Assembly: GCF_000621745.1 (NCBI RefSeq)
Contig: NZ_JHXK01000032.1
Coordinates: 1 to 64,000, forward strand
Source of the DNA: Clostridium beijerinckii HUN142
GTDB lineage: Bacteria > Bacillota > Clostridia > Clostridiales > Clostridiaceae
Direction of reading: 5' to 3'
DNA: 64,000 nucleotides
Shown: piece by piece, positions 1 through 64,000 of the stretch
Layout: every line of letters begins with the position of its first letter
Numbering within the stretch: position 1 is the stretch's first letter
Notes under the pieces: model-generated
Databases searched by the model: none
The model's input: only the letters and a program-made list of their open reading frames with translations
What the model was told of the DNA's origin: nothing
Position numbers and translations under genes: made by a program

Positions 1-16
1 AGGAATTTTTCGTTAG

Positions 17-71
17 TTAAAACTACTTTTTAAGGATTTAAAACTACCTGTTTGAAGATTAGTAGTTTTAA
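17..71. repeat. Iteron-like repeats before rep gene 1
   Basis: TTAAAACTAC occurs at 17-26 and 38-47, one turn-pair (21 bp) apart, and in inverted form (GTAGTTTTAA) at 62-71, just before a Rep_3 initiator gene. This is the expected layout of an iteron origin. The window begins inside or next to the array, so more copies may lie to the left. Confidence 0.55.
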
Positions 72-171
72 TGATATTATTTATTTAATAAGACTTAGGC
101 AAAAGCAAAAAAATAATAGACCAGTATGATTATCTATTATTTCCTTTCATGTGCCTAAACTGGAGGCTTAT

Positions 172-1329
172 ATGAATTCAGATATTAGTTCAGATATTAG
201 TATAGTTGATGAAGAGAAAGCGGAAGATATTAGTGAGGTACTTTTTAAGAGTAATACGCTTATTAAAAGTAATATTAACATCACTAGCGTGGAATATAAG
301 ATTTTTAATAAGATTTTATATAAATGCCAAATTGAGAAAGAAAATGACAGCCAGTTAAGAGCTGTTTTAACAATTGATGAGCTAAGCAGCATTGTTAAGA
401 ATAAAAAAGAAAATACAGTGAAAGCACTAACTGAAAGCTTAGAAAAGTTTATAAAAATTCCTATCAGATTTGAAAAACAAAAAAGTTATGTGATTACAAC
501 ACTTATTAATAAGGTTGTAGTAGATAAAGACACTCTTAAATTCAATTGTTATTTAGATAAGGATCTTTATGAAGTTTTAATGGGATATAAAGAGCTTGGA
601 TATTCGCCTATAAATTTAAAGATGATAAGGCAGGCAAATGGATATTACACTCAAAGGTTTTATGAGTTATTTAGAGTTTGGAGCGGGCATAATAAGGAAG
701 TTACGCATACAATAGAGCAGCTTAAAGGGTGGCTTATGATTGAGGAAGGTACATCTTATGACAGGTATTTTAACTTCAAAACTAAAGTTGTAGAGCCGGC
801 ATTAAAGGAAATAAACCAAAAGTTAAATATGAAAGTATCTTATAAAGAAAATAAAGCTGGAAGATCAGTAAAAAGCTTAACTTTTATTGTTGAAGATTTA
901 GAGCCTAGAATATATGATTTTAGTAAAGACAAGGCTATAAATAAGCAAATTTCAATTGATGAGTTGGCTTTAGAATTAGATGATAGCTCTTATGAAGAAT
1001 CCTTGTTAAAAGATAAAAAGGAAACTTTAGATGCTACTGAATACTTAAAAAAATCAGGATTTACCATAGCAGACTCAACTATACATAGACTTAAGTTAAA
1101 ATATGGTGAAGTTCTGGTTTATGATGGGGTATCTATAATGTGTAATAAATCAAAACAAGGAAAGATAACAGCACCAGTTAAGTATTTGACAGGAATACTT
1201 GAAAATTTAAATAATAAATCTTTAAATGAGCAAGCAGATGACTCTAAAAAGCTACGGTTTAATAATTTTGAACCAAGGCAGTATGATTATGATGATCTGG
1301 AGAGAAAGTTGCTTGGATGGGATAAGTAA
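172..1329 (+). CDS. Replication initiator protein, Rep_3 / RepB family (replicon 1)
   Basis: A 385-residue initiator of the Rep_3 superfamily, which binds iterons with two winged-helix domains to open the plasmid origin. The family pattern is visible near the N-terminus (LIKSNINITSVEYKIFNKIL) and in the segment with YYTQRFYELFRVW around residue 165. The C-terminal motif FNNFEPRQYDYDDLERKLLGW is nearly the same as the end of the second Rep at 59853-60869, so the two are paralogues. An upstream GTG at 151 is open in frame, but GGAGG at 162-166 precedes the ATG at 172, which I take as the start. The repeats at 17-71 are its likely binding sites. Confidence 0.85.
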   Translation: MNSDISSDISIVDEEKAEDISEVLFKSNTLIKSNINITSVEYKIFNKILYKCQIEKENDSQLRAVLTIDELSSIVKNKKENTVKALTESLEKFIKIPIRFEKQKSYVITTLINKVVVDKDTLKFNCYLDKDLYEVLMGYKELGYSPINLKMIRQANGYYTQRFYELFRVWSGHNKEVTHTIEQLKGWLMIEEGTSYDRYFNFKTKVVEPALKEINQKLNMKVSYKENKAGRSVKSLTFIVEDLEPRIYDFSKDKAINKQISIDELALELDDSSYEESLLKDKKETLDATEYLKKSGFTIADSTIHRLKLKYGEVLVYDGVSIMCNKSKQGKITAPVKYLTGILENLNNKSLNEQADDSKKLRFNNFEPRQYDYDDLERKLLGWDK

Positions 1330-1342
1330 ATATTAAATCCAT

Positions 1343-1375
1343 AAGGAAATCTATTAAATTAGGTTTCCTTTTTTG
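1343..1375 (+). terminator. Rho-independent terminator after rep gene 1
   Basis: AAGGAAA pairs with TTTCCTT across a short loop and is followed by a T-run, 13 nt after the rep stop codon. Confidence 0.7.
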
Positions 1376-2037
1376 TTATTTAAGATTAAATACCATATAT
1401 CCTTATTAAGAGAGTCACTCTTTGTTTAGAGAGTTATTTATGTATGAAATTTTAAACATAAATATAAGACAAGGTTAAACATTATTTGAATTGATTATAA
1501 GGCTAATATTAAATATTATGAGTAAATAAGAATGATAACAGAATGCAATGATCAGATCTAACGAATGATGATTAGAAAATGGCAAATGATCTATAAAAAA
1601 ACGTGAAAGTTCCGGTGGATTTCGTGGAATATATATGCCTTCAGTTAATACTTCATAGTGCAATAAAACCATTATCAAGATTTTCAGAAAGGAGATGATA
1701 TGTTGAAGAAAATATAGTGCTAGCTAGGTACCACTTGAAATTTTAATCAAACTTAAAAAAATAGTTCATAACAATGAGGACGTTATAAAATCAAGGTATA
1801 ATAAATAGTGAGATGAATATTTTAAACATTTAATAGAAATATGGAATGATTTTTTTATTTACAATATTAGCTATAATTATTTTAGCTATAAAAGATCTAA
1901 TGGATGCTATAAAGTTGTTGGAATCATAGCAACTGCTTAATGAATTAATAATTTTAAAAAATTTATTAAAAAAAATGTTTAGAAGTGATTTAAATAAAAA
2001 AAATCAAGTTATAATAATTTTGAAAGGGGTGAAGTAT
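1376..2037. other. Non-coding stretch with decayed reading frames
   Basis: No credible gene. A good ribosome binding site (AGAAAGGAGATGAT) precedes an ATG at about 1699, but that frame closes after five codons, which suggests a decayed small gene. The rest is AT-rich with scattered stops in all frames. Confidence 0.4.
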
Positions 2038-2178
2038 ATGCGAAAAAGAAGGCCAAAAAAATATAAACTGCCTCAGAGTAACGATCCAAAGCAGTTCAGA
2101 GAAAAAGTTTCATTTATTTTTAGTATCATTGGGATTATAATCACAATAATAAAAAACTTGTATGATATGTCTAAGTAA
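2038..2178 (+). CDS. Small basic single-span membrane peptide (46 aa), unknown
   Basis: Starts at an ATG 6 nt after GAAAGGGGTGA. The first 23 residues are very basic (MRKRRPKKYKL), then a hydrophobic stretch (FIFSIIGIIITII, about residues 27-39) could span the membrane, ending NLYDMSK. A terminator follows. No family recognised; size and layout would suit a type I toxin, a small holin-like or regulatory membrane peptide, but nothing in the sequence decides. An in-frame ATG at 1975 lacks a ribosome binding site. Confidence 0.5.
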   Translation: MRKRRPKKYKLPQSNDPKQFREKVSFIFSIIGIIITIIKNLYDMSK

Positions 2179-2196
2179 CGATTAAACATATCTTAG

Positions 2197-2238
2197 GAAT
2201 AGGAGCTGTAGGTAACGACTATAGTTCCTATTTCTTTT
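2197..2238 (+). terminator. Terminator after small membrane peptide
   Basis: GGAATAGGAGCT pairs imperfectly with AGTTCCTATTTC, followed by TTTT. Confidence 0.55.
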
Positions 2239-2615
2239 ATTTTAGATTTAAAATTTGTAATTGTAAACATCTTAATTAAATTATTAACTAACTATAATAT
2301 TAATATACTCAGGCATGGCAATGTAAGAATAAATAAGTTCAATTTAATTTTTAAGAGATTATATATCAAAATGAACTGTTAATGATTCTAGAAGATCAGC
2401 AATAGGTTCAGAATTAGAAAAAAGGAAGATATTAATATGCTTCAAGCAAATGTATCAGTACGAGCACATGTACACATTATATAAAGCCCAAATATCGCAT
2501 CTTTTCAATTCAGCTTGAACTAATTAATATCAATTGATTAACCCTTGCTATCGCTCGAACTTTAATGTTTCTCTCAATCTACGTAATTTATAATTTAAAT
2601 TTGAATTCCAGAAAC

Positions 2616-2676
2616 GGAAAGAATCAATATGTCATACTACAGAGCTACACTCTGCAGCATTACATTGATACTTTCC
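2616..2676. repeat. Long imperfect inverted repeat
   Basis: GGAAAG..ATCAAT..TGT..AT and CAGAG on the left match CTCTG..AT.ACATTGAT.CTTTCC on the right around a five-base centre. It could fold into a long imperfect hairpin as DNA or RNA. Confidence 0.55.
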
Positions 2677-2904
2677 TACCAGCTTATTTTAAAGTCTAAT
2701 ATAGAGCCTTAAAGATTGCATCTTAAAGGCTAAGGATTAAAAGTACAATCTATTGTTGTTTACAGTAAATTTTAATAAATAGATGTTCATAAGTTATTCT
2801 AAATATAGAGTCATACAGATGAATATTTATCCAGTTGGTCTATGCGTGGTTGGCCTGTAATGAGGGATCGTGGCGTATCCGCGGTCGGTCGAGGTCTGGG
2901 GCTT

Positions 2905-2930
2905 GTACTTGCAATCAAGATTGCAGGTAC
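2905..2930. repeat. Hairpin, 12-bp arms
   Basis: GTACTTGCAATC and GATTGCAGGTAC are inverted repeats separated by two bases (one G-T pair), in the GC-richer part of the non-coding stretch. Confidence 0.55.
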
Positions 2931-3360
2931 ATCTTATACAGGCATGCATGCGAGTCCAATCATGGATTGGAACAGGCAACAAGCTAGCATAAGAACGCCC
3001 CAAAAGATAGCAAGTACACTTCGCTAAATAAGCCGTTGTCCCGATAATGTCCAAGCTAAAATAATTGAGGGTTTATTACTAGGCCTGTTTTTTCTGCTCA
3101 TAAAGTTTATTGAAGATGATATTTTATTCTTATATTTCAGCTAGAACACTTCGGGAAACGTTATTTAGATAAATGTACAGGCTATCTTGACAGACATTAA
3201 ATTATTTTGTGCCACAAGGTCAAAATTAGGCTTATAGAGAAGATTTAAGGTGAATCAATGAAAAGAACATTAGAGAGAGTAGGTCAGGCAAGCTGACAAA
3301 GAAATTTGGGCCTTGGACCCGCCCTCACAAGTATAGAGGATAATTTTCCAGAAGTGCGAG

Positions 3361-3415
3361 GGCATGTCCATCTTATACATGCCTGTAGCGAGTCCCATTA
3401 TGGGCTCGCTTTTGT
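3361..3415 (+). terminator. Two adjacent hairpins, second terminator-like
   Basis: GGCATGT/ACATGCC (3361-3383) is followed by GCGAG-CCCA/TGGG-CTCGC (3388-3409) and TTTTGT. The second resembles a Rho-independent terminator, although no gene ends just upstream. Confidence 0.45.
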
Positions 3416-3425
3416 CTTTCCGCTC

Positions 3426-3495
3426 GTTGTGTCCTATAGCAAAAAATATCTTTGAAATTTAAAGAATGTAGATATTTTTAGCTAAAAGACACAAC
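3426..3495. repeat. Large inverted repeat with 25-bp arms
   Basis: Left arm starts GTTGTGTC and ends AAAAATATC; the right arm starts GATATTTTT and ends GACACAAC. 22 of 25 positions pair around a 20-nt centre. No gene adjoins it. Confidence 0.6.
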
Positions 3496-4137
3496 TTCGC
3501 TTCAATTCAATCGCAAACTCCATAAATGAACAAGCCGCAGGCCATCTCATTAATGAAAAGTACAAGCCATAAATCTATATAATAAGTTTCCATATACTAA
3601 GTGAACAAAGCTTATCTAAACATAAAAAATATTAATCATGGCTTCTACTTTTCTTACTTTTGTGTGAGCGTAGCGAGTTAATTTAGGGTAATAGACAAGC
3701 TTTAAAGGAATAATCTTAAGGTAGATTATTCCTTTATCAACATACTTTTTTATCAATTATGGAATAAAAATAAGCTTGCTTATTACTACCTTTGGCTTGA
3801 AGGCGAAGCCTTTAAGGCACTAGCTTTATTTGGAGAATACACTAAGGAAAGTAACAATGTTAGAGCTTGGAGTAAATGCGGAAAGGTTTAACGGATTGTT
3901 TCTTTCCGCACTTGGAATTAAAGATAAAATTATGAGTGAAGATGGTAGAGGGAAACATTCAACTCTTATTTAAATATTTTTAATAAATTATACCATGTTT
4001 TGCTACACAAAAATAAAGGGTACATGTTTAAAATTTATAGTTATAAATGATTCTAAAAAGAATATTAATCTGAAAAAAAATGCCTTGAGAAAACTTAAAC
4101 ATTATACACTTGGTTAAAAAAATAGTTTATAATAATA

Positions 4138-4157
4138 CTGTACTATATTCTGTACAG
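4138..4157. promoter_or_regulatory. Inverted repeat, probable YefM/Phd operator
   Basis: CTGTAC-N8-GTACAG lies 18 nt before the antitoxin start codon. YefM-type antitoxins are known to repress their own promoters through TGTACA-core palindromes, so an autoregulatory operator is likely. Confidence 0.5.
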
Positions 4158-4175
4158 AAAAAAGGAGATGATTAA

Positions 4176-4421
4176 ATGATAGCAGTTAATTATACGAATA
4201 TACGTGAAAATTTAAAATCATATTGTGACAAGGTAAATGATGAGGATGAAACTGTAATCATAACTAGAAAAGATAATAAAAATGTTGTTTTAATATCTCA
4301 AAATGAATATAATAATATGCTTGAAAATATAAAGATTTTAAAAGATCCTAAGTATTTGATTAAGCTCTACAAATTGCTAAATCAGATGGAAAATAGTGAT
4401 TTGAAAGACATTGATTCATAG
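4176..4421 (+). CDS. YefM/Phd-family antitoxin, orphan
   Basis: 81 residues with the N-terminal Phd/YefM DNA-binding fold: IAVNYTNIRENLKSYCDKVNDEDETVIITRKDNKNVVLISQNEYNNM closely follows the family pattern (start of about 50 residues, then a disordered toxin-binding tail). AAAGGAGATGATTAA is the ribosome binding site. A YoeB/Txe- or RelE-type toxin would normally start within a few bases of the stop codon, but the next 290 bp contain only GTAAC repeats. The antitoxin is therefore an orphan, possibly kept as an anti-addiction protein or a regulator, or its toxin was deleted. Family assignment is firm; function as an orphan is inference. Confidence 0.8.
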   Translation: MIAVNYTNIRENLKSYCDKVNDEDETVIITRKDNKNVVLISQNEYNNMLENIKILKDPKYLIKLYKLLNQMENSDLKDIDS

Positions 4422-4441
4422 ATATAAATTGTTATAAAATA

Positions 4442-4675
4442 TGTAACACAATTTGTAACGAATTAGATTACGTTTTTAGTATCCAGTTTGGTAACAATAA
4501 GTGCACTATATTATGCTATAGATTAGTAAATTATTTTGTAACATAATTAGTAAAAAAATTGGTTAAAAAAATAGTAACCCAAATAGTAGAGTGGCATTAA
4601 CCATTTGAGTTACGAAAGTCGTTATAGTACATGTTACAAAATTGAGTTAATTTAATTGTAACAGAATCTGTAACT
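4442..4675. repeat. Cluster of GTAAC/GTTAC repeats, candidate centromere (parS-like)
   Basis: At least nine copies of GTAAC, in both orientations (for example TGTAAC at 4442 and 4454, GGTAAC near 4490, TGTTAC near 4632, TGTAAC near 4657 and 4669), crowd the 290 bp just before parA. Partition systems with ribbon-helix-helix partners bind short repeats directly upstream of the operon. This is the likely partition site and operator. Confidence 0.55.
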
Positions 4676-4711
4676 AAATTAAAGAAAATGATATACAGAG
4701 GAGTGACAAAA

Positions 4712-5464
4712 ATGGGCATTGTAATTAGTATTTTAAATAATAAGGGCGGAGTAGGTAAATCAACATCAACATATAATTTAGGATATGAATTAAGTAAAAT
4801 GGGTAAAAAAACATTAATAATAGATTTGGATCCACAGAGTAGTTTGAGCGTATATGTTGGACTTGATCCACTAGAACATTACGCAAGTATAGAAAATGTA
4901 TTTAGGGGAGAGATGAAATTAGAGGAGGTAATAGTGCCAACTGGAAATGAAAATTTATTTATGGTTCCTAGCTGCATAGAATTTTCTACTATAGAAATGT
5001 ACTTAATGGGAGTAATGGGAAGGGAAACAGTATTTGCTAAAGCTCTAGAAAATGCTAAGAAAAGCTTTGATTACATCCTTATAGATAATAGTCCATCACT
5101 TGGAAATACTACAATAAACTCTTTGTTTGCATCAGATTATGCAATAGCTCCAACCGATGCATCGTATCTTTCTTTTAGAGCTCTTGGAATATTAAATGAA
5201 ACTGTTAAACAGGTTCAAGAATTTAATAAGAAATTAAAAGACGTAAAAGTACTTATAACCATGTATGACGGCAGAGCTAATCACAGCAGAGAAGTTGCTG
5301 TGATGCTAAAAGAAAAATATTATGTTTTCAAAGATTACATTAAAACCAGCACTAAATTTAAAGATGCAGTAATGAGGTTTGAAAGTATAACTCAATATGC
5401 TGGTGAAAAGTTTGATGGTTCTATAGCTTATAACAACGTAGCAAAGGAGATAATATCATGGTAA
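4712..5464 (+). CDS. parA: ParA-family partition ATPase
   Basis: A 250-residue deviant-Walker ATPase that moves plasmids over the nucleoid. The Walker A motif KGGVGKST is at about residues 11-18, the Walker A' region LIIDLDPQSSLS at about 38-49 and Walker B-like YILIDNSPS near 122. There is no long N-terminal HTH extension, as in type Ib ParA proteins that use small ribbon-helix-helix partners. Start: AGAGGAGTGACAAAAATG puts the ATG at 4712; an earlier in-frame ATG at 4688 has no ribosome binding site. Its stop overlaps the next gene start (ATGGTAA), so the two are translationally coupled. Confidence 0.9.
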   Translation: MGIVISILNNKGGVGKSTSTYNLGYELSKMGKKTLIIDLDPQSSLSVYVGLDPLEHYASIENVFRGEMKLEEVIVPTGNENLFMVPSCIEFSTIEMYLMGVMGRETVFAKALENAKKSFDYILIDNSPSLGNTTINSLFASDYAIAPTDASYLSFRALGILNETVKQVQEFNKKLKDVKVLITMYDGRANHSREVAVMLKEKYYVFKDYIKTSTKFKDAVMRFESITQYAGEKFDGSIAYNNVAKEIISW

Positions 5465-6021
5465 GAAAAAAGAAAGATATAATAAAACCGGTTGTGGCGA
5501 AACCGTTAAATGATGCGGAAAAGAGAAATTTGGTAACAAGTTTTGTTACGAATAATATAAATGAATCTGTATCAGATAGTATTACTAGTAATAGTTTAGA
5601 AAACGTAACTAATACTGATAACGTAACAGAGAATGTTAATATAAATGGTACAAATAGTGTAAATAACAAAGATACTAAAAATGTTATTGACAATAATACA
5701 ATTAATGTAACTGATAATGCTATTAATAGTGATACAGATAAACTAACTGTTAATGATACAAAGAAAGTTAATAAAAATAGTACTAAAAGTGTAACAAAGA
5801 AAGTTACAATAGTTAAAACAATTTCAATTGGAAAAAAGGATATAATGGCTAAGTTTACCAGTGATAAGAGAGTAAGACCTAATTACAATTTATCACAAGA
5901 TACAGTAGAAAAAATAGAAAAAATATCAGAAATTTTAGGATATAAGAAAGCTGAATTTGTTGATATATATTTAAATGGAACATTAGAAAAAGTATTAAAG
6001 GATTTAGAGAAAAAATTATAA
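5458..6021 (+). CDS. Ribbon-helix-helix partition partner (ParB-like) with Asn/Thr/Val-rich linker
   Basis: 187 residues, coupled to parA by a 7-nt overlap. The last 45 residues (NYNLSQDTVEKIEKISEILGYKKAEFVDIYLNGTLEKVL, split here as NYNLSQDTVEKIEKI and LGYKKAEFVDIYL) look like a ribbon-helix-helix or small helical DNA-binding domain. Residues about 20-118 are low complexity, built of short units such as NVTNTDNVTENVN. In DNA this part is full of GTAAC and GTTAC, the motif of the presumed centromere upstream, so the gene may carry binding sites for its own product. Function as ParA partner is inferred from position and fold; the linker is unusual. Confidence 0.65.
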   Translation: MVRKKKDIIKPVVAKPLNDAEKRNLVTSFVTNNINESVSDSITSNSLENVTNTDNVTENVNINGTNSVNNKDTKNVIDNNTINVTDNAINSDTDKLTVNDTKKVNKNSTKSVTKKVTIVKTISIGKKDIMAKFTSDKRVRPNYNLSQDTVEKIEKISEILGYKKAEFVDIYLNGTLEKVLKDLEKKL

Positions 6022-6069
6022 AAAATGATTTAAAGGTCAATTTTATATACTCTTTTATATTTAAAATAT

Positions 6070-6108
6070 AGTAGTATCATTAAGAATATTTAATGATACT
6101 ACTATTAA
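6070..6108 (+). terminator. Terminator after parAB
   Basis: AGTAGTATCATTAA pairs perfectly with TTAATGATACTACT across six bases, 48 nt after the parB stop. Confidence 0.75.
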
Positions 6109-6470
6109 CTAAATTGTTACTTTGACCAAGCTACATTTAAGCTTTCTCGTTTTGCAAGAGCTATAGCTCTTGATTATCATCCTTATCAAACCTACTCAAA
6201 CTTTACTATAAGCCGATAAGCTTCGCTTTTTAATGGCTTCATTAACTAGAACTTTAGTAGATGGCGCAGTACCATGCACATCTAAATCTATTTTTTCAAC
6301 TATAATATTATTATAAAATGAACTTTTAATTATTCGGTTTATGTTTACGACCAGCTCTATTTAATTTCGAATCTTGAGTCCTCTACATGTCATACCCTCT
6401 TAAAATAGGAACAAATCCATACTTTCCAAGAAGGTAGTCTTTGGTGTAAGAAGTATATTTTATAACTTTT
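6109..6470. other. Decayed sequence, origin unidentified
   Basis: No intact gene. On the minus strand about 6230-6310 a fragment reads DLDVHGTAPSTKVLVNEAIKK with stops around it, so it is probably the remains of a coding region, perhaps a transposase. I cannot name the family. Confidence 0.3.
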
Positions 6471-6479
6471 AATAGTACA

Positions 6480-6765
6480 AACAGTATTTCATAAAGTGTA
6501 ACTAACATTAATACTAAATATGTAGCATAAAGTGTTAATACATATGATACTTATATAGTAACTAATTATATAACTATATATATTACAAAATAAGTAACAT
6601 ATAATAAAACGATAAAAGTAACTAAGTACCTATACAAAAATTGTAACAAAAAAGTTACTAAAAATACGGAAATAATAAAACTAATTATGCTTAATAATAT
6701 AGGGGAATTAGCTAAATTCACTAGCAATAACACGGAAAGATTAAATTAAAATTTATCATATGTAT
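6480..6765 (+). pseudogene. Degenerate copy of the parB-like linker gene
   Basis: The stretch repeats the texture of the parB linker (GTAACTAA, ATACTAA, GTAACA units) and then continues with AATTAGCTAAATTCACTAGC, which matches the parB section around 5845-5865 (ATGGCTAAGTTTACCAGT). All frames carry stops. It also adds several GTAAC motifs. It looks like a decayed duplicate of 5458-6021. Confidence 0.45.
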
Positions 6766-7262
6766 GCAATAAAAAAGTATCATAAATTTAGAATATAAAA
6801 AGATTTATTTATTTATATGTATTTAAATTTTAAATTAATAAATATATTAAATTACTTAGAAAAATTAAATATAAAGTAATAAAATAAGACCCTTATAAAT
6901 GTCAGTTTTATTTATGAAGAATATCTATTATAGATTATCTTACTTGAATGGTTATAGTTAATTATTCTTGTTGGATAATTCTTTTTTCATTTAAAAAGTT
7001 TTACTTTATAACTTACCATATATTTTTACAAGATGATAATATTATCATCATTACTGATAAAAATAATTAAAAATCAAAGGGAATAGAAGAAAATATAATT
7101 TATAGCTATATAATCATTTTTATTATCGGCATTTATGATTATATGGCTATTTGTTTTTAACGGTTAAACTGATAATATGTAAATATGTCATGACACAGAA
7201 TTTGATTTTGATAAGTAAAACATTAACTGAATCTTTTAATAGAGCTCAGGGGGAGGTTATAA
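6766..7262. other. Non-coding, nothing identified
   Basis: AT-rich sequence with an inverted repeat around 7095-7155 (TATAGCTATATAATCAT and ATGATTATATGGCTAT). I see no gene. Confidence 0.3.
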
Positions 7263-7793
7263 ATGGATACTAATTTGTTAGAAGAAATTACAATGTTTCA
7301 AGATAATGAAGAAAACTTTATAAATATTTTTGCTTATTTTAATTCAAAAATCAGGTATTTAGCCTATAAACTGAGATATCCTGAAGCAGAAACAGATTTA
7401 ATTATTTACTTATATGAACTTTTAAAATTATTAAATCCAAATAAGTTTGAAAAAGAACAGGATATAGTGGCCTATATTAATAGGTGCCTCAAAAATAGAT
7501 CAATATTATTGTATTATAAGGACTTTAAAGATAAAGAATTAATGAGCTTTACATCGGAAACAGAAATATTAGATGTAATTGACATTAATGATAGAAGTGA
7601 TGAATACTCAGATATTAGATTTAATGATTTGATTTCAATATTGAAGCCGAAACAAAGAGAGATAACATTTTATAAATTTTACATGCAATTTTCAGATGTA
7701 GAGATTGCTAAAATGCTGAAAATATCAAGACAAGCTGTAAATAAAACTCAAAGATTAGCTTTAAGAAATCTAAAAACTCAATTATCAATTTAG
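7263..7793 (+). CDS. uviA: Sigma factor of the UviA/TcdR/BotR type
   Basis: 176 residues after a strong site (GGGGGAGG). The C-terminus is a sigma region 4 helix-turn-helix: QREITFYKFYMQFSDVEIAKMLKISRQAVNKTQRLALRNL in outline (ISRQAVNKTQRLALRNL is the recognition helix part). The N-terminal half is a divergent region 2. Clostridial group V sigma factors of this size (UviA, TcdR, BotR, TetR) switch on bacteriocin or toxin genes. The following gene is a uviB-like holin gene, the order seen next to the bacteriocin gene of the C. perfringens plasmid pIP404. Two shared promoters in the neighbourhood (8038-8070 and 12317-12349) are its probable targets. Family clear; the uviA assignment rests on context. 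Confidence 0.7.
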   Translation: MDTNLLEEITMFQDNEENFINIFAYFNSKIRYLAYKLRYPEAETDLIIYLYELLKLLNPNKFEKEQDIVAYINRCLKNRSILLYYKDFKDKELMSFTSETEILDVIDINDRSDEYSDIRFNDLISILKPKQREITFYKFYMQFSDVEIAKMLKISRQAVNKTQRLALRNLKTQLSI

Positions 7794-7810
7794 ATAAGGA
7801 GGAAACTGCT

Positions 7811-8029
7811 TTGAATGAGTTAATAAAAAATGCTGCTACTTAAGGAATATGGGCTGTGCTTAGTTGTGTGCTTATAGTATACATATTAAAAGCACAGGAA
7901 ACTAGAGATTCAAAACAGGAAGAAAGAGAAGAGAATTACCAGGAGATAATAAGAGAACTTACGGATAAATTAAAACTTTTGGATTCAATAAATTTAACTA
8001 TCAATGAAATAAAAAATAAAATTAATTAA
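7811..8029 (+). pseudogene. uviB / BhlA-type holin-like gene with in-frame stop
   Basis: From a TTG start after AAGGAGGAAACTGCT the frame reads LNELIKNAAT, stop (TAA at 7841-7843), then GIWAVLSCVLIVYILKAQE and a charged tail ending LTINEIKNKIN. This is the UviB/BhlA pattern: one membrane span followed by a charged coiled tail, where the family usually has TQG before the span. CAA to TAA at codon 11 explains the break. No good start follows the stop, so the gene is probably inactive unless the stop is read through. It follows the sigma gene by 17 nt, as uviB follows uviA. Confidence 0.65.
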
Positions 8030-8037
8030 ATTTAAGG

Positions 8038-8070
8038 TTTACAAATTTAATTAAAAACTTATTTAAGTAT
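8038..8070 (+). promoter_or_regulatory. Candidate UviA-type promoter
   Basis: AAGG-TTTACA-AATT, then 17 bp from TTTACA to ATTTAA-GTAT. The same elements with identical spacing stand before the 694-residue protein on the minus strand (12317-12349). TTTACA is the known -35 of TcdR/UviA/BotR-type sigma factors. Confidence 0.55.
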
Positions 8071-8142
8071 ATGTAAAGCAAATGAGTTAGCTAACCTCAA
8101 AGGCTTAATAAAATTATTATTAATATTTAGGAGGAAAAAATT

Positions 8143-8649
8143 ATGGGTTATTTAGGAATTAACATGTCAGGATCAAGTATACCAGTATATTCTACAAATA
8201 TTGAGGATAACACAAGGATAGGAAGTTTGGGTTATAAGGAAAGATTTGCAGTTACAAGCAGTGGACCAATTGCAATAGTTATAAAGTTTGTAAATTCTTC
8301 AGGAAATTGGGTTGATGGTAGACTGGATGTAAATGCTGATATTAGCGATTGGTGTGAATATTTATTCGTACCAGGTGCTATAGCAGCAAGAGTATTTCGT
8401 ACAGATAGAACAATAGATATGTACAATTCTGGTGGAAGCTATGTAGGATCATTCCCAGCAGGTACGCTAGTAGAACCTTATGATTATAGTAGATCACAAA
8501 ATGGAACCAGCCATCCAGATTTTCTTAGAATAAGAGGATTATATGATTCAGGACAAAATCCGATTAATACAGATACCTATGGAATGTTCATAGATTGCAA
8601 AATAAGATATAATTCTGGTAATACTCCTGTTTATGGAGATTGGAATTAA
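8143..8649 (+). CDS. Unknown 168-residue protein, possible SH3-like cell-wall binding modules
   Basis: Preceded by AGGAGGAAAAAATT. There is no signal peptide or membrane span. The protein is rich in Gly, Ser, Tyr, Asp and Asn and predicted to be mostly beta: IPVYSTNIEDNTRIGSLGYKERFAV resembles the first strands of a bacterial SH3-like domain, and a second half begins near residue 85 (RVFRTDRTIDMYNSGGSYVGSFPAGT). It has its own terminator and the presumed UviA-type promoter. That link suggests a role in the bacteriocin or lysis programme, exported by lysis instead of a secretion signal. No family recognised with certainty. Confidence 0.55.
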   Translation: MGYLGINMSGSSIPVYSTNIEDNTRIGSLGYKERFAVTSSGPIAIVIKFVNSSGNWVDGRLDVNADISDWCEYLFVPGAIAARVFRTDRTIDMYNSGGSYVGSFPAGTLVEPYDYSRSQNGTSHPDFLRIRGLYDSGQNPINTDTYGMFIDCKIRYNSGNTPVYGDWN

Positions 8650-8673
8650 TAAAATATTGCATTAATTTAAAAT

Positions 8674-8726
8674 AGAGGACTGTAGTAGATTTGTCATTAT
8701 GCAAATCTTGCTACAGTCCTTATTTA
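8674..8726. terminator. Bidirectional terminator
   Basis: AGGACTGTAGTAGATTTG pairs with CAAATCTTGCTACAGTCCT between two converging genes, with A- and T-rich flanks on both sides. Confidence 0.75.
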
Positions 8727-9389
8727 TTGTTCTGTTATTTCTTTCATATAATTTATTCCAACGATAGTATTATTCTTGGAATTTGGGGTGAAACCAGAAT
8801 TATGCGATTCGTCATAATCGTATGCTAGACCTAATACAAAATTACCTTGATTAGATGAATAAACTATATAAGTTTTTCCAGTGGAATTATCATATTTATT
8901 TCTTATTTCTTTTATATCATTAGGCAACACACTTTTAGCAAGTTTTATTGCATCTTCATAAGTTACTTTTGTTGGATTTACCTCAGATGCATAGGTATAA
9001 TCAGATAATATATTTTTGTATTTTTTATTATCTACATTAGGTATTCCAGCTTCACTGCCAACAAAGCTATTTTCAGTTTCATAGTAAGTAAGAGAAGAAT
9101 CAACTTTATCATAATTCAGTTTAGATTTATCCACTTCTTTATATCTTTTATCTATTTCAGTATTATCTCTTTCTTCGTTTTCTTCAAAAATTGCCTGATC
9201 TCTTGGAGAGTTCCCACGAGTTTCAGAATTATCATTTTCAGTAGCATCTCTACTTGTTTTCGGAGATTCGTCTCCAGTTGTCGTTTGATTTTCAGTAGCA
9301 GTTCCATTTTGAACTGTTGATTTGCAACCAGTAGCCGTAAAAGATAATAGTAGTAATGCTGTCAGTATTATGTAATTAAATTTTTTCAA
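8724..9389 (-). CDS. Lipoprotein, unknown (221 aa)
   Basis: The start is a TTG at 9389 after AAAGGAGG; the resulting N-terminus MKKFNYIILTALLLLSFTATGC is a lipoprotein signal with Cys at about 22. A Thr/Glu/Asn-rich linker with many charged residues follows (about 25-90), then a folded C-terminal domain (VTYEDAIKLAKSVLPNDIKEI, GKTYIVYSSNQGNFVLGLAYDYDES). The in-frame ATG upstream at 9461 would destroy the signal peptide. No domain recognised; it is a surface lipoprotein of unknown role, perhaps an immunity or stress protein. Confidence 0.65.
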   Translation of the reverse strand: MKKFNYIILTALLLLSFTATGCKSTVQNGTATENQTTTGDESPKTSRDATENDNSETRGNSPRDQAIFEENEERDNTEIDKRYKEVDKSKLNYDKVDSSLTYYETENSFVGSEAGIPNVDNKKYKNILSDYTYASEVNPTKVTYEDAIKLAKSVLPNDIKEIRNKYDNSTGKTYIVYSSNQGNFVLGLAYDYDESHNSGFTPNSKNNTIVGINYMKEITEQ

Positions 9390-9563
9390 TATATGTCCTC
9401 CTTTTATAGCTTCAAAAAACAATACTAATACCATTAAAAATATAAATAGTAAAGCATACATTATAAGATTAAATCATTCTTATGTTGAATTTGCTTGTAA
9501 AAATATGTATAATGAAATATTATCATATAATAATAATTAAAACAAGGATAGAAAGAGGTATTT

Positions 9564-10097
9564 ATGGAGGTAGATTTCAAGATTTCAAAGGATGATTTGC
9601 TAGATTTTCATATGAAACATATTGATGAAACGAAAGTTTATAATAAGCAATTACGTTTATTTACCATATATATTTTAATAATAGCGATTGGGGTAATACT
9701 TTTATTTGGAAATGTTTTATATATTATAGCAGGACTAATTACTTGTATCATATTCCTTATTTTTAGGAAAAGATTTTATAAATGGCGATTAAGGAAAAAG
9801 GTTTTTAAAATATATGATTCTGATAAATATAAAAACTTATTTGAAACTAAACATTTAAGCTTTATAGATGATGGAATAAAAATTAGTGCAAAATTTTCTG
9901 AAACAATTTATAAGTGGGGTGCCATTAACGGTTTATATTTAGTAGAACAGTATATTTTTATAACAACGTTAAATCGCGAAAACTTATTGATTCCTATATT
10001 TTCTTTTAATCCCCTAGAAGATAAAGATTTATTCATAGATACTATTATTAAAAATACAAAGTTAGAATTAAAAAAACAATATCCTGATGACGTTTAA
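9564..10097 (+). CDS. YcxB-like membrane protein, possible immunity protein
   Basis: 177 residues. Two adjacent membrane spans (about residues 31-67: LFTIYILIIAIGVILLFG and VLYIIAGLITCIIFLIF) are followed by a basic stretch and a cytoplasmic domain with FSETIYKWGAINGLYLVEQYIFI, the pattern of the YcxB-like domain (a strand containing the invariant W, then the hydrophobic strand). It converges on the 694-residue lysin-like gene and shares its terminator. Small two-span membrane proteins beside bacteriocins are often immunity proteins, which is my inference here. Confidence 0.6.
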   Translation: MEVDFKISKDDLLDFHMKHIDETKVYNKQLRLFTIYILIIAIGVILLFGNVLYIIAGLITCIIFLIFRKRFYKWRLRKKVFKIYDSDKYKNLFETKHLSFIDDGIKISAKFSETIYKWGAINGLYLVEQYIFITTLNRENLLIPIFSFNPLEDKDLFIDTIIKNTKLELKKQYPDDV

Positions 10098-10105
10098 GAT
10101 ATATA

Positions 10106-10168
10106 ATAGAGAATATAAATAAAACTACTTCAAAACTTTTGAAGTAGTTTTATTTATATTCTCTATTA
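10106..10168. terminator. Long bidirectional terminator
   Basis: An almost perfect inverted repeat (left arm starting AATAGAGAATATAAATAAAA, centre CTTCAAAACTTTTGAAG) separates converging genes; its right end covers the stop codon of the minus-strand gene. Confidence 0.85.
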
Positions 10169-12250
10169 TGTTAAGGCTACGGCTATAGATTCAAGCCCTT
10201 CTGTAAGTGTGGCAACAGCAGCAGCAAAGGTTGACTCTGCACTTAGGATTACGATAGCAGCAATAATTGCAATAGCGGCTAAAACTCCTATAGCAGGGTT
10301 TTCCTTAACAAAGTCTACTATGTCATTTACAGCAAGCTCAAATTCCTCAAGTAATTTATCTTTATCTATTCTAAATTCAATAGATAAAGTTTCTGAAAGA
10401 GAAAAGGTATCATACTCAGGTACTTTAAATGAATTTTCGAGTTCAATTTTTAAGCTAGCGCCATTAGTGGATACTTTAATTGATAATTCCATATCATTTG
10501 CTTTTGCTAAAATTGATGATAATTCAATGTTATCTTTATTTAGAGATGCTTTAAGATTATCAAGTGGAGTTTGTATATCAGCACCTTCAAATTCACCGCC
10601 TTTAAATTTTATGACTGAGGAATCACCATCTGAAGCAGCTTTTATTGCTGCACTTATGCTGATTTTAACAAGTGCGTTATTAAGTAATTCTATTTCTGCT
10701 TCAGGCGATGAAAATTCAACACCAAACCTTTTGGCAAAGCTATTATTATTAAGAATATCTAAAATATTAATTGGAGAGATGTTACTAATACCGTTATCTC
10801 TGCCAGAAGCAATATTATTATCAATTTCAATATCAGCTGCTCCATGTAAAGTAACTGTTGAGATTTGATCGAATGCCCAATCCTTTGGAAGTGGGTATCC
10901 AAGATTTCCACTAAAGCCAGTAGACATATCGCACACAAAGCTGCTGCAAGAATATCCTGCATTTCGAGTACGTATGCATACATTTCTAGGTGCATAAATA
11001 CCTACTTTAAACTTAGAACCTAAATTGGCAAATTGCTCATTTATTGCACTAAAATACGGTAATATACTAGAGGTTACATCGTAATCTATTGCATCAAAAT
11101 CAACAGCAAAATATATTATTGTATTTTCAGGAAAACCAAATTGGGTTGCAGCCAACATAGCTGAATTTGCATCTAATAATCCTTGATCATATGAAAAATA
11201 CTCTAATTTATATCCTCCAACTTCAAATATTGGAATAACATTTAAGCCATTATCAAATATAACTTTTAGTTCATCTGAAGTCATTCTAAACTTTCCAGTA
11301 AGATATCTTCCAACTATTTTGTAACCATTAGATTTAATAGTAGCTGCAATAGCAGGTGTAACTGTTGTAGAACAATCGCATGCAGTTCCTTTTCTAGTAT
11401 TATCTCCAGTGCTTACAAGTAATGATGCAAAAGTTTGACTGCCAGCAATTCCATCTGCTCTTAAACCGCAAAAACTTTGGAAATTTGTAACGGCACTTTT
11501 GGCACCATTTCCATAATATCCATCAAATCCATTAGGGTTAAATCCATTGCAGTATAACGCATATTGGAGTAGTAATATAAATTTCTTTTGTGTACTTCCT
11601 ACACTTAATACTGGACACTTTGATGCTGTATTGCTGCCCCAAATGCCATCAGGACTAGTTTGCCCTTCCTCAATTTGTAATCCATAAATTAATGCCTTGT
11701 TAGTTGAACGAGAATATAAACCATCACAAGGTATTAAACCAATTACCTTATTATAGTCTCTATTAAGGTTTTGTTGAATGATACGAATATTTGGATCACC
11801 CTTTAAATTATCATTGTTTATCAATACAAATGCATCCATGTTTAATAGTGCTTTGAATATCATAGGAGTTACTATACCATCCGGATTTGATAAACCTGCA
11901 TCAGATTGAAATTTCATTACAGCAGCTTTAGTATTTTCACCAAATGTTCCTGTCAAACCAGTAGGATTATAGCCTTTGCAAAATAGTGCTCCCTGTAAAA
12001 TATAAATCTCATGCTGAATTTTAGGATCAGAAGCATCAGAATTTATTGATAGTGTTGGACATTTTTCCATTGTAGCAGGTCCGAAATTTCCATTTGGCTC
12101 TGGAATGCCTATTTCAATTTGTAGTGCTGTAATCAATGCTTTTATAGTAGTCCATCCTGTTATTCCGTCTTCAGGGATATGAGTATAAGGATAAATACCT
12201 ACATAAGTGTGATTTAACCAATCTTGTGTTTTGTTGACCATTTCATCCAT
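10166..12250 (-). CDS. Lysin-like putative bacteriocin: peptidoglycan-binding repeats, DUF1906 glycosidase-like domain, hydrophobic C-terminus
   Basis: 694 residues with no signal peptide. Residues 1-285 hold two copies of a paired peptidoglycan-binding module (PDGIWGSNTASKCPVLS resembles EPNGNFGPATMEKCPTLS; FGENTKAAVMKFQSDAGLSNPDG resembles GNGAKSAVTNFQSFCG). Residues about 288-490 form a DUF1906/Rv2525c-like glycoside hydrolase-like domain (GTACDCSTTVTPAIAA, YFAVDFDAIDYDV, WAFDQIS). Residues about 500-694 are unlike any cell-wall domain I know and end in a hydrophobic hairpin-like stretch (IGVLAAIAIIAAIVILSAE, then Ala-rich helix), reminiscent of pore-forming toxins. GGAGAATTTAAA precedes the ATG. 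It shares its promoter type with 8143-8649. A secreted-by-lysis bacteriocin is my best reading; an endolysin-like hydrolase is the alternative. Confidence 0.7.
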   Translation of the reverse strand: MDEMVNKTQDWLNHTYVGIYPYTHIPEDGITGWTTIKALITALQIEIGIPEPNGNFGPATMEKCPTLSINSDASDPKIQHEIYILQGALFCKGYNPTGLTGTFGENTKAAVMKFQSDAGLSNPDGIVTPMIFKALLNMDAFVLINNDNLKGDPNIRIIQQNLNRDYNKVIGLIPCDGLYSRSTNKALIYGLQIEEGQTSPDGIWGSNTASKCPVLSVGSTQKKFILLLQYALYCNGFNPNGFDGYYGNGAKSAVTNFQSFCGLRADGIAGSQTFASLLVSTGDNTRKGTACDCSTTVTPAIAATIKSNGYKIVGRYLTGKFRMTSDELKVIFDNGLNVIPIFEVGGYKLEYFSYDQGLLDANSAMLAATQFGFPENTIIYFAVDFDAIDYDVTSSILPYFSAINEQFANLGSKFKVGIYAPRNVCIRTRNAGYSCSSFVCDMSTGFSGNLGYPLPKDWAFDQISTVTLHGAADIEIDNNIASGRDNGISNISPINILDILNNNSFAKRFGVEFSSPEAEIELLNNALVKISISAAIKAASDGDSSVIKFKGGEFEGADIQTPLDNLKASLNKDNIELSSILAKANDMELSIKVSTNGASLKIELENSFKVPEYDTFSLSETLSIEFRIDKDKLLEEFELAVNDIVDFVKENPAIGVLAAIAIIAAIVILSAESTFAAAVATLTEGLESIAVALT

Positions 12251-12316
12251 TTTAAATTCTCCTTTATCTATTAAATTTAAATAAGATTTTAAACTAGCTA
12301 GTTAATCAATCTATAA

Positions 12317-12349
12317 ATACTAAAAGTGAAAATAAGTGTAATTTGTAAA
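12317..12349 (-). promoter_or_regulatory. Candidate UviA-type promoter for the lysin-like gene
   Basis: On the minus strand AAGG-TTTACA-AATT is followed after 17 bp by CTTTTA-GTAT, about 67 nt before the start codon. It duplicates the promoter at 8038-8070. CTTTTA also resembles the known -10 of TcdR-type sigma factors. Confidence 0.6.
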
Positions 12350-12428
12350 CCTTAGTATTTAATTTAATATTTAGGTGGAAAATTTGATGGATAAATAATA
12401 TATATAATGTGGCAAAGTAGGTAGTGTC

Positions 12429-12770
12429 ATGGTAATAAGGAATAAAGAGGTAATAAAAGCAATTGTAGCAAAAACATTAAAGGATAATCAGAAAATAAAA
12501 TTAGTAACAATTTTTATTACTAAGAATGTAAATTAAATTAGAAGATATAATGCAACAAATATTGGTACATAAAATATAACTAATATTGATACTAAATACA
12601 TAACATAGTGTGTTAATGATAATAATACATATTTTGTAGTAAATAATGTAACCATTAATATTACTAAATTAGTAACAAAAACAGTAACAAGAAGGTTAAC
12701 AAAAATATAACTATAATAAAATCAATTTCCATTAGTAAAAGGGAATTTAAAGACATACCCAATTTATTTT
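12429..12770 (+). pseudogene. Degenerate copy of the parB-like gene
   Basis: Starts ATGGTAATAAGGAATAAAGA, closely following parB (ATGGTAAGAAAAAAGAAAGA), continues with a matching run (GTAGCAAAAACATTAAAGGAT against GTGGCGAAACCGTTAAATGA) and later with GTAACAAAAACAGTAACAAG-type repeats. Stop codons break it from about codon 36 on. It ends around the match to parB AAGGATATAATGGC. A clear decayed duplicate that also leaves a GTAAC cluster. Confidence 0.6.
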
Positions 12771-13026
12771 TTAAGGGCAGTTAATAAATTAACTATTTCT
12801 GTTTTGTGATTATGGTAATAAGTGCCTTAAAGTGAGATTTGTCAGTTTTCTTGCGATTCTCATACTTACTATAGACGATGACTAAACTGTTGATTTTAGT
12901 TGATACGTAAGTAAATGTAACCAAATCTACTCGCTTATAGCGGTTTTTAAATATGTTGTAAAAAAATACAAAATATGATATATAATTATTCTTGTGTAAA
13001 ATTATTGAATAGGGGAGAAGTATATT
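12771..13026. other. Non-coding upstream of lanP
   Basis: No gene. GATATATAATTATT at about 12979-12992 contains a possible -10 (TATAAT) for the following protease gene. Confidence 0.3.
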
Positions 13027-14475
13027 ATGAAAAAAAGAAGAACTTTAAAAAAAATATATTCGTTACTAATTATATTTTTTATGATTGAGATTATGTTTAC
13101 TGGAAATAGTGTACAAGCTATTGAGAAAAAGTCAGAAAATCAAATTAATTTAATTGTATTATTTAATGACAATAATATTGATACTGATGTTGAAAATTTT
13201 GTAAGTGAAAGTGGTGGTAAAGTAGTTAATAAACTTGCTGATATCGGGGGAATGGAAATTTATTGTGATGTTGAATTAATACCTAAAATTCAAGATTATG
13301 CTACTGTAAAATCAATAGCACCAAATCATAAAATTAATATTAAAAAAGGAAAAGCAATAGATTTTAAACAGCTTAAATCGAACAAAATGAGTTTAAATAA
13401 AGTTGATGATACTAGCAATGATGGGGATTTATATAATTTGTATCAATGGGATATTAAAAGAGTAACGAGCAACGGAAAAAGTTTTGATTTATGTAGTGGA
13501 AATCATGATGTGGTAATTGGTATTGTAGATTCTGGAATAAAAAAAAATCATCCTGATTTAGAGAAAAATTTTATGGGTGGAGAAAATTTTGTATCTAAGA
13601 ATTTTGATGATGATGAAACAGAAACAGGAGATCCAAAGGATATAGAAGATAGATTTGATCATGGTACATATGTAGCTGGGGATATTGCTGCTAATGGAAG
13701 AGTTAAGGGGGTCGCACCTAATATCGGATTTAAGAGTTACCGTGTTTTTGATTCACAAGGAAATACAAATGCATCTATAGTATCGCAAGCAATAATAAAG
13801 GCAACTAATGATGGAGTTAATGTTATTAATTTAAGTATGACAGGTTATGATTTGAAAGGAAAATGTTATTGGACTGACCCTAAGACTGGAGTTAAACATA
13901 ATGTAGGAGATGATATGGCAGAATACGAGTTATATAAACGTGCAATTAAATATGCAATAAAACATAATGTTACTGTAGTTACGGCAGCAGGAAATGATGG
14001 GATTAATTGTTCAAATACGAAAAAATTAACAGAATTTCTTAATAAGCAGAATGGAAAAGATGGATTTACGTATAGTGGATTGACTTATGTAGTTCCAGCA
14101 GATATTAAAGGTGTTATAAATGTTTCTGCTACCGGAGCAGGTGATAAAATTGCATCATATTCAAATTATGGGAATAAGTTTATTGATGTAGCGGCACCTG
14201 GAGGTGATTCAGCTGTAGGACAAACTGTAAATGATTTGTGTTTGAGTACAGCAGCTAATGATACTGGTTATATGTTTCAAGAAGGAACATCAATTGCAGC
14301 ACCAAAAGTTTCAGCAATAGCAGGACTTATTTTATGTAAAGAGCCTAGTCTTACACCAAAAGAAGTCGCAAAAAGAATTTATAAAACATCTGATAAGTTA
14401 TCTGGTAATAAATCAAGTGAATATTATGGAGCGGGACTAGCTAATGCATATAAGGCATTAAATAGTAAAAAATAA
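13027..14475 (+). CDS. lanP: LanP-type subtilisin-like leader peptidase
   Basis: 482 residues with an N-terminal signal or anchor (LLIIFFMIEIMFTGNSVQA) and a propeptide (I9-like, about 35-130). The S8 catalytic residues are visible: Asp in IGIVDSGI (about 167), His in DHGTYVAG (about 212) and Ser in EGTSIAAP (about 421), with the oxyanion Asn in TAAGNDG. NisP and EpiP, which remove lanthipeptide leaders outside the cell, are of this type. No LPxTG anchor is present, so it is probably secreted or held by its N-terminus. It stands 0.8 kb before the first precursor and is the only such protease in the locus, so it probably serves all five precursors. Confidence 0.8.
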   Translation: MKKRRTLKKIYSLLIIFFMIEIMFTGNSVQAIEKKSENQINLIVLFNDNNIDTDVENFVSESGGKVVNKLADIGGMEIYCDVELIPKIQDYATVKSIAPNHKINIKKGKAIDFKQLKSNKMSLNKVDDTSNDGDLYNLYQWDIKRVTSNGKSFDLCSGNHDVVIGIVDSGIKKNHPDLEKNFMGGENFVSKNFDDDETETGDPKDIEDRFDHGTYVAGDIAANGRVKGVAPNIGFKSYRVFDSQGNTNASIVSQAIIKATNDGVNVINLSMTGYDLKGKCYWTDPKTGVKHNVGDDMAEYELYKRAIKYAIKHNVTVVTAAGNDGINCSNTKKLTEFLNKQNGKDGFTYSGLTYVVPADIKGVINVSATGAGDKIASYSNYGNKFIDVAAPGGDSAVGQTVNDLCLSTAANDTGYMFQEGTSIAAPKVSAIAGLILCKEPSLTPKEVAKRIYKTSDKLSGNKSSEYYGAGLANAYKALNSKK

Positions 14476-14581
14476 ATAATATAAAATAGTATACCGAAGA
14501 TATTTGGAGTGTGTTATATAATCATCTATATCTATTATTTTTTTATACCTAAATCAGAAATAAATTTGTTCATATTGAATT

Positions 14582-14630
14582 CGGCAATTAATTTTGAAAA
14601 TCTCAAAATTAATTGCCGTTTATTATTTTA
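14582..14630 (+). terminator. Terminator after lanP
   Basis: CGGCAATTAATTTTG pairs perfectly with CAAAATTAATTGCCG, followed by TTTATTATTTT. Confidence 0.85.
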
Positions 14631-14851
14631 TAAGATTTTTAAAAATTTTTAGAATTCTAATTTACTTTTGGATAAACCTAACAAACATCAGCAAGTGAAG
14701 CTCCATTAAATTGTGCTTAGTTGTTGTGTAGTTAATTTAGCATAACAAATTTTCTACTAAACTCATCTATCTTTTTATTTATAAATTAAATTATACTTTG
14801 TAATTTACTATTTTTTGAAAAGGTCAGGAATTCATGATTACTATGATATTT

Positions 14852-15073
14852 TCAATCCTCTAAAGTTATACCTAAAAGCTCATCAGTACCATAAATGAAA
14901 CCGACCTTCTCCTTAAAATAAGGTCTTATGTTATATCTAGGAATATATACTATACCTGAACCTTCTTGATTTGCAAAGACAGTTACGACAGTGTCATCAA
15001 GGTTTATACATACTTCACGTATTTTTAAAATTTTTGACTTTAGCTGGAGATATGTTTGCTTATGTCTGTCAGC
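14852..15073 (-). pseudogene. IS1380-family transposase fragment
   Basis: A frame of about 72 residues contains LDDTVVTVFANQEGSG, IPRYNIRPYFKEKVGFI and GTDELLGITL, matching the conserved DDE block of IS1380-type transposases (LDDTVVTVFGNQEGSGVGYN, then SYKEKVGF). Both ends are missing. Evidence that the precursor region was assembled by transposition. Confidence 0.65.
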
Positions 15074-15104
15074 TCAAGCAATGTTTCTTCAGAAAAGTAT
15101 TAAA

Positions 15105-15200
15105 ACATTATAAAAAAATTACAATTCATATGTAAAATAAAGGTTATAATGGATAACTAATCAATATCTATTGGTAAATTTATAATTTTGTTAAGACGTC
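15105..15200 (+). promoter_or_regulatory. Shared precursor promoter and 5' leader, copy 1
   Basis: ACATTATAAAAAAATTA, then a TAAAAT -10 at 15133-15138, then GGTTAT-AATGG-ATAACT (15142-15158, five-base loop) at the expected transcript start, and GACGTC at 15195-15200, exactly 68 nt before the start codon. Copies 2 and 3 stand before lanA3 and lanA4 with the same order and spacing. The upstream ATTATAAAAAAATTA block may be the regulator box. Confidence 0.6.
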
Positions 15201-15267
15201 AAACAGAATTAATAAATTGATAAGTGTTATATTGAAAACAACAAATAAAGTCTAAGGGGGAGTAAAA

Positions 15268-15417
15268 GTGGGAAAATTAGATGATTTTGATTTGGATGTA
15301 AAAGTAAAAATAAATTCTAAAAAAGGTATAAAACCATCATATCTAAGCCTTACACCAAAGTGTACATCACTGTGCCCTACTAACGTGTTTGTTTGTATTA
15401 GCAAAAGATGTAAGTAA
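15268..15417 (+). CDS. Class I lanthipeptide precursor LanA1
   Basis: 49 residues, GTG start after AAGGGGGAG. The leader MGKLDDFDLDVKVKI carries the FDLD box recognised by LanB/LanC enzymes (FNLD in nisin). The core after about KGIKP is SYLSLTPKCTSLCPTNVF followed by VCISKRCK, with four Cys and several Ser/Thr, enough for up to four (methyl)lanthionine rings. Unlike the other four cores it lacks the S-x3-C, T-P-G-C start typical of nisin-like peptides (it has TPKC instead). Probably matured by the nearby LanB, LanC and LanP. Confidence 0.85.
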   Translation: MGKLDDFDLDVKVKINSKKGIKPSYLSLTPKCTSLCPTNVFVCISKRCK

Positions 15418-15430
15418 GATAATTTAATTA

Positions 15431-15448
15431 GAATGCAAAACTGCATTA
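15431..15448 (+). other. Intercistronic hairpin lanA1-lanA2
   Basis: AATGCA-AAAC-TGCATT between two precursor genes 55 nt apart. No T-run, so probably an mRNA-stabilising or processing hairpin, not a terminator. Confidence 0.45.
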
Positions 15449-15472
15449 AACAAACTAAAGGAGGATTTTAAT

Positions 15473-15604
15473 ATGGCAAAATTAGGTGATTTTGATTTAG
15501 ATTTAAAGGTGAAAATAAAGCCTAAAGGCGGCGTAACACCAGCAACAGTTTCTCGATTTAATTGTACATTGTTTGGTTGTATTAAAGTGAAGGACAATAT
15601 ATAA
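15473..15604 (+). CDS. Class I lanthipeptide precursor LanA2
   Basis: 43 residues after AAAGGAGGATTTTAAT. Leader MAKLGDFDLDLKVKI with FDLD; the core after about GGVTP is ATVSRFNCTLFGC plus IKVKDNI. S-R-F-N-C and T-L-F-G-C could form the nisin-like A and B rings; only two Cys, so it is the smallest peptide of the set. It is co-transcribed with lanA1 and ends at a terminator, with no further gene in the unit. Confidence 0.8.
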   Translation: MAKLGDFDLDLKVKIKPKGGVTPATVSRFNCTLFGCIKVKDNI

Positions 15605-15625
15605 ACGGATTTAAAATTAAAATAT

Positions 15626-15668
15626 AAAAAGAGTTTGAACTTAAATTCAAACTCTTTTTATATTTTAA
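15626..15668. terminator. Bidirectional terminator between lanA2 and the tRNA
   Basis: AAAAAGAGTTTGAA pairs with TTCAAACTCTTTTT across a short loop; runs of A and T on both sides serve lanA1-A2 on the plus strand and the tRNA on the minus strand. Confidence 0.85.
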
Positions 15669-15677
15669 TTTACAATA

Positions 15678-15752
15678 TGGTGACCCGTAAGAGACTCGAA
15701 CTCCTGATTCTACCATGAGAAGGTAGTGTCTTAACCGCTTGACCAACGAGCC
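15678..15752 (-). tRNA. tRNA-Glu (anticodon CUC), CCA encoded
   Basis: 75 nt on the minus strand. Acceptor GGCTCGT pairs with ACGGGTC, followed by A73 and CCA. D arm GTC-AAGCGGTTAA-GAC; anticodon arm CTACC-TTCTCAT-GGTAG gives anticodon CUC (codon GAG); T arm AGGAG-TTCGAGT-CTCTT. All stems are paired (with a few G-U), so it should be functional. It lies between lanA2 and lanA3, facing them. It has its own consensus promoter and terminator. LanB dehydratases of this cluster type need glutamyl-tRNA(Glu), which makes its position meaningful. Confidence 0.93.
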
Positions 15753-15765
15753 TTGCTATATTTTT

Positions 15766-15794
15766 ATAATACACATGTACCTATTATTTGTCAA
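15766..15794 (-). promoter_or_regulatory. Consensus sigma-A promoter of the tRNA-Glu
   Basis: On the minus strand TTGACA, 17 bp, TATTAT, then 13 nt to the first tRNA base. One of the best housekeeping promoters in the window. Confidence 0.8.
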
Positions 15795-15940
15795 TATATT
15801 TCTATAATAAGTAAAAAAAGGATAAGTATTAAAATTAAATGTCAGAATTATAGAATTATATTAGTAATCCGTAAATGGAATATAATAAAAAAATAACAAC
15901 AGATGATAATAAATGTATAACTTTTAAAATGATAACAAAA

Positions 15941-16037
15941 ATATTATAAGAAAATTATAATTCAAGTGTAAAATAACAAATGTAGACAGGTTCTACAGAA
16001 TATATATTTAGTAAATTTGAGATTTAGTTGAGACGTC
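15941..16037 (+). promoter_or_regulatory. Shared precursor promoter and 5' leader, copy 2
   Basis: ATATTATAAGAAAATTATAA, TAAAAT at 15969-15974, hairpin TGTAGA-CAGGT-TCTACA (15981-15997), GTAAATTTGAGATTT, and GTTGAGACGTCAAAC with GACGTC at 16032-16037, exactly 68 nt before lanA3. Confidence 0.65.
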
Positions 16038-16104
16038 AAACAAAATTAATAAATTACAAAATATTATATTTAAAATAATAAATTAAATAAAGGGGGACTT
16101 AAAA

Positions 16105-16245
16105 ATGGGAAAATTGGATGATTTTGATTTAGATGTAAAGGTAAAGGCAACTCCAAAAGGAGGAGTAAAACCATCAATTACAAGTAGAATTTTATGTACA
16201 TCAAGCTGTTATACTCAATTTATACAATGTCATGACAGAGTTTAA
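16105..16245 (+). CDS. Class I lanthipeptide precursor LanA3
   Basis: 46 residues after AAAGGGGGACTTAAAA. Leader MGKLDDFDLDVKVKA; the core after about GGVKP is SITSRILCTSSC followed by YTQFIQCHDRV. ITSxxLCTxxC is the start of nisin, with SRILC and TSSC as rings A and B and T-Q-F-I-Q-C as a probable ring C. It is a single-gene unit ending at the terminator at 16360. Confidence 0.88.
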   Translation: MGKLDDFDLDVKVKATPKGGVKPSITSRILCTSSCYTQFIQCHDRV

Positions 16246-16359
16246 TGTTGCTTGTACAAGAAAAAGGAGTAGCCTTAATGATTAAATTTTAATCATAAGA
16301 GAGCCTGTTTTGTTTAAGATTTACTAAAATAAATAACAAGTTAACTTATATTTTATTTG

Positions 16360-16398
16360 AATCAGCTTAATGCTTGAGCATTAAGCTGATTTTAATTT
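16360..16398 (+). terminator. Terminator after lanA3
   Basis: AATCAGCTTAATGCT pairs perfectly with AGCATTAAGCTGATT across two bases, then TTTAATTT. Confidence 0.85.
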
Positions 16399-17160
16399 GT
16401 ATTTTTAAAGTTTGCTTACATTTTTAGGATTTGAGTATAACTAGTCATTTTACAATTTGCTCTGATCTCTATATAATTTATTCATATACTTTTTCAACTA
16501 GGTGTACAACTGAATTTTTTTCCTTTCCAGGTCATTTGGGTTGCAAACTTTAAAGTTGTTTCTGTATTGTCTAATATATAACCACTCCAATACTTTTCGA
16601 GGAATCACCTGCTCTCTAAGGGATTATATCTGTTATTACAAGGCCGAAGGATAACTTGGAAGAAAGTATCATAAATTAAGGCATAACAATAAAAACCCAA
16701 ACTGTACTTTTTTGAAAAGGGTGAACTACTTTTGGGGTAAAACTATATCTTATTAGTTTTTATCAAAGTGATGTTTGCCTATGAGTTTCCGTTTATACAG
16801 ATATTAGCATACTTGATTAATAAATGTTTTAGATATGCTCCAGTATGGCTAATTTGGATACTTCTTTTACCAGCGGATTGTTTGAGGAGTGAGTTTAGTC
16901 CACGAACACAGATGATTTGTATCTACCGTAAAATCATATAGGACCTTTAATTATACTAATTTTAATTACACTTCTGGACATGCACCATTATAACTGTATC
17001 TAATAGATGTATGAAAAAGAATTAAAATATGCCACAAGTCATTTTGATAAGCACATGAATTATGAAATTTAAATGTTGAATGTTATATACTTTTTATAAG
17101 TTTGTCTGATACTTGAATTATTTTAGTTTTCTTTTTTTAAACTTTATGTAATAAATTAAC
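16399..17160. other. Non-coding stretch with transposase remains
   Basis: Besides the IS110-type fragment (16779-16914) there are other broken reading frames on the minus strand (for example around 16505-16560, reading TTLKFATQMTWKGKK), probably further transposase debris. No intact gene. Confidence 0.4.
16779..16914 (-). pseudogene. IS110-family transposase fragment
   Basis: Reads HLCSWTKLTPQTIRW, then after a frameshift KRSIQISHTGAYLKHLLIKY and ANICINGNS, matching the C-terminal IS116/IS110/IS902 block (SWAGLTPQNNESAGK, then ISRAGVYLKPLLVQCA). Frameshifted and truncated. Confidence 0.6.
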
Positions 17161-17162
17161 AA

Positions 17163-17261
17163 AAACATTATAGAAAAATTAGAATTGAAGTATAAAATAA
17201 GAAATGTAGCATAGAGCTACAGAATATATGTCTAGTAAATCTGAAATTTTGTTAAGACGTC
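17163..17261 (+). promoter_or_regulatory. Shared precursor promoter and 5' leader, copy 3
   Basis: AAACATTATAGAAAAATTAG, TAAAAT at 17193-17198, hairpin TGTAGC-ATAGA-GCTACA (17205-17221), AGTAAATCTGAAATTT, then GACGTC at 17256-17261, exactly 68 nt before lanA4. Confidence 0.65.
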
Positions 17262-17328
17262 AAACAAAATTGATAAATTACTAGGTTTTACATTCGAAAT
17301 AATGAAATAAACTTAAGGGGGATTCAAA

Positions 17329-17472
17329 ATGATAAAATTAGATGATTTCGATTTAAAGATTAAAAAGGACGACAATAAAACTGGAAAGGTTACACCACAA
17401 GTAAATAGCCGTTATGCATGTACACCAGGTTCATGTTGGAAATGGGTTTGCTTTACAACAACTGCTAAATAA
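17329..17472 (+). CDS. Streptin-like class I lanthipeptide precursor LanA4
   Basis: 47 residues after AAGGGGGATTCAAA. Leader MIKLDDFDLKIKKDDNK with the FDLK box; the core after about KVTP is QVN followed by SRYACTPGSCWKWVCFTTT and AK. Streptin of Streptococcus pyogenes is VGSRYLCTPGSCWKLVCF followed by TTTVK, so only a few residues differ (YL to YA, KL to KW, TV to TA). Rings expected: S-R-Y-A-C, T-P-G-S-C and one to the third Cys. An attenuator-like hairpin separates it from lanB1, which it probably shares a transcript with. Confidence 0.92.
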   Translation: MIKLDDFDLKIKKDDNKTGKVTPQVNSRYACTPGSCWKWVCFTTTAK

Positions 17473-17507
17473 TTATAAGCATTACCAGAGATTTGTTTTA
17501 ATTTAAT

Positions 17508-17575
17508 AAAACTACGTAGATGTAATATTATGAATATATCATATATATTTTATGTTACGTCTATGTAGTTTTTTG
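17508..17575 (+). terminator. Attenuator-like terminator between lanA4 and lanB1
   Basis: AAACTACGTAGATGTAA pairs with TTACGTCTATGTAGTTT (one mismatch), followed by TTTTTTG. It ends just before the lanB1 ribosome binding site; partial readthrough would make precursor mRNA exceed enzyme mRNA. Confidence 0.75.
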
Positions 17576-17592
17576 TTAAAGGGGATATATGT

Positions 17593-20500
17593 ATGAAAGA
17601 TAAATATATTAACACTAATTATTATATGGTTCGTTCACCACTTCATCCAATAAGTTTTTCTGAAAGATATAGCAATATTGAGGAATCATTTGAGGAAATT
17701 AAAGAAGATAATATATTTAATGAACAATTATTAATTGCAAGTCCAAGTTTGTATAAAATGATACATGAAAATAAGTTGGATGAATTATCACCAAAAAAGA
17801 AAAAACAATTAATTTCTTCAATTTTAAGTTATCAAAATAGAGCTGCATATAGAACAACACCTTTTGGGCTTTTTTCAGGTGTTGAGTTAAAAGAAATTAA
17901 TGAAACATATCACCAAGGTAACATAGATATTAAAAAGAACTGTAGAGTTGATATTGAATGGTTGTTATTATTTGTTAAAAAATTGGAAAATGAAAATTAT
18001 AAAACACTTAATTATAAATTGAACAGTGGCTATTATCAATTTGGAGATAGGGTGTATTTACCTTATAATACAGAGTCAGATTGTGGAAGAATAAGTATAA
18101 TGTATAGTAAACCATTTCGAATAATTAAAGAAATGTGTACAGATAAATCAACAAGCTATTTAAGTATTATTAATAACCTAAAAAAAGAATATCCTGATAG
18201 AAACATAGAAGTATTTAATAATTATTTGAATAGTTTAATAAAAAAAGAATTTTTAATTTCAGAATTAAGAGCTCCTTTATGTAATACAAATGAGCTGGAA
18301 TATTTAATTAATGTAATAAAGAAGAATACAACATTATCTGTTAATTATGCAGATGATTTAGAAGTTATAAATAACCTTATTATGGAATATAAAAATACAA
18401 GATTAGGTGAGGGAATTAATAAATACAAGGCTATTTGCGAAAAAATGAAAAGCTTATTTGATCATAATAAAAATAGTTTTTTGCAAGTAGATTGTGAAGT
18501 TATGAATTTAAAAACAAATATTGAAAATAAAGATCTTAAAACAATGAGTGAATTTATTAACTACTTATTTTCAGTTATTTCTATGGAAAATTCCACTAGT
18601 ATATTAGAAGAATATGAATTAAAATTTATAGAAAAATACGGAGAGTATATAGAAGTTCCCATATATGAGCTACTTGATGAATCAATAGGCATAGGTGCAC
18701 CAAGTAGTTATAGTAATCCTAAAAACAAGTTTATTAATTCAGAAAAATTAAATGAGTCTAATCTAAAGCTTAAGGAGTATTTTTTAGAAAAATATTCAGA
18801 AGCAATAAAAAGCAACAGTTATATACAATTAGATGATAATGAAATCACTTTTTTAGAAAGCAAGATAGAAAGCTGTAATTTACCAGAATCACTTGAATTA
18901 AACTTTATAGTTAAAATGCTTGATAATGAAAAAATATTTTATCTAGGACCAAACATTGGATCTGCTATGGCGGGAAAAACATTTGGAAGATTTGGTTATA
19001 TGTCATCTAAATATTCAAATGTTTTAGATGACATATCTAGTTTATTATCAAGAGAAAATGAATGCAGGTGTGAATTAAGCTTTATTCCTTCTACTGTAAG
19101 AGCGGGAAATGTTATCCGAAACATAACGAATTATAATAAGAATATTTCGTGCTATACAAACTCATATGATGAAGATAATGAAATTAGAATAAATGATATT
19201 TTAGTTGGATATGATAATGAAAAGTTTTATCTTCGGGACTCAATTAGTGGTAAAAAAATTAAAGTTTTTATGACAAATATGCTTAATATAAGTACCTTGC
19301 CAAATATATTCAGATTGTTAATTGATATTTCATATGATTCAAAATTTATATTAAGTACATTCCCATGGGAAAAATACTATGAAAATTTTACTTATATACC
19401 TGAAATAAAATATAAAAATATTGTTGTGTCCAGCGAAAAATGGAAGATTTCAAATTATAGTTTAAACTTAAAAAATAAGAATAGTTATGATGAATTCGTA
19501 ACGGTATTTATGGATTTAAGAGAAAAATTATCGATTCCAGATAAAATATATTACACTATTGCTGATAATAGGTTATTGCTAGATTTAAGGGAAGAAAAAT
19601 ATTTAAAACTTCTTTTTGATTATTATAAAAAAGGTCTTTTTTTAGAATTAGAAAAAGCTGATGAAGCTGAATATATAACTTACAATGACAATAATAAGCA
19701 TAATACTGAAGTAGTGATACCATTTATAAAAAGTAAAGGTAAAGAATATGAGGAATTAAGTTTTAAAGAAATAAACAAACATAGTACAAAAGATCAAATG
19801 ACATTTTTACCATTTGATACTTGGTTATATTTTAAACTATATGGTCCTTTAGATAGGCAGAATGAATTAATTGAATATTTGAATTATTTTATAAAATCTT
19901 CAGCAAATATAGAAGAATTTTATTTTATGCGATATGTAGACCCAAAACCACATATTAGAATTCGTTTTAAAGGTAATGAAGATAAACTGTATAAAATTTT
20001 AAATGAAATGAACTTATTTGGACAAGACTTAAAAAAGCGAAGAATTATCTCTAATCTTGTTATTGATACATATATTCCAGAAGTAGAGAGATATGGCGGA
20101 GAAAGTCTTATAAGTTATGCAGAAAAAATATTTTTTGAAGATAGTAAAGTAGTTATGGAAGCAATTTCTAATTTAGATATAGAAAAAGAAAAAGAAAAAT
20201 ATGGAGTAATAAGTGTTTTGCATTATTTAAAATCATTTAATTTAAGTTTTGAAGAGCAATTTGATTTTTTAAACAATTCTTTTGTATCTAGTGAATATTT
20301 AGAAGAATTTAAAAAAGTAAAGAATGAATATATAAATGATTGTGATTCATATAACAGATGGAATAACCTTGTAAAAAATGATAGTTATGGAGAATTCTTG
20401 AGATTATTAAAACAAAGAGAAAAGTCAGTATCAGATTATTGTATGAAGTTATCAAATTCTTCAGAACGCACAAATGAATATAGTGATATATTAGGAAGTA

Positions 20501-20637
20501 TTGTCCATTTACATTGTAATAGATTATTTGGAATAGATAGAGAAATTGAAAAAAAAGTACTAAATTACGCTTGTCGTGTTTTACATGGTCAAAAATATCT
20601 TAGGAAGCAGATGATTGACAATGTTCAATATTATTAA
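17593..20637 (+). CDS. lanB: Lanthipeptide dehydratase LanB1
   Basis: 1014 residues, the usual length of a full LanB. The glutamylation domain fills residues 1 to about 730 (N-terminal pattern YMVRSPLHPISF; RAAYRTTPFGLFSGVEL around residue 88). The elimination domain (SpaB_C type) begins near residue 735 with FLPFDTWLYFKLYGP and contains FMRYVDPKPHIRIRF and the C-terminal SIVHLHCNRLFGID. Such enzymes dehydrate Ser/Thr of the precursor using glutamyl-tRNA(Glu), then eliminate glutamate to leave Dha/Dhb. A tRNA-Glu gene lies 1.8 kb upstream. Overlaps lanT1 by 23 nt. Confidence 0.95.
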   Translation: MKDKYINTNYYMVRSPLHPISFSERYSNIEESFEEIKEDNIFNEQLLIASPSLYKMIHENKLDELSPKKKKQLISSILSYQNRAAYRTTPFGLFSGVELKEINETYHQGNIDIKKNCRVDIEWLLLFVKKLENENYKTLNYKLNSGYYQFGDRVYLPYNTESDCGRISIMYSKPFRIIKEMCTDKSTSYLSIINNLKKEYPDRNIEVFNNYLNSLIKKEFLISELRAPLCNTNELEYLINVIKKNTTLSVNYADDLEVINNLIMEYKNTRLGEGINKYKAICEKMKSLFDHNKNSFLQVDCEVMNLKTNIENKDLKTMSEFINYLFSVISMENSTSILEEYELKFIEKYGEYIEVPIYELLDESIGIGAPSSYSNPKNKFINSEKLNESNLKLKEYFLEKYSEAIKSNSYIQLDDNEITFLESKIESCNLPESLELNFIVKMLDNEKIFYLGPNIGSAMAGKTFGRFGYMSSKYSNVLDDISSLLSRENECRCELSFIPSTVRAGNVIRNITNYNKNISCYTNSYDEDNEIRINDILVGYDNEKFYLRDSISGKKIKVFMTNMLNISTLPNIFRLLIDISYDSKFILSTFPWEKYYENFTYIPEIKYKNIVVSSEKWKISNYSLNLKNKNSYDEFVTVFMDLREKLSIPDKIYYTIADNRLLLDLREEKYLKLLFDYYKKGLFLELEKADEAEYITYNDNNKHNTEVVIPFIKSKGKEYEELSFKEINKHSTKDQMTFLPFDTWLYFKLYGPLDRQNELIEYLNYFIKSSANIEEFYFMRYVDPKPHIRIRFKGNEDKLYKILNEMNLFGQDLKKRRIISNLVIDTYIPEVERYGGESLISYAEKIFFEDSKVVMEAISNLDIEKEKEKYGVISVLHYLKSFNLSFEEQFDFLNNSFVSSEYLEEFKKVKNEYINDCDSYNRWNNLVKNDSYGEFLRLLKQREKSVSDYCMKLSNSSERTNEYSDILGSIVHLHCNRLFGIDREIEKKVLNYACRVLHGQKYLRKQMIDNVQYY

Positions 20638-22387
20638 ATTGAATATACAGTGTGTTTATAAGACTATAAAATTAATACTAGAAATTAGCAAAGGATTATT
20701 AATAGTATCAATTTTACTTTCTGTTTTCCTTGGCTTTTCTCCAATTATATCTATGATTCTATCACAGGAATTACTAAATGCATTACAACTCAAAAAAGAA
20801 ATCTATGGATTAATGTTATTATTTGTATCATATATAACATTTTCGATTTTCTCTTCAATAATTACAAATATATCAAATTATGTTGATGAAAAATTACAAA
20901 TAAAATTAGGTTATAGACTTAATTATATTATAATGGAGAAATGTGGAAAACTTTCTCTTGAACATTTTGAAGAGTCTGAAATATATAATCAAATAACTAG
21001 GCTGGAGAATGATGTTACTTATAAACCATATCAATCACTACAAGCTGTTATGACTTTAATATCATCCATTATTTCCTTTGGATCGTCAATAGTAATTTTG
21101 TTTACATGGAAACCACTGATTATTATTGTTATTATGTTACTTTCCTGTGCAGGACTTTTTTATTATTTGAAAATTGGAAAAGAAGAATTTAATATTCACT
21201 ATGAACTAAGTGGAAAAGAAAGGGAGGCGTGGTATTTAAGCTATCTTTTGACACATGATTTGGCTTTCAAGGAAATTAACCTTCTTAATATAAAAGAATA
21301 TTTTTTAAACAAGTATTGGGATATTAAGGAGAATATTTTTCAAAAACAAAATGGTATTAATAAGAAAAAGACTACATTTAGTTGTATATTTGAGATTTTA
21401 CAAGAACTTTTAATTTCAATTGTAGTTTTGATGGCACTTATATCAGCTTATTATGGAAGTATTTTAATTGGTAATGTTGCAACTTATATTAAAACAATAA
21501 GCTTAATTCAATCTAATACTAATACTATCATAAGCTCGCTATATTCTATATATAATAATAATCTATATATGAAGTTATTTGATGATTTTATGAATATTGA
21601 AGTAGTTAATGAAAATGTAGGAAAAGAAATAGATACAGTTGAATCTATAGAATTAAAAAATATTTCATTTGATTATAGTAATGATAAAAAAGCTTTAGAT
21701 AATGTAAATTTGAAAATAAATAAAGGCGAGACAGTTGCTGTCATTGGAAAAAATGGATCAGGTAAAAGTACTTTATTAAAATTAATCTGTGGATTATATA
21801 CAATTAATCAAGGAGAAATTTTAATTAATGGAATTAATCTTAAAGAAATAAATAAGACAACATATAAAAACAGACTATCAGTTTTGTTTCAAGATTACGT
21901 AAAATACGAAATGACACTGAAGGAAAATATTATTTTAGGGGATATTTCAAAGGATGAGAAAAATGGAGACATTTTAAATGCACTAAAATTAGCAGGTGGA
22001 GATTTTTTTGATACATCATCTAATAACGATATTTTAAATATTCAACTTGGAAATTGGTTTGATGAAGGAGTACAACTTTCAGGAGGCCAGTGGCAAAAAA
22101 TTGCTCTATCTAGAACATATTATAGAGATAGAGATGTTTATTTATTAGACGAGCCTAGTGCTGCACTTGATCCTGATGCAGAAATTAATGTATTTAGTAC
22201 GTTTTATAAATTATCAAGAAATTCAATAGGATTATTCATTACTCATAAAGTTGCAGCGGCTAGAAAGGCATCAAAGATAATAGTTTTAGATAATGGTAAG
22301 GTTGTAGGATGTGGAACAGATGAGTATTTATCTAAAAATTGTCCAGCGTATATTGAGTTGAAAGAAAAAGGAGAATATGAATATTAA
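20615..22387 (+). CDS. lanT: Lanthipeptide exporter LanT1 (ABC transporter)
   Basis: 590 residues: membrane domain with several spans (about 20-320), then an ATPase domain with Walker A GKNGSGKST (about 378), signature LSGGQWQK (about 487) and Walker B VYLLDEPSAALD (about 508). There is no N-terminal C39 peptidase domain, as in NisT, so the leader is removed later by LanP. A TTG at 20615 has a better spacing (7 nt) from AGGAAG than the ATG at 20621. Overlap with lanB1 implies coupling. Confidence 0.92.
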   Translation: MTMFNIIKLNIQCVYKTIKLILEISKGLLIVSILLSVFLGFSPIISMILSQELLNALQLKKEIYGLMLLFVSYITFSIFSSIITNISNYVDEKLQIKLGYRLNYIIMEKCGKLSLEHFEESEIYNQITRLENDVTYKPYQSLQAVMTLISSIISFGSSIVILFTWKPLIIIVIMLLSCAGLFYYLKIGKEEFNIHYELSGKEREAWYLSYLLTHDLAFKEINLLNIKEYFLNKYWDIKENIFQKQNGINKKKTTFSCIFEILQELLISIVVLMALISAYYGSILIGNVATYIKTISLIQSNTNTIISSLYSIYNNNLYMKLFDDFMNIEVVNENVGKEIDTVESIELKNISFDYSNDKKALDNVNLKINKGETVAVIGKNGSGKSTLLKLICGLYTINQGEILINGINLKEINKTTYKNRLSVLFQDYVKYEMTLKENIILGDISKDEKNGDILNALKLAGGDFFDTSSNNDILNIQLGNWFDEGVQLSGGQWQKIALSRTYYRDRDVYLLDEPSAALDPDAEINVFSTFYKLSRNSIGLFITHKVAAARKASKIIVLDNGKVVGCGTDEYLSKNCPAYIELKEKGEYEY

Positions 22388-22407
22388 TATAATTTAGGAG
22401 TAGGTTT

Positions 22408-23697
22408 ATGGATGGAATAAAAATTGTTAAAAATATTGCACAAAAATTAGGAGATATTAAATTTGTAAATAAAGTTTTGCTTGAAGAGGATAATTATTTA
22501 AATTTAGGAGACATAAAGTTTTATCCTAATATTCCTTTAGCGCTAAGCCATGGGCTTCCTGGATTATGTTTATTATACAATGAATTGCATAAATTATACC
22601 CTAATGAAGGATGGAATGAGTTGTGTAATAATTATATCAAAACAATCGTGGATTATATACAAGAAGAAGGACTGCAGTCAAGCTCTTTATTTTCAGGAAC
22701 ATCAGGAATAGCATTGGCGGTAAAAGCCTGTTCCAATAATGGAGCATACTACAAATCACTGTTGCAGACTCTTGATAATCATTTGTATAGTCAATTGGAT
22801 GTAAATTTAAATTATATTATAAATAAGAAAGACACAGAAATGTTTGATTATGACGTAATTGAAGGAATGTCTGGAATAGGAAATTATTTATTATTAAATA
22901 ATAAAGAAAAACATTTAGAAAAAATATTGAATTATTTTGTAGATTTGTCAAAGCCGGTTTCGTATTTAAATTTTGAAGTTCCAAGATGGTTTATAAAAAA
23001 AGAACACTTATTTAATGACGATGAAAAGAAGTACTATAATCAAGGTATTTTAAATTTAGGACTTTCACATGGAATTCCAGGTCCTTTGATAATACTATGT
23101 AAATCATATAGTAAAAACATAATAGTTGATGGACAAAAGGAAGCAATAGAAAAAATTGTTGGAGATATTATTAAGTGTAAAATAAAAGGCACTAATCAAT
23201 GGAATGGCATGATAGGATTAGAGGAATACATTAATGGTGCAAAGAATTCAGATGCTGTTAGAGATGCATGGTGTTATGGAACTCCAGGAATTGCCTATTC
23301 ACTTTTAGGATCTTCATACACCTTGAAAAATAATAGCTTATATGAAATGTCTTGTGAGGCAATGAAAGAATCTGTGAAGAAGGAAAACGGATTATTTTCA
23401 CCATCGTTTTGTCATGGATATTCTGGATTAGCATATATCTCATATAAATTTTATTGTAAAACAAAAGATAAATTATTTTTAAATGAAAGTGACAGACTTT
23501 TGGAAAAGATATTAAGTTATTATACTGATGATGCTCCTTTTGGATTTTATAATATTGAGAATAGTAGTTCGAATATAAAAAATTTAAATTCAATAGCATT
23601 ATTAGATGGAGCATCAGGAACCTTATTAACACTATTAGAGTTAATTTCAAAAACTAATAGTGTAGATTGGGATTCAGCTTTCTTATTAGATAATTAA
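22408..23697 (+). CDS. lanC: Lanthipeptide cyclase LanC1
   Basis: 429 residues. Zinc ligands of the LanC family are visible: Cys in DAWCYGTPG (about 287) and Cys-His in SPSFCHGYSG (about 333-334). Repeated GxxG helix motifs (LSHGLPGLCLLY, SLFSGTSGIALAV, GLSHGIPGPLI) form the alpha-barrel. It adds Cys thiols to dehydrated residues to close the rings. Last gene of lanB1-T1-C1 and followed by a terminator. Confidence 0.93.
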   Translation: MDGIKIVKNIAQKLGDIKFVNKVLLEEDNYLNLGDIKFYPNIPLALSHGLPGLCLLYNELHKLYPNEGWNELCNNYIKTIVDYIQEEGLQSSSLFSGTSGIALAVKACSNNGAYYKSLLQTLDNHLYSQLDVNLNYIINKKDTEMFDYDVIEGMSGIGNYLLLNNKEKHLEKILNYFVDLSKPVSYLNFEVPRWFIKKEHLFNDDEKKYYNQGILNLGLSHGIPGPLIILCKSYSKNIIVDGQKEAIEKIVGDIIKCKIKGTNQWNGMIGLEEYINGAKNSDAVRDAWCYGTPGIAYSLLGSSYTLKNNSLYEMSCEAMKESVKKENGLFSPSFCHGYSGLAYISYKFYCKTKDKLFLNESDRLLEKILSYYTDDAPFGFYNIENSSSNIKNLNSIALLDGASGTLLTLLELISKTNSVDWDSAFLLDN

Positions 23698-23706
23698 TTT
23701 GAAAAC

Positions 23707-23740
23707 AGTCATTGTTTATATTTAGCAATGACTATTTTTA
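23707..23740 (+). terminator. Terminator after lanC1
   Basis: AGTCATTG pairs with CAATGACT, followed by ATTTTTAT. Confidence 0.75.
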
Positions 23741-23880
23741 TATATAAATTTATTGAAGTACTATCTTAGTTGTTAGAAATCAAATAAATTAATTTGAAAA
23801 TATTTGTTATATCCTTATAAAATCCTTAAAATTATCATTTAAAATTAACTTATATAGTGAAAGAAAGAGGGAAAAACAAT

Positions 23881-24582
23881 ATGAATTATATTTTAGAAAC
23901 TAAAAATCTTAGTAAAAAGTTTAAAAATCAAAAAGCTGTTAATGAAATTAGTCTTTCTATTCCTGAAAATTGTGTTTATGGATTATTGGGTCCTAATGGA
24001 GCAGGAAAATCAACCACATTAAAAATGATAGCGGGTATTTTTAGACCAACTTCTGGGGAGATTTACTTTTGTGGAAGTAAATGGAGGAGAGAAAACCTCA
24101 GCGATATCGGCGCATTAATTGAAAATCCTCCATTATATGAAAATTTAACAGCAAGAGAAAATCTTAAGGTAAGAACTACAGTTTTAGGGCTTCCAGACTC
24201 TAGAATTCAGGAAGTGCTAGAGAGTGTTGATTTAACCAAGACAGATAATAAACTTGCAGGGCAATTTTCTCTAGGTATGAAGCAGAGATTAGGCATTGCA
24301 ATTGCCTTACTAAATAAACCTAAACTCCTTATATTAGATGAACCAACAAATGGCTTAGATCCAATAGGAATTGAGGAGCTTAGAAATTTAATTCGTTCAT
24401 TTCCAAAGCAAGGAATAACGGTAATCCTTTCTAGTCATATTTTAGCTGAAGTTCAGCAAGTAGTGGATGAAGTAGGAATAATATCTGGTGGAGTGTTGGG
24501 ATATGAAGGAAAAGTTACTGAAAATGATAATTTAGAAGAGTTATTTATGAATGTTGTTTTAAATAATAGAAAGGAGGCATAA
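23881..24582 (+). CDS. lanF: Lantibiotic immunity ABC transporter ATPase, LanF type
   Basis: 233 residues: Walker A GPNGAGKST (about 38-46), signature SLGMKQRLGIA, Walker B LLILDEPTNGLD. The Q-loop carries Glu (GALIENPPLYENL), the E-loop typical of LanF/BcrA-type immunity ATPases. ATG at 23881 follows AAGAGGG; the in-frame GTG at 23857 is less likely. First gene of a tight lanF-E-G operon that expels lantibiotic from the membrane. A duplicated set for cluster 2 is absent. Confidence 0.88.
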   Translation: MNYILETKNLSKKFKNQKAVNEISLSIPENCVYGLLGPNGAGKSTTLKMIAGIFRPTSGEIYFCGSKWRRENLSDIGALIENPPLYENLTARENLKVRTTVLGLPDSRIQEVLESVDLTKTDNKLAGQFSLGMKQRLGIAIALLNKPKLLILDEPTNGLDPIGIEELRNLIRSFPKQGITVILSSHILAEVQQVVDEVGIISGGVLGYEGKVTENDNLEELFMNVVLNNRKEA

Positions 24583-24587
24583 ACAGT

Positions 24588-25316
24588 ATGATTAAATGTA
24601 TTATATCTGAAATGCAAAAACTTAAAAGAACATTTAGTAAAAAACTAATTTTTATTGCACCACTAGCCACTTTATTTATTTGTGGGATTTTAGGAGCAGG
24701 AGAAACTTTTCAAAATGGTGCTTATAATTGGTGGTATACAATGTTTTTACCCGGTGCTTTAAGTATTATTTGTGGAACAATGGTAGATAAAGATAAAAAG
24801 TTAAAGTACAATGAACTTTTTACATTGCCTTTCAGTAAAAATACAGTATGGATTGGTAAAATAATAGCATGTAGCTTTATGTATTTAATTTCTTCTATTG
24901 TTTTTGTTATTGGTATAATCTTAGGGGGATTTATATTTGGAGAAATAATGTCTTTTTCTCAGATTATAGAGGGTATGATAGTATTGTTTATAACATTTTT
25001 GTGGCAAATTCCATTGTGTATGATTTTATGTGGAAAGTTTGGAATGATTGCAACAGTTTTAATAAACATGATAGCAAATGTAATAGGCGTTGCGGGTTTT
25101 TCGGATGGTGCAAATTGGTACTTATATCCTTTTTCTATTCCTTCTAGATTAATGTGTGCTATTTTGAATATACTGCCAAATGGATTTCCTGTAGAAAAAG
25201 GAAGTTTTCTTTTAAACACTAATGTAATTATTCCTGGAATAATTATATCTTTAGTTTGTTTCATTGGAATTACAGCATTAACCGGTATGTGGTTTAATAC
25301 TCAGGAGGGAATATAA
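24588..25316 (+). CDS. lanE: Lantibiotic immunity ABC permease, LanE type
   Basis: 242 residues, about six membrane spans, opening MIKCIISEMQKLKRTFSKKLIF as in LanE/MutE permeases (short basic N-terminus with conserved E-x-x-K-x-K-R). Starts 6 nt after lanF and overlaps lanG by one base (TAATG). Forms a heterodimeric membrane part with lanG. Confidence 0.82.
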   Translation: MIKCIISEMQKLKRTFSKKLIFIAPLATLFICGILGAGETFQNGAYNWWYTMFLPGALSIICGTMVDKDKKLKYNELFTLPFSKNTVWIGKIIACSFMYLISSIVFVIGIILGGFIFGEIMSFSQIIEGMIVLFITFLWQIPLCMILCGKFGMIATVLINMIANVIGVAGFSDGANWYLYPFSIPSRLMCAILNILPNGFPVEKGSFLLNTNVIIPGIIISLVCFIGITALTGMWFNTQEGI

Positions 25317-26077
25317 TGACATATTTTTTTAGAGTCCTCCATTCAGATATGTTAAAAATGAAGAAATCCATGCTAAAAAGAATTCATTTTATGATACCTT
25401 TATTTGGAATCGTTACGTTTTTAAGCTATTACTCATTTTCACCACATAGTCATATTGGGGAAATAACAGGATATTTACAAGTTATTGGAGTTTCTTTCCC
25501 ATTACTTATTAGTATTGTTACTTCCATATGCATAGATCAGGAATCTGCAGCAGGAAATTTTATAGAGATGCTAATAGGTTCAAAAATCAAGAATATGACC
25601 TTTTTAAGCAAGATGATGCTACTTATAATCATGGGATTTTTAGCAATTATGGCAGCATGTGTTGGTTTTTATTTTGGTTTTTCGTATCTACTTCATAGAA
25701 ATAATTTTGATATTGGTTTTTATATTATGGCAGCATTAATTCTTATATTAAGTAATATCTTTGAATATATTTTTCATTTATTTTTATCTATGAGATATGG
25801 AAAAAGTGTATCCATGGGAGTTGGAATTACAGAAACTATGCTAAGTGCAATATTAATAACTGATTTAGGATATAAAATCTGGCCTTATATTCCATGTGCC
25901 TGGGGAACCAGATTTGTGAATTACTGGATTATATCAAATTCAAGCTCATTTTTTATAAATACTGATTCTAAAGAAATTTACTATGCTATATACTCATGTA
26001 CAATATTAACAATTCTAGCATTTATAATTTCATGTGTGTGGTTTTATCATTGGGAAGGAATAAGAACGGAAAGTTAA
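25316..26077 (+). CDS. lanG: Lantibiotic immunity ABC permease, LanG type
   Basis: 253 residues with about six spans. The N-terminus (FRVLHSDMLKMKKSMLKRIHFMIPLFG) and the middle segment DQESAAGNFIEML follow the MutG/LanG pattern. Partner of LanE and LanF. No LanI lipoprotein gene is seen next to it. Confidence 0.82.
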   Translation: MTYFFRVLHSDMLKMKKSMLKRIHFMIPLFGIVTFLSYYSFSPHSHIGEITGYLQVIGVSFPLLISIVTSICIDQESAAGNFIEMLIGSKIKNMTFLSKMMLLIIMGFLAIMAACVGFYFGFSYLLHRNNFDIGFYIMAALILILSNIFEYIFHLFLSMRYGKSVSMGVGITETMLSAILITDLGYKIWPYIPCAWGTRFVNYWIISNSSSFFINTDSKEIYYAIYSCTILTILAFIISCVWFYHWEGIRTES

Positions 26078-26219
26078 TGGTTATTAATTTATTCTCCATT
26101 AAAAGTGAAATATACTTTAGTTAAATATTTTTATACGAATAGATGATTAATTACCTAATTAATTTTAATTTGTTATTTTGTTTCATGTGCGTAATGTAAA
26201 TAATAGAGGGGGCAAAAAT

Positions 26220-26879
26220 ATGGCAAGAATATTAACTGTTGATGATGATACAAATATATTAGCTCTAATAAAAAAAGCATTAGAAAAGGATAACCATATA
26301 GTTAGTACTTTATCTGAACCAAGTCAAATTTTTGATTTGCAGCTTGGGATGTATGATCTTATTTTGCTTGATGTAATGATGCCTAATATAGATGGATTTA
26401 CATTATGTAATAAAATACGCTGTAAAACAGATTGTCCTATATTATTTCTTAGTGCAAAGACGATGGAAAATGATATTATGCAAGGTTTAGATGTTGGTGG
26501 CGATGATTATATTTTAAAGCCATTTGGAATAGGTGAATTACGTGCACGTGTAAATGCTCATTTAAGAAGAGAAGGAAGAGAGCGACGTAATATATTTAAC
26601 ATTGGAGATGTGTGCATTGATATTTCAGGTAAAAAGTTAGCTGTTCATAATGAAGAGCTAACTTTAACAAAAAGTGAATATGAAATATGTGAATTTCTTG
26701 CATGTAATCATGGGCAAGTATTTTCTAAAGAAAAAATATATGAAGAGGTTTTTGGCACTTATGGTGAAGGTGAGAGTTCAGCTATAGCTGAACATATTAA
26801 AAATATACGTGGAAAATTTATGAAATTTAATATATCTCCAATAGAAACTATATGGGGGCTAGGATATAAATGGAAATGA
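26220..26879 (+). CDS. lanR: OmpR-type response regulator LanR1
   Basis: 219 residues. Receiver domain with acidic pair VDDD (about 6-9), phosphoacceptor Asp in LILLDVMMPN (about 50) and Lys in YILKPF (about 101); C-terminal winged helix ending SPIETIWGLGYKWK. AGAGGGGGC precedes the ATG at 26220; the longer frame from 26178 lacks a site. Its stop overlaps lanK1. It probably controls the precursor promoters and the lanFEG operon; the first residues (MARILTVDDDTNIL) are like those of MutR/NisR-type regulators. Confidence 0.88.
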   Translation: MARILTVDDDTNILALIKKALEKDNHIVSTLSEPSQIFDLQLGMYDLILLDVMMPNIDGFTLCNKIRCKTDCPILFLSAKTMENDIMQGLDVGGDDYILKPFGIGELRARVNAHLRREGRERRNIFNIGDVCIDISGKKLAVHNEELTLTKSEYEICEFLACNHGQVFSKEKIYEEVFGTYGEGESSAIAEHIKNIRGKFMKFNISPIETIWGLGYKWK

Positions 26880-28237
26880 ATAAAAAATCAAAACATCTAA
26901 GAGGAATTTTTGTTAAATATTTATCTATATTTTGTATAGGTACTTTATTATTACTGTTAATTCTTGGAGTCTCATATGGAATGCTCCTATCTAATGGTGA
27001 AATTCTTTCCTCAAATTATAATGAAAAGAGGATTCAAGAAATACAGGATACTATGATTGAGCAAAAAAAAATAACACCAGATTTAATTAATGGAGAATAC
27101 AGCTATGCTTTATTTACAACTAATGGAGAAATTATTTCAGGAAACTTAAAAGAATCAACTGCTAAAAAGGCTTATAAACTTTTAGAAGAAAATGAAGTTG
27201 TAGAAGATTTTTTTTATTACTATGTTAAAGTTTCTATAGAAGATAAGGTCTGTATTTTTAGATACTCTATCTCTTCAGAATTTAAATCTCCTTTATTAAG
27301 GAAGTTTTTACCTACGCCTGGTATTTTAACTGTTATTTTATTTGTTGTATTTTTTATTTTAGAAGTAATAATTTTAGCATTATTGTTTTCAAAACAAATT
27401 GTACACAAAATGAGATGTTTACATGAGGTAACAGAAAAAATAAAAAATCAGGATTTAGATTTTGTTGTTGATGAGAGTGGTATTTATGAAATAGACAATG
27501 TTTTACAATCAATGATAAAAATGAGGAATGCATTAAAAAAATCTTTAGAAGAGCAGTGGCAGTTAGAAGAAATGCGTAATGAACAAATGTCTTCATTAGC
27601 ACATGATATTAAATCTCCAGTTACGGTTATTCGTGGTAATACAGAATTGTTATTTGAAACAGAACTAACTAATGAACAAAAAGAATATTTAAACTTTATA
27701 ATCCAAAGCTCATCACAGATACAAGAATATATTAAAACATTAATTGAAATATCAAGAGATGAAATGAAATCAAATCTTAAAACAGAAAAAATTAATGCTG
27801 AAGAGTTTATTGAGGAGATTCATGATTCTATTAGTGCGTTAACTGGAATAAAAAAATTACAATTAGAATTCAATAAAGGAAAACTCCCGAAGGATTTTTA
27901 TGGAAACTCATCTTTATTAAAACGAGCTATTATAAATGTAGTTTCCAATGCAGTAGAACATTCGAAAGAAAATGAAAAAGTGATTTTTAATTGTAATAGC
28001 GATCAGAAAAATATTATAATTACAATTATTGATTATGGAATAGGATTTTCAGAAGAAGATTTGGCTAAAGGAATGCAAAAATTTTATATGGGGGACAGTA
28101 GTAGAAGTAATAAATCTCATTATGGAATGGGACTATATATAGCTCATACTATAGCTATAAAACATAATGGAAATTTAATATTACGTAATTCAAAAATTAC
28201 TAATGGCGCAGAAGTAGAAATCCAGATTCCACTGTAG
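26870..28237 (+). CDS. lanK: Sensor histidine kinase LanK1
   Basis: 455 residues: two membrane spans (about 20-42 and 150-175) around a short extracellular loop, then HAMP-like linker, H-box SSLAHDIKSPVTVIRGN (about 243-259), N-box NVVSNAVEHS, G-boxes DYGIGFSEED and GMGLYIA. This is the NisK/SpaK layout, where the loop senses the mature lantibiotic. Overlaps lanR1 by 10 nt and ends before a strong terminator. Confidence 0.88.
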   Translation: MEMNKKSKHLRGIFVKYLSIFCIGTLLLLLILGVSYGMLLSNGEILSSNYNEKRIQEIQDTMIEQKKITPDLINGEYSYALFTTNGEIISGNLKESTAKKAYKLLEENEVVEDFFYYYVKVSIEDKVCIFRYSISSEFKSPLLRKFLPTPGILTVILFVVFFILEVIILALLFSKQIVHKMRCLHEVTEKIKNQDLDFVVDESGIYEIDNVLQSMIKMRNALKKSLEEQWQLEEMRNEQMSSLAHDIKSPVTVIRGNTELLFETELTNEQKEYLNFIIQSSSQIQEYIKTLIEISRDEMKSNLKTEKINAEEFIEEIHDSISALTGIKKLQLEFNKGKLPKDFYGNSSLLKRAIINVVSNAVEHSKENEKVIFNCNSDQKNIIITIIDYGIGFSEEDLAKGMQKFYMGDSSRSNKSHYGMGLYIAHTIAIKHNGNLILRNSKITNGAEVEIQIPL

Positions 28238-28395
28238 ATTTAAAGTTTAACATAAATCTAGTGTATAATTTTTTTAACTCGCTCTAAATAAAGAATAATA
28301 TGTATAATATCAGAATTTTACATTAAATTAAGCAATTAAGACTAGTTCTCATGTACTCTTTGAATTAAATATTTTATCAACAAACTACAAATATA

Positions 28396-28452
28396 GACTC
28401 TCCTTTATTAGAGGTTTTTGGCAAAGTAATAATAAAGGAGAGTCCATTTTTA
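28396..28452 (+). terminator. Terminator after lanRK1
   Basis: GACTCTCCTTTATTA pairs with TAATAAAGGAGAGTC, then CATTTTTA. Confidence 0.8.
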
Positions 28453-28568
28453 TAATTATCTACTTAATTAAGTAGAAGGTTTAAATTCATTAAAAATTAC
28501 TTATTAAACCATGAAAAGAATAATTTTTATAAATTTATGAATAATTGAGATTAATATAAACAATAACA

Positions 28569-28660
28569 GAACATTATGAAAAAATTAGAATTTAATGTTA
28601 AAATATAAAAGAAAACTATACAATATATATTTATTAAATTATTAATTTTTTAAAAGCTAA
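28569..28660 (+). promoter_or_regulatory. lanA5 promoter, diverged copy of the precursor promoter
   Basis: ACATTATGAAAAAATTAGAA and a TAAAAT -10 (28599-28604) match copies 1-3, and CTATACAATATATATTTATT follows as in copy 2. The 5' arm of the hairpin and the GACGTC element are missing, so cluster 2 keeps the promoter but not the 5' leader elements. Confidence 0.55.
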
Positions 28661-28728
28661 AGAAGAATTTATACATTTCTAAATTTTATGTTGAAAATAA
28701 TAAATAAAATTCAAAGGAGGTTTTCTTT

Positions 28729-28884
28729 ATGGGAAAATTAGATAATTTTGATTTGGATGTAAAGATAAAAAAGGATGAGAAGAGAGGAGTAAAGCCATCA
28801 GTTACAAGTTATAGTGCATGCACTCCGGGATGTGCTACAAGCCTATTTAGGACTTGCTTGACTAGATCTTGTAAAGGATGCTAA
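28729..28884 (+). CDS. Nisin-like class I lanthipeptide precursor LanA5
   Basis: 51 residues after AAAGGAGG. Leader MGKLDNFDLDVKIKK; the core after about GVKP is SVTSYSACTPGCATSLF followed by RTCLTRSCKGC, with five Cys. VTSYSACTPGC lines up with nisin ITSISLCTPGC: rings A (S-Y-S-A-C) and B (T-P-G-C), then a probable ring C and C-terminal rings. It stands alone before the second lanB-T-C set, which it presumably feeds. Confidence 0.92.
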   Translation: MGKLDNFDLDVKIKKDEKRGVKPSVTSYSACTPGCATSLFRTCLTRSCKGC

Positions 28885-28899
28885 TACTGTTAATTTATA

Positions 28900-28962
28900 A
28901 CTATCTTTTAACATGTATTAAAAAGATAGTAAAGGATTGTTAATTCTTTACTATCTTTTATT
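28900..28962 (+). terminator. Tandem competing hairpins between lanA5 and lanB2
   Basis: Segment 1 ACTATCTTTT (28900), segment 2 AAAAGATAGTAAAG (28921) and segment 3 CTTTACTATCTTTT (28946): segment 2 can pair with either 1 or 3. The 2:3 hairpin with its T-run is a terminator and 1:2 would prevent it, so this can act as an attenuator. Confidence 0.65.
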
Positions 28963-29165
28963 GTGTGCTAGTATGAAAAAAAATTAGTAACTTTAGTTAT
29001 CATATTTATTAAATAATCATGATTTTTCATGATTCAAATCTAAAATAATCAACTACAATATATAGTATTTTATAACCAGATACATATAACTCATATTGAG
29101 ATGATTTTGTAAATAACTTAATTATGAAATTTCCTCAAATATATAATAAAAGGAGACTATGTAGT
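28963..29165. other. Leader before lanB2
   Basis: Non-coding; no second clear promoter seen, so lanB2 probably relies on readthrough from lanA5. Confidence 0.3.
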
Positions 29166-32100
29166 ATGAAAAAAAGATTATATGAACCAATAAATACGTT
29201 TATGGTCAGAACTCCAGCTTTTGAAAGTGAAAAGTTTTTTGATTTTTTTAACGGAAATTCTGATAATGAAAAGATTTTAGATCATATAAAGATTTTATGT
29301 AAAAATTCTGTATTTAGGGAAAGTATTTTAATAGGAAGTAGAAGCCTTTATAATACAATGATAGATTTTTGTGAAGGAAAAAGCATAAGGAAGCAGGAGT
29401 ATTTTTTACAGTCTATTTATAAGTATTTAATAAGAATAAGTACAAGACCAACACCTTTTGGATTATTTTCTGGGGTTGACTTTGGAAGTTATAGTGAAGA
29501 GAAGACAGATATATCATATTCTGATAATAAGCATAGAAAATATGTAAGACCTGATATAGAATGGCTGATAGACGTTGTCAAATTTATAGAAAAAAAAGAG
29601 TACATGAATTTAAAATACACTATAAATGACAGTATTTTCAAAAAGGGAGATAGAGCTTTTTTGTTATATTCAACTAGAAAAGAAGAGGATGAGAATGATG
29701 TTGAAGAAATAAGTGTAAGGATAACAGAACCATTAGAAAATGTGTTAAAGGCAGCAAAGAAACCAATATTTTATAATGATTTAAAAGAGCTGTTAATAAA
29801 TGATAATCAAGATGTATCTGAGGAAAAAATCGAAAATTACTTAAAGGGCTTAATAGAAAATGAATATTTAATATCTAGCTTAAGACCGCCATTAACAATA
29901 GAGGATCAATTAGTTTATATTATAGCTAAACTTGATGAATTAGATATTGAAACCGATTTAAAAAATCAATTGCTGGAAATCAGAGAAATGCTTTATGAGT
30001 ATATGAAAACCGGTTTAGGTGAAGGGGAAGAGTTATATAAAAGTGTATATGATAAAATGAAAGGCTTAGTTTCTGCTGAAAATATTCTACAGGTGGATAT
30101 GAAATTAAATTTAAAAGAAAAAATATTGAGTACTAAAGTAATAGATGAAATGAATGATTTAATTAATATACTTTTAACTTTATCAACGCCTTATAAAAAT
30201 AAAGATTCTTACCTTAAAAGATATAAGAATGACTATATTGAAAGGTATGGACAGGACAGAGAAGTAGAGCTTTTAGAAATGTTAGATAATGATAGGGGCA
30301 TTGGTGCTCCTATAGGTTATGCACATCCCCAAAATAATAGAGATGAATATACAGTATTAAATACTGAAATAAATGAGAAATTAAAAAGGTATTTTTCAGA
30401 CAAATATATAGATGCAGTTAAAAATAAAAAGAGTATAATTATAACTGACAAAGAAGTAAAAGAATTACAATTAGAGGAGTATTCTTATAATGAAATTCCT
30501 AATTCACTTGAAATAAATTTAATAATAAAGTCAAATTCTAAAGATAATATAGATAATAATTTGAAATATTATATAGGACCTAATTTCGGGTCAGAACATG
30601 CTGGGAAATCATTTGGAAGATTTTCCTATATGATGAAAGAGGCAACGGAATGTTTTAATATATTGTCTAAAGACGAATTGGAAAAAAAGATTAGTGATGA
30701 TTATGTAACATGTGAGCTGGTATATTTGCCTAGTGATGCTAGAATAGCAAATGTAAGCAGGAACATACATAGGAGCCAGTATGAGCTAGCTTTATTTATA
30801 AATAATTCAATGGATGACGATCATAGATTATATTTAGATGATATTGTTATCGGATTAGAAAATGATAGATTTTATGCTAAAAGCAAATCATTAAATAAAA
30901 GATTAATTATAACAATGAATAACATGCTAAATATAGAGTTTGCTCCAAATTCAATAAAATTTCTCCATGATATAGAGTTTGATGGATATAAAACTTGGTA
31001 TGAATTTATATGGAAAAACATATTTAGAGATGCTATTTATATTCCTAAAGTTCAATATAAAAACTTTACCATAACTCCTGAAACTTGGATTGTAAATAAG
31101 GAACTTTTAAAGATCAACAAGAAGACAAGCTTCGGAGAATTTAAAAACGCAGTAAAAATTTATTGTAAAAAATATGATATACCACAATATATTTATATAG
31201 CTTCATTAGATAATAGAATATTATTAAATACTAAAGATGACAAGAGTTTAACTATACTCCAACATGAAATTAACAACAGTAATGCTGATATTGTATTAAA
31301 TTCATATGAAGATGATGGATTTAATGTGGTTACAGATAGTGAAGAAAACAGTTATATGTGCGAGTTAGTAATTCCTTTAGTAAAAAGAAAAATAAAGCAG
31401 CTTAAAGAAGTCTCTATCGAAAAACGAACAAATAATATATCAAGCTTAAGCAATGAACGCTTGAAAGTACCTTTTGACGATTGGCTTTATTTAAAATTAT
31501 ATGGAGTAACAAGTAATCTTGAAGATTTAATAGCATTTTATATTTCTGAATATTGCACAGAAAAAATTAATAATGGTGAAATAAATAGATACTTTTTTAT
31601 GCGTTATGCAGATCCAGTACCACATATAAGATTGAGATTTAATTCAACAAGTAAACAACTTTTAGATTTATATCCAGATATAAAAGAATGGTTAGTGGAT
31701 TTAATGAATAAAGGTATAATAAATAGATATACAATTGATTCTTATGATAGAGAAATTGAAAGATATGGTGGTTTAGAATTAATGGATATAGCAGAAAGTG
31801 TTTTTTTCTTTGATAGTATGGTAGTAGAAAATATATTGGCAGAAAAAAGATTAAATAATATAACATTTTCTAAAGAGCTTATAGGAATCATATCTATAAT
31901 ACACTATATGGAAAGCTATGGAATTAAATATGAAGATCAAGTTGATTTTTTAAGAACCCATGTTAAACCCTCAGATTATAGAGATGATTTTAATAAAAAT
32001 AGAAAAGATTATATGAATCTATGTAATAGTAGCAATGAGTGGGAACATCTAAAAGAAAATGAAGAGGGGATTTTATTATTAAACATTTTAAATCAAAGAT

Positions 32101-32294
32101 CACAAATAGTAAGAAAATATTCTGAAAGGATAAATGAATGCTTAAATCATATAGAGATGTTGTCTATATTAGATAGTATAATTCATTTACATTGTAATAG
32201 GTTGTTTGGCATAGATAGAAAATTTGAAAAGAAGGTTAGAGCATTAGCTTCACATACACTATATGCATTAAAATATTTTAAAAGGAATGAATAA
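29166..32294 (+). CDS. lanB: Lanthipeptide dehydratase LanB2
   Basis: 1042 residues from the ATG at 29166 (9 nt after AAAAGGAGA; an upstream in-frame ATG at 29124 has no site). Same architecture as LanB1: N-terminal FMVRTPAFESEKFF, RISTRPTPFGLFSGVDF, then the C-terminal elimination domain from about residue 765 (VPFDDWLYLKLYGV, FMRYADPVPHIRLRF, SIIHLHCNRLFGID). The two LanBs are clearly homologous but diverged over their whole length, so this is an old duplication or two acquisitions. Also expected to need glutamyl-tRNA(Glu). Confidence 0.95.
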   Translation: MKKRLYEPINTFMVRTPAFESEKFFDFFNGNSDNEKILDHIKILCKNSVFRESILIGSRSLYNTMIDFCEGKSIRKQEYFLQSIYKYLIRISTRPTPFGLFSGVDFGSYSEEKTDISYSDNKHRKYVRPDIEWLIDVVKFIEKKEYMNLKYTINDSIFKKGDRAFLLYSTRKEEDENDVEEISVRITEPLENVLKAAKKPIFYNDLKELLINDNQDVSEEKIENYLKGLIENEYLISSLRPPLTIEDQLVYIIAKLDELDIETDLKNQLLEIREMLYEYMKTGLGEGEELYKSVYDKMKGLVSAENILQVDMKLNLKEKILSTKVIDEMNDLINILLTLSTPYKNKDSYLKRYKNDYIERYGQDREVELLEMLDNDRGIGAPIGYAHPQNNRDEYTVLNTEINEKLKRYFSDKYIDAVKNKKSIIITDKEVKELQLEEYSYNEIPNSLEINLIIKSNSKDNIDNNLKYYIGPNFGSEHAGKSFGRFSYMMKEATECFNILSKDELEKKISDDYVTCELVYLPSDARIANVSRNIHRSQYELALFINNSMDDDHRLYLDDIVIGLENDRFYAKSKSLNKRLIITMNNMLNIEFAPNSIKFLHDIEFDGYKTWYEFIWKNIFRDAIYIPKVQYKNFTITPETWIVNKELLKINKKTSFGEFKNAVKIYCKKYDIPQYIYIASLDNRILLNTKDDKSLTILQHEINNSNADIVLNSYEDDGFNVVTDSEENSYMCELVIPLVKRKIKQLKEVSIEKRTNNISSLSNERLKVPFDDWLYLKLYGVTSNLEDLIAFYISEYCTEKINNGEINRYFFMRYADPVPHIRLRFNSTSKQLLDLYPDIKEWLVDLMNKGIINRYTIDSYDREIERYGGLELMDIAESVFFFDSMVVENILAEKRLNNITFSKELIGIISIIHYMESYGIKYEDQVDFLRTHVKPSDYRDDFNKNRKDYMNLCNSSNEWEHLKENEEGILLLNILNQRSQIVRKYSERINECLNHIEMLSILDSIIHLHCNRLFGIDRKFEKKVRALASHTLYALKYFKRNE

Positions 32295-32321
32295 TCAGAT
32301 TAATACAATAGGAGAAATTAT

Positions 32322-34130
32322 ATGGATTTAAGAGAGTATGATAACCATGTGTCAATAAAAGGAATATTAAATATAATGAAAATGGTTCCTAAAGTGATTA
32401 GGTTAATAAATCAAATAGATACAGTTAACTTTTATATAATTATAATACTAAGTATAGTTATGGGGTTATGCCCTATAATTACCTTATTAACTTCGCAGAA
32501 TTTATTAAATTTAATAGTAACAAGAAATACAAATATAATAATATCTGCACTAATTGTTTATATATTAGCTAATTTATTTAGTGAATGTATAGGATGCTTA
32601 ACGGAATATTTTGATGGTCGCTTTCAGAAAGTTATAACTTTTAAACTTAATTATTTAGTTATGGAAAAGTGCACTAATTTATCATTAAGGCATTTTGAAG
32701 ATTCAGATATATATGATAAATTACAACGTGTGCAAGATGAAACTTCATATAAACCATATAAAATATTTGAAGAAACTATAGGTATAATAACCTCAATAAT
32801 TACATTAATTTCGTCAGTTATTATAATAGTTAATTGGAAGCCTTGGGTATTAGTTATAGTTGTATTAATTCCATTAATATCTTCATTTTATTTCTTTAAA
32901 ATAGCACAAAGGGAATTTAATGTTTTATGGTCCAGAGCTACACAGTCTAGAAAATCATGGTACCTATCTTATTTATTAACAAGAAATAATGCATTTAAGG
33001 AAATTAAGCTATACAACTTAGGAAAATACTTGCTACAAAAATTCAAGGATATAAATAAGCTTTTTGTAAAACAAGATATAAGTTTATTAAAAAAAAGAAA
33101 TTTATTTACATTTATTTTTGAATTAATAGAGCAAATATGCATAGATATAGTACTTGTAATTATCATATATTCAGCAATTATAGGAGAGATATTAATTGGG
33201 AATGTTGTTGGATTAATAAACGCTTTAAATTTAGTTACAACTAATAGTAAAAAAATATTAAATACCATATATTCTTTATATCAAGATAATTTATATATAA
33301 AACAATTATTTGACTTTTTGTCAATCGAAGAAGATTTACTCGAAGTAGCGGCAACTTTAGAAGAGAAAAATAGTATAAATGAAATAAGAAAGATTGAAGT
33401 TAGAAATTTAACATTTAACTACCCCAATGATAGCAAGGAAGTTTTAAAAAACATAAGCTTTGAAATAAATAAAGGGGAGACAATTGCAATTGTTGGGAGA
33501 AATGGATCTGGAAAGAGTACCTTAGTAAAATTATTGCTAAAGCTATATGAAGTAGAGGATAATAAAATTTTATTTAATAGTAAGTGTATAAATACTTATA
33601 ACACTGTTGAATTAAGAAATAATATAGCAACACTTTTCCAAGACTTTGTTAAATATGAATTAACGGTTAGGGAAAACATAGGTTTTGGAGATATTGCTAA
33701 TATTAATAATGATGAGAAAATAAAAAATGTACTTAGCAATACCAATATTAATTATATTGACAATTTAGACGAACAGTTAGGATTATGGTTTGATAATGGA
33801 ACAGAACTATCTGGAGGGCAATGGCAAAAAATTGCGATAGCAAGAACTTTATTTAGAAAGGCATCCTTATATATATTAGATGAACCAAGTGCTGCCTTAG
33901 ATCCTATAGCTGAAAAAAATATTATTGATATATTCATTAATATGGTAAGGGATAAGATTGGTGTGTTTATATCTCATAGACTATCAACAGCAAAATTGGC
34001 AGACAAAATAATAGTTATGGATAATGGAAATATTATAGGAATAGGAAGCCATGAAGAACTGCTTCAAAATAACGAAACATATAAAAAAATGTATGAAATT
34101 GAAACATTTCAATGGGAAGTAAAGCATTAA
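32322..34130 (+). CDS. lanT: Lanthipeptide exporter LanT2 (ABC transporter)
   Basis: 602 residues: membrane domain (about 40-335), Walker A GRNGSGKST (about 392), signature LSGGQWQK (about 496), Walker B LYILDEPSAALD (about 517). No peptidase domain. Homologous to LanT1 throughout (CTNLSLRHFEDSDIYDKLQR against GKLSLEHFEESEIYNQITR). 27 nt after lanB2. Confidence 0.92.
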   Translation: MDLREYDNHVSIKGILNIMKMVPKVIRLINQIDTVNFYIIIILSIVMGLCPIITLLTSQNLLNLIVTRNTNIIISALIVYILANLFSECIGCLTEYFDGRFQKVITFKLNYLVMEKCTNLSLRHFEDSDIYDKLQRVQDETSYKPYKIFEETIGIITSIITLISSVIIIVNWKPWVLVIVVLIPLISSFYFFKIAQREFNVLWSRATQSRKSWYLSYLLTRNNAFKEIKLYNLGKYLLQKFKDINKLFVKQDISLLKKRNLFTFIFELIEQICIDIVLVIIIYSAIIGEILIGNVVGLINALNLVTTNSKKILNTIYSLYQDNLYIKQLFDFLSIEEDLLEVAATLEEKNSINEIRKIEVRNLTFNYPNDSKEVLKNISFEINKGETIAIVGRNGSGKSTLVKLLLKLYEVEDNKILFNSKCINTYNTVELRNNIATLFQDFVKYELTVRENIGFGDIANINNDEKIKNVLSNTNINYIDNLDEQLGLWFDNGTELSGGQWQKIAIARTLFRKASLYILDEPSAALDPIAEKNIIDIFINMVRDKIGVFISHRLSTAKLADKIIVMDNGNIIGIGSHEELLQNNETYKKMYEIETFQWEVKH

Positions 34131-34140
34131 GGGGGCTACT

Positions 34141-35475
34141 ATGGAACAGACACTAGTTATTGGAAAAGTAAAGGAAGTTGCATATAATACAGCAATTAGA
34201 TTATTTGATTATAATAAAGTATTAGAAGTTGCAAAAAGCGAAAAAAATTACATAGAGATACAAGGAAAAAAGATTAATAGATTTAATGAATTATTTCTTA
34301 GTGAAGGGATACCTTCATTATGTATTTTATATGGAGAACTAAATGAACAGTATCCAGAGGATGGATGGGATATGAAAGGCCATGAATATATGAAAAGAAT
34401 AGGACACCTAATAGAAGAAAATCCACACTCAATGTTATCAATGTTTTCAGGAATGTCAGGAATAGGGCTTGCAGCAGTATGTTTATCTAAAAATGGGACA
34501 AGGTATATTCAGTTTATTAATACTATTAATGAAATAATAAAGGATGGCTTAGAAGAACATTTAAACTATTTAAAAAGTAAATCCAGTGTAGATATGTATG
34601 ATTATGATGCAATATCTGGAATATCAGGTGTATTAAATTATTGCATGTTATTTAAAGATGGAATGAATGAAGAAATAAATTCAATTTTAGAATATATAGT
34701 TGAACTTTGCGAAGATAAAGAGGTTATGGGAACGATGCTTCCAGGCTGGTACATAAAAGCAGAAAATCAAATTTCTGAACAGGAAAGGAAAACTTATAAG
34801 GAAGGATGTTTTAATTTGGGGCTTTCTCATGGGGTACCTTCATTATTAGTTAATTTATGTAATGCCGAAAAACTTAATATAAGAGTAAAAGGACAATATG
34901 AAATGATTGATAAAATTTCAAAATTTCTTTTTGATTTTAAAGTGGATGCAGAAGAAGGGTATGGTTGGGATTATAGTATTTCGTTAAATGATTACAAAAA
35001 TAGCATTAGAAATAGTCAAAATGCCAGAGATGCATGGTGTTATGGAACTCCTGGAGTTGCATATTCGTTATTTTTAGCTGGACAGATATTAAATAACAAG
35101 GAATATATGAATTATGCAATTGAAGCTATGAAAATAGCCGGAAGAAGGCTTAAGGGCGCAGTTTCACCAACATTTTGTCATGGATATTCAGGGATTGCAT
35201 ATATAAGTAATAAATTTTATGAATTGACCAATATTAATGAATTTAAAAGTATTGCCGTAGAGTTATCCGATAAAATCCTTTCTTTATATAATGAAGAAAA
35301 TATATTTAACTTTGTAGATATATTATATGAAAATGGAAAAACAAGATGTTGCGATTCAACAGGACTAATTGAAGGATCAGTAGGAATAATCTTAACCTTA
35401 TTATCTATTGAAGAGGGAAAAAAAACTCCTTGGGATACTGCATTCTCATTAGGTGACTATAAACAAAGAATATAA
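34141..35475 (+). CDS. lanC: Lanthipeptide cyclase LanC2
   Basis: 444 residues with the zinc ligands in DAWCYGTPG (about 300) and SPTFCHGYSG (about 346-347) and the LanC repeat motifs (FLSEGIPSLCILYGEL, MFSGMSGIGLAAV, GLSHGVPSLLV). Closes the lanB2-T2-C2 set; the regulator gene follows 78 nt later without a clear terminator. Confidence 0.92.
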   Translation: MEQTLVIGKVKEVAYNTAIRLFDYNKVLEVAKSEKNYIEIQGKKINRFNELFLSEGIPSLCILYGELNEQYPEDGWDMKGHEYMKRIGHLIEENPHSMLSMFSGMSGIGLAAVCLSKNGTRYIQFINTINEIIKDGLEEHLNYLKSKSSVDMYDYDAISGISGVLNYCMLFKDGMNEEINSILEYIVELCEDKEVMGTMLPGWYIKAENQISEQERKTYKEGCFNLGLSHGVPSLLVNLCNAEKLNIRVKGQYEMIDKISKFLFDFKVDAEEGYGWDYSISLNDYKNSIRNSQNARDAWCYGTPGVAYSLFLAGQILNNKEYMNYAIEAMKIAGRRLKGAVSPTFCHGYSGIAYISNKFYELTNINEFKSIAVELSDKILSLYNEENIFNFVDILYENGKTRCCDSTGLIEGSVGIILTLLSIEEGKKTPWDTAFSLGDYKQRI

Positions 35476-35552
35476 TTCATTTGTTTGTGCATTATGTTGT
35501 GAAGTACACTTATTTGCAAAGTATATATACAATTTACATGGGGGGAAGACTT

Positions 35553-36248
35553 GTGCAAGAAAACAATAAGATTTTAGTTATTGATGATAATGAAGATATT
35601 TGTATAACAATCAAAAACTATTTAGAAATTTATAATTATGATGTTAAAACAGTTCACGATCAAAAAAAAGCACTTGAGATTATAAATGAAGGATTTGGTT
35701 TAATTTTATTAGATATAATGATGCCTGATATGGATGGTATAAAGTTTTGTAGTATTATTAGGGAAAAACTATCCTACCCTATAATTTTTATAAGTGCTAA
35801 AACTTTAGAGGAAGATAAGATTGAAGCTCTTTCGGTTGGAGGTGATGATTATATAACTAAGCCATTTAGTTTAAAGGAATTAAGGGCAAGAATAGAATCT
35901 CATTTAAGGAGAGAAGAGAGAATAAGAAATAAAGAAGTTCATATACTAACATCTGGAAATATAGTAATAGATGTTTTAGCAAATGAAGTACTTTGCAAGG
36001 GCTATAAGCTTAACTTAACTAGAAAAGAATATAAACTTATAAGGTTCTTAATGACTAATAAGAATAGGGTATTATCAAAAGAAAGGATTTTTGATAATGT
36101 ATGGGGGATAAATTCTGAAAGTTATTTGGAAACCGTTACAGAAAGCATAAAGAATATTAGAAAGAAATTTAAAAATATAGACAAACATAAATCTTATATA
36201 AGCACTATTTATGGACAGGGATATAAGTGGGAAGTGAAAGATGAATAA
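35553..36248 (+). CDS. lanR: OmpR-type response regulator LanR2
   Basis: 231 residues from a GTG 4 nt after GGGGGGAAG (the in-frame upstream codons lack a site). Receiver: VIDDNED acidic pair, Asp in LILLDIMMPDMDG, Lys in YITKPFSLKELRARI; winged-helix C-terminus ending STIYGQGYKWEVK. Overlaps lanK2 by 8 nt. Related to LanR1; which promoters each controls cannot be told from the sequence. Confidence 0.87.
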   Translation: MQENNKILVIDDNEDICITIKNYLEIYNYDVKTVHDQKKALEIINEGFGLILLDIMMPDMDGIKFCSIIREKLSYPIIFISAKTLEEDKIEALSVGGDDYITKPFSLKELRARIESHLRREERIRNKEVHILTSGNIVIDVLANEVLCKGYKLNLTRKEYKLIRFLMTNKNRVLSKERIFDNVWGINSESYLETVTESIKNIRKKFKNIDKHKSYISTIYGQGYKWEVKDE

Positions 36249-37647
36249 AAATAAGACTATAAAGAGAAATTTCTATAATTTGTTTTTAAAGATTTTTATA
36301 TATACAGCTATTTCAAGTGCAATTACATACATGATTTTAATAATAACTATGGAGATAAACAATACAAAGTCGACCAATTATTATATAAAATATATTGACA
36401 AAATAAATGATGATATTCAGAAAAATGGAGATACTATTTTAAAAGGAAATTTGATAGATATAAAAAAATATGGTGAAGATATTCAAGGTGAAGTTATAGA
36501 TTTATCTGGTAATCACTTATATGGGGAATATAACATAAAAAATGATAATTTTAATATCTTGAATTCCATAAATCAAGATAAGTATGATAATAATTATACC
36601 TATAGATATATACCAGTAACACAAAATAACTCTATACAAGCTATATATGTAATAAAAGCTCCATTTGACTTTGTAACTAATAACTATAAAACGAATATGG
36701 GGGTAACCTTTATTTATATGTTATTTATGATATCTCCGATAATATATTTCCTATTATATTTGTTTTTATTTACATCTAAATTGTATAAATCTATTTCAAA
36801 AAATATAACTATATTATTAGATGGGGCTCAAAAAATATCAGATGGAGACCTTGATTTTAATATTGAAGGTACAAGTGGAATAGAATTTAACAAAATTCAA
36901 GAATCATTTAATGATATGGTAAAAGTACTTAAAAGTACTATTAAAGATTTATCAGATTTAGATGCAGAACGTAGGATGATGGTTTCATCTATTGCACATG
37001 ATATAAGAACACCAATAACAGTTATTAAAGGACAGATTGAAATAATATATAATCTAAAGGATAGTCCAGATTATAAAATAGATGATAACATGAGGATAAT
37101 TAATAAAAATTGTGACAGAATGACAACTCTAACAGATAATTTATCTTTATTTTATAAGGTTGAGGGAGAAAACTTTTTATTTAGGAATGAGGAAGTAAAT
37201 TTAAAAGAATTGCTTGAATATAAACAAATAGAAATACAAAGTATAGCTGATAAAAAAAATGTAGCTATTGAGTTTAAAACTAACCTAATGAAACCGAAAT
37301 ATGTTTTAGATAGTAGTATGTTATTTAGGGTTTTAGATAATATATTATATAATAGCTTGAGATTTACACAAGAGGGTGAAATAACCCTTGAAGCATATGA
37401 TGATATGGAAAAAATTAATTTTAAGTGCACTGATACTGGAACAGGATTTAAGCAGGAGGATACATCCAAATTGTTTACTGCATTTTACCAAGATGAAGAT
37501 TATAAAAGTCATTTTGGTTTAGGTCTGTATATAGCACAAAAAATTATTAAGAATTTTAAAGGTAAAGTAAAAGCATATAATAATGAATTTGGTGGAGCTG
37601 TAATAGAATTTTACATAAAAGAACTGGATGAATATTATATCCATTAA
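36241..37647 (+). CDS. lanK: Sensor histidine kinase LanK2
   Basis: 468 residues: spans at about 15-37 and 155-178 with an extracellular sensor loop of about 115 residues, HAMP (KISDGDLDFNIEG), H-box SSIAHDIRTPITVIKGQ (about 249-265), N-box NILYNSLRFT, G-boxes DTGTGFKQED and GLGLYIAQ. Partner of LanR2, at the end of cluster 2. Confidence 0.87.
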   Translation: MNKNKTIKRNFYNLFLKIFIYTAISSAITYMILIITMEINNTKSTNYYIKYIDKINDDIQKNGDTILKGNLIDIKKYGEDIQGEVIDLSGNHLYGEYNIKNDNFNILNSINQDKYDNNYTYRYIPVTQNNSIQAIYVIKAPFDFVTNNYKTNMGVTFIYMLFMISPIIYFLLYLFLFTSKLYKSISKNITILLDGAQKISDGDLDFNIEGTSGIEFNKIQESFNDMVKVLKSTIKDLSDLDAERRMMVSSIAHDIRTPITVIKGQIEIIYNLKDSPDYKIDDNMRIINKNCDRMTTLTDNLSLFYKVEGENFLFRNEEVNLKELLEYKQIEIQSIADKKNVAIEFKTNLMKPKYVLDSSMLFRVLDNILYNSLRFTQEGEITLEAYDDMEKINFKCTDTGTGFKQEDTSKLFTAFYQDEDYKSHFGLGLYIAQKIIKNFKGKVKAYNNEFGGAVIEFYIKELDEYYIH

Positions 37648-37689
37648 CATTTAGAGCAATTTACAATGAATATAATAGTTTTAATAGAT

Positions 37690-37737
37690 AATAGGCTGCT
37701 GCAAACTAACAAATTAGTTTACTGCAGCCTATTTTTA
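37690..37737 (+). terminator. Terminator after lanK2
   Basis: AATAGGCTGC-GCAAACTAA pairs with TTAGTTT-CTGCAGCCTATT, then TTTTA. Confidence 0.85.
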
Positions 37738-37740
37738 TAG

Positions 37741-37960
37741 AAATGAAGCCTTGCTATAGATATTAAATTTATGATGAATTTTATCATTGTCTAATACCAT
37801 AATAATTTTTCCTTAAGTAGGCATCTTCTCTGATATGATTTTATAAACCACTTTTTTGTATTGCTTGATAATGTCTAATCATTGATTCATCTTCAAATAA
37901 GATGGTATCAATTAAGCCATTAAGATATTTTTTAGAACATCAAAGTGATTTTTAAATTTT
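37741..37960 (-). pseudogene. IS630-type transposase fragment
   Basis: Minus-strand frames read FEDESMIRHYQAIQKSG and, in another frame, GKIIMVLDNDKIHHKFN, which match the DDE blocks of IS630-type transposases (EDESxIRxYQAIQ; VLDNARIHH). Frameshifts and stops break it. Confidence 0.55.
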
Positions 37961-38570
37961 CTTATTTTTCTTTATTATCTTTTGGTAGGACATAAGTTGG
38001 TATATTATAACTTAAATTTAAACTAAACAATACAGAGGCTATTCCCCTATAATGAAGATAAATTAATAGAAATCATAAATTCAGAAATGTATGCAATATT
38101 TGCCCACATATAATATTAATAGTATGTGATAAATTATAGAAGTCGATAAGGAAATAGAGGATATTATTAAAATATTGCATGAAATCAATCTTTCATGCAA
38201 TATTTTATCACTTGGTGGAGTATGGAAAATAAATGATCTTGCGTAAATTCTAATAGAAAACCATATGAAATATTAAAAGGAGTATTAGGTGATATAAATC
38301 TTCTCTTTATTGTAGATTTTCATTGTTGTCATATAAATCTAATGATGGTTTTATTATTGGAATGTAAAATCAAATTATCTGCAAAACATAATAAAATTAT
38401 TATTATGGATAATTGGAAAAGATTTAGTATTAGATTTTTATATTAAAATAATAAAAGTGAGATAACAAAATGCGTTTATTACAGAAATAATATCATTTAT
38501 TATAAATTGAAAAAAATCACGGCTTAACGTAATACAATAATATTAAATAAATAACTAGTGAGGTTGTTTT
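37961..38570. other. Non-coding between lan cluster 2 and the agr operon
   Basis: No intact gene. A terminator-like hairpin at 38169-38208 (AAAATATTGCATGAAA with TTTCATGCAATATTTT) suggests that a small gene or RNA once ended there. Confidence 0.35.
38169..38208 (+). terminator. Orphan terminator hairpin
   Basis: AAAATATTGCATGAAA pairs perfectly with TTTCATGCAATATTTT across six bases. No gene ends just upstream, so it may terminate a small RNA. Confidence 0.55.
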
Positions 38571-38723
38571 ATGAAAAACTATTTAATTTTATTACTAATG
38601 TTAAATTTATTTGTTTTTATAGGGGTTTTTTTCATTCCAATAAATATGTTTATTAAGGGAATTATAATAGGAGGAATGTTTTTTATTCTGGTTTTTCAAT
38701 ATATTATTATTAAAAACAAATAA
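38571..38723 (+). CDS. Small hydrophobic two-span peptide (50 aa) before agrB
   Basis: Starts after GTGAGGTTGTTTT. MKNYLILLLMLNLFVFIG, FFIPINMFIKGIIIGG and MFFILVFQYIIIKNK: almost entirely hydrophobic with two likely membrane spans. It lies 37 nt before agrB, so it is probably in the agr operon. No family recognised; it could help peptide processing or be a membrane toxin-like peptide. Confidence 0.5.
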   Translation: MKNYLILLLMLNLFVFIGVFFIPINMFIKGIIIGGMFFILVFQYIIIKNK

Positions 38724-38760
38724 TATATTCAAAGGTTTGGTAGTAAAAAGGGGTGGGAAT

Positions 38761-39393
38761 ATGGAACTTAATTTAAATAAAAAAAGTTTGGAGGAAAGGA
38801 TTGCTTTAAAATTAGCAATCCAAATCAATAACAATACGGAAATAGATAATCTACATTTTGTAAAAGTGAAGTATGGCTTGGAGGTATTGATTATTAATCT
38901 ATCCAAAATATTTTTAATTCTTATTATGGCCGAAGTGTTAGGAATAATTAAAGGAACATTGTTAATTATGTTAAGCTTTACTTTTTTAAGGAGGTATGCT
39001 TTTGGTGTACATGCTAAAAGCAGCATAAAGTGTACAAGCATAACTTCTTTTTTCTTTTTTATTGGGGGATTTATATCTAAATATTTAATTATGACAAATG
39101 ATAAGGTTTTTCTTATATTTTTTATAATAATACCTTTACTTTACATATATGCCCCTGCAGATACAGAAGCAAGACCTTTGCTAGGAAAGAAATTTAGAAT
39201 GAAACTTAAAATTAAATCATTACTATCAGCAGGATTTTTGATGATTTTAGTACTTTGTATAAATAACTCTGTCTTAAAGTTTTGTATTAGTTATGGAGCA
39301 TTGTGCGAGTCAATCACCATAACTCCAATTATATATAAATTATTTGGAAGGGGATATAAAAATTATGAACGTTATAAAAAAGTCATTTGTTAA
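38761..39393 (+). CDS. agrB: AgrB-family peptide-processing protease
   Basis: 210 residues, membrane protein with about six spans. The catalytic His and Cys are in RRYAFGVHAKSSIKCTSIT (H about 89, C about 96), matching AgrB (RRYxGGxHA...C). It cuts the AgrD tail and forms the thiolactone. GGGGTGGGAAT supports the ATG at 38761 over a GTG/ATG further up (38737). Overlaps agrD by 29 nt. Confidence 0.9.
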   Translation: MELNLNKKSLEERIALKLAIQINNNTEIDNLHFVKVKYGLEVLIINLSKIFLILIMAEVLGIIKGTLLIMLSFTFLRRYAFGVHAKSSIKCTSITSFFFFIGGFISKYLIMTNDKVFLIFFIIIPLLYIYAPADTEARPLLGKKFRMKLKIKSLLSAGFLMILVLCINNSVLKFCISYGALCESITITPIIYKLFGRGYKNYERYKKVIC

Positions 39394-39535
39394 AAATTTA
39401 ATTGATGTATCGTTACATCAACTTGGAAAAATATCGGTAAAAATTGCTGAATCTTCTACAGAAACATGCTGCTTTTCTGGAGGGATATATGAAACTAAAT
39501 TTCCAGAAGAGCTATTAAGATTAGAAGAAGAATAG
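39365..39535 (+). CDS. agrD: AgrD-family autoinducing peptide precursor
   Basis: 56 residues from the ATG at 39365 (GGAAGGGGAT upstream). Amphipathic N-terminus (IKKSFVKNLIDVSLHQLGKI), then STETCCFSGGIYETK, then the acidic tail FPEELLRLEEE, which matches the AgrB-recognition tail of AgrD (VPKELTQLHE in S. aureus). A thiolactone from the second Cys would give Cys-Phe-Ser-Gly-Gly (or one residue longer), an unusually glycine-rich ring; the exact cut is uncertain. Confidence 0.85.
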   Translation: MNVIKKSFVKNLIDVSLHQLGKISVKIAESSTETCCFSGGIYETKFPEELLRLEEE

Positions 39536-39549
39536 GTTTTATAATAAAC

Positions 39550-39585
39550 ATTTCAGGCTGTCGACAAAGTTGATAGCCTTTAATT
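39550..39585 (+). terminator. Terminator after agrBD
   Basis: AGGCTGTC pairs with GATAGCCT (one G-U), then TTTAATTTTT. Confidence 0.65.
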
Positions 39586-39629
39586 TTTAAATTTAAATCA
39601 TATAAGGTGACAATACTTACCTATAATTC

Positions 39630-39668
39630 TATATAAAAGACCAATCACTAAGGAAGGTCTTTTATATA
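39630..39668 (+). terminator. Second hairpin after agrBD
   Basis: TATATAAAAGACC pairs with GGTCTTTTATATA across 13 bases. With the preceding one it isolates agrBD from the sensor genes. Confidence 0.55.
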
Positions 39669-39740
39669 CAACATTTCAATTTATCTGATTTATAAAATAA
39701 ACATTCTCACAAAATATAACGCATTGTAAAGTATAGGTAT

Positions 39741-39771
39741 ATATTGTACAATACTAGTACTGATACAATAT
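39741..39771. promoter_or_regulatory. Inverted repeat before the AgrC-like gene
   Basis: ATATTGTA-N15-TACAATAT, 51 nt before the kinase start; a possible operator or overlapping promoter of the sensor genes. Confidence 0.35.
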
Positions 39772-39822
39772 ATTTACTTTTTTAGATTATAACTGATAAT
39801 TATAGAATGATGAGGAAAAATT

Positions 39823-41139
39823 ATGAATATAAGATTAGTTACTTCTTTTATAGCAATGTTTATTTATGTTTTTGTCACTTATAATTTAAAAATAATAGCG
39901 TTCAACAAGAAGAATTTCCTTAAAAATTTAGCCATTGTATATTTAATAGTAGGGATTTTGTGTTTAAATTTTGAAATGCTTGTAATTCCTCTATTTATTA
40001 TTATTATGATGATTTTACTTTTCCTTGAAAATGGGAAAATTCTTAAAAATTTTATATCTATAATCTTTTCGATTATAATTTTTCTATTATCAGATACAAT
40101 ACAGGGTACTTTTTTTATAGAGGTACTAAATCAAGACATCAATCAGATTATAAACAATAAAATTACATTTGTTTTAATGCACGTATTATTATTGTTTATT
40201 GCTTTTCTGCTTAGTTCTTTTATTGCTTTAATATTGAGAAAGTTTGAATTTAATTTAGAAAAAGTAAATTTCAAAAATAAATTTTCTGTATTAATATTTA
40301 TAAATATAGCATTAACATGTTTAATATTTTATATTAATGCAATGATGATGAAATTCTCTCATATCGATAATCTTATCGTTTGTGTAGATAGCATATTATT
40401 TTTATCTTACTTCTTTTGTACCATTATAATGAGTTATATTCTCGCTATTCATTTAAAGAAAGAAATAGAATTTAAAGGCAAAAAAATAGAGTTTGATAAC
40501 TTACAAGAGTATACCTCAAATTTAGAAAGCATGTACAATGACATGAGGAAATTTAGGCATGATTATGTAAATATTCTTTCCTCAATGAAAGGGTATATTG
40601 AGCAGAAGGATTTAAAAGGATTAGATGAATTTTTTAATAAGAAAATATTACTTATGAGTCACGATATTTCAAAGAAAAATTATAAGCTTGAGCTGCTCCA
40701 GCATATTAAGGTTACAGAATTAAAAGGTGTATTATCATCAAAAGTTATCAGAGCACAGGAATTAGGTATAAATGTATTTATTGATATTATGGAACCCATT
40801 GAATTTATAAATATGGATATTATAGATTTATGCAGAGTTATTGGAATTCTTTTAGATAATGCAATTGAAGCCGCACTTGAATGTGAATCTCCAAGTTTAA
40901 AACTTGGTATTATAAATAAGAAAAACTCTATTGTCATTTTGATTATAAATTCTTGTTTAAAAGGAAATCCGCCAATTTATAAGATGTTTGAGAGTGGATT
41001 TTCAACGAAAGGATCTAACCGTGGTCTTGGATTAAGTAATTTAAAAGAAGTTATAAGTTCTTATAAGAATGTAACTATTGATACCAGTGTCGAAAATCAA
41101 GAATTTATTCAAAATTTACAAATATTAAACAGTAATTAG
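39823..41139 (+). CDS. agrC: AgrC-like sensor kinase (GHKL ATPase type)
   Basis: 438 residues: six or seven membrane spans in the first 210 residues, then a coiled linker, the H-box RKFRHDYVNILSSMKGYIEQ (His about 247) and a GHKL ATPase with N-box IGILLDNAIEAALEC and G-box NRGLGLSNLKEVI. Typical receptor of a cyclic autoinducing peptide made by AgrB/D. Its stop precedes the regulator start by 25 nt. Confidence 0.88.
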   Translation: MNIRLVTSFIAMFIYVFVTYNLKIIAFNKKNFLKNLAIVYLIVGILCLNFEMLVIPLFIIIMMILLFLENGKILKNFISIIFSIIIFLLSDTIQGTFFIEVLNQDINQIINNKITFVLMHVLLLFIAFLLSSFIALILRKFEFNLEKVNFKNKFSVLIFINIALTCLIFYINAMMMKFSHIDNLIVCVDSILFLSYFFCTIIMSYILAIHLKKEIEFKGKKIEFDNLQEYTSNLESMYNDMRKFRHDYVNILSSMKGYIEQKDLKGLDEFFNKKILLMSHDISKKNYKLELLQHIKVTELKGVLSSKVIRAQELGINVFIDIMEPIEFINMDIIDLCRVIGILLDNAIEAALECESPSLKLGIINKKNSIVILIINSCLKGNPPIYKMFESGFSTKGSNRGLGLSNLKEVISSYKNVTIDTSVENQEFIQNLQILNSN

Positions 41140-41164
41140 TATTACACTAAGGGGGTGGAGAAAT

Positions 41165-41890
41165 ATGCTAAGTATAGTTATTTGTGAAGATAATGAAAAC
41201 CAGAGAAAAGAAATTACAAAGTGCATTGAAGACAGCATTATGATTGAAAATTTAGATATGGAAATTGTTTTATCTACAGAAAATCCAGAGAATACTATAG
41301 AATATTTAAATAACAATGAAATTTCAGGGCTGTATTTTTTAGATGTAGACTTAAATTCCGATGTAAATGGAATAAAACTTGCTGAGGTTATAAGGGAGTA
41401 CGATCCAAGAGGATTTATAGTTTTTGTAACAACTCATGCAGAAATGAGCTATTTAACGTTTATATACAAAGTTGAAGCAATGGATTATATAATAAAAGAT
41501 AAACCAGAATCTGTGAAAGAAAGAATACATGAGTGTATTTTAAATGCTCATAAAAAATATTCTTCAAAGGCAACAGAAATGCAAAAAAACCTTACCATTA
41601 AAGCAGAAGATAAAATTATAAATATTGAATATAATAAAATTTTATTTTTTGAAACATCAAATATTATACATAAAGTAATACTTCATGCAGTGGATAGGCA
41701 AATTGAATTTTATGCAAAAATGAAGGACATAGAAGATAAACTAGATGATCGTTTCTATAGATGTCACAGATCTTTCTTAGTTAATAAAGATAATATAAAA
41801 GAAATAGATAAAAATAATAGAGTTCTTTATATGACAAATGGACAAGAGTGCTTAGTTGCTACTAGATTACTCAAAGGATTGCTAAAATAA
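41165..41890 (+). CDS. agrA: AgrA-like response regulator (REC-LytTR)
   Basis: 241 residues. Receiver with acidic pair ICEDNE, Asp in YFLDVDLNSD (about 60) and Lys in YIIKDKP; LytTR DNA-binding domain from about 140 (IEYNKILFFETSN, FYRCHRSFLVNKDNIKEID). AAGGGGGTGGAG precedes the ATG. It probably activates agrBD and exported proteins; the clostripain-type protease gene nearby is a candidate target, since clostridial agr systems control such proteases. Confidence 0.88.
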   Translation: MLSIVICEDNENQRKEITKCIEDSIMIENLDMEIVLSTENPENTIEYLNNNEISGLYFLDVDLNSDVNGIKLAEVIREYDPRGFIVFVTTHAEMSYLTFIYKVEAMDYIIKDKPESVKERIHECILNAHKKYSSKATEMQKNLTIKAEDKIINIEYNKILFFETSNIIHKVILHAVDRQIEFYAKMKDIEDKLDDRFYRCHRSFLVNKDNIKEIDKNNRVLYMTNGQECLVATRLLKGLLK

Positions 41891-41925
41891 AAAAAATATT
41901 TAGGTTATTTTAATTTCTATTTTTA

Positions 41926-41985
41926 AAGAAGCAGTCTGAATATTAAATTAATGATTAGTTTAATATTCAGACTGCTTCTTTTATT
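41926..41985. terminator. Terminator after agrA
   Basis: AAGAAGCAGTCTGAATATTA pairs perfectly with its complement ending GACTGCTTCTT, then TTATT; converging on the minus-strand gene. Confidence 0.85.
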
Positions 41986-42023
41986 AAATAGGATATTAAT
42001 AATGATTAAGTAGTAATAATAAT

Positions 42024-43115
42024 TTAATAGGAAATAGTTAAATTAGTAATAATAGTGGGCCTATTGTATTTGTATACTTCTTTTATTTCTTGAGTGGTAA
42101 GATTGTAGCTATATATCTCTTGTGGATACGATGTTGTGTCTAAAAATTTTAACTTTTCTGAGCCTTTAGGTCTGCCTGTAAAATACAGTAGTTTCTCATC
42201 CTTTGAAAGAATAGCAGATTCATTATCTCTAATTTCAGAAATAATACAATCTTTTTTGTCATGAATCATGGTATTTGTTAATAATGATTTCATTTCACCG
42301 GTTTCAATAGATAATTCATATATGCCATAATCATTTTCATTATTAATATTTTCTCCATAAATTATAGCTTTTTTACCATCATAATTATATGAAATAGAAG
42401 TTATACTTTTTGCACTTACTGATGCAATTCTTTTTATATTTGAGCCATCAGCATTTATTTCACATATAGTATAATCCATAGGTTTAAGATTTGTTTTTGC
42501 TTGTTTTGTCTTACTTGCTTCTGTATGTCTTTTATTATCTTCAGCATTAGAAAACATTACTGCTATTATTTTATCATTTCTAGAATCATATACTTGAACA
42601 TCTCTATCCTTATCTTCATTATCGAATATCTCAGATGACTTATCTTCAGTGTTAATTTTTGCAATTTTTGCAATGCCAGATGATTTATCAAGTGTTTGAA
42701 AATAAAGCGTGCTTCCGTTTCCAGATTTTCCACCAAACTTGCCTATATTATCAGTAGTAACTTTATATGTTTTATTATTTTTTAAATTCAATGAAAAAAC
42801 CTGCCAAGGTTCATCACCGATGGCATCCATATAAATTAGAGAATTTTTATCTTCTGATAAATTCCCACTAAGCCAAACTTCTCTATCTGAAACCAACTTA
42901 GTTTCTTCTTTAGATGCTAAATTTACCTTTGTAATATTACTTTTACCATCTGTATCATATAATGAAACTATAAGATCTTCAGTATTATTATTATTTAATA
43001 AAGTTGTTAATGCAGTATGTTTATTATTAATAATAAATATACCACCACATACTGCACTAATAAGAAGAATACTACATATAAGGACTCTTAAATTCCTACT
43101 TAACTTATTTTTCAT
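42024..43115 (-). CDS. Membrane-anchored beta-propeller (TolB/PD40-like) protein
   Basis: 363 residues with an N-terminal anchor (LRVLICSILLISAVCGGIFII) and repeated propeller-like strands (KNSLIYMDAIGDEPWQVFSL, ITSISYNYDGKKAIIYGE, DEKLLYFTGRPKGSEKL) of the TolB/DPP4 N-terminal type, where each repeat reports a value and its unit. No catalytic domain follows, so it is probably a binding or scaffold protein on the outside of the cell. Isolated gene; exact role unknown. Confidence 0.6.
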   Translation of the reverse strand: MKNKLSRNLRVLICSILLISAVCGGIFIINNKHTALTTLLNNNNTEDLIVSLYDTDGKSNITKVNLASKEETKLVSDREVWLSGNLSEDKNSLIYMDAIGDEPWQVFSLNLKNNKTYKVTTDNIGKFGGKSGNGSTLYFQTLDKSSGIAKIAKINTEDKSSEIFDNEDKDRDVQVYDSRNDKIIAVMFSNAEDNKRHTEASKTKQAKTNLKPMDYTICEINADGSNIKRIASVSAKSITSISYNYDGKKAIIYGENINNENDYGIYELSIETGEMKSLLTNTMIHDKKDCIISEIRDNESAILSKDEKLLYFTGRPKGSEKLKFLDTTSYPQEIYSYNLTTQEIKEVYKYNRPTIITNLTISY

Positions 43116-43263
43116 AATTCATCATCCTATCTTAATTATTTAAAAGCATTGTTTGTTTAATTTATTTCTTAGCTTAGTTCAAATTTGATAAAATTTAATG
43201 CCTTGAATGTAGTAATATCAATAACAAAAATATAATTTTTGAACCACGCCTATTTTTTATGTA

Positions 43264-43297
43264 CTAAATAGAATTATCATATGATAATTCTATTTAG
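43264..43297. repeat. Perfect 34-bp palindrome
   Basis: CTAAATAGAATTATCAT followed at once by its reverse complement. It lies between two minus-strand genes, 52 nt after the stop of the RlpA-like gene; it could be its terminator or a protein binding site. Confidence 0.6.
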
Positions 43298-43349
43298 ATA
43301 ACAAAATCTATTCATTTAAAATATGTGTTGTAATAAATTATCATTAATG

Positions 43350-43994
43350 TTACCAAGAAATTGAACCGCTAAATACGCCATTATCTGTATTATCCACTTG
43401 ATTAAATGATTCTTCAGACATGTCTAATATTCTTCCACTTACATAAGGACCTCTATCTAAAATTTGAACTGATGTTGAATTACCAGTATCCTCATCATCT
43501 ACATCAACCCAAGTTTTTAATTTAATAGTTTTATGAGCTGCACCACTAGATGATTTTAATCCAGAAGCTGTATCATCTTCACCCCAAATATCAAACCAAG
43601 AAATTTTTCCTGATTGACTTCCTCTAGAGATTGAGCTTTGATCAGTATCTTTCAAATCAGAACTTTTTACTTCTTTCATTTCTACAGAAATCTTACTATT
43701 ATTTAATTCACTTTTAGGAACAATCACAATTGGTGCACCTAATGCATCATAAGTTACGGTCATATTAGCTTTAATAGCTGGTAAATCTTCAGGAACTGCA
43801 TTCTTGTCTACATTTGAACTTCTATTTTCTTTACCTTGCTTTACAACTTCCATTTGTTTATCTTGATTAAATTTAATTACTGTTCCAGGAGCCATATGAC
43901 CTGGTACTACAGTAGTATCTGCTGCAAAAACAGATGTTGAAGATAATATTGAACCTAGTAAAATAGCTGATGTTAAAATTCTAATTTTTTTCAT
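43350..43994 (-). CDS. Secreted RlpA-like double-psi beta-barrel protein
   Basis: 214 residues with a signal peptide (MKKIRILTSAILLGSILSS, TSVFA, cut before AD). The last 90 residues show the RlpA-type barrel: WFDIWGEDDTASGLKSSS (TASG motif), LKTWVDVDDEDTG, SVQILDRGPYVSGRILDMS (family: V-x-V-x-DRGP-x-x-x-GR-x-x-DLS). Such domains bind or cut peptidoglycan glycans. The ATG at 43994 has better spacing from GGGAGA than the ATG at 44003. The middle part (about 30-120) is not recognised. Confidence 0.72.
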   Translation of the reverse strand: MKKIRILTSAILLGSILSSTSVFAADTTVVPGHMAPGTVIKFNQDKQMEVVKQGKENRSSNVDKNAVPEDLPAIKANMTVTYDALGAPIVIVPKSELNNSKISVEMKEVKSSDLKDTDQSSISRGSQSGKISWFDIWGEDDTASGLKSSSGAAHKTIKLKTWVDVDDEDTGNSTSVQILDRGPYVSGRILDMSEESFNQVDNTDNGVFSGSISW

Positions 43995-44247
43995 GCTAAT
44001 CATTCTCCCTTAATTTTATTTATTTTTTTATTTGTTTATTTGTTTATTTGTTTGGTTTGCTTTAAGTTAACTTATACTAAGATATTATCATGTAACTCTT
44101 TAACTAAATCGAATTTGTAAATAACTATATTTTATTTGTAATAAACGATATATAGTATTGTAAATATAGCGAACTTTATATCATATACGAACACTATTTA
44201 AGGCTCACAAGTTTTTCTTCAAATATATATAGTAGTAACAACAAAAA

Positions 44248-44297
44248 ATAACAAGTCTATTTGCAAGCATATACTCCATTGCAAATGGACTTGTTAT
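44248..44297. repeat. Inverted repeat with 19-bp arms
   Basis: ATAACAAGTCTATTTGCAA and TTGCAAATGGACTTGTTAT (one mismatch) around 12 bases; A-rich and T-rich flanks would suit a terminator in either direction. Confidence 0.6.
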
Positions 44298-44468
44298 ATA
44301 TTTTCATGTGCCTTAATAAAAGGATAACCACAGTTTTAGTACATTGATTAGAATAATAAACGCATAAATTTATAAATTAAATGCTTATAGTACATATTTA
44401 CTAACGTTTATGTCATAATTTATATCTTCATAAAATTACATGTTAAAATCATAGAAAAATTTATCAAT

Positions 44469-44503
44469 ATAATTATGTGTAAGCTTAAGCTACACATAAT
44501 TAT
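44469..44503 (+). promoter_or_regulatory. 5' hairpin directly before the clostripain-like gene
   Basis: ATAATTATGTGTA-AGCTTAAGC-TACACATAATTAT, perfect 13-bp arms, ending 7 nt before the ribosome binding site AAAGGAG. It is in position to be an operator or a leader hairpin that gates translation. Confidence 0.55.
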
Positions 44504-44522
44504 ATTTAAAGGAGATTAAGTT

Positions 44523-46121
44523 ATGATTAAGAAAAAATTTATTTTATTTACTTCATCTGTATTTTTAGTTGCTTCTTTATATAGTATTGCACCAGTAAAA
44601 GCAGCTGATAATATTAGCAGCACTAATGTGAATGTCACTACGGGATCAGCAGTGACGTATACCACTACCGAATCAGCGGTACAGTATAACGATACAGATA
44701 AAAAATTAACAGTTATGGTTTATAGCGATGGGGATAATAATCTTGAAGATTCTCTGCTAGGTGATATTCAGCAAATGAAAGATGGTTATGTAAATAATCC
44801 AAACTTAAACTTAATTGTTTTAATTGATAGAAGTCCTGATTATTCTGATGATTCAACTGTACTAGGAGAAAATTTTTCAGATACAAGAATGTATAAAATT
44901 GAAAAAAATGAAGCAATCAGAATTGATGGCGGAGATAAGTTTCCTGAAATAACTAAGACCAGTGATTATGAAGCGGATATGGGTGATGCTGATACCCTAA
45001 AGAAATTTATAGATTCTTGTAAGGAAAATTATCCAGCAGATAAATATTCATTAATTATTTCTAATCACGGTGGTGGCGCAAGAGTTGATAAGTTAACAGA
45101 GCAAGTAAAAGATCCAAAGTCAGTGTGTATTGATGAAACAAATGATTCAGATTGCTTATATACTGCAGAAATATCAGATAAATTAACTAATAATGAATCT
45201 GTAGATGTATTGGCTTATGACGCCTGTTTAATGGGAACAGCTGAAATTGCATATGAATATAGGCCAGGAAATGGAAGCTTTCAGGCAAATGTTATGGTTG
45301 CGTCACCTCCTGAGGTTTGGGGAGATGGATATGATTATGAAAAAATTTTTAGCCGGCTTAAATCTGAAGATGGAAATAATGGACTAGTAGACTCGACATT
45401 GGGGGGGCAAGAAAAATTCTTTAATCCTTCTAATGTTACAGATCTTCAGCTAGGAGCAATAATGGTTGAAGCTCAACGAGATTCGGTCAATGCAGCAAAT
45501 GTAAATGATCAAGTCTTGAGCTGTTATGATCTTGAAAAAATAGAAGCTGTAAAAAAATCTGTAGATAAGCTATCTGTAAGCCTGTGGAATGAAAATAAGA
45601 AAGCGGATATTGAAGATCTTAGAGGAAATCAGAAGAATGTATCTCTTATTCATTACTTCCAAGAAGGAAGCAGAAGTAAGTGGTTAAACTATCCTTACTT
45701 TGATTTATATGATTTATGTGAGAAAATAAGTACAAGCAATAACTTTAGTGATAATATTAGGAACTTAGCTAAAGATGTAATGAAAAATGTAGATGATATG
45801 ATAGTTTACTCATACGGTGGTTCAAAATATAATGGATTTACTGAAGGTAAAAATGGATTAAGCATTTTTTTGCCAGATGGAAGCAGGATTTACAAAGATA
45901 TACCTACCAATACAAGTTATTCAGAGTGGAAAGGTCAAAGGTGGTATAATTCAATAGATACATCAATCCTTCAACCAGATTATCTATATGGAAAATTAAG
46001 TTGGTGCAAAGATGGACAATCTTCTAAAGTTAATGATGTTGGCAATTGGTTTGAACTTCTTGATTCATGGTTTGATAGTACAAATGATGAGAGTGGCGGA
46101 GATAATTGGTATAGGTGGTAA
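44523..46121 (+). CDS. Clostripain-type cysteine protease (family C11)
   Basis: 532 residues with signal peptide (FILFTSSVFLVASLYSIAP, VKA). The C11 catalytic His is in SLIISNHGGGARVD (about 183) and Cys in DVLAYDACLMGTAE (about 235), both in family context; LTVMVYSDGDNNLEDSLLGD opens the domain. Clostripain is a secreted Arg-specific protease matured by self-cleavage. Ends with a bidirectional terminator. Located after the agr genes and so a candidate agr target. Confidence 0.88.
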   Translation: MIKKKFILFTSSVFLVASLYSIAPVKAADNISSTNVNVTTGSAVTYTTTESAVQYNDTDKKLTVMVYSDGDNNLEDSLLGDIQQMKDGYVNNPNLNLIVLIDRSPDYSDDSTVLGENFSDTRMYKIEKNEAIRIDGGDKFPEITKTSDYEADMGDADTLKKFIDSCKENYPADKYSLIISNHGGGARVDKLTEQVKDPKSVCIDETNDSDCLYTAEISDKLTNNESVDVLAYDACLMGTAEIAYEYRPGNGSFQANVMVASPPEVWGDGYDYEKIFSRLKSEDGNNGLVDSTLGGQEKFFNPSNVTDLQLGAIMVEAQRDSVNAANVNDQVLSCYDLEKIEAVKKSVDKLSVSLWNENKKADIEDLRGNQKNVSLIHYFQEGSRSKWLNYPYFDLYDLCEKISTSNNFSDNIRNLAKDVMKNVDDMIVYSYGGSKYNGFTEGKNGLSIFLPDGSRIYKDIPTNTSYSEWKGQRWYNSIDTSILQPDYLYGKLSWCKDGQSSKVNDVGNWFELLDSWFDSTNDESGGDNWYRW

Positions 46122-46156
46122 TGAAGTATAAATAAACTATTTTAAGTTATACAAAA

Positions 46157-46197
46157 AATAAGAGCAATAGGAGAACCTCCTATTGCTCTTATAATTA
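46157..46197. terminator. Bidirectional terminator
   Basis: ATAAGAGCAATAGGAG pairs perfectly with CTCCTATTGCTCTTAT across three bases between converging genes. Confidence 0.88.
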
Positions 46198-46419
46198 AGC
46201 CTTAGTCACTTCGTATTTTGTAACTGTTCTAGCTACAAGTTGAGCTGACTCTTTTTTTTCTAATGCACCTGAGTCTGGTAAAAATATATTTTTAGCAATT
46301 ATAGTGTCCATAAGAGTATCAACTTCTGCTTGTGTGATGTTTGCTTTGACACCACTAACAGACAAAGAACTCTTAAGACCATTTTCAGTTATAAATACCA
46401 TACTTAAAGTATATTCCAT
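46195..46419 (-). CDS. DUF2922 family protein, copy 2
   Basis: 74 residues, MEYTLSMVFITENGLKSSLS, ending VARTVTKYEVTKA. The family is short, beta-rich and of unknown function, usually encoded just after a DUF1659 gene in Bacillota. Strong site AAAGGAGG. Paralogue of 46823-47041. Confidence 0.8.
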   Translation of the reverse strand: MEYTLSMVFITENGLKSSLSVSGVKANITQAEVDTLMDTIIAKNIFLPDSGALEKKESAQLVARTVTKYEVTKA

Positions 46420-46439
46420 GAAAGTTTATCCTCCTTTAT

Positions 46440-46520
46440 GATTTAGTTAAAGAAACTCCGACTCCTAATGTCTTTTAGGAGTGCTCATATAGTAAGCGAC
46501 TATCATAAAATCATAGATTC
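46440..46520 (-). other. Conserved intercistronic element, copy 2
   Basis: A 29-nt block (46491-46519, containing AGTAAGCGACTATCATAAAA) identical to the block in copy 1, next to hairpin ACTCCTAA/TTAGGAGT (46461-46482). Same place between DUF1659 and DUF2922 genes as copy 1. Confidence 0.6.
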
Positions 46521-46531
46521 TATATGTGTGC

Positions 46532-46756
46532 TTATGCGTTTACTATTTCAGAGCTATGATTTAAGAAGTAAGTTCTAGTTGGTTCTGAGAGTACTGCTTT
46601 AATGGCTTCAGCAACATCATAAGCACTTTGCTCATCTACTCCATTTCTAATATTTGCAAAACTTTTTTTAGAATAAGTAGCTGCGCCTTTTTCATCAGTT
46701 CCACTTTTAACTTCAATAGAAAGTGATGTTGAATCAATTACTTTAGTAACTGCCAT
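46532..46756 (-). CDS. DUF1659 family protein, copy 2
   Basis: 74 residues from the ATG at 46756 (AGGAGGTTATTTTC in front; the longer frame from 46774 overlaps this site). MAVTKVIDSTSLSIEVKSG, then KSFANIRNGVDEQSAYDVAE follows the family pattern (sFxnv...a.dqdly.va.al). Unknown function; paired with DUF2922. Confidence 0.8.
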   Translation of the reverse strand: MAVTKVIDSTSLSIEVKSGTDEKGAATYSKKSFANIRNGVDEQSAYDVAEAIKAVLSEPTRTYFLNHSSEIVNA

Positions 46757-46822
46757 GAAAATAACCTCCTTCATATTTTTTTATCTTAGAGCAATTGAGA
46801 AGACTTGATCCTTATAAATCAC

Positions 46823-47041
46823 CTAATCCATTTTAATTTGAGTTACAGTCTTAGCTACTATAGTAGCTGAATCTTTTTTTACTAGATCTCCTGAAGATGT
46901 AGTGAAAATATTCTCTTTTAAGATATTATCCATAAGTTCAACAACTTGAGCTTTAGCAAGAGTACTTTTAACATCTGTTATTGAAAATGTAGTTTTCTTT
47001 GCACCTGCAGTTAGAAAAACCATATTCAAAGTATATTCCAT
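46823..47041 (-). CDS. DUF2922 family protein, copy 1
   Basis: 72 residues: MEYTLNMVFLTAGAKKTTFS and a tail KKDSATIVAKTVTQIKMD. Same family and layout as copy 2, with AAAGGAGGT in front. Confidence 0.8.
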   Translation of the reverse strand: MEYTLNMVFLTAGAKKTTFSITDVKSTLAKAQVVELMDNILKENIFTTSSGDLVKKDSATIVAKTVTQIKMD

Positions 47042-47064
47042 GAAAGTGTACCTCCTTTACAATT

Positions 47065-47146
47065 TATTTAAGGAAACACCTACTTCTGACGTCGTAGGTG
47101 TACTCACAGAGTAAGCGACTATCATAAAATCATAGATTTTAGATAT
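47065..47146 (-). other. Conserved intercistronic element, copy 1
   Basis: The same 29-nt block (47110-47138) next to hairpin CACCTAC/GTAGGTG (47077-47100). The hairpin differs from copy 2 in sequence but keeps its pairing. Confidence 0.6.
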
Positions 47147-47150
47147 CTGC

Positions 47151-47372
47151 TTAAGCATTCGCAAGTGTTTCAACTTCATTAATGTATGTGCCCCTTGTGT
47201 CTGCTTCTATTACAGCTTTAATAGCTTCAGCAACGTTATAAACACCTTGATCAGTTGCAGTTTTAACTCCTGAAAAACTCTTCTTTCCATAGATAGGATC
47301 GCCAGCTTTATCTGTATCAGTTTGAACCTCAATAGCTAGAGTTTTGCTTTTAAGTGTTGTAGTTACAGCCAT
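47151..47372 (-). CDS. DUF1659 family protein, copy 1
   Basis: 73 residues from the ATG at 47372 (AAAGGAGGGAATATCC in front). MAVTTTLKSKTLAIEVQTD, KKSFSGVKTATDQGVYNVAE. Parent or sister of copy 2; together the pairs form a four-gene operon. Confidence 0.8.
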   Translation of the reverse strand: MAVTTTLKSKTLAIEVQTDTDKAGDPIYGKKSFSGVKTATDQGVYNVAEAIKAVIEADTRGTYINEVETLANA

Positions 47373-47510
47373 GGATATTCCCTCCTTTACCATTTGGATA
47401 TACATATGTATGCAATCAAAGATATTTTTTTCAAATCATTTGAAATTATATAGAATGGGTGCAATAATGTTACAATATAGATATTCCATTTAAGAAAGAG
47501 AGCAAAGCAA

Positions 47511-48428
47511 ATGAATAGAGATTTACCAGAGATAATTAAAAGTTACAAGGATTATTTGAATATTATTCAGGAAAAAGCATCTAGCACCGTATATTGTTAT
47601 ATAGTTGATATAATGTTACTTATAAATTATTTAAAAACCAAAGATAAGTATCAGAATTTAGAAATTGATAAAAGTTTTATAGAATTAATAGAGCTGCATG
47701 ATTTGTATGGATTTTTAAGCTATGTAAAAAATGAAAGGAATAATAGTTCTTTTGCAAGGGCTAGAAAGATAGCTTCAATTAAATCTTTTTTTAAATATTG
47801 TGAAACCAAGCTTAAAATAATAAATAATAATCCATGCAGGGAGCTTGAGGTTCCCAAAAAGCCCAATAAACAAATTAACTATTTAAACTTAGATGAATCT
47901 AAAAAATTACTTAAAGACATAGTGGGAAGAAATAAAAAAAGAGATTTAGCAATTTTAACATTATTTTTAAACTGCGGCCTTAGACTTTCAGAACTTTGTA
48001 ATATAAGATTTAAAGACATTAAGGAAGATACACTTGTTGTAAGGGGGAAGGGGAATAAGGATAGGACCATTTATTTAAATGAAATGTGCCTAAGAGCAAT
48101 TGAAGATTATATGGAAGAAAGAAAACATATCAAACATAGTTATCTATTTGTATCTGAAAGAAAAAATCAGTTATGTAAGAGACAGGTTCAATACATAGTA
48201 CAAAAGAATATTTCAAGCACAGGCCTTGATACAAGTAAATATACAACACATAAATTAAGACATACGGCAGCAACACTGCTTTACAAACATAGTAATGTTG
48301 ATATTAGAACTATTCAAACTATTTTAGGACATAAGAATATATCAACTACTACAATTTATACGCATGTAGATAATGAACAAGTAAGAAATGCAATAAGATC
48401 TAATCCATTAAATGAAATGCAACTTTAA
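47511..48428 (+). CDS. Tyrosine recombinase (XerC/D-like)
   Basis: 305 residues: N-terminal SAM-like domain (YKDYLNIIQEKASSTVYCYI) and catalytic domain with Arg in NCGLRLSELCNIR, HKLRH with the second Arg, and ILGHKNISTTTIYTHV with His and the nucleophile Tyr. All R-H-R-H-Y residues seem present, so it should be active, most likely resolving plasmid multimers; its site is unknown (see the palindromes nearby). Weak ribosome binding site. Confidence 0.85.
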   Translation: MNRDLPEIIKSYKDYLNIIQEKASSTVYCYIVDIMLLINYLKTKDKYQNLEIDKSFIELIELHDLYGFLSYVKNERNNSSFARARKIASIKSFFKYCETKLKIINNNPCRELEVPKKPNKQINYLNLDESKKLLKDIVGRNKKRDLAILTLFLNCGLRLSELCNIRFKDIKEDTLVVRGKGNKDRTIYLNEMCLRAIEDYMEERKHIKHSYLFVSERKNQLCKRQVQYIVQKNISSTGLDTSKYTTHKLRHTAATLLYKHSNVDIRTIQTILGHKNISTTTIYTHVDNEQVRNAIRSNPLNEMQL

Positions 48429-48573
48429 AGAAGAGATATAATGATTGAAAAGATATTAGCTTTGAGATATTTTATAAAAGGTATTTCTAAAGTTTAATGT
48501 ATAAGTAATAGTAACAAGTTTAATAAAAATAGGTATGGTTAATGATATAATTATATTAAAACTAAATTGCACA

Positions 48574-48626
48574 AAAAAACTAGTAGAACCCACAAGTCCA
48601 GGTGTGGATTATACTAGTTTTTTATA
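48574..48626. terminator. Bidirectional terminator
   Basis: AAAAAACTAGTA and CACA pair with TGTG and TACTAGTTTTTT between converging genes. Confidence 0.85.
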
Positions 48627-49198
48627 TTTTGTCTAAGCATGGATCCAAGCTTATTTAAAATAAAGTTCTTTTTCCTAACTATCTTTGAGTAAGAAATCTT
48701 TTTCTTGGCTGCATAATCCGTAAGTGAAAAATTATTGTAGTATACAAAAAATATAAGTTCGAATTCATCAGGCTCAAGATCTGAAACTATTCTCTGAATA
48801 TTCAATATTCGTTCATGCTCCAAATAATCAAGCTCTAAATTTTCATTACTTTGTAGAAACTCTGTAAAGTCATTAGGACAATTACCATCAATAGATGCAT
48901 TTATGCTTAATGTACTTTGATGTTTTTTATTTTCTCTTGCTGTATATTTCATTATATTTTTTATTGCACTATAAACATAGCTTGAAAATGAATGTTTTGA
49001 AGTATCATATTTATCTACAGCATTAATTAAAGCAATATATCCTATTTGTACAAGATCATATTCATCATAATTTTTTATATTAAAACTTTTAGCTGTTTTA
49101 AATATGAAAGGTTTAAATTGGAGCAGCAGCTTGGTTAAGCTTTCAGAGTTGCCTGATTTGGCGAGTTTAACATGATCTTCTATTTGGTCATAATTCAT
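48614..49198 (-). CDS. Sigma-70 family factor
   Basis: 194 residues. Region 2 is clear: YDEYDLVQIGYIALINAVDKY and FSSYVYSAIKNIMKYTAREN (-10 recognition). Region 4 is divergent (FSLTDYAAKKKISYSKIVRKK). AAGGGGGTA precedes the ATG. Small sigma factors on clostridial plasmids often drive toxin or bacteriocin genes; targets here are unknown. It is a second sigma factor besides the UviA-type one. Confidence 0.75.
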   Translation of the reverse strand: MNYDQIEDHVKLAKSGNSESLTKLLLQFKPFIFKTAKSFNIKNYDEYDLVQIGYIALINAVDKYDTSKHSFSSYVYSAIKNIMKYTARENKKHQSTLSINASIDGNCPNDFTEFLQSNENLELDYLEHERILNIQRIVSDLEPDEFELIFFVYYNNFSLTDYAAKKKISYSKIVRKKNFILNKLGSMLRQNIKN

Positions 49199-49352
49199 TA
49201 AAATACCCCCTTAAATCAATTGACAGTGTTAATTATCAGCAGTCAATTTCTAATTGCTAATATATATGCAAAAGTTATAAAAATTTACAAAGGGGATTAA
49301 CTTTAAATATATAAAGTGAAACTTTTCAGATGGAGTTTTGACTCTGGCTGAA

Positions 49353-49402
49353 TTTAGTTGAACTAATACCACCAAGGGCACCCAGTCCAGGAGTGCGCAG
49401 CC
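49353..49402. repeat. Dispersed element, copy 1
   Basis: TTAGTTGAACT (49353) and TCCAGGAGTGCGCAGCC (49386) recur at 62541-62570 as TTAGTTGAACT and TCCAGGAGCGTGCAGCC. GC-richer than its surroundings. Confidence 0.5.
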
Positions 49403-49552
49403 ATAAGATTATTATATCACAATCGAAAACGATTAACATTAGATGAATCAAAAAGAAAATATTTAGATAAAAATGTAAAATATTTGTATAATTTGAAAGA
49501 ATATTGTATGATATAAATAACAAAATCCAAACAATTCCATATAAAAAACAAC

Positions 49553-49596
49553 CCCTATAATGTACTAGGCCTAGGAAACTTAAATACACTATAGGG
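49553..49596. repeat. Inverted repeat with central palindrome
   Basis: CCCTATAATGTA and TACACTATAGGG flank CTAGGCCTAG. Shape suits a recombination or replication site, or a terminator. Confidence 0.45.
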
Positions 49597-49772
49597 AATC
49601 ACTTACTTAATTATATTTTATTTATTATAGAATAATTATACAATATGTGACATATTAAGTCAATAAGTGAGTGGGTTAGTGATTGTAAATAAATATGTAT
49701 GTTTATTTATACATTTATTTATAGTTTTTTTGTTTTTTTATAATTGTATAGAAAACAAAGGGGGAAAATAAC

Positions 49773-51107
49773 GTGCTTAGCGCTATTAGAAAATTGACAG
49801 AAGACATAGAGTATAATATTGATCCTAAGTTTAAAGATGAAGCTGTAAAAAATATATCTATTCTCCATGAAGGAGATGATGGATTTATTGCTATAGCTGC
49901 AAAAAAAGACAAGGAGTATGTTCAATATCATTATAAAGTTGATGATTTAACTTATAACATAGGAAAGGCTGTAAGCCTTGATGCAAATATATATATGACA
50001 CCAAATTCTTTTTTTATGCCAAAAAGAAAGATTGAAAATATAAGAAAATTAAACGCGTTGTACATAGATATTGATTATTATAATATTGAAAATTTAAGGA
50101 CGTATGATCATGAAAGGATTCTTGCCATACTCGAAAATGATTATTTTGGACAAGATGTTCCAGAGCCAAGTTTTGTTATATATACAGGTCGAGGACTTGC
50201 TATATACTGGCTTATTGAACCAGTTCCAATAAAAGTACTTCCACTTTGGAATTCAATACAGAAATTTTTTGTAGACAAGCTTAAAGATATGGGAGCAGAT
50301 TCCAAGAGTATTGACGGTGCCAGGATAATGAGACTTGCTGGAAGCATTAATGATAAAACTGGGCTAAGATCAAAGCTTTACATGTATGATGAAAACTTAG
50401 TTTATACATTAAGAAATATACAAAATGATTATCTGCCACAGCTTACACCGTACATAAAAAATCCAGCATACAAAGGACGCGGAAGAAAAGCCAAAGTAGT
50501 AAACTTTTATACATTGTATTCCCTGCATCATGCAAGACTTAATGATATATTGAAGCTTCAGGAGATAAGAGACGGATACTGCAGGAATAATGATGGAGTT
50601 CTTACTGAGGAAGGTCAAAGAGAGTTTATGTGCTTTCTGTATAGGTATTGGTATTGCTGCTACTGTAATGATCCAGTGCAGGCTTTAAAGAACGCATTAG
50701 AGTTTAATCAAGGCTTTAGGAAACCATTAGTTAATAATGAAGTTGAGAAAATAACAATGCAAGCAGAAAAGGCCTATGAGAAGTGGCTCTTAGACAGCCC
50801 AAATGGCGTGTATAAACGTGGTGGATACAATTATAAAAATGAAACATTAATAGAGAAATTAAACATTACAGATGATGAAATGAAGCTAATGACAACAATT
50901 ATAAATCCAAGTGAAAAATTGCGTAGAAAGCTTTTAAAAGAAAGAGAAGCAAGAAGAAATGAAGATGGATTAACTAAAAGAGAACAGCAAAAGCGAGATA
51001 CAATTAAAGCTGTGCAAGAATTAAAAGAGCGAGGATTAAGCCAAAGTAGCGTTTCAAAAGAACTTGGAAAAGGAATCGCAACAGTAAAAAGATACTGGAA
51101 TATATGA
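49773..51107 (+). CDS. Plasmid replication primase (AEP/RepB-like) with C-terminal HTH
   Basis: 444 residues from a GTG after AAAGGGGGAAAATAAC. The AEP primase core is visible: ALYIDIDYYN (DxD, about 93), SFVIYTGRGLAIYWLIEP, and SIDGARIMRLAGSINDKTG (about 178-196). The tail (TKREQQKRDTIKAVQELKER, GLSQSSVSKELGKGIATVKRYW) is a helix-turn-helix. Such proteins start or prime replication of clostridial plasmids and some integrated elements, so it may mark a third replication module. Confidence 0.72.
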   Translation: MLSAIRKLTEDIEYNIDPKFKDEAVKNISILHEGDDGFIAIAAKKDKEYVQYHYKVDDLTYNIGKAVSLDANIYMTPNSFFMPKRKIENIRKLNALYIDIDYYNIENLRTYDHERILAILENDYFGQDVPEPSFVIYTGRGLAIYWLIEPVPIKVLPLWNSIQKFFVDKLKDMGADSKSIDGARIMRLAGSINDKTGLRSKLYMYDENLVYTLRNIQNDYLPQLTPYIKNPAYKGRGRKAKVVNFYTLYSLHHARLNDILKLQEIRDGYCRNNDGVLTEEGQREFMCFLYRYWYCCYCNDPVQALKNALEFNQGFRKPLVNNEVEKITMQAEKAYEKWLLDSPNGVYKRGGYNYKNETLIEKLNITDDEMKLMTTIINPSEKLRRKLLKEREARRNEDGLTKREQQKRDTIKAVQELKERGLSQSSVSKELGKGIATVKRYWNI

Positions 51108-51108
51108 T

Positions 51109-51345
51109 TTACTGGTATCACCAAATACGTACTTATAGATATTGACTTAAGTTTACTGGTATCATGAAATGCGCCCTTATATTAATGGGGCGTAGCCTGT
51201 TTACTTTTAAGTTTTGGAATATGTAATTCAATATTAAGTACAATCATACTTAAGCTTAAAATACTTGGTTACTGTATAATACTGGGCTAGAGCTTAGTAG
51301 AGATTGGCTTAATAATTTGTTTCCTGAAATACGCTCTTATATAAT
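51109..51345. repeat. Three diverged direct repeats
   Basis: TTTACTGGTATCACCAAATACG (about 51109, shown here as TTTACTGGTATCAC then CAAATACG), TTTACTGGTATCATGAAATG (51163) and TTTCCTGAAATACG-CTCTTATA (about 51319). Possible iterons of the primase gene just upstream. Confidence 0.45.
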
Positions 51346-51349
51346 AAAG

Positions 51350-51390
51350 CAATCCTTAAGCTATAAAAACTTATAGCTTAAAGGATTTTC
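51350..51390. terminator. Terminator between primase and YvrJ genes
   Basis: AATCCTTAAGCTATAA pairs with TTATAGCTTAAAGGATT around a few bases, then TTCTTG. Confidence 0.7.
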
Positions 51391-51397
51391 TTGCTTA

Positions 51398-51568
51398 TTA
51401 AGCAACTTTATCATCGCCTTTATAGTTTGAATGCTCCGTAACTACTGCAGAAAGGTCTGTTATAGCTTTTGTTAATCCATCAATCTTGGTTTCAAATCTG
51501 ATTAATAGGTATGTTGCAACAGCTATAGGAAAGCCAACGTTTGTAATTAATGTTATCATTTCACCCAT
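51398..51568 (-). CDS. YvrJ-family small membrane protein
   Basis: 56 residues: MGEMITLITNVGFPIAVATY, LLIRFETKIDGLTKAITDLS and a tail ending KGDDKVA. NVGFPIAVxxYLLxRxE is the YvrJ signature. AAAGGAGG in front. YvrJ genes usually accompany DUF1659 and DUF2922 genes, which lie here 4 kb away; function unknown, one membrane span. Confidence 0.85.
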   Translation of the reverse strand: MGEMITLITNVGFPIAVATYLLIRFETKIDGLTKAITDLSAVVTEHSNYKGDDKVA

Positions 51569-51641
51569 AAAGAAAACCTCCTTTGCATTGTACTTTTAAA
51601 TAAGTATGCAGGGAGGTTTATACATTTTTAAGAATAAACAG

Positions 51642-52094
51642 TTAATTTTTACTAAAAACACAATTATAGTAGTGACAGATAGCTTTATCTATAATTTCAT
51701 TAAGATAAATATTTACATTATCAGATTCGCCTTTAATCTGATTTAATTTCTTCAAAGTTGAAGCTCTAAATTGATAACATCTCTTTATATCAAAGCTTTC
51801 TCCATTAACAGCAGGGGTTAATCCACGTACCTTTTGAATTTGGACCAATGAATTTATTTCTTTGTTTTTAGAGCTATGATTATCTCTTATATTTGAAAAA
51901 TTTGATTTAGAATATTCAAAGCTTTTAATAATATTTTGAGTATTATAGTTTGAAGTATCATCTTTATCAGAAAAAGAAAATGCTTCTATTTCAATACCAT
52001 CATCTAGTGGTTCTGAGTTCGTGAATCCATTAATTTCAATATCAGTATATTCACTTTCATTAAGTGGCTTATAATTTTGACCTTTTTTGCCCAA
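51642..52094 (-). CDS. Putative ribbon-helix-helix plasmid protein
   Basis: About 150 residues. The start is probably the TTG at 52094, since AAGGAG directly abuts the ATG at 52103. The first 100 residues are acidic and Ser/Asn-rich, likely unfolded; the last 45 (DIKRCYQFRASTLKKLNQIK, VNIYLNEIIDKAICHYY) look like a ribbon-helix-helix domain, with the same long-linker plus C-terminal-domain plan as the parB-like protein at 5458. It may be a second partition partner or a regulator; no ParA gene adjoins it. Confidence 0.5.
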   Translation of the reverse strand: MGKKGQNYKPLNESEYTDIEINGFTNSEPLDDGIEIEAFSFSDKDDTSNYNTQNIIKSFEYSKSNFSNIRDNHSSKNKEINSLVQIQKVRGLTPAVNGESFDIKRCYQFRASTLKKLNQIKGESDNVNIYLNEIIDKAICHYYNCVFSKN

Positions 52095-52203
52095 AGAAAT
52101 CATCTCCTTAAAATATTTCTAGATATATTCTCAAACAAGATATCTAGATAACTATATGATAAAAAGTCAGGAAAATGTAGTATCTTCCTGAATATTAATT
52201 TAC

Positions 52204-53052
52204 TTAAAAATCTCTATACGTCCTTGTATAATCAGCATCTTTATACATTTCAAATTCATCATAGCGCCTGCGATATAAACCAAGTTCACGCTTTCCATTG
52301 CAATTACACCACATTAGAAAATCTTCCCTGATCTTTTCAATTGAAGCATTAGCTTTAATATCTTTTAAAAGGGTTGAATTCTTAAGAGCGGATATTCCAC
52401 AATTATATGCAAATGAAATAATGGCATCAAATTGGCATTGGGTAAGATTTAAAGTTATAGTGTTAACTATATCAACAAAGCTTTGAAGGTCTTTTTTTAG
52501 CAGAGCTTTAGCTTGAACATTAGTAATACTTTCAAAATGTTCACCTGAGATTATAACATGCCCATAGCCTATAGTTTGATTTTGAGAATCTAATACTCGA
52601 TATGGCTCAGCATAAAAATCTTCATAATCAGCTATAAAGTTAACTCCATTCTCTGAAATATCAAAATCTGTTAAGCTGTTATTATTATTTTTAAATAGAG
52701 CATTTTTTGTTTCTGGATCTACAATTCCATCAGCAGTTAAATTATACTCTTCCTGAAATCTCAAAAGACATTTATAAGTATCAATGCCAGCTATTCCATC
52801 TACAACTAAATCGAAGCCATATGAATTTAATGCAGCTTGAATATTTTTAATTGTATCTATTAATACATTCCAAGTATGATCTCCAACAATTCCATCACAT
52901 ACTAAACTGTTTTCACTTTGAAAATTCTTAACTGCAGTTTCCGTATTTTCTCCATAAATACAATCAACACCTTTTGGATCATAAGAAATCATCTTTAAAT
53001 TTCTTTGAACTATGTTAACATTTCTACCTGTAGAACCAATTTTTAAGATCAT
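52204..53052 (-). CDS. Endolysin: peptidoglycan-binding repeats plus GH24 lysozyme
   Basis: 282 residues. Two peptidoglycan-binding-like domains (about 1-70, VDCIYGENTETAVKNFQSEN; 70-125, VVDGIAGIDTYKCLLRFQEE) precede a T4-type lysozyme domain: catalytic Glu in ADYEDFYAEPY, then Asp and Thr in DSQNQTIGYGHV (about residues 144-160). No signal peptide, so release needs a holin or lysis. GGAGGTATAAAATT in front of the ATG. Phage or bacteriocin-type lysis role is likely. Confidence 0.85.
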   Translation of the reverse strand: MILKIGSTGRNVNIVQRNLKMISYDPKGVDCIYGENTETAVKNFQSENSLVCDGIVGDHTWNVLIDTIKNIQAALNSYGFDLVVDGIAGIDTYKCLLRFQEEYNLTADGIVDPETKNALFKNNNNSLTDFDISENGVNFIADYEDFYAEPYRVLDSQNQTIGYGHVIISGEHFESITNVQAKALLKKDLQSFVDIVNTITLNLTQCQFDAIISFAYNCGISALKNSTLLKDIKANASIEKIREDFLMWCNCNGKRELGLYRRRYDEFEMYKDADYTRTYRDF

Positions 53053-53820
53053 AATTTTATACCTCCAATAAAGTTTAATCTTAAATATATAAGCAAATTA
53101 GTACATGATTGATATGTATATAAGATTTTTTATCTACGTTGCCAAACGCACTGTTAAATTTATTCAATTTATCATTTTGCAAGTTTTATGTCTTTTTTAT
53201 AAAAAAATTTTTTGTTTTTTTGTTCTTTAGAGTTAAGTTTTTGTATATTTTGTAAAAAAGGTATGTAAATTTTGAGAGAATTATTGCAATTTAATGTTAT
53301 AAATATATTAATTAAGTTAGATGATTTTTTGTAATTTATTTTAAAATTTTTATACTATAAAATAATACAAAATTTGAGGTAACATAATAATTAATGCAGA
53401 TAATTATAATTAATATAGTAACAATATTTATTACTACTTAGGTTACATAAAAATGTAATACATTTTGTAACAGATTAAGTGACATTTTTATGAACGATTA
53501 ATGTATTAATTTGGAAATATGCTATAATACAAATAGGGATTAACTTTTAAAATTAAATTATGTAATTATTGAAAAACTCTTATAAAATAAAAATATAAGA
53601 GTTTTTACTTAGTTTTAAGCTAATAGTATTTATTCAACTCGTTTAACAAACGGATTTTAATTAATTCAGTTTTATATAATAATTAACAACATTAATAAAT
53701 TCGAATATACTATTAATGATAGAACTCATGACGCATAAGGCATTTGCACTGCAGAATAGGTATGAGGCAATATTAGAATTATATATACAGATATATATTT
53801 CTATAAAAATAAGAAAGGCA
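53053..53820. other. Non-coding, with a small GTAAC cluster
   Basis: AT-rich without a gene. GTAAC motifs at about 53378, 53418, 53451 (inverted) and 53466 recall the parA region. Confidence 0.35.
53378..53472. repeat. GTAAC repeat cluster
   Basis: GGTAAC, AGTAAC, GGTTAC and TGTAAC within 95 bp, the same unit as at 4442-4675. Possible secondary sites for a partition protein. Confidence 0.4.
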
Positions 53821-54066
53821 TTAAGCCTTTCTTATTTTTTTTAATTTATTTTTCCAATCAGGAAAAAATCCTGATAAATATGACTTTTTAATATTATACA
53901 TATTTATAATGTTATCAAAATTTTTGTGATGACTAGCATTGAAAAAGTTATTGCTATCTAAATAACCAAGTGATCCAAATTTATCGGCTATATATGATGC
54001 AATATAAGATCTGAAGTTCAACTCAATTTCTTCAGTTAGCTTTAATAAAATAACGTTTTTAATAAT
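53821..54066 (-). pseudogene. Abi_2 (AbiD/AbiF-like) remnant
   Basis: The open frame reads LLKLTEEIELNFRSYIASYI, ADKFGSLGYLDSNNFFN and ends FFPDWKNKLKKIRKA. E-x-x-xR-x-x-I-A-x-x-x-A-x-x-x-G-x-x-x-YLD-x-x-x-F is the conserved block of Abi_2 abortive-infection proteins, which are about 300 residues long. Only some 80 residues remain, with no good start (a TTG at 54021 is possible), directly after the methylase. I read it as a truncated defence gene. Confidence 0.5.
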
Positions 54067-55987
54067 TTATATAATAATTTATTTCTTCATCAATAGCTTT
54101 TAAGTTTTGCTCATATGTTTTTTTTGCCTGCTGAATTCTTTCTTTGTAAGTTGTTTCATTTGATTTTATTCTTTCGGCTAATACATTTTGTTCTTCTAAA
54201 CTTATATCTGGTACCAACATATCTTTTAATTTATTAGGATTTAAAGCAATTATAGTTGAACCACTTTGCATACTAGATATAAGTTCTCTACCTTTAGGGC
54301 TACTTAAGTAAAATTTCAGAAAATAAGGATTGTAATCATGCTTTACTCTTATAAGCAAAATGTTTCCTGAAAAAACGCTTGGAGGCATATCTTCATCATA
54401 AATAGCAAGTTTTATTAATGTTCCCCTTGCAGATATAAGAATATCGTTAGGTTTTAATTCATATGATTGTATCTTACTATCAGATAAATTATTTACTTTT
54501 TCATTTTCCTCGTTAAATTCAATAGTATCATTATTGATATCACTTATTTTAATGTAACAATATGAATTATTCTCTGAATAATTACTACTATTTATATCGT
54601 TTTTTGATAGCTGCAACCCCCTTTTTACATCAGCAACTTCACTTAAAAATTTCATTTTTGCATCTTTTAAATGATCTAAAGAGTTATTTATATATAAAGA
54701 GCTGTCTAATTCAAAATTATGTTTTTCAATCATTGAAATATCAACGATTTTACTATATTCATCAATTTCGCTAAAATTGTGATATACATTAATTATTTTA
54801 TTAATATGTTCAGGTTTTAAATCATTTTTCCCACGTTCTCTTTTATAAAAATCCTTACTTGCATCAATAAATAATACTTTATCTTTTAAGCTTGCTTTCT
54901 TATTTTTGTTTATTATTAAAATTTCAATAGATATATTTGTAGATATATATAAATTACTTGGAAGAGAAATAACAGCTTCAATAAGATACTCTTGTAAAAT
55001 ATATTGTCTTATTTTACTTTCTGTTTTACGGGTTAGTGTTCCTTTACTAACTATAAATGCAGCTCTGCCAGAATCATTTAATGCAGCTATCCCCCTTTGA
55101 ATAAACAACCAATCAGCATTCATAGTGCTAGGAATACCATATTTAAACTCATCTCTATAACCTATTTCGCTTATATCCCATTTTAATCCAAGTGGTAAAT
55201 TAGATAATATTATATCCAAACTATTTCTATTTAAAATTGGATCTTTTAAACTATCTCTCATAGATATATTAGAATTCATAATTCCATGAAGTAGTAAATT
55301 AAGTTTACCTATAAGTGCTATTTTAAAGTTTATTTCCTGTCCATATAGATTAATTCTATTAAAATTTATATCTCTATAATTACACTCATTAATAATTTCA
55401 GCTAAAATACCACCTGTTCCGCAAGTAATATCTGCTATGTCCATATTTTTATACATATCAAATTCAAATAATCTTACTAGTAATTCTCTTATAGATTTTG
55501 TAGTTATAAATGAATAAGAACTTGAATCATAACTTAATGTTTGTAAAAATAGTTCGATAAATGGTCCAGTTATATTCCTTTCAGAATCTATATAATTAAA
55601 TTCAAAGTCACTGTAACTCATAAATATGTTCACTAGGTATTTGGGATTAACATAATCAAGGCTATAAAAACATAAAGATGTAAATATACCCTTTAGTATG
55701 GGATTACTATGTTCAAGTTTTGCTGCCATAGTATAAAGCTCTTCGCTAAATCCATTATTATGATAATTATTCATATACATATCCAAATCACTAGTAAATA
55801 TTTTTTTACATTCTAATGGAATATTCCATTTAAATCTTTCTTCTGAATCATTAATCCATTTTAACAATAATATCCCTACAGGGAGAAAATAAATTTCTTC
55901 CTGCAAAGCTTGAGACTTTAATAAATTTAATAATTGAATTGTTCTATTAAAAAGATCATTAACTATATTTTCTCGTTCTTTAATCAT
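54059..55987 (-). CDS. Type I-like N6-adenine methylase fused to a specificity domain (HsdM-S)
   Basis: 642 residues. Helical N-terminal domain, SAM-binding motif ADITCGTGGILAEI (about 186-199), catalytic motif region LSNLPLGLKW (about 260) where most HsdM have NPPF/Y, then from about 430 a target-recognition domain (EVADVKRGLQLSKNDIN; NDILISARGTLIKLAIYDED; PSVFSGNILLIRV) with a coiled-coil end. This fuses the M and part of the S subunit. No HsdR gene lies in the window. With NLPL in place of NPPY its catalytic ability is uncertain. Good site GGAGGAAGC in front of the ATG. Confidence 0.8.
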   Translation of the reverse strand: MIKERENIVNDLFNRTIQLLNLLKSQALQEEIYFLPVGILLLKWINDSEERFKWNIPLECKKIFTSDLDMYMNNYHNNGFSEELYTMAAKLEHSNPILKGIFTSLCFYSLDYVNPKYLVNIFMSYSDFEFNYIDSERNITGPFIELFLQTLSYDSSSYSFITTKSIRELLVRLFEFDMYKNMDIADITCGTGGILAEIINECNYRDINFNRINLYGQEINFKIALIGKLNLLLHGIMNSNISMRDSLKDPILNRNSLDIILSNLPLGLKWDISEIGYRDEFKYGIPSTMNADWLFIQRGIAALNDSGRAAFIVSKGTLTRKTESKIRQYILQEYLIEAVISLPSNLYISTNISIEILIINKNKKASLKDKVLFIDASKDFYKRERGKNDLKPEHINKIINVYHNFSEIDEYSKIVDISMIEKHNFELDSSLYINNSLDHLKDAKMKFLSEVADVKRGLQLSKNDINSSNYSENNSYCYIKISDINNDTIEFNEENEKVNNLSDSKIQSYELKPNDILISARGTLIKLAIYDEDMPPSVFSGNILLIRVKHDYNPYFLKFYLSSPKGRELISSMQSGSTIIALNPNKLKDMLVPDISLEEQNVLAERIKSNETTYKERIQQAKKTYEQNLKAIDEEINYYINY

Positions 55988-56039
55988 GCTTCCTCCACGT
56001 ATACCTTAGGTATCTAATTATTTTGATGTAAAAATATTC

Positions 56040-56378
56040 TTATTCATCATCATGAAATGATATACATACAACCTCATCTGGTGGATTAAATCTAATCTTG
56101 ATATATATAACTTCATCAATTAAATATTTAGATTTAAACTTAAATACATAACCAGGATAACCATCTCTATCTACTTCGGGTCCTCCGACCTTGTCTTTAC
56201 TGCTTAGCTGAAGTATAGCTTCCTTAGCATGATCTAAAGTTAAACCATTGTCTATTAAAAATTTATAATTTTTTCCTCTATAGTTTCCTTGCTTATCTTT
56301 AGCCAAACAAGGATGTCCTTTTTTAGCAACAGTTTTTTTAACTTTTTTTAAGAATTCATTTAGAAACTCATCTCTCAT
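56040..56378 (-). CDS. MqsR-like toxin (putative)
   Basis: 112 residues. The C-terminal half (DNGLTLDHAKEAILQLS, GGPEVDRDGYPGYVFKF, YIKIRFNPPDEVVCISFHDD) matches the widespread MqsR-like family (GLTxxxAKExILxL...GPExDRD...VYIKLKI...VVCISFHEA). RelE/MqsR-fold ribonuclease activity would be expected, although I did not identify catalytic residues with certainty. AAGGGGGTAC in front. It stands after the antitoxin-like gene, separated by 176 bp with a hairpin. Confidence 0.6.
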   Translation of the reverse strand: MRDEFLNEFLKKVKKTVAKKGHPCLAKDKQGNYRGKNYKFLIDNGLTLDHAKEAILQLSSKDKVGGPEVDRDGYPGYVFKFKSKYLIDEVIYIKIRFNPPDEVVCISFHDDE

Positions 56379-56445
56379 AATATGTACCCCCTTTCAACAT
56401 ATCTTAATGTATACTTTTGATAACTAATGCAATCATTGTAAATAA

Positions 56446-56472
56446 ATATGCAGAACTTTTCTGCATATTTAA
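56446..56472 (-). other. Hairpin between antitoxin and toxin genes
   Basis: AAATATGCAGAA pairs with TTCTGCATATTT around three bases; no T-run on the minus strand. It may tune toxin expression from the shared transcript. Confidence 0.4.
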
Positions 56473-56554
56473 ATGATATATCTATTCCAATTTAAAGTCA
56501 AGCACTATTTACCAATTAATCATATTTTAGGTAAAAAACAATTAGATGTAATTT

Positions 56555-57568
56555 TTATTTGAATTCCATTTTTAATTCATCAGCATAATCATAAGAAATT
56601 ATATCATTTATATCATTTTCAATCCATCCATTTTCTTTGTGAGATTCATCTGATATTTGACTGCAGCTTATATTTTTCAATTTTTCAATTACAGAGTCTA
56701 TTACTTCAATCTCATCCTCAGTATATATAGACATATCATAATTATTCTTACTTATTATTTTCGCTTTACTTGAATTAGAGTAAATATCCTCAGTTTCTTC
56801 TTTATAAAATTTATCATCTAGTAAATCAAGTATCTTTTCATAACCTTTATTTTCAATAACAGGTCCATATTGCTGCTTCACATATCTAAGACCTGTTATT
56901 GATCTTACATTTTCTTTAAAATTTTCAAAGTCGATAAACCATAAATATTTATTTAGGCTTGTTTTATATAAATTATCAACTTTTGATGCAATATAACTTA
57001 TTAAATTTTCAACTCTTTCAATATCAAATTTTCTGAATCCATTTTCTATATCTTCATCATGACTAAGTTCTAGTTCTAGTAATGACTTAATTATATTCTT
57101 TTTAGAGCTTTGAAAAGAACTTAATAGTTTATCATAAGTCTTTTGATTAATTCGATTAGCTTCAAAGGCTTCATTAACAATTAATTTAAATCTTTCTTCA
57201 TTATCGATTATATCTTTTAAAATATCACTGTGACTTTTGCTTGGAAGGGCACCTTTTTCATATCTGTTAATAGTCATTTTTCCCCAGCCAAGCACTAAAA
57301 CAAGCTCCCTTTGTGATATATTATATTTTTCTCTGAATTTAATAATTTCTTCAGCAGATATTATACCTACTAACTCTCCATACTTAGCATAAAGTCTTTT
57401 TAAGTTATCATTTTCTATATCTGGTACAAAAATATCATTCTTACACTCAGAGCAAACAGCAATATTTTCTTTAACATTTACAATTTGACCTTTATATTCT
57501 TTTATAGTATTTTCTTTTATATAATAATTAACTTTTTTATTACATTTCTCACAAAAAAATTTTTCCAT
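56555..57568 (-). CDS. Antitoxin with MqsA-type zinc finger, XRE HTH and Panacea (SocA-like) domain
   Basis: 337 residues, three modules. Residues 1-60: four Cys (FCEKCNKKV and AVCSECKNDI), a YgiT/MqsA-type zinc finger. Residues about 68-120: HTH (RELVLVLGWGKMTINRYEKG). Residues about 185-260: Panacea/DUF4065-type pattern (NLISYIASKVDNLYKTSLNK, YLWFIDFENF, ITGLRYVKQQYGPVI). Panacea domains neutralise many unrelated toxins, so it should be the partner of the 112-residue protein downstream. AAGGAGAG in front of the ATG. Confidence 0.75.
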   Translation of the reverse strand: MEKFFCEKCNKKVNYYIKENTIKEYKGQIVNVKENIAVCSECKNDIFVPDIENDNLKRLYAKYGELVGIISAEEIIKFREKYNISQRELVLVLGWGKMTINRYEKGALPSKSHSDILKDIIDNEERFKLIVNEAFEANRINQKTYDKLLSSFQSSKKNIIKSLLELELSHDEDIENGFRKFDIERVENLISYIASKVDNLYKTSLNKYLWFIDFENFKENVRSITGLRYVKQQYGPVIENKGYEKILDLLDDKFYKEETEDIYSNSSKAKIISKNNYDMSIYTEDEIEVIDSVIEKLKNISCSQISDESHKENGWIENDINDIISYDYADELKMEFK

Positions 57569-57851
57569 TTTAATCTCTCCTTATTTTTAAAGAGTTTTTA
57601 TATATTAGCTATGCTAAAAATACAATACAATTTTAATAGCTTATAGATATATAATATCATATGGCTCGAAAAAGTGCCACTATTTGATGGCAACTTTATA
57701 TTTGTATTTTAGACATAACAGCATTTTATTATACATATTAAAAATATTTATAGATATATTCACAGAACTACTTACATTGTATATTAACAATTCATGTTAT
57801 AATAAAAACAAATTAATGGTTATTATATTCCTAATGATAGTGGAGGAACTT

Positions 57852-58586
57852 ATGAAAAAATACTACCTATTTCTTGACGAGTCAAAACCTAATGGAAGTA
57901 ACTTAAAGCATCTTTGTTTAGGTGGCGTTATAATTGAGGAAGATACATATAAAAAAACAATAATAAGAGAAATAAATTCTATGAAGAATTCAGTATTTGG
58001 GGATACACAAGTAATATTGCATGAGTCTGAACTAAGATCTGCTAAAGGTGAGTATTCAGAAATGAGGAAAGAGAAAAAAAGAATTTTCTTTTGGAAGGAA
58101 TTAAATAGAATATTTGTAACTTATAATATAACAACTATAGGAGCTGCAATTGATGTAGATAAATATAGATCCTTTTATGAAACAAACTCTTTAAATGATG
58201 AATACTTCATAGTATTGCAGGCCGTTTTAGAAAATTTCATACATTTTCTCCAAAAACACAATGCACTAGGCTCTGTATTTATTGAGTCTAGAAATCATAA
58301 AGAAGATACAGACATTAGAAATACATATTACAAAATCATGGCAAATGGGACCTTATATTTAAATGCAAATTCTTTTCAAGATAGGCTTTTAAATAATTTA
58401 AACTTTGTTATAAAAGAAGACAACAACATTGGAGTGCAGCTTGCAGATTTTGTTCCAGGAACATTAAATAGAAAATGCAATGGTCTTAATCCTAAAGAAC
58501 CAAATATATATAAAGTTATAGAATCAAGTTTATATAATGGAAAGTGTAATTTAAAAGAAAGATTTGGCTTTAAAATAATGCCTTGA
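57852..58586 (+). CDS. DUF3800 family protein
   Basis: 244 residues from the ATG at 57852 (GTGGAGGAACTT in front; the longer frame from 57684 has no site). MKKYYLFLDESKPNGSNLKH is the DUF3800 N-terminus (Y-x-x-x-x-DESG), with a second acidic stretch FIESRNHKEDTDIRNTYY and the C-terminal NNIGVQLADFVPGTLNRK (xxGLQLADxxA). An RNase H-like fold is expected. DUF3800 proteins are common in mobile and defence islands; function not established. Confidence 0.8.
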   Translation: MKKYYLFLDESKPNGSNLKHLCLGGVIIEEDTYKKTIIREINSMKNSVFGDTQVILHESELRSAKGEYSEMRKEKKRIFFWKELNRIFVTYNITTIGAAIDVDKYRSFYETNSLNDEYFIVLQAVLENFIHFLQKHNALGSVFIESRNHKEDTDIRNTYYKIMANGTLYLNANSFQDRLLNNLNFVIKEDNNIGVQLADFVPGTLNRKCNGLNPKEPNIYKVIESSLYNGKCNLKERFGFKIMP

Positions 58587-58724
58587 TAGGACAAGCTTAA
58601 TGAAGTTAAAAGTTAAACAAAAGTATAGTAAATGTATAACAAAACCTTTGACTTGGTATCGAAACAATACTATAATAATACTATAACGTACTTCAAGAAG
58701 TACGTCATAAATTAAGTTAATTTT

Positions 58725-58746
58725 GAAGATCACGATAGTTTTCTTC
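58725..58746 (+). repeat. Conserved-loop hairpin 1
   Basis: GAAGA-TCACGATAGTTT-TCTTC: 5-bp stem, 12-nt loop. Same loop as hairpins 2 and 3 apart from its outer bases. Confidence 0.55.
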
Positions 58747-58760
58747 ACTAATATAATATT

Positions 58761-58792
58761 TATAAGGGAATTACGATAGTTCTTCGCTTATA
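58761..58792 (+). repeat. Conserved-loop hairpin 2
   Basis: Stem TATAAGGGAA/TTCGCTTATA (one G-G mismatch) with the 12-nt loop TTACGATAGTTC. Confidence 0.65.
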
Positions 58793-58800
58793 GTTTTAAA

Positions 58801-58835
58801 AAAATCTTTACCGAATAGTTAAGATTTTTTTTGTT
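58801..58835 (+). terminator. Terminator after conserved-loop hairpin 2
   Basis: AAAATCTT pairs with AAGATTTT, then TTTTTG, 8 nt after hairpin 2; together they could form the end of a small RNA. Confidence 0.6.
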
Positions 58836-58930
58836 TTGGTTATTTTAAGTTATTTTGGGTCATACTATTTGGTAGAAGAGATTTTTAATAAAGATCTCTG
58901 ACAACTTAAAATTTTTTGCATACTATATAA

Positions 58931-58958
58931 GTATAGAATTACGATAGTTCTTCTATAC
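58931..58958 (+). repeat. Conserved-loop hairpin 3
   Basis: Stem GTATAGAA/TTCTATAC (perfect) with the same 12-nt loop TTACGATAGTTC as hairpin 2. Confidence 0.7.
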
Positions 58959-59008
58959 ATGTTTATTTTATAATTGAATTATGAATATTTTTCAATTATA
59001 AATTTTAA

Positions 59009-59048
59009 AAGAAACCTTTTCTGTATAGTCAAGGTTTCTTTTTGTTTT
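59009..59048 (+). terminator. Terminator after conserved-loop hairpin 3
   Basis: AGAAACCTT pairs with AAGGTTTCTT, followed by TTTTGTTTTTT. ATAATTGAA/TTCAATTAT forms another hairpin just before it. Confidence 0.7.
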
Positions 59049-59266
59049 TTTATTTAGTATTTCTATGAGTTTATTATCTATTATATTAATTTTTGTGAAC
59101 TAAAGAGTTAAATTTAATTAGCTAAAATGGTAAGGAAGCTAAGACTTATGTAATTTAGAAACTAAAACATGATTGCATGAAGGTGAATATCCAGATACTT
59201 TTTAAATTATGCAGACAGTTTCTGCACAATTTAAGATGAACTTATAGATTTTAGATTATATCTAAC

Positions 59267-59729
59267 TATAACCTTTTGATAGTGGATATTTTTAAGTAAA
59301 ACTTATTTATGGTACTTAAAAATCTGTTAATATTATTGATTTTTTATGACCTATAAAAACAACAACAATATATGTTTTCTTATTGTTTTACAAATAGTTT
59401 AAATCATTTATAAAACAATAAGTTTTTTTAAATATAACTTTTTGATAGTGAAAATTGATTTAATATAACCTAGATATGATGTGTTTCTAAGTCCAACTAT
59501 AACTTATTGATAGTCTGTTGTTGTTTTATATAGTTTTATATTTATTGTTTTAATATGTTTTCGGCATAGTTGAAAGCCTTGATATATCTATGTTTCAATA
59601 GCTCAAATATAACCTTTTGATAGTAAAGTATAACTTATTGATAGTAAAAATGGATTTAAGCATAACCAGTTGATAGTGAACTGTAACCTAATGATAGTAA
59701 AAATTACTTAAATATAACCTTTCGATAGT
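59267..59729. repeat. Iterons of replicon 2 (eight copies)
   Basis: Consensus TATAACCTTTTGATAGT at 59267, 59433, 59498, 59608, 59629, 59661, 59682 and 59713. The last five are tightly spaced with alternating steps of 21 and 31-32 bp; the first three are spread out. They end 123 bp before the rep start, defining an iteron origin. Confidence 0.85.
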
Positions 59730-59852
59730 GAACTGAACTACAGTATCTAAATCAAGTGATACCAATATTTCACCTAGATTTTTTATAAAATATTTTAACT
59801 TATTGATAACCAATTACAAATAAGTTATATTTATAATGCGAGGTGATAATAA

Positions 59853-60869
59853 ATGCTTAATGAGTTAAAAAGCATGAGCAATAATTGGATATATCAAAGC
59901 AATAGACTGATTGAAGCATCTTATACATTAACTGTTATGGAACAGAAATTGATCAGACTGCTAGCAAGTATGATAAAAAAAGATGATGATTTTAAAGAGT
60001 ATAAATTTAAAACCAAAGAACTAATAAAAATATTAAATACAAGCGATAGCAGGTTTTATAGGGATATTGATAATATTACAGATTCTATTATGCAAAGAGT
60101 TATTAAAATAAAGGACATAAATACTGGAGAGTTTGAAAAATATCATTGGGTAGATACCTGTAAATATAAAGATGGAGTTTTAACATTAAAGGTAAATAAA
60201 GAATTAAAGCCATTTTATTTAAACCTAGATTGGTATACCAAATATCAATTAAAAAATATAATGCAATTCAAAAGCACCTACTCATTTAGATTATATGAAC
60301 TCGTAAAGCAATATGAAAAAATAGGAATTAGATCAATTACCATTGATGATTTTAGATGCGTATTGGACATTGATGATAAACAATATCCTAAATATGCAAA
60401 TTTAAAGCAGAAAGTAATCAGCGTTGCAGTGAATGAAATAAATTCAAAGACTGATTTATACATTGAATACGAAGAAATAAAAGAGATTAGAAAAATAACA
60501 TCATTAAAGTTTTATATAAAACACAATGAGAATGTGAAAAGTGAAATAGCTATTGACCTTGAAGATCTAAATAGAGAAAACATAAATTATGATATTAACA
60601 TTGTAAAAAATCTTATTGGAGATATAAGCTATAGTGAAGCTTATAAAATACTTAATGCTGCTGATTATGATATCGAGAAGGTTAATGAAAAATATAATGT
60701 AGTAAGTAAACTTAAAAATGTAAATAACTTAGTAGGAGCCATGATGCAGGCAATAAAAGACGATTGGACAGTGACTGAAGTTATTAATAATAAATTCAAT
60801 AATTTTGAAGCAAGAACTTATGACTATAACGAATTAGAAGCAAACCTACTCGGCTGGAATAAGGAATAA
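59853..60869 (+). CDS. Replication initiator protein, Rep_3 / RepB family (replicon 2)
   Basis: 338 residues after GCGAGGTGATAATAA. Rep_3 features: LIEASYTLTVMEQKLIRLLASMI near the N-terminus and STYSFRLYELVKQYE around residue 145 (winged-helix 1); the C-terminus NFEARTYDYNELEANLLGWNKE matches the end of the Rep at 172-1329. Binds the iterons directly upstream. Two different initiators with different iterons in one window point to a fused (cointegrate) plasmid. Confidence 0.88.
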   Translation: MLNELKSMSNNWIYQSNRLIEASYTLTVMEQKLIRLLASMIKKDDDFKEYKFKTKELIKILNTSDSRFYRDIDNITDSIMQRVIKIKDINTGEFEKYHWVDTCKYKDGVLTLKVNKELKPFYLNLDWYTKYQLKNIMQFKSTYSFRLYELVKQYEKIGIRSITIDDFRCVLDIDDKQYPKYANLKQKVISVAVNEINSKTDLYIEYEEIKEIRKITSLKFYIKHNENVKSEIAIDLEDLNRENINYDINIVKNLIGDISYSEAYKILNAADYDIEKVNEKYNVVSKLKNVNNLVGAMMQAIKDDWTVTEVINNKFNNFEARTYDYNELEANLLGWNKE

Positions 60870-61125
60870 TGGATAAATTAAATAACAAATTATGTTATAA
60901 AATAAGTTACACTTTTTGTTACAAATTTCATAACAACATTTTTAACTTATATTACAATATATTTGTTATTGCAGATGGTTTTATATATAGCTAGATATCT
61001 TATTAATATAGATATCTAGTTATATATTTATCTATATATTTTTATCTTTTAAGCGTATAAAGAGAATAATAAGTATGGAAGTTTTAATTATGGTAGAGAT
61101 TAAATTTGAAATAGAAAAATAAATA
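60870..61125. other. Intergenic after rep 2
   Basis: Contains further GTTAC motifs (about 60905 and 60920) and a short inverted repeat TAGATATCT...AGATATCTA at 60993-61019. No gene. Confidence 0.35.
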
Positions 61126-61242
61126 TTAATTATTTTCTCCATGTTCTAAAGACTCCATATACTCAATTAAATCACTAACATTTGTATAAGGATTGCTTTT
61201 TACAATATTTTTAGCAGTTCTTTTTAATCTTTCTAATTCCAG
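61126..61242 (-). other. Tiny overlapping open frame after the AAA ATPase
   Basis: 38 codons from a CTG at 61242 that overlaps the ATPase stop: LELERLKRTAKNIVKSNPY, then TNVSDLIEYMESLEHGENN. The composition looks coding but the start codon is non-standard, so it may be a remnant of a partner gene or of a longer ATPase tail. AAA_21 ATPases of the RloA type are normally followed by a full partner gene, which is absent. Confidence 0.3.
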
Positions 61243-62504
61243 TCACCCTTTAACACTGGAATTGCGCCATATTTTCCTTGAAGGTATCCTTTCTCTATAC
61301 TTATACTCTTTCTTACTCCTCCAAAATCATATAATGAATAAAGATCAGTACTCTTATCTTCTTTCTTTTCAGTAAACCAAATCTGATCTCTTCTTAAAAG
61401 ATCTGAATCAAGCGGGTTTGTATCATGTGTTGTAAAAATTAATTGAGCATTATTCTTATTCACATCAGGATCTAAAAACATTTCCAGAAGTTTCCTTACT
61501 AAAAGTGTATGGAGCCTAATATCAAGTTCATCAATTACAATTGTATATCCATTCAATAGTGCATTAATCCATGGGCCTAAAAGACCAAAAAACTTTTGGG
61601 TTCCATCTGATTCTTCATCTATATTAAATTCATAATTCATAATATTACCATCTTTATCTTTAGCATTATGAATCATTTTAATATCTATAATATTTGCATC
61701 TTGTACTTTTTTTAATAACTGGGATTTAACATCCTCAGATAGCAATTTAAATACATCAGAATTTATTATATCGTCACTTTTCCTTATATCTACGTCTATA
61801 TCATCTATTCCTACATCTGCTAGTTTTATATATTTTTTTACAAGTAAATTGATTTTTTCATCGTTATGCATACTTGATCCAGTATACCCTTCCAGATCAT
61901 CATGATTAATAAAAATATTTAAATAACTGCTTAACCATTCAAAAGGAACCTTTGCTTTTTCATATTCCCACAAACTTTCTGTGGCAATAAATAGTTTATT
62001 TTTAGAATGAAATTTATTTTTTAATTCTGATTGACGTTCAACATCAATTGTAAACTTATATTCATCTCTTTCTCTTTCAAAAATAATACTTTGTCTGCCA
62101 TTTGGGTAATAGTATAAATACTCATCAATAACCTCATCTTCTGTTACAGAAAAACCATAAAGATATTTTACATCATTATGAATAAATAAAATTTGAAATT
62201 CACTAGGTTCATTTATACATCTATTGTCAAGCTTAAATGGTTTTCTTTGTATCTTAATACCTTGCTGCATTTCATGTGAATTCTTTATGAAATTCTTTAC
62301 AAATCTTAGTGCTTTTAAAATATTAGATTTTCCTGAAGCATTGGCACCATATATAACAACTGATTTTAAAGCATTTTTTATTTTTTTTCCGTCTTCATAT
62401 GGTAAAAGATTATCTTCAAATGAAGAATCTTTAGATGCCACCATACTTAAAGTTACTTCATTTTTTATAGATAAAAAGTTTTTTACCGTAAACTGTAATA
62501 ACAT
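61233..62504 (-). CDS. AAA family ATPase (AAA_21/AAA_15, RloA/AbiL-like)
   Basis: 423 residues: ABC/SMC-type head opening MLLQFTVKNFLSIKNEVTLS, Walker A YGANASGKSN (about 54-63), signature-like SDGTQKFFGL, Walker B TIVIDELDIRLH (about 333) and switch TTHDTNPL. No nuclease domain after the head, unlike OLD proteins. Relatives pair with small partner proteins (RloB, AbiLii) in abortive infection; no complete partner is seen here. GGAGGGC in front of the ATG. Anti-phage role is inference. Confidence 0.75.
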   Translation of the reverse strand: MLLQFTVKNFLSIKNEVTLSMVASKDSSFEDNLLPYEDGKKIKNALKSVVIYGANASGKSNILKALRFVKNFIKNSHEMQQGIKIQRKPFKLDNRCINEPSEFQILFIHNDVKYLYGFSVTEDEVIDEYLYYYPNGRQSIIFERERDEYKFTIDVERQSELKNKFHSKNKLFIATESLWEYEKAKVPFEWLSSYLNIFINHDDLEGYTGSSMHNDEKINLLVKKYIKLADVGIDDIDVDIRKSDDIINSDVFKLLSEDVKSQLLKKVQDANIIDIKMIHNAKDKDGNIMNYEFNIDEESDGTQKFFGLLGPWINALLNGYTIVIDELDIRLHTLLVRKLLEMFLDPDVNKNNAQLIFTTHDTNPLDSDLLRRDQIWFTEKKEDKSTDLYSLYDFGGVRKSISIEKGYLQGKYGAIPVLKGDWN

Positions 62505-62540
62505 TTTAGCCCTCCGTATAATAATTTTATCAAGTAAATC

Positions 62541-62570
62541 TTAGTTGAACTTATCCAGGAGCGTGCAGCC
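62541..62570. repeat. Dispersed element, copy 2
   Basis: TTAGTTGAACT then TCCAGGAGCGTGCAGCC, matching 49353-49402 with 22 fewer bases between the two blocks. Confidence 0.5.
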
Positions 62571-62804
62571 GTTATTTCCAGCTTAAATAAAGGGGAGTGT
62601 TACGGATGCTAGCTATCGGATAAATATATTGTTCTTTTTAGTATATTATAATCACGATTTTGCATAAAATATACAAAATTAATAAATAAAACTCATTATT
62701 GTAAGATTTTAATTTAAAACTTATTAGATATTTGCAACTGTACGCGTATTACTTGAATAATCATCTATTCATTGCTAAAATTTACATTGTAAGGAGAATT
62801 AAAT

Positions 62805-63169
62805 ATGAATAAGAATTTATTTTGGCCAATATATCAGAAACTAGAAGAAGAATTTAAAGAGATAAGTTATTACATATCGATAGATAGAAAACAATTAAAA
62901 ACATACTCCATAAAAATAGCAGATCTAATATTAAGAACAGTAGCTGAATGTGAAAATATTGCAAGTGTTATATGTAAAAATGAAAAAATTAAATTTACAG
63001 AAAAGAAATAAAAACTGATACAGATAGTGTTGCTGATTCAATGGACAAGTTAGAATCCAATATTCTTATAGCAAAATCTGATGGAAGTTTTGAGAAAAAA
63101 TACTCTGAGTACACTTTTACAGATCATAAAACAGTTTGCAAAATAGTAGCATCAATTAATAGATATTGA
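62805..63169 (+). pseudogene. Frameshifted small helical protein gene
   Basis: Starts well (AAGGAGAATTAAAT before ATG). The first frame of 68 codons (MNKNLFWPIYQKLEEEFKEI onward) ends at 63011; the -1 frame continues at once with KTDTDSVADSMDKLESNILI and AKSDGSFEKKYSEYTFTDHK to a stop at 63167-63169. Both halves look coding, and the junction is an A-rich stretch (GAAAAGAAATAAAAACT). Either a recent frameshift, a sequencing slip, or programmed shifting. Family unknown. Confidence 0.5.
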
Positions 63170-63302
63170 AAATTTACCTATTCTGCGATCTTTTAATTAA
63201 AATATAATATGTAGTCTATCATCATATATTATATCTATAAGTGCTTAATTATCTACATATATAATTACCTATAATGATTAGAATAGAAATTATTTTATTT
63301 TA

Positions 63303-63668
63303 TCAGCAATAGTATAGCTCGTATAAATGTAAAATGCGATGTAATATGTCAAGCATTTCTTTATCTTTAGGATCAAACTTATAATCATTTATATTCTGAA
63401 TTTCTTTATTTTCATTGTAATTAATTATATCTGCTAATGTTATATTCTCGGTTTCTATAATTTTATTTATACAAGTTTTAAATATAGTCTTATCGTTAAT
63501 TTCTCCTTTAAATAAGTTATTTAAAGTTTGCCTGCTTATATCTGTTAATTTAGAAAATGATATTTTAGTATGCCCTTTAAGTTTCATTATTTCTAGCAAA
63601 TTTTTACCTATGGCCTTTCTATTATAAAATAAATTATCTATAGTTAAATTGCATGAAAAATTTTGCAT
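63303..63668 (-). CDS. XRE-type helix-turn-helix protein
   Basis: 121 residues: IGKNLLEIMKLKGHTKISFS, KLTDISRQTLNNLFKGEIND form a typical HTH (about residues 17-58), followed by a helical tail. GGAGGTGTTTAT in front of the ATG. A DNA-binding regulator or the antitoxin-like part of a lost module; no partner gene adjoins it. Confidence 0.72.
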   Translation of the reverse strand: MQNFSCNLTIDNLFYNRKAIGKNLLEIMKLKGHTKISFSKLTDISRQTLNNLFKGEINDKTIFKTCINKIIETENITLADIINYNENKEIQNINDYKFDPKDKEMLDILHRILHLYELYYC

Positions 63669-63802
63669 ATAAACACCTCCAAATACCTTAAAAAATATAA
63701 TATTATCTATTTTTATTGTAACAAATAATTATACAAAAAATATAACATATATTATAACGTATAGCGTAACAATATGTGTTATATTTTTTCTTACTTAATT
63801 TA

Positions 63803-63988
63803 TTAAAATAAAATCTCTATTTTCTTATTATATATATCCTTAGCTAAGTCTTCATCAGTAAAGAGTGAAATATATTCTTGTTTTAACACATGAGCCTCGA
63901 TTGATAAATCTAATCTGTTATTCTCCCACAATACCTCAAATCCATAGGTTCCACCATTTTTTGATATTAGTGTTTTTTCAGCCTGTAG
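63803..63988 (-). pseudogene. C-terminal gene fragment at the window edge
   Basis: A minus-strand frame reads AEKTLISKNGGTYGFEVLWE, NNRLDLSIEAHVLKQEYISL and ends IYNKKIEILF. A TGA at 63989-63991 closes it upstream and no start codon follows, so it is either the tail of a frameshifted gene that continues beyond the window or a remnant. Family unknown. Confidence 0.35.
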
Positions 63989-64000
63989 TCAGCCTTTTTC

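What the first reader, a model, noticed from the sequence alone, without database searches (positions are those of the whole stretch)
15678..15794. A dedicated tRNA-Glu(CUC) gene embedded in a double LanB lanthipeptide cluster
Seen: a fully paired tRNA-Glu with encoded CCA, a TTGACA-17-TATTAT promoter and a terminator, placed between lanthipeptide precursor genes lanA2 and lanA3. Known: full-length LanB dehydratases (NisB, MibB) activate Ser/Thr by transferring glutamate from glutamyl-tRNA(Glu), and some LanBs discriminate between tRNA-Glu sequences. Inference: the plasmid brings its own tRNA-Glu so that two LanBs acting on five precursors have a supply that neither drains translation nor depends on the host tRNA; the CUC anticodon would keep most of it away from the GAA-rich decoding of this AT-rich genome. 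No other tRNA is seen in the window, which argues against a general translation-support island.
Basis: partly seen in the sequence, partly recalled or inferred. Interest (0 to 1): 0.93.

Follow-up and report, generated by a model that had tools for sequence, protein, structure and literature searches.

The report
tRNA-Glu gene inside a lantibiotic cluster
A bacterial plasmid that carries genes for lanthipeptide antibiotics also carries, between the peptide genes, its own unusual but intact copy of the transfer RNA that the antibiotic-making enzymes are expected to use up; whether it really feeds them is unproven and no second example turned up in the sample examined.

Summary
In detail: one tRNA in the window, tRNA-Glu(CUC) at 15678-15752 (-), with encoded CCA, 20 of 20 stem pairs, its own promoter-like site and terminator, between lanA2 and lanA3 on a Rep3/ParA replicon with two LanB/T/C sets. 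It is no mere copy of host genes: 11 of 75 bases differ from the host's other tRNA-Glu(CUC), 14 from tRNA-Glu(UUC), yet no pair is lost, so it is probably functional. By a pattern search the host alone of 68 genus genomes has two CUC genes; the U32/U38 loop occurs in 1 of 206 family genomes. LanB1, beside the tRNA, groups with two Bacilli plasmid LanBs, LanB2 with LanBs of the host's family. Against the LanB reading: 0 of 32 other LanB-homolog loci have a tRNA-Glu nearby; the host has both isoacceptors; a published LanB uses CUC and UUC alike; the promoter lacks the element shared by three lanA upstream regions; a phage tRNA has the same loop. Dedicated supply to LanB is my leading reading (0.42), an ordinary plasmid tRNA close behind. 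It is a singleton.

The parts
15678..15752 (-). tRNA-Glu(CUC) gene with encoded CCA, anticodon loop UUCUCAU (U32/U38)
   Evidence: ARAGORN; Rfam; 20/20 pairs
15766..15794 (-). promoter-like site of the tRNA: TTGACA, 17 nt, TATTAT; the 180 bp upstream lack the GACGTCAAA element shared by the lanA1/A3/A4 upstream regions
15619..15666 (-). terminator hairpin of the tRNA; by its symmetry probably also ends lanA2 on the + strand (my reading; the scan lists the - strand only)
15268..15417 (+). lanA1 precursor (FDLD family)
15473..15604 (+). lanA2 precursor (FDLD family)
16105..16245 (+). lanA3 precursor (FDLD and gallidermin/nisin family)
17329..17472 (+). lanA4 precursor (gallidermin/nisin family)
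17593..20637 (+). LanB1 full-length dehydratase, groups with two Bacilli plasmid LanBs
   Evidence: Pfam; NisB alignment; tree
20615..22387 (+). LanT1 ABC transporter
   Evidence: Pfam
22408..23697 (+). LanC1 cyclase
   Evidence: Pfam
23857..26077 (+). lanFEG immunity transporter (F 23857-24582, E 24588-25316, G 25316-26077)
   Evidence: F: ABC_tran, Pfam; G: MutG, NCBIfam; E by position only, not scanned
26178..28237 (+). LanR1/LanK1 two-component system
   Evidence: Pfam
28729..28884 (+). lanA5 precursor of the second set
   Evidence: sequence only; not scanned against a family library
29124..32294 (+). LanB2 full-length dehydratase, groups with LanBs of the host's family
   Evidence: Pfam; PDB 9g04 match; tree
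32322..34130 (+). LanT2 ABC transporter
   Evidence: Pfam
34141..35475 (+). LanC2 cyclase
   Evidence: Pfam
35481..37647 (+). LanR2/LanK2 two-component system
   Evidence: Pfam
13027..14475 (+). S8 subtilase, candidate leader peptidase (LanP-like); role inferred
   Evidence: Pfam
151..1329 (+). Rep3 replication initiator (a second at 59853-60869)
   Evidence: Pfam
4688..5464 (+). ParA-type partition ATPase
   Evidence: Pfam

Best explanation
Shown: gene, promoter-like site, terminator, position, intact fold despite 11 substitutions, two intact LanBs. Inferred: host GluRS charges it (D-stem, top of the acceptor stem, base 73 and the missing base 47 are as in the host's other tRNA-Glu genes), and it adds to the Glu-tRNA pool that LanB1 and LanB2 spend, one Glu-tRNA per dehydrated Ser/Thr, on precursors with 4-10 candidate Ser/Thr each. 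The most specific form is that it serves LanB1, whose closest relatives found sit on Bacilli plasmids and which may not be matched to the host's own tRNA-Glu. It is probably made constitutively, since it lacks the element shared by three lanA upstream regions.
For: tRNA intact with its own promoter-like site and terminator inside the lanA array. 11 substitutions against the host's other CUC gene, 7 in stems, all 20 pairs kept; random 11-base change of that gene reaches 20 pairs in 70 of 200,000 draws (uniform) or 3,083 of 200,000 (10/11 transitions). Only G000 of 68 genus genomes has two matches to the CUC pattern; 48 have one, 19 none. Both LanBs keep the motifs around the NisB residues R87, T89, D121, D299, R464 (numbers from PMC7296275, passages) and the elimination-domain R/H motifs (recalled). 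LanBs use Glu-tRNA-Glu and their main recognition elements are in the acceptor stem (PMC10877564, PMC9993889, passages). LanB1 groups with a Priestia and a Streptococcus plasmid LanB (99/98), LanB2 with three LanBs of the host's family (100/100). Acceptor stem plus base 73 differs at 3 of 15 positions from each of the host's other tRNA-Glu genes but at 1 of 15 from a Priestia and a Niallia gene.
Against: 0 of 32 other LanB-homolog loci have a tRNA-Glu nearby, so LanBs do not generally need one. The host has one more CUC and two UUC genes. BpcB works with either isoacceptor; NisB is promiscuous. The acceptor-stem likeness is not specific to Bacilli: a C. difficile UUC gene and Lachnospiraceae CUC genes also differ at only 1 of 15, and a Planococcus gene at 3. 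Pairs 1-3 and base 73 are the same in the window and host genes, so nothing shows that LanB1 could tell them apart. The LanB tree does not split cleanly by taxon: other Bacilli LanBs fall on LanB2's side, and the Streptococcus row has a long branch. No shared element with lanA1/A3/A4. No GluRS among the 40 window ORFs scanned with Pfam (85 ORFs of 60 aa or more are listed). A tRNA-Glu(CUC) on a viral contig, next to two tRNA-Leu, has the same U32/U38 loop, so the loop does not argue against decoding.
Confidence: 0.42

Rival explanations
1. An ordinary accessory tRNA of a plasmid that supports translation (GAG decoding) or makes the plasmid useful to its host; its place in the lan array is chance.
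For: The fold is constrained as in a working tRNA. Plasmids and viruses do carry tRNAs. The viral-contig tRNA with the same loop presumably serves translation. No shared element with lanA1/A3/A4. Other LanB loci lack it.
Against: The five other tRNA-bearing plasmid stretches that I opened (106 plasmid records match the tRNA) hold 7-29 tRNAs each, not a lone one. Window GAG share (20.9%) is no higher than in five other stretches of the genome (22.8%). The host already has a CUC gene. A tRNA-Glu in the 22.4 kb lan region has P about 0.011 at the genome's own density (post hoc).
Confidence: 0.35
2. A passenger: a tRNA-Glu captured from a chromosome or phage by recombination, kept without a role.
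For: The host's other tRNA-Glu(CUC) lies next to an integrase-like gene (by its C-terminal motif, recalled; not scanned), and two 33-35 bp pieces like its 3' end lie on contig C20, so this kind of gene is handled by mobile elements. The window has an integrase-family gene at 47511-48428. Upstream regions in the lanA array are duplicated (repeats D1).
Against: A copy free of selection would be expected to lose pairs (on average 14.8-16.7 of 20 left after 11 changes; observed 20). Promoter-like site and terminator are present. No second piece of the tRNA in the window.
Confidence: 0.16
3. A spare tRNA-Glu with an altered anticodon loop that replaces host tRNA-Glu cut by an anticodon nuclease (counter-defence or self-protection).
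For: Five of the 11 changes lie in the anticodon arm, with U32/U38 in place of C32/C38 (1 of 74 distinct tRNA-Glu sequences); a viral contig has the same loop.
Against: No tRNA nuclease was recognised in the 10 window ORFs scanned with PADLOC; the AbiLi-like ATPase and the type I methylase among them are not known to me as such. The tRNA lies in the lan array, not beside a defence gene.
Confidence: 0.05

Closest known systems
Nisin-type class I lanthipeptide clusters (LanB glutamyl-tRNA-dependent dehydratase), e.g. maddinglicin/MadB of Clostridium
   Same: FDLD/gallidermin-type precursors, full-length LanB with N and C domains, LanT, LanC, LanFEG, LanRK; LanB2 matches PDB 9g04 over its length, which I take to be MadB (inference from PMC12241602, passages)
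   Different: two sets on one replicon and a tRNA-Glu gene inside the lanA array; 0 of 32 other LanB-homolog loci examined have one nearby
pEVOL-type engineering, where producer tRNA-Glu and GluRS are supplied with LanB in E. coli (PMC9993889, PMC10877564, passages)
   Same: a tRNA-Glu supplied on a plasmid alongside LanB genes
   Different: that is man-made and includes GluRS; here it is natural, tRNA only as far as scanned, and benefit is untested
Accessory tRNAs of plasmids and viruses (Priestia, Niallia, Planococcus, C. difficile records; viral contig L266)
   Same: extra-chromosomal tRNA-Glu genes; L266 shares the U32/U38 loop
   Different: those opened lie in arrays or beside other tRNAs; this one is alone and inside a biosynthetic cluster
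S. aureus genomic island vSa-beta (PMC6805111, passages)
   Same: a lantibiotic cluster (bsa) on an element with a tRNA-Glu in the same island
   Different: there tRNA-Glu is one of 8 tRNAs in a cluster at the island's end, discussed by its authors in connection with integration

Membership tests
tRNA-Glu(CUC) | cloverleaf with CUC anticodon and CCA end | tested here: met
tRNA-Glu(CUC) | GluRS identity features (U11-A24, no base 47, top of acceptor stem; recalled from E. coli work) | tested here: met
   D-stem, variable loop and top of the acceptor stem as in the host's other CUC gene; charging itself untested
tRNA-Glu(CUC) | C32/C38 loop usual in the genus | tested here: not met
   U32/U38 here; the 49 other genus matches have C/C, but that pattern admits only C or T there; 1 of 206 family genomes has T/T
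class I lanthipeptide cluster | LanA with FDLD/gallidermin leader, full-length LanB, LanC | tested here: met
dedicated LanB co-substrate gene | recurs with LanB clusters | tested here: not met
   0 of 32 other LanB-homolog loci
dedicated LanB co-substrate gene | LanB1/LanB2 use or prefer this tRNA | not testable with these tools
   needs an enzyme assay
dedicated LanB co-substrate gene | co-regulated with lanA | tested here: inconclusive
   the element shared by the lanA1/A3/A4 upstream regions is absent before the tRNA, but it is absent before lanA5 too; its role is not known
general plasmid tRNA array | several tRNAs on the replicon | tested here: not met
   one tRNA in 64 of 65 kb

The most novel reading that the evidence does not exclude
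A natural biosynthetic plasmid has turned a tRNA into a pathway gene: a tRNA-Glu freed from most decoding, kept chargeable, and tuned to a horizontally acquired LanB1 of Bacilli type so that the cluster works in a Clostridium-like host whose own tRNA-Glu fits LanB1 poorly.
Probability: 0.15. Interest if true: 0.85.

Novelty: new variant of a known kind. Interest (0 to 1): 0.5.

Why it matters
LanB enzymes differ in which tRNA-Glu they accept, and which part of the enzyme decides this is open (stated in PMC12241602, passages). A cluster that carries its own diverged tRNA-Glu next to two LanBs of different ancestry would be a natural experiment on that question and on how such clusters cross between distant hosts. 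It would also be a rare case of a tRNA gene belonging to a biosynthetic pathway. If it is only a stray plasmid tRNA, the interest falls to a curiosity.

Tried and rejected
Folding energy as proof of the tRNA: uninformative (z -0.43). None of the loci fetched from that set, of at most 8 kb, gives a LanB match. Phage or plasmid source: no close match (phages 14 records, plasmids 106 records, best 80.6% in both). GAG demand: no enrichment. The search for related loci with LanB1 in genome contigs (108 pattern stretches, none confirmed) and with LanB2 in viral contigs (none) gave nothing. Bacilli-like acceptor stem as proof of LanB1 matching: rejected as weak, since Clostridia genes share it and Planococcus does not.

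Failed steps: my pattern had one N too few and missed the window's own tRNA, so those nulls are void; repeated correctly (viral contigs; 206 family genomes; the class was not repeated). The pair indexing was off by one and is replaced. In one search one Priestia row (L047) is shifted by one base by ARAGORN, so its figure of 11 is an artefact.

Coverage of the LanB survey: the 32 loci are L043; G038, G030, G048, G023; 14 loci; 8 plasmids; 5 loci. Flanks: about 17-20 kb each side for G038, G030 and G048; about 11-20 kb for L043; about 12 kb for seven plasmids, less where the record ends (L260 is a whole 19 kb plasmid); about 8-9 kb for most others; less at contig ends (G023 and G722 on one side, G815), and only 4.6 kb in all for L119. 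G487, G541, G722, G861 and G815 are partial or weak LanB hits; L118 (G541, a LanB fragment) has two tRNA-Trp. Two sub-cut-off hits (G795, G634) were not fetched. Of 104 plasmid records with a LanB1 match I opened 9. The tree has the two window LanBs and 26 others; G527, G487, G541, G722, G861 and G815 were left out, and G346 is a short frame (748 aa). GAG counts are for stop-to-stop frames of 200 aa or more, and that the five comparison stretches are chromosomal is presumed.

Full report
What is there. ARAGORN finds one tRNA in the 64 kb window, tRNA-Glu(CUC) at 15678-15752 on the minus strand, and Rfam agrees at 56.4 bits. The gene encodes CCA. All 20 stem pairs are standard, counting G-U. 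A TTGACA-17-TATTAT promoter-like site ends 13 nt before it; sites of this quality are not rare in the stretch (32 found, 19.2 expected), so the position counts for more than the match. A 20-pair hairpin lies beyond its 3' end. The scan lists it as a terminator on the tRNA's strand only; from its symmetry I read it as also ending lanA2. The tRNA runs against the lan genes, in the 0.5 kb between lanA2 and lanA3.

Surroundings. The window is 64,000 of the 64,987 bases of contig C25 in a 6.1 Mb genome. It has two Rep3 initiators and ParA, so it is probably a plasmid, though the contig ends do not overlap. It holds two lanthipeptide sets. The first has lanA1-A4, LanB1, LanT, LanC, LanFEG and LanRK; the second has lanA5, LanB2, LanT, LanC and LanRK. 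LanE was assigned by position and lanA5 by sequence only. Both LanBs have the full N and C domains and keep the motifs around the known NisB residues. LanB2 matches PDB 9g04 at 1,220 bits; that this is the Clostridium dehydratase MadB is my inference from PMC12241602 (passages).

The host's tRNA-Glu genes. Similarity searches find, besides the window copy, one tRNA-Glu(CUC) on contig C19 and two identical tRNA-Glu(UUC) on C15 and C29; that these contigs are chromosomal is presumed. The window gene differs from the other CUC gene at 11 of 75 positions and from UUC at 14. Its nearest relatives in the set compared are five CUC genes of the genus, each 64 of 75 identical. Among the 12 distinct CUC genes it is the outlier: its nearest neighbour is 11 changes away, against 1-6 for the others. 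A pattern search found two CUC matches in G000, one in each of 48 other genus genomes and none in 19 (68 searched); genes that depart from the pattern would be missed.

Is it kept by selection? Seven of the 11 differences fall in stems, yet no pair is broken. Random placement of 11 changes on the other CUC gene reaches 20 pairs in 70 of 200,000 draws with uniform changes and in 3,083 of 200,000 if 10 of 11 are transitions, as observed. This supports a working tRNA. It does not say what for.

Odd loop. The anticodon loop reads UUCUCAU. Among 74 distinct tRNA-Glu sequences in the loci then held, 60 have CUCUCAC, 7 CUUUCAC, 6 CUCUCAA and only this one UUCUCAU. In 206 family genomes the pattern with U32/U38 is found only here. 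One viral contig of 224 kb has it too, in a tRNA-Glu(CUC) next to two tRNA-Leu. So the loop is rare but also compatible with a virus's translation tRNA. My first attempts at this search used a faulty pattern and count for nothing; the class-wide one was not repeated.

Does it go with LanB elsewhere? I searched PF04738 in 68 genus genomes (5 with a match), 206 family genomes (17), 391 of the class (5) and 398 of the phylum (7, 5 of them over the cut-off); these sets overlap and each includes the host. I then looked for tRNAs around 32 other LanB-homolog loci, 9 of them on named plasmids. None has a tRNA-Glu; one, beside a LanB fragment, has two tRNA-Trp. The LanB2 relatives in G416 (64.9%), G030 and G048 (54%) and the nearest LanB1 relative (Priestia plasmid, 41.6%) are among the 32. 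The association is a singleton in this sample.

Two LanBs of different ancestry. In a maximum-likelihood tree of 28 LanBs, LanB1 groups with plasmid LanBs of Priestia and Streptococcus (99/98), LanB2 with three LanBs of the host's family (100/100). The tree does not split cleanly by taxon: other Bacilli LanBs, a second Priestia one among them, lie on LanB2's side, and several rows, the Streptococcus one included, have long branches. The LanB1 side was found in the plasmid collection, which leans to Bacilli in what I opened. With those cautions LanB1, whose cluster holds the tRNA, looks foreign to the host. The acceptor stem plus base 73 differs at 3 of 15 positions from both host isoacceptors and at 1 of 15 from a Priestia and a Niallia gene; LanB recognition elements are reported in the acceptor stem (PMC10877564, PMC9993889, passages). 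This fits a tRNA matched to LanB1, but a C. difficile and Lachnospiraceae genes are equally close, a Planococcus gene is not, and pairs 1-3 and base 73 do not differ from the host's. I treat it as a lead.

How it most likely works. LanB activates Ser/Thr with glutamate from Glu-tRNA-Glu (passages), so each dehydration should spend one charged tRNA. The five precursors have 4-10 Ser/Thr after residue 18. A constitutive extra tRNA-Glu would raise the pool, and a CUC anticodon would leave GAA codons, about 79% of Glu codons in the window's longer ORFs, to the UUC tRNAs. I put this at 0.42. The main rival is an ordinary accessory tRNA whose place is chance (0.35): no shared promoter element, no recurrence, and LanBs that do well with various tRNA-Glu, such as NisB, and BpcB with either isoacceptor. 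A passenger (0.16) is disfavoured by the intact pairing, and nuclease escape (0.05) rests on the loop alone.

In print. Searches for a tRNA gene inside a lanthipeptide cluster showed no such case in the rows listed; some matched hundreds of papers of which only the top rows were seen. The library lacks most subscription papers, including the MibB tRNA-specificity paper. The nearest case seen is the S. aureus island vSa-beta, where a lantibiotic cluster and a cluster of eight tRNAs including tRNA-Glu share an island (PMC6805111, passages).

Verdict. The dedicated-supply reading is plausible and testable but rests on position and anatomy in one replicon.

Noticed in passing
G000:C19 (L037 5749-7153) and G000:C20 9744-9778, 41041-41073: The host's other tRNA-Glu(CUC) has an integrase-like gene (by its C-terminal motif, recalled; not scanned) beside its 3' end, and two 33-35 bp pieces like that 3' end lie on C20 with similar flanking sequence: it looks like an integration hot-spot.
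   Followed up: partly
window 17593-20637 and 29124-32294: The two LanBs on one replicon fall in different clades, one with two Bacilli plasmid LanBs and one with LanBs of the host's family.
   Followed up: yes
L266 6938-7012: A 224 kb viral contig carries a tRNA-Glu(CUC) with the same rare U32/U38 loop, next to two tRNA-Leu genes.
   Followed up: partly
window 61233-62504: ATPase whose best PADLOC match is AbiLi (E 3.1e-97).
   Followed up: no
window 54059-55987: A protein with an N6 DNA methylase domain and matches to type I specificity subunits in its C-terminal part, possibly a fused M-S protein.
   Followed up: no
window 15096-15294, 15933-16131, 17157-17355: About 200 bp upstream regions of lanA1, lanA3 and lanA4 are repeats of one another (61% and 80% identical to the lanA3 copy) with a shared GACGTCAAA element, suggesting duplication of whole promoter-precursor units.
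   Followed up: partly
window 56555-57568: MqsA-like antitoxin with a Panacea (SocA-like) domain, with an unassigned 112 aa neighbour at 56040-56378.
   Followed up: no
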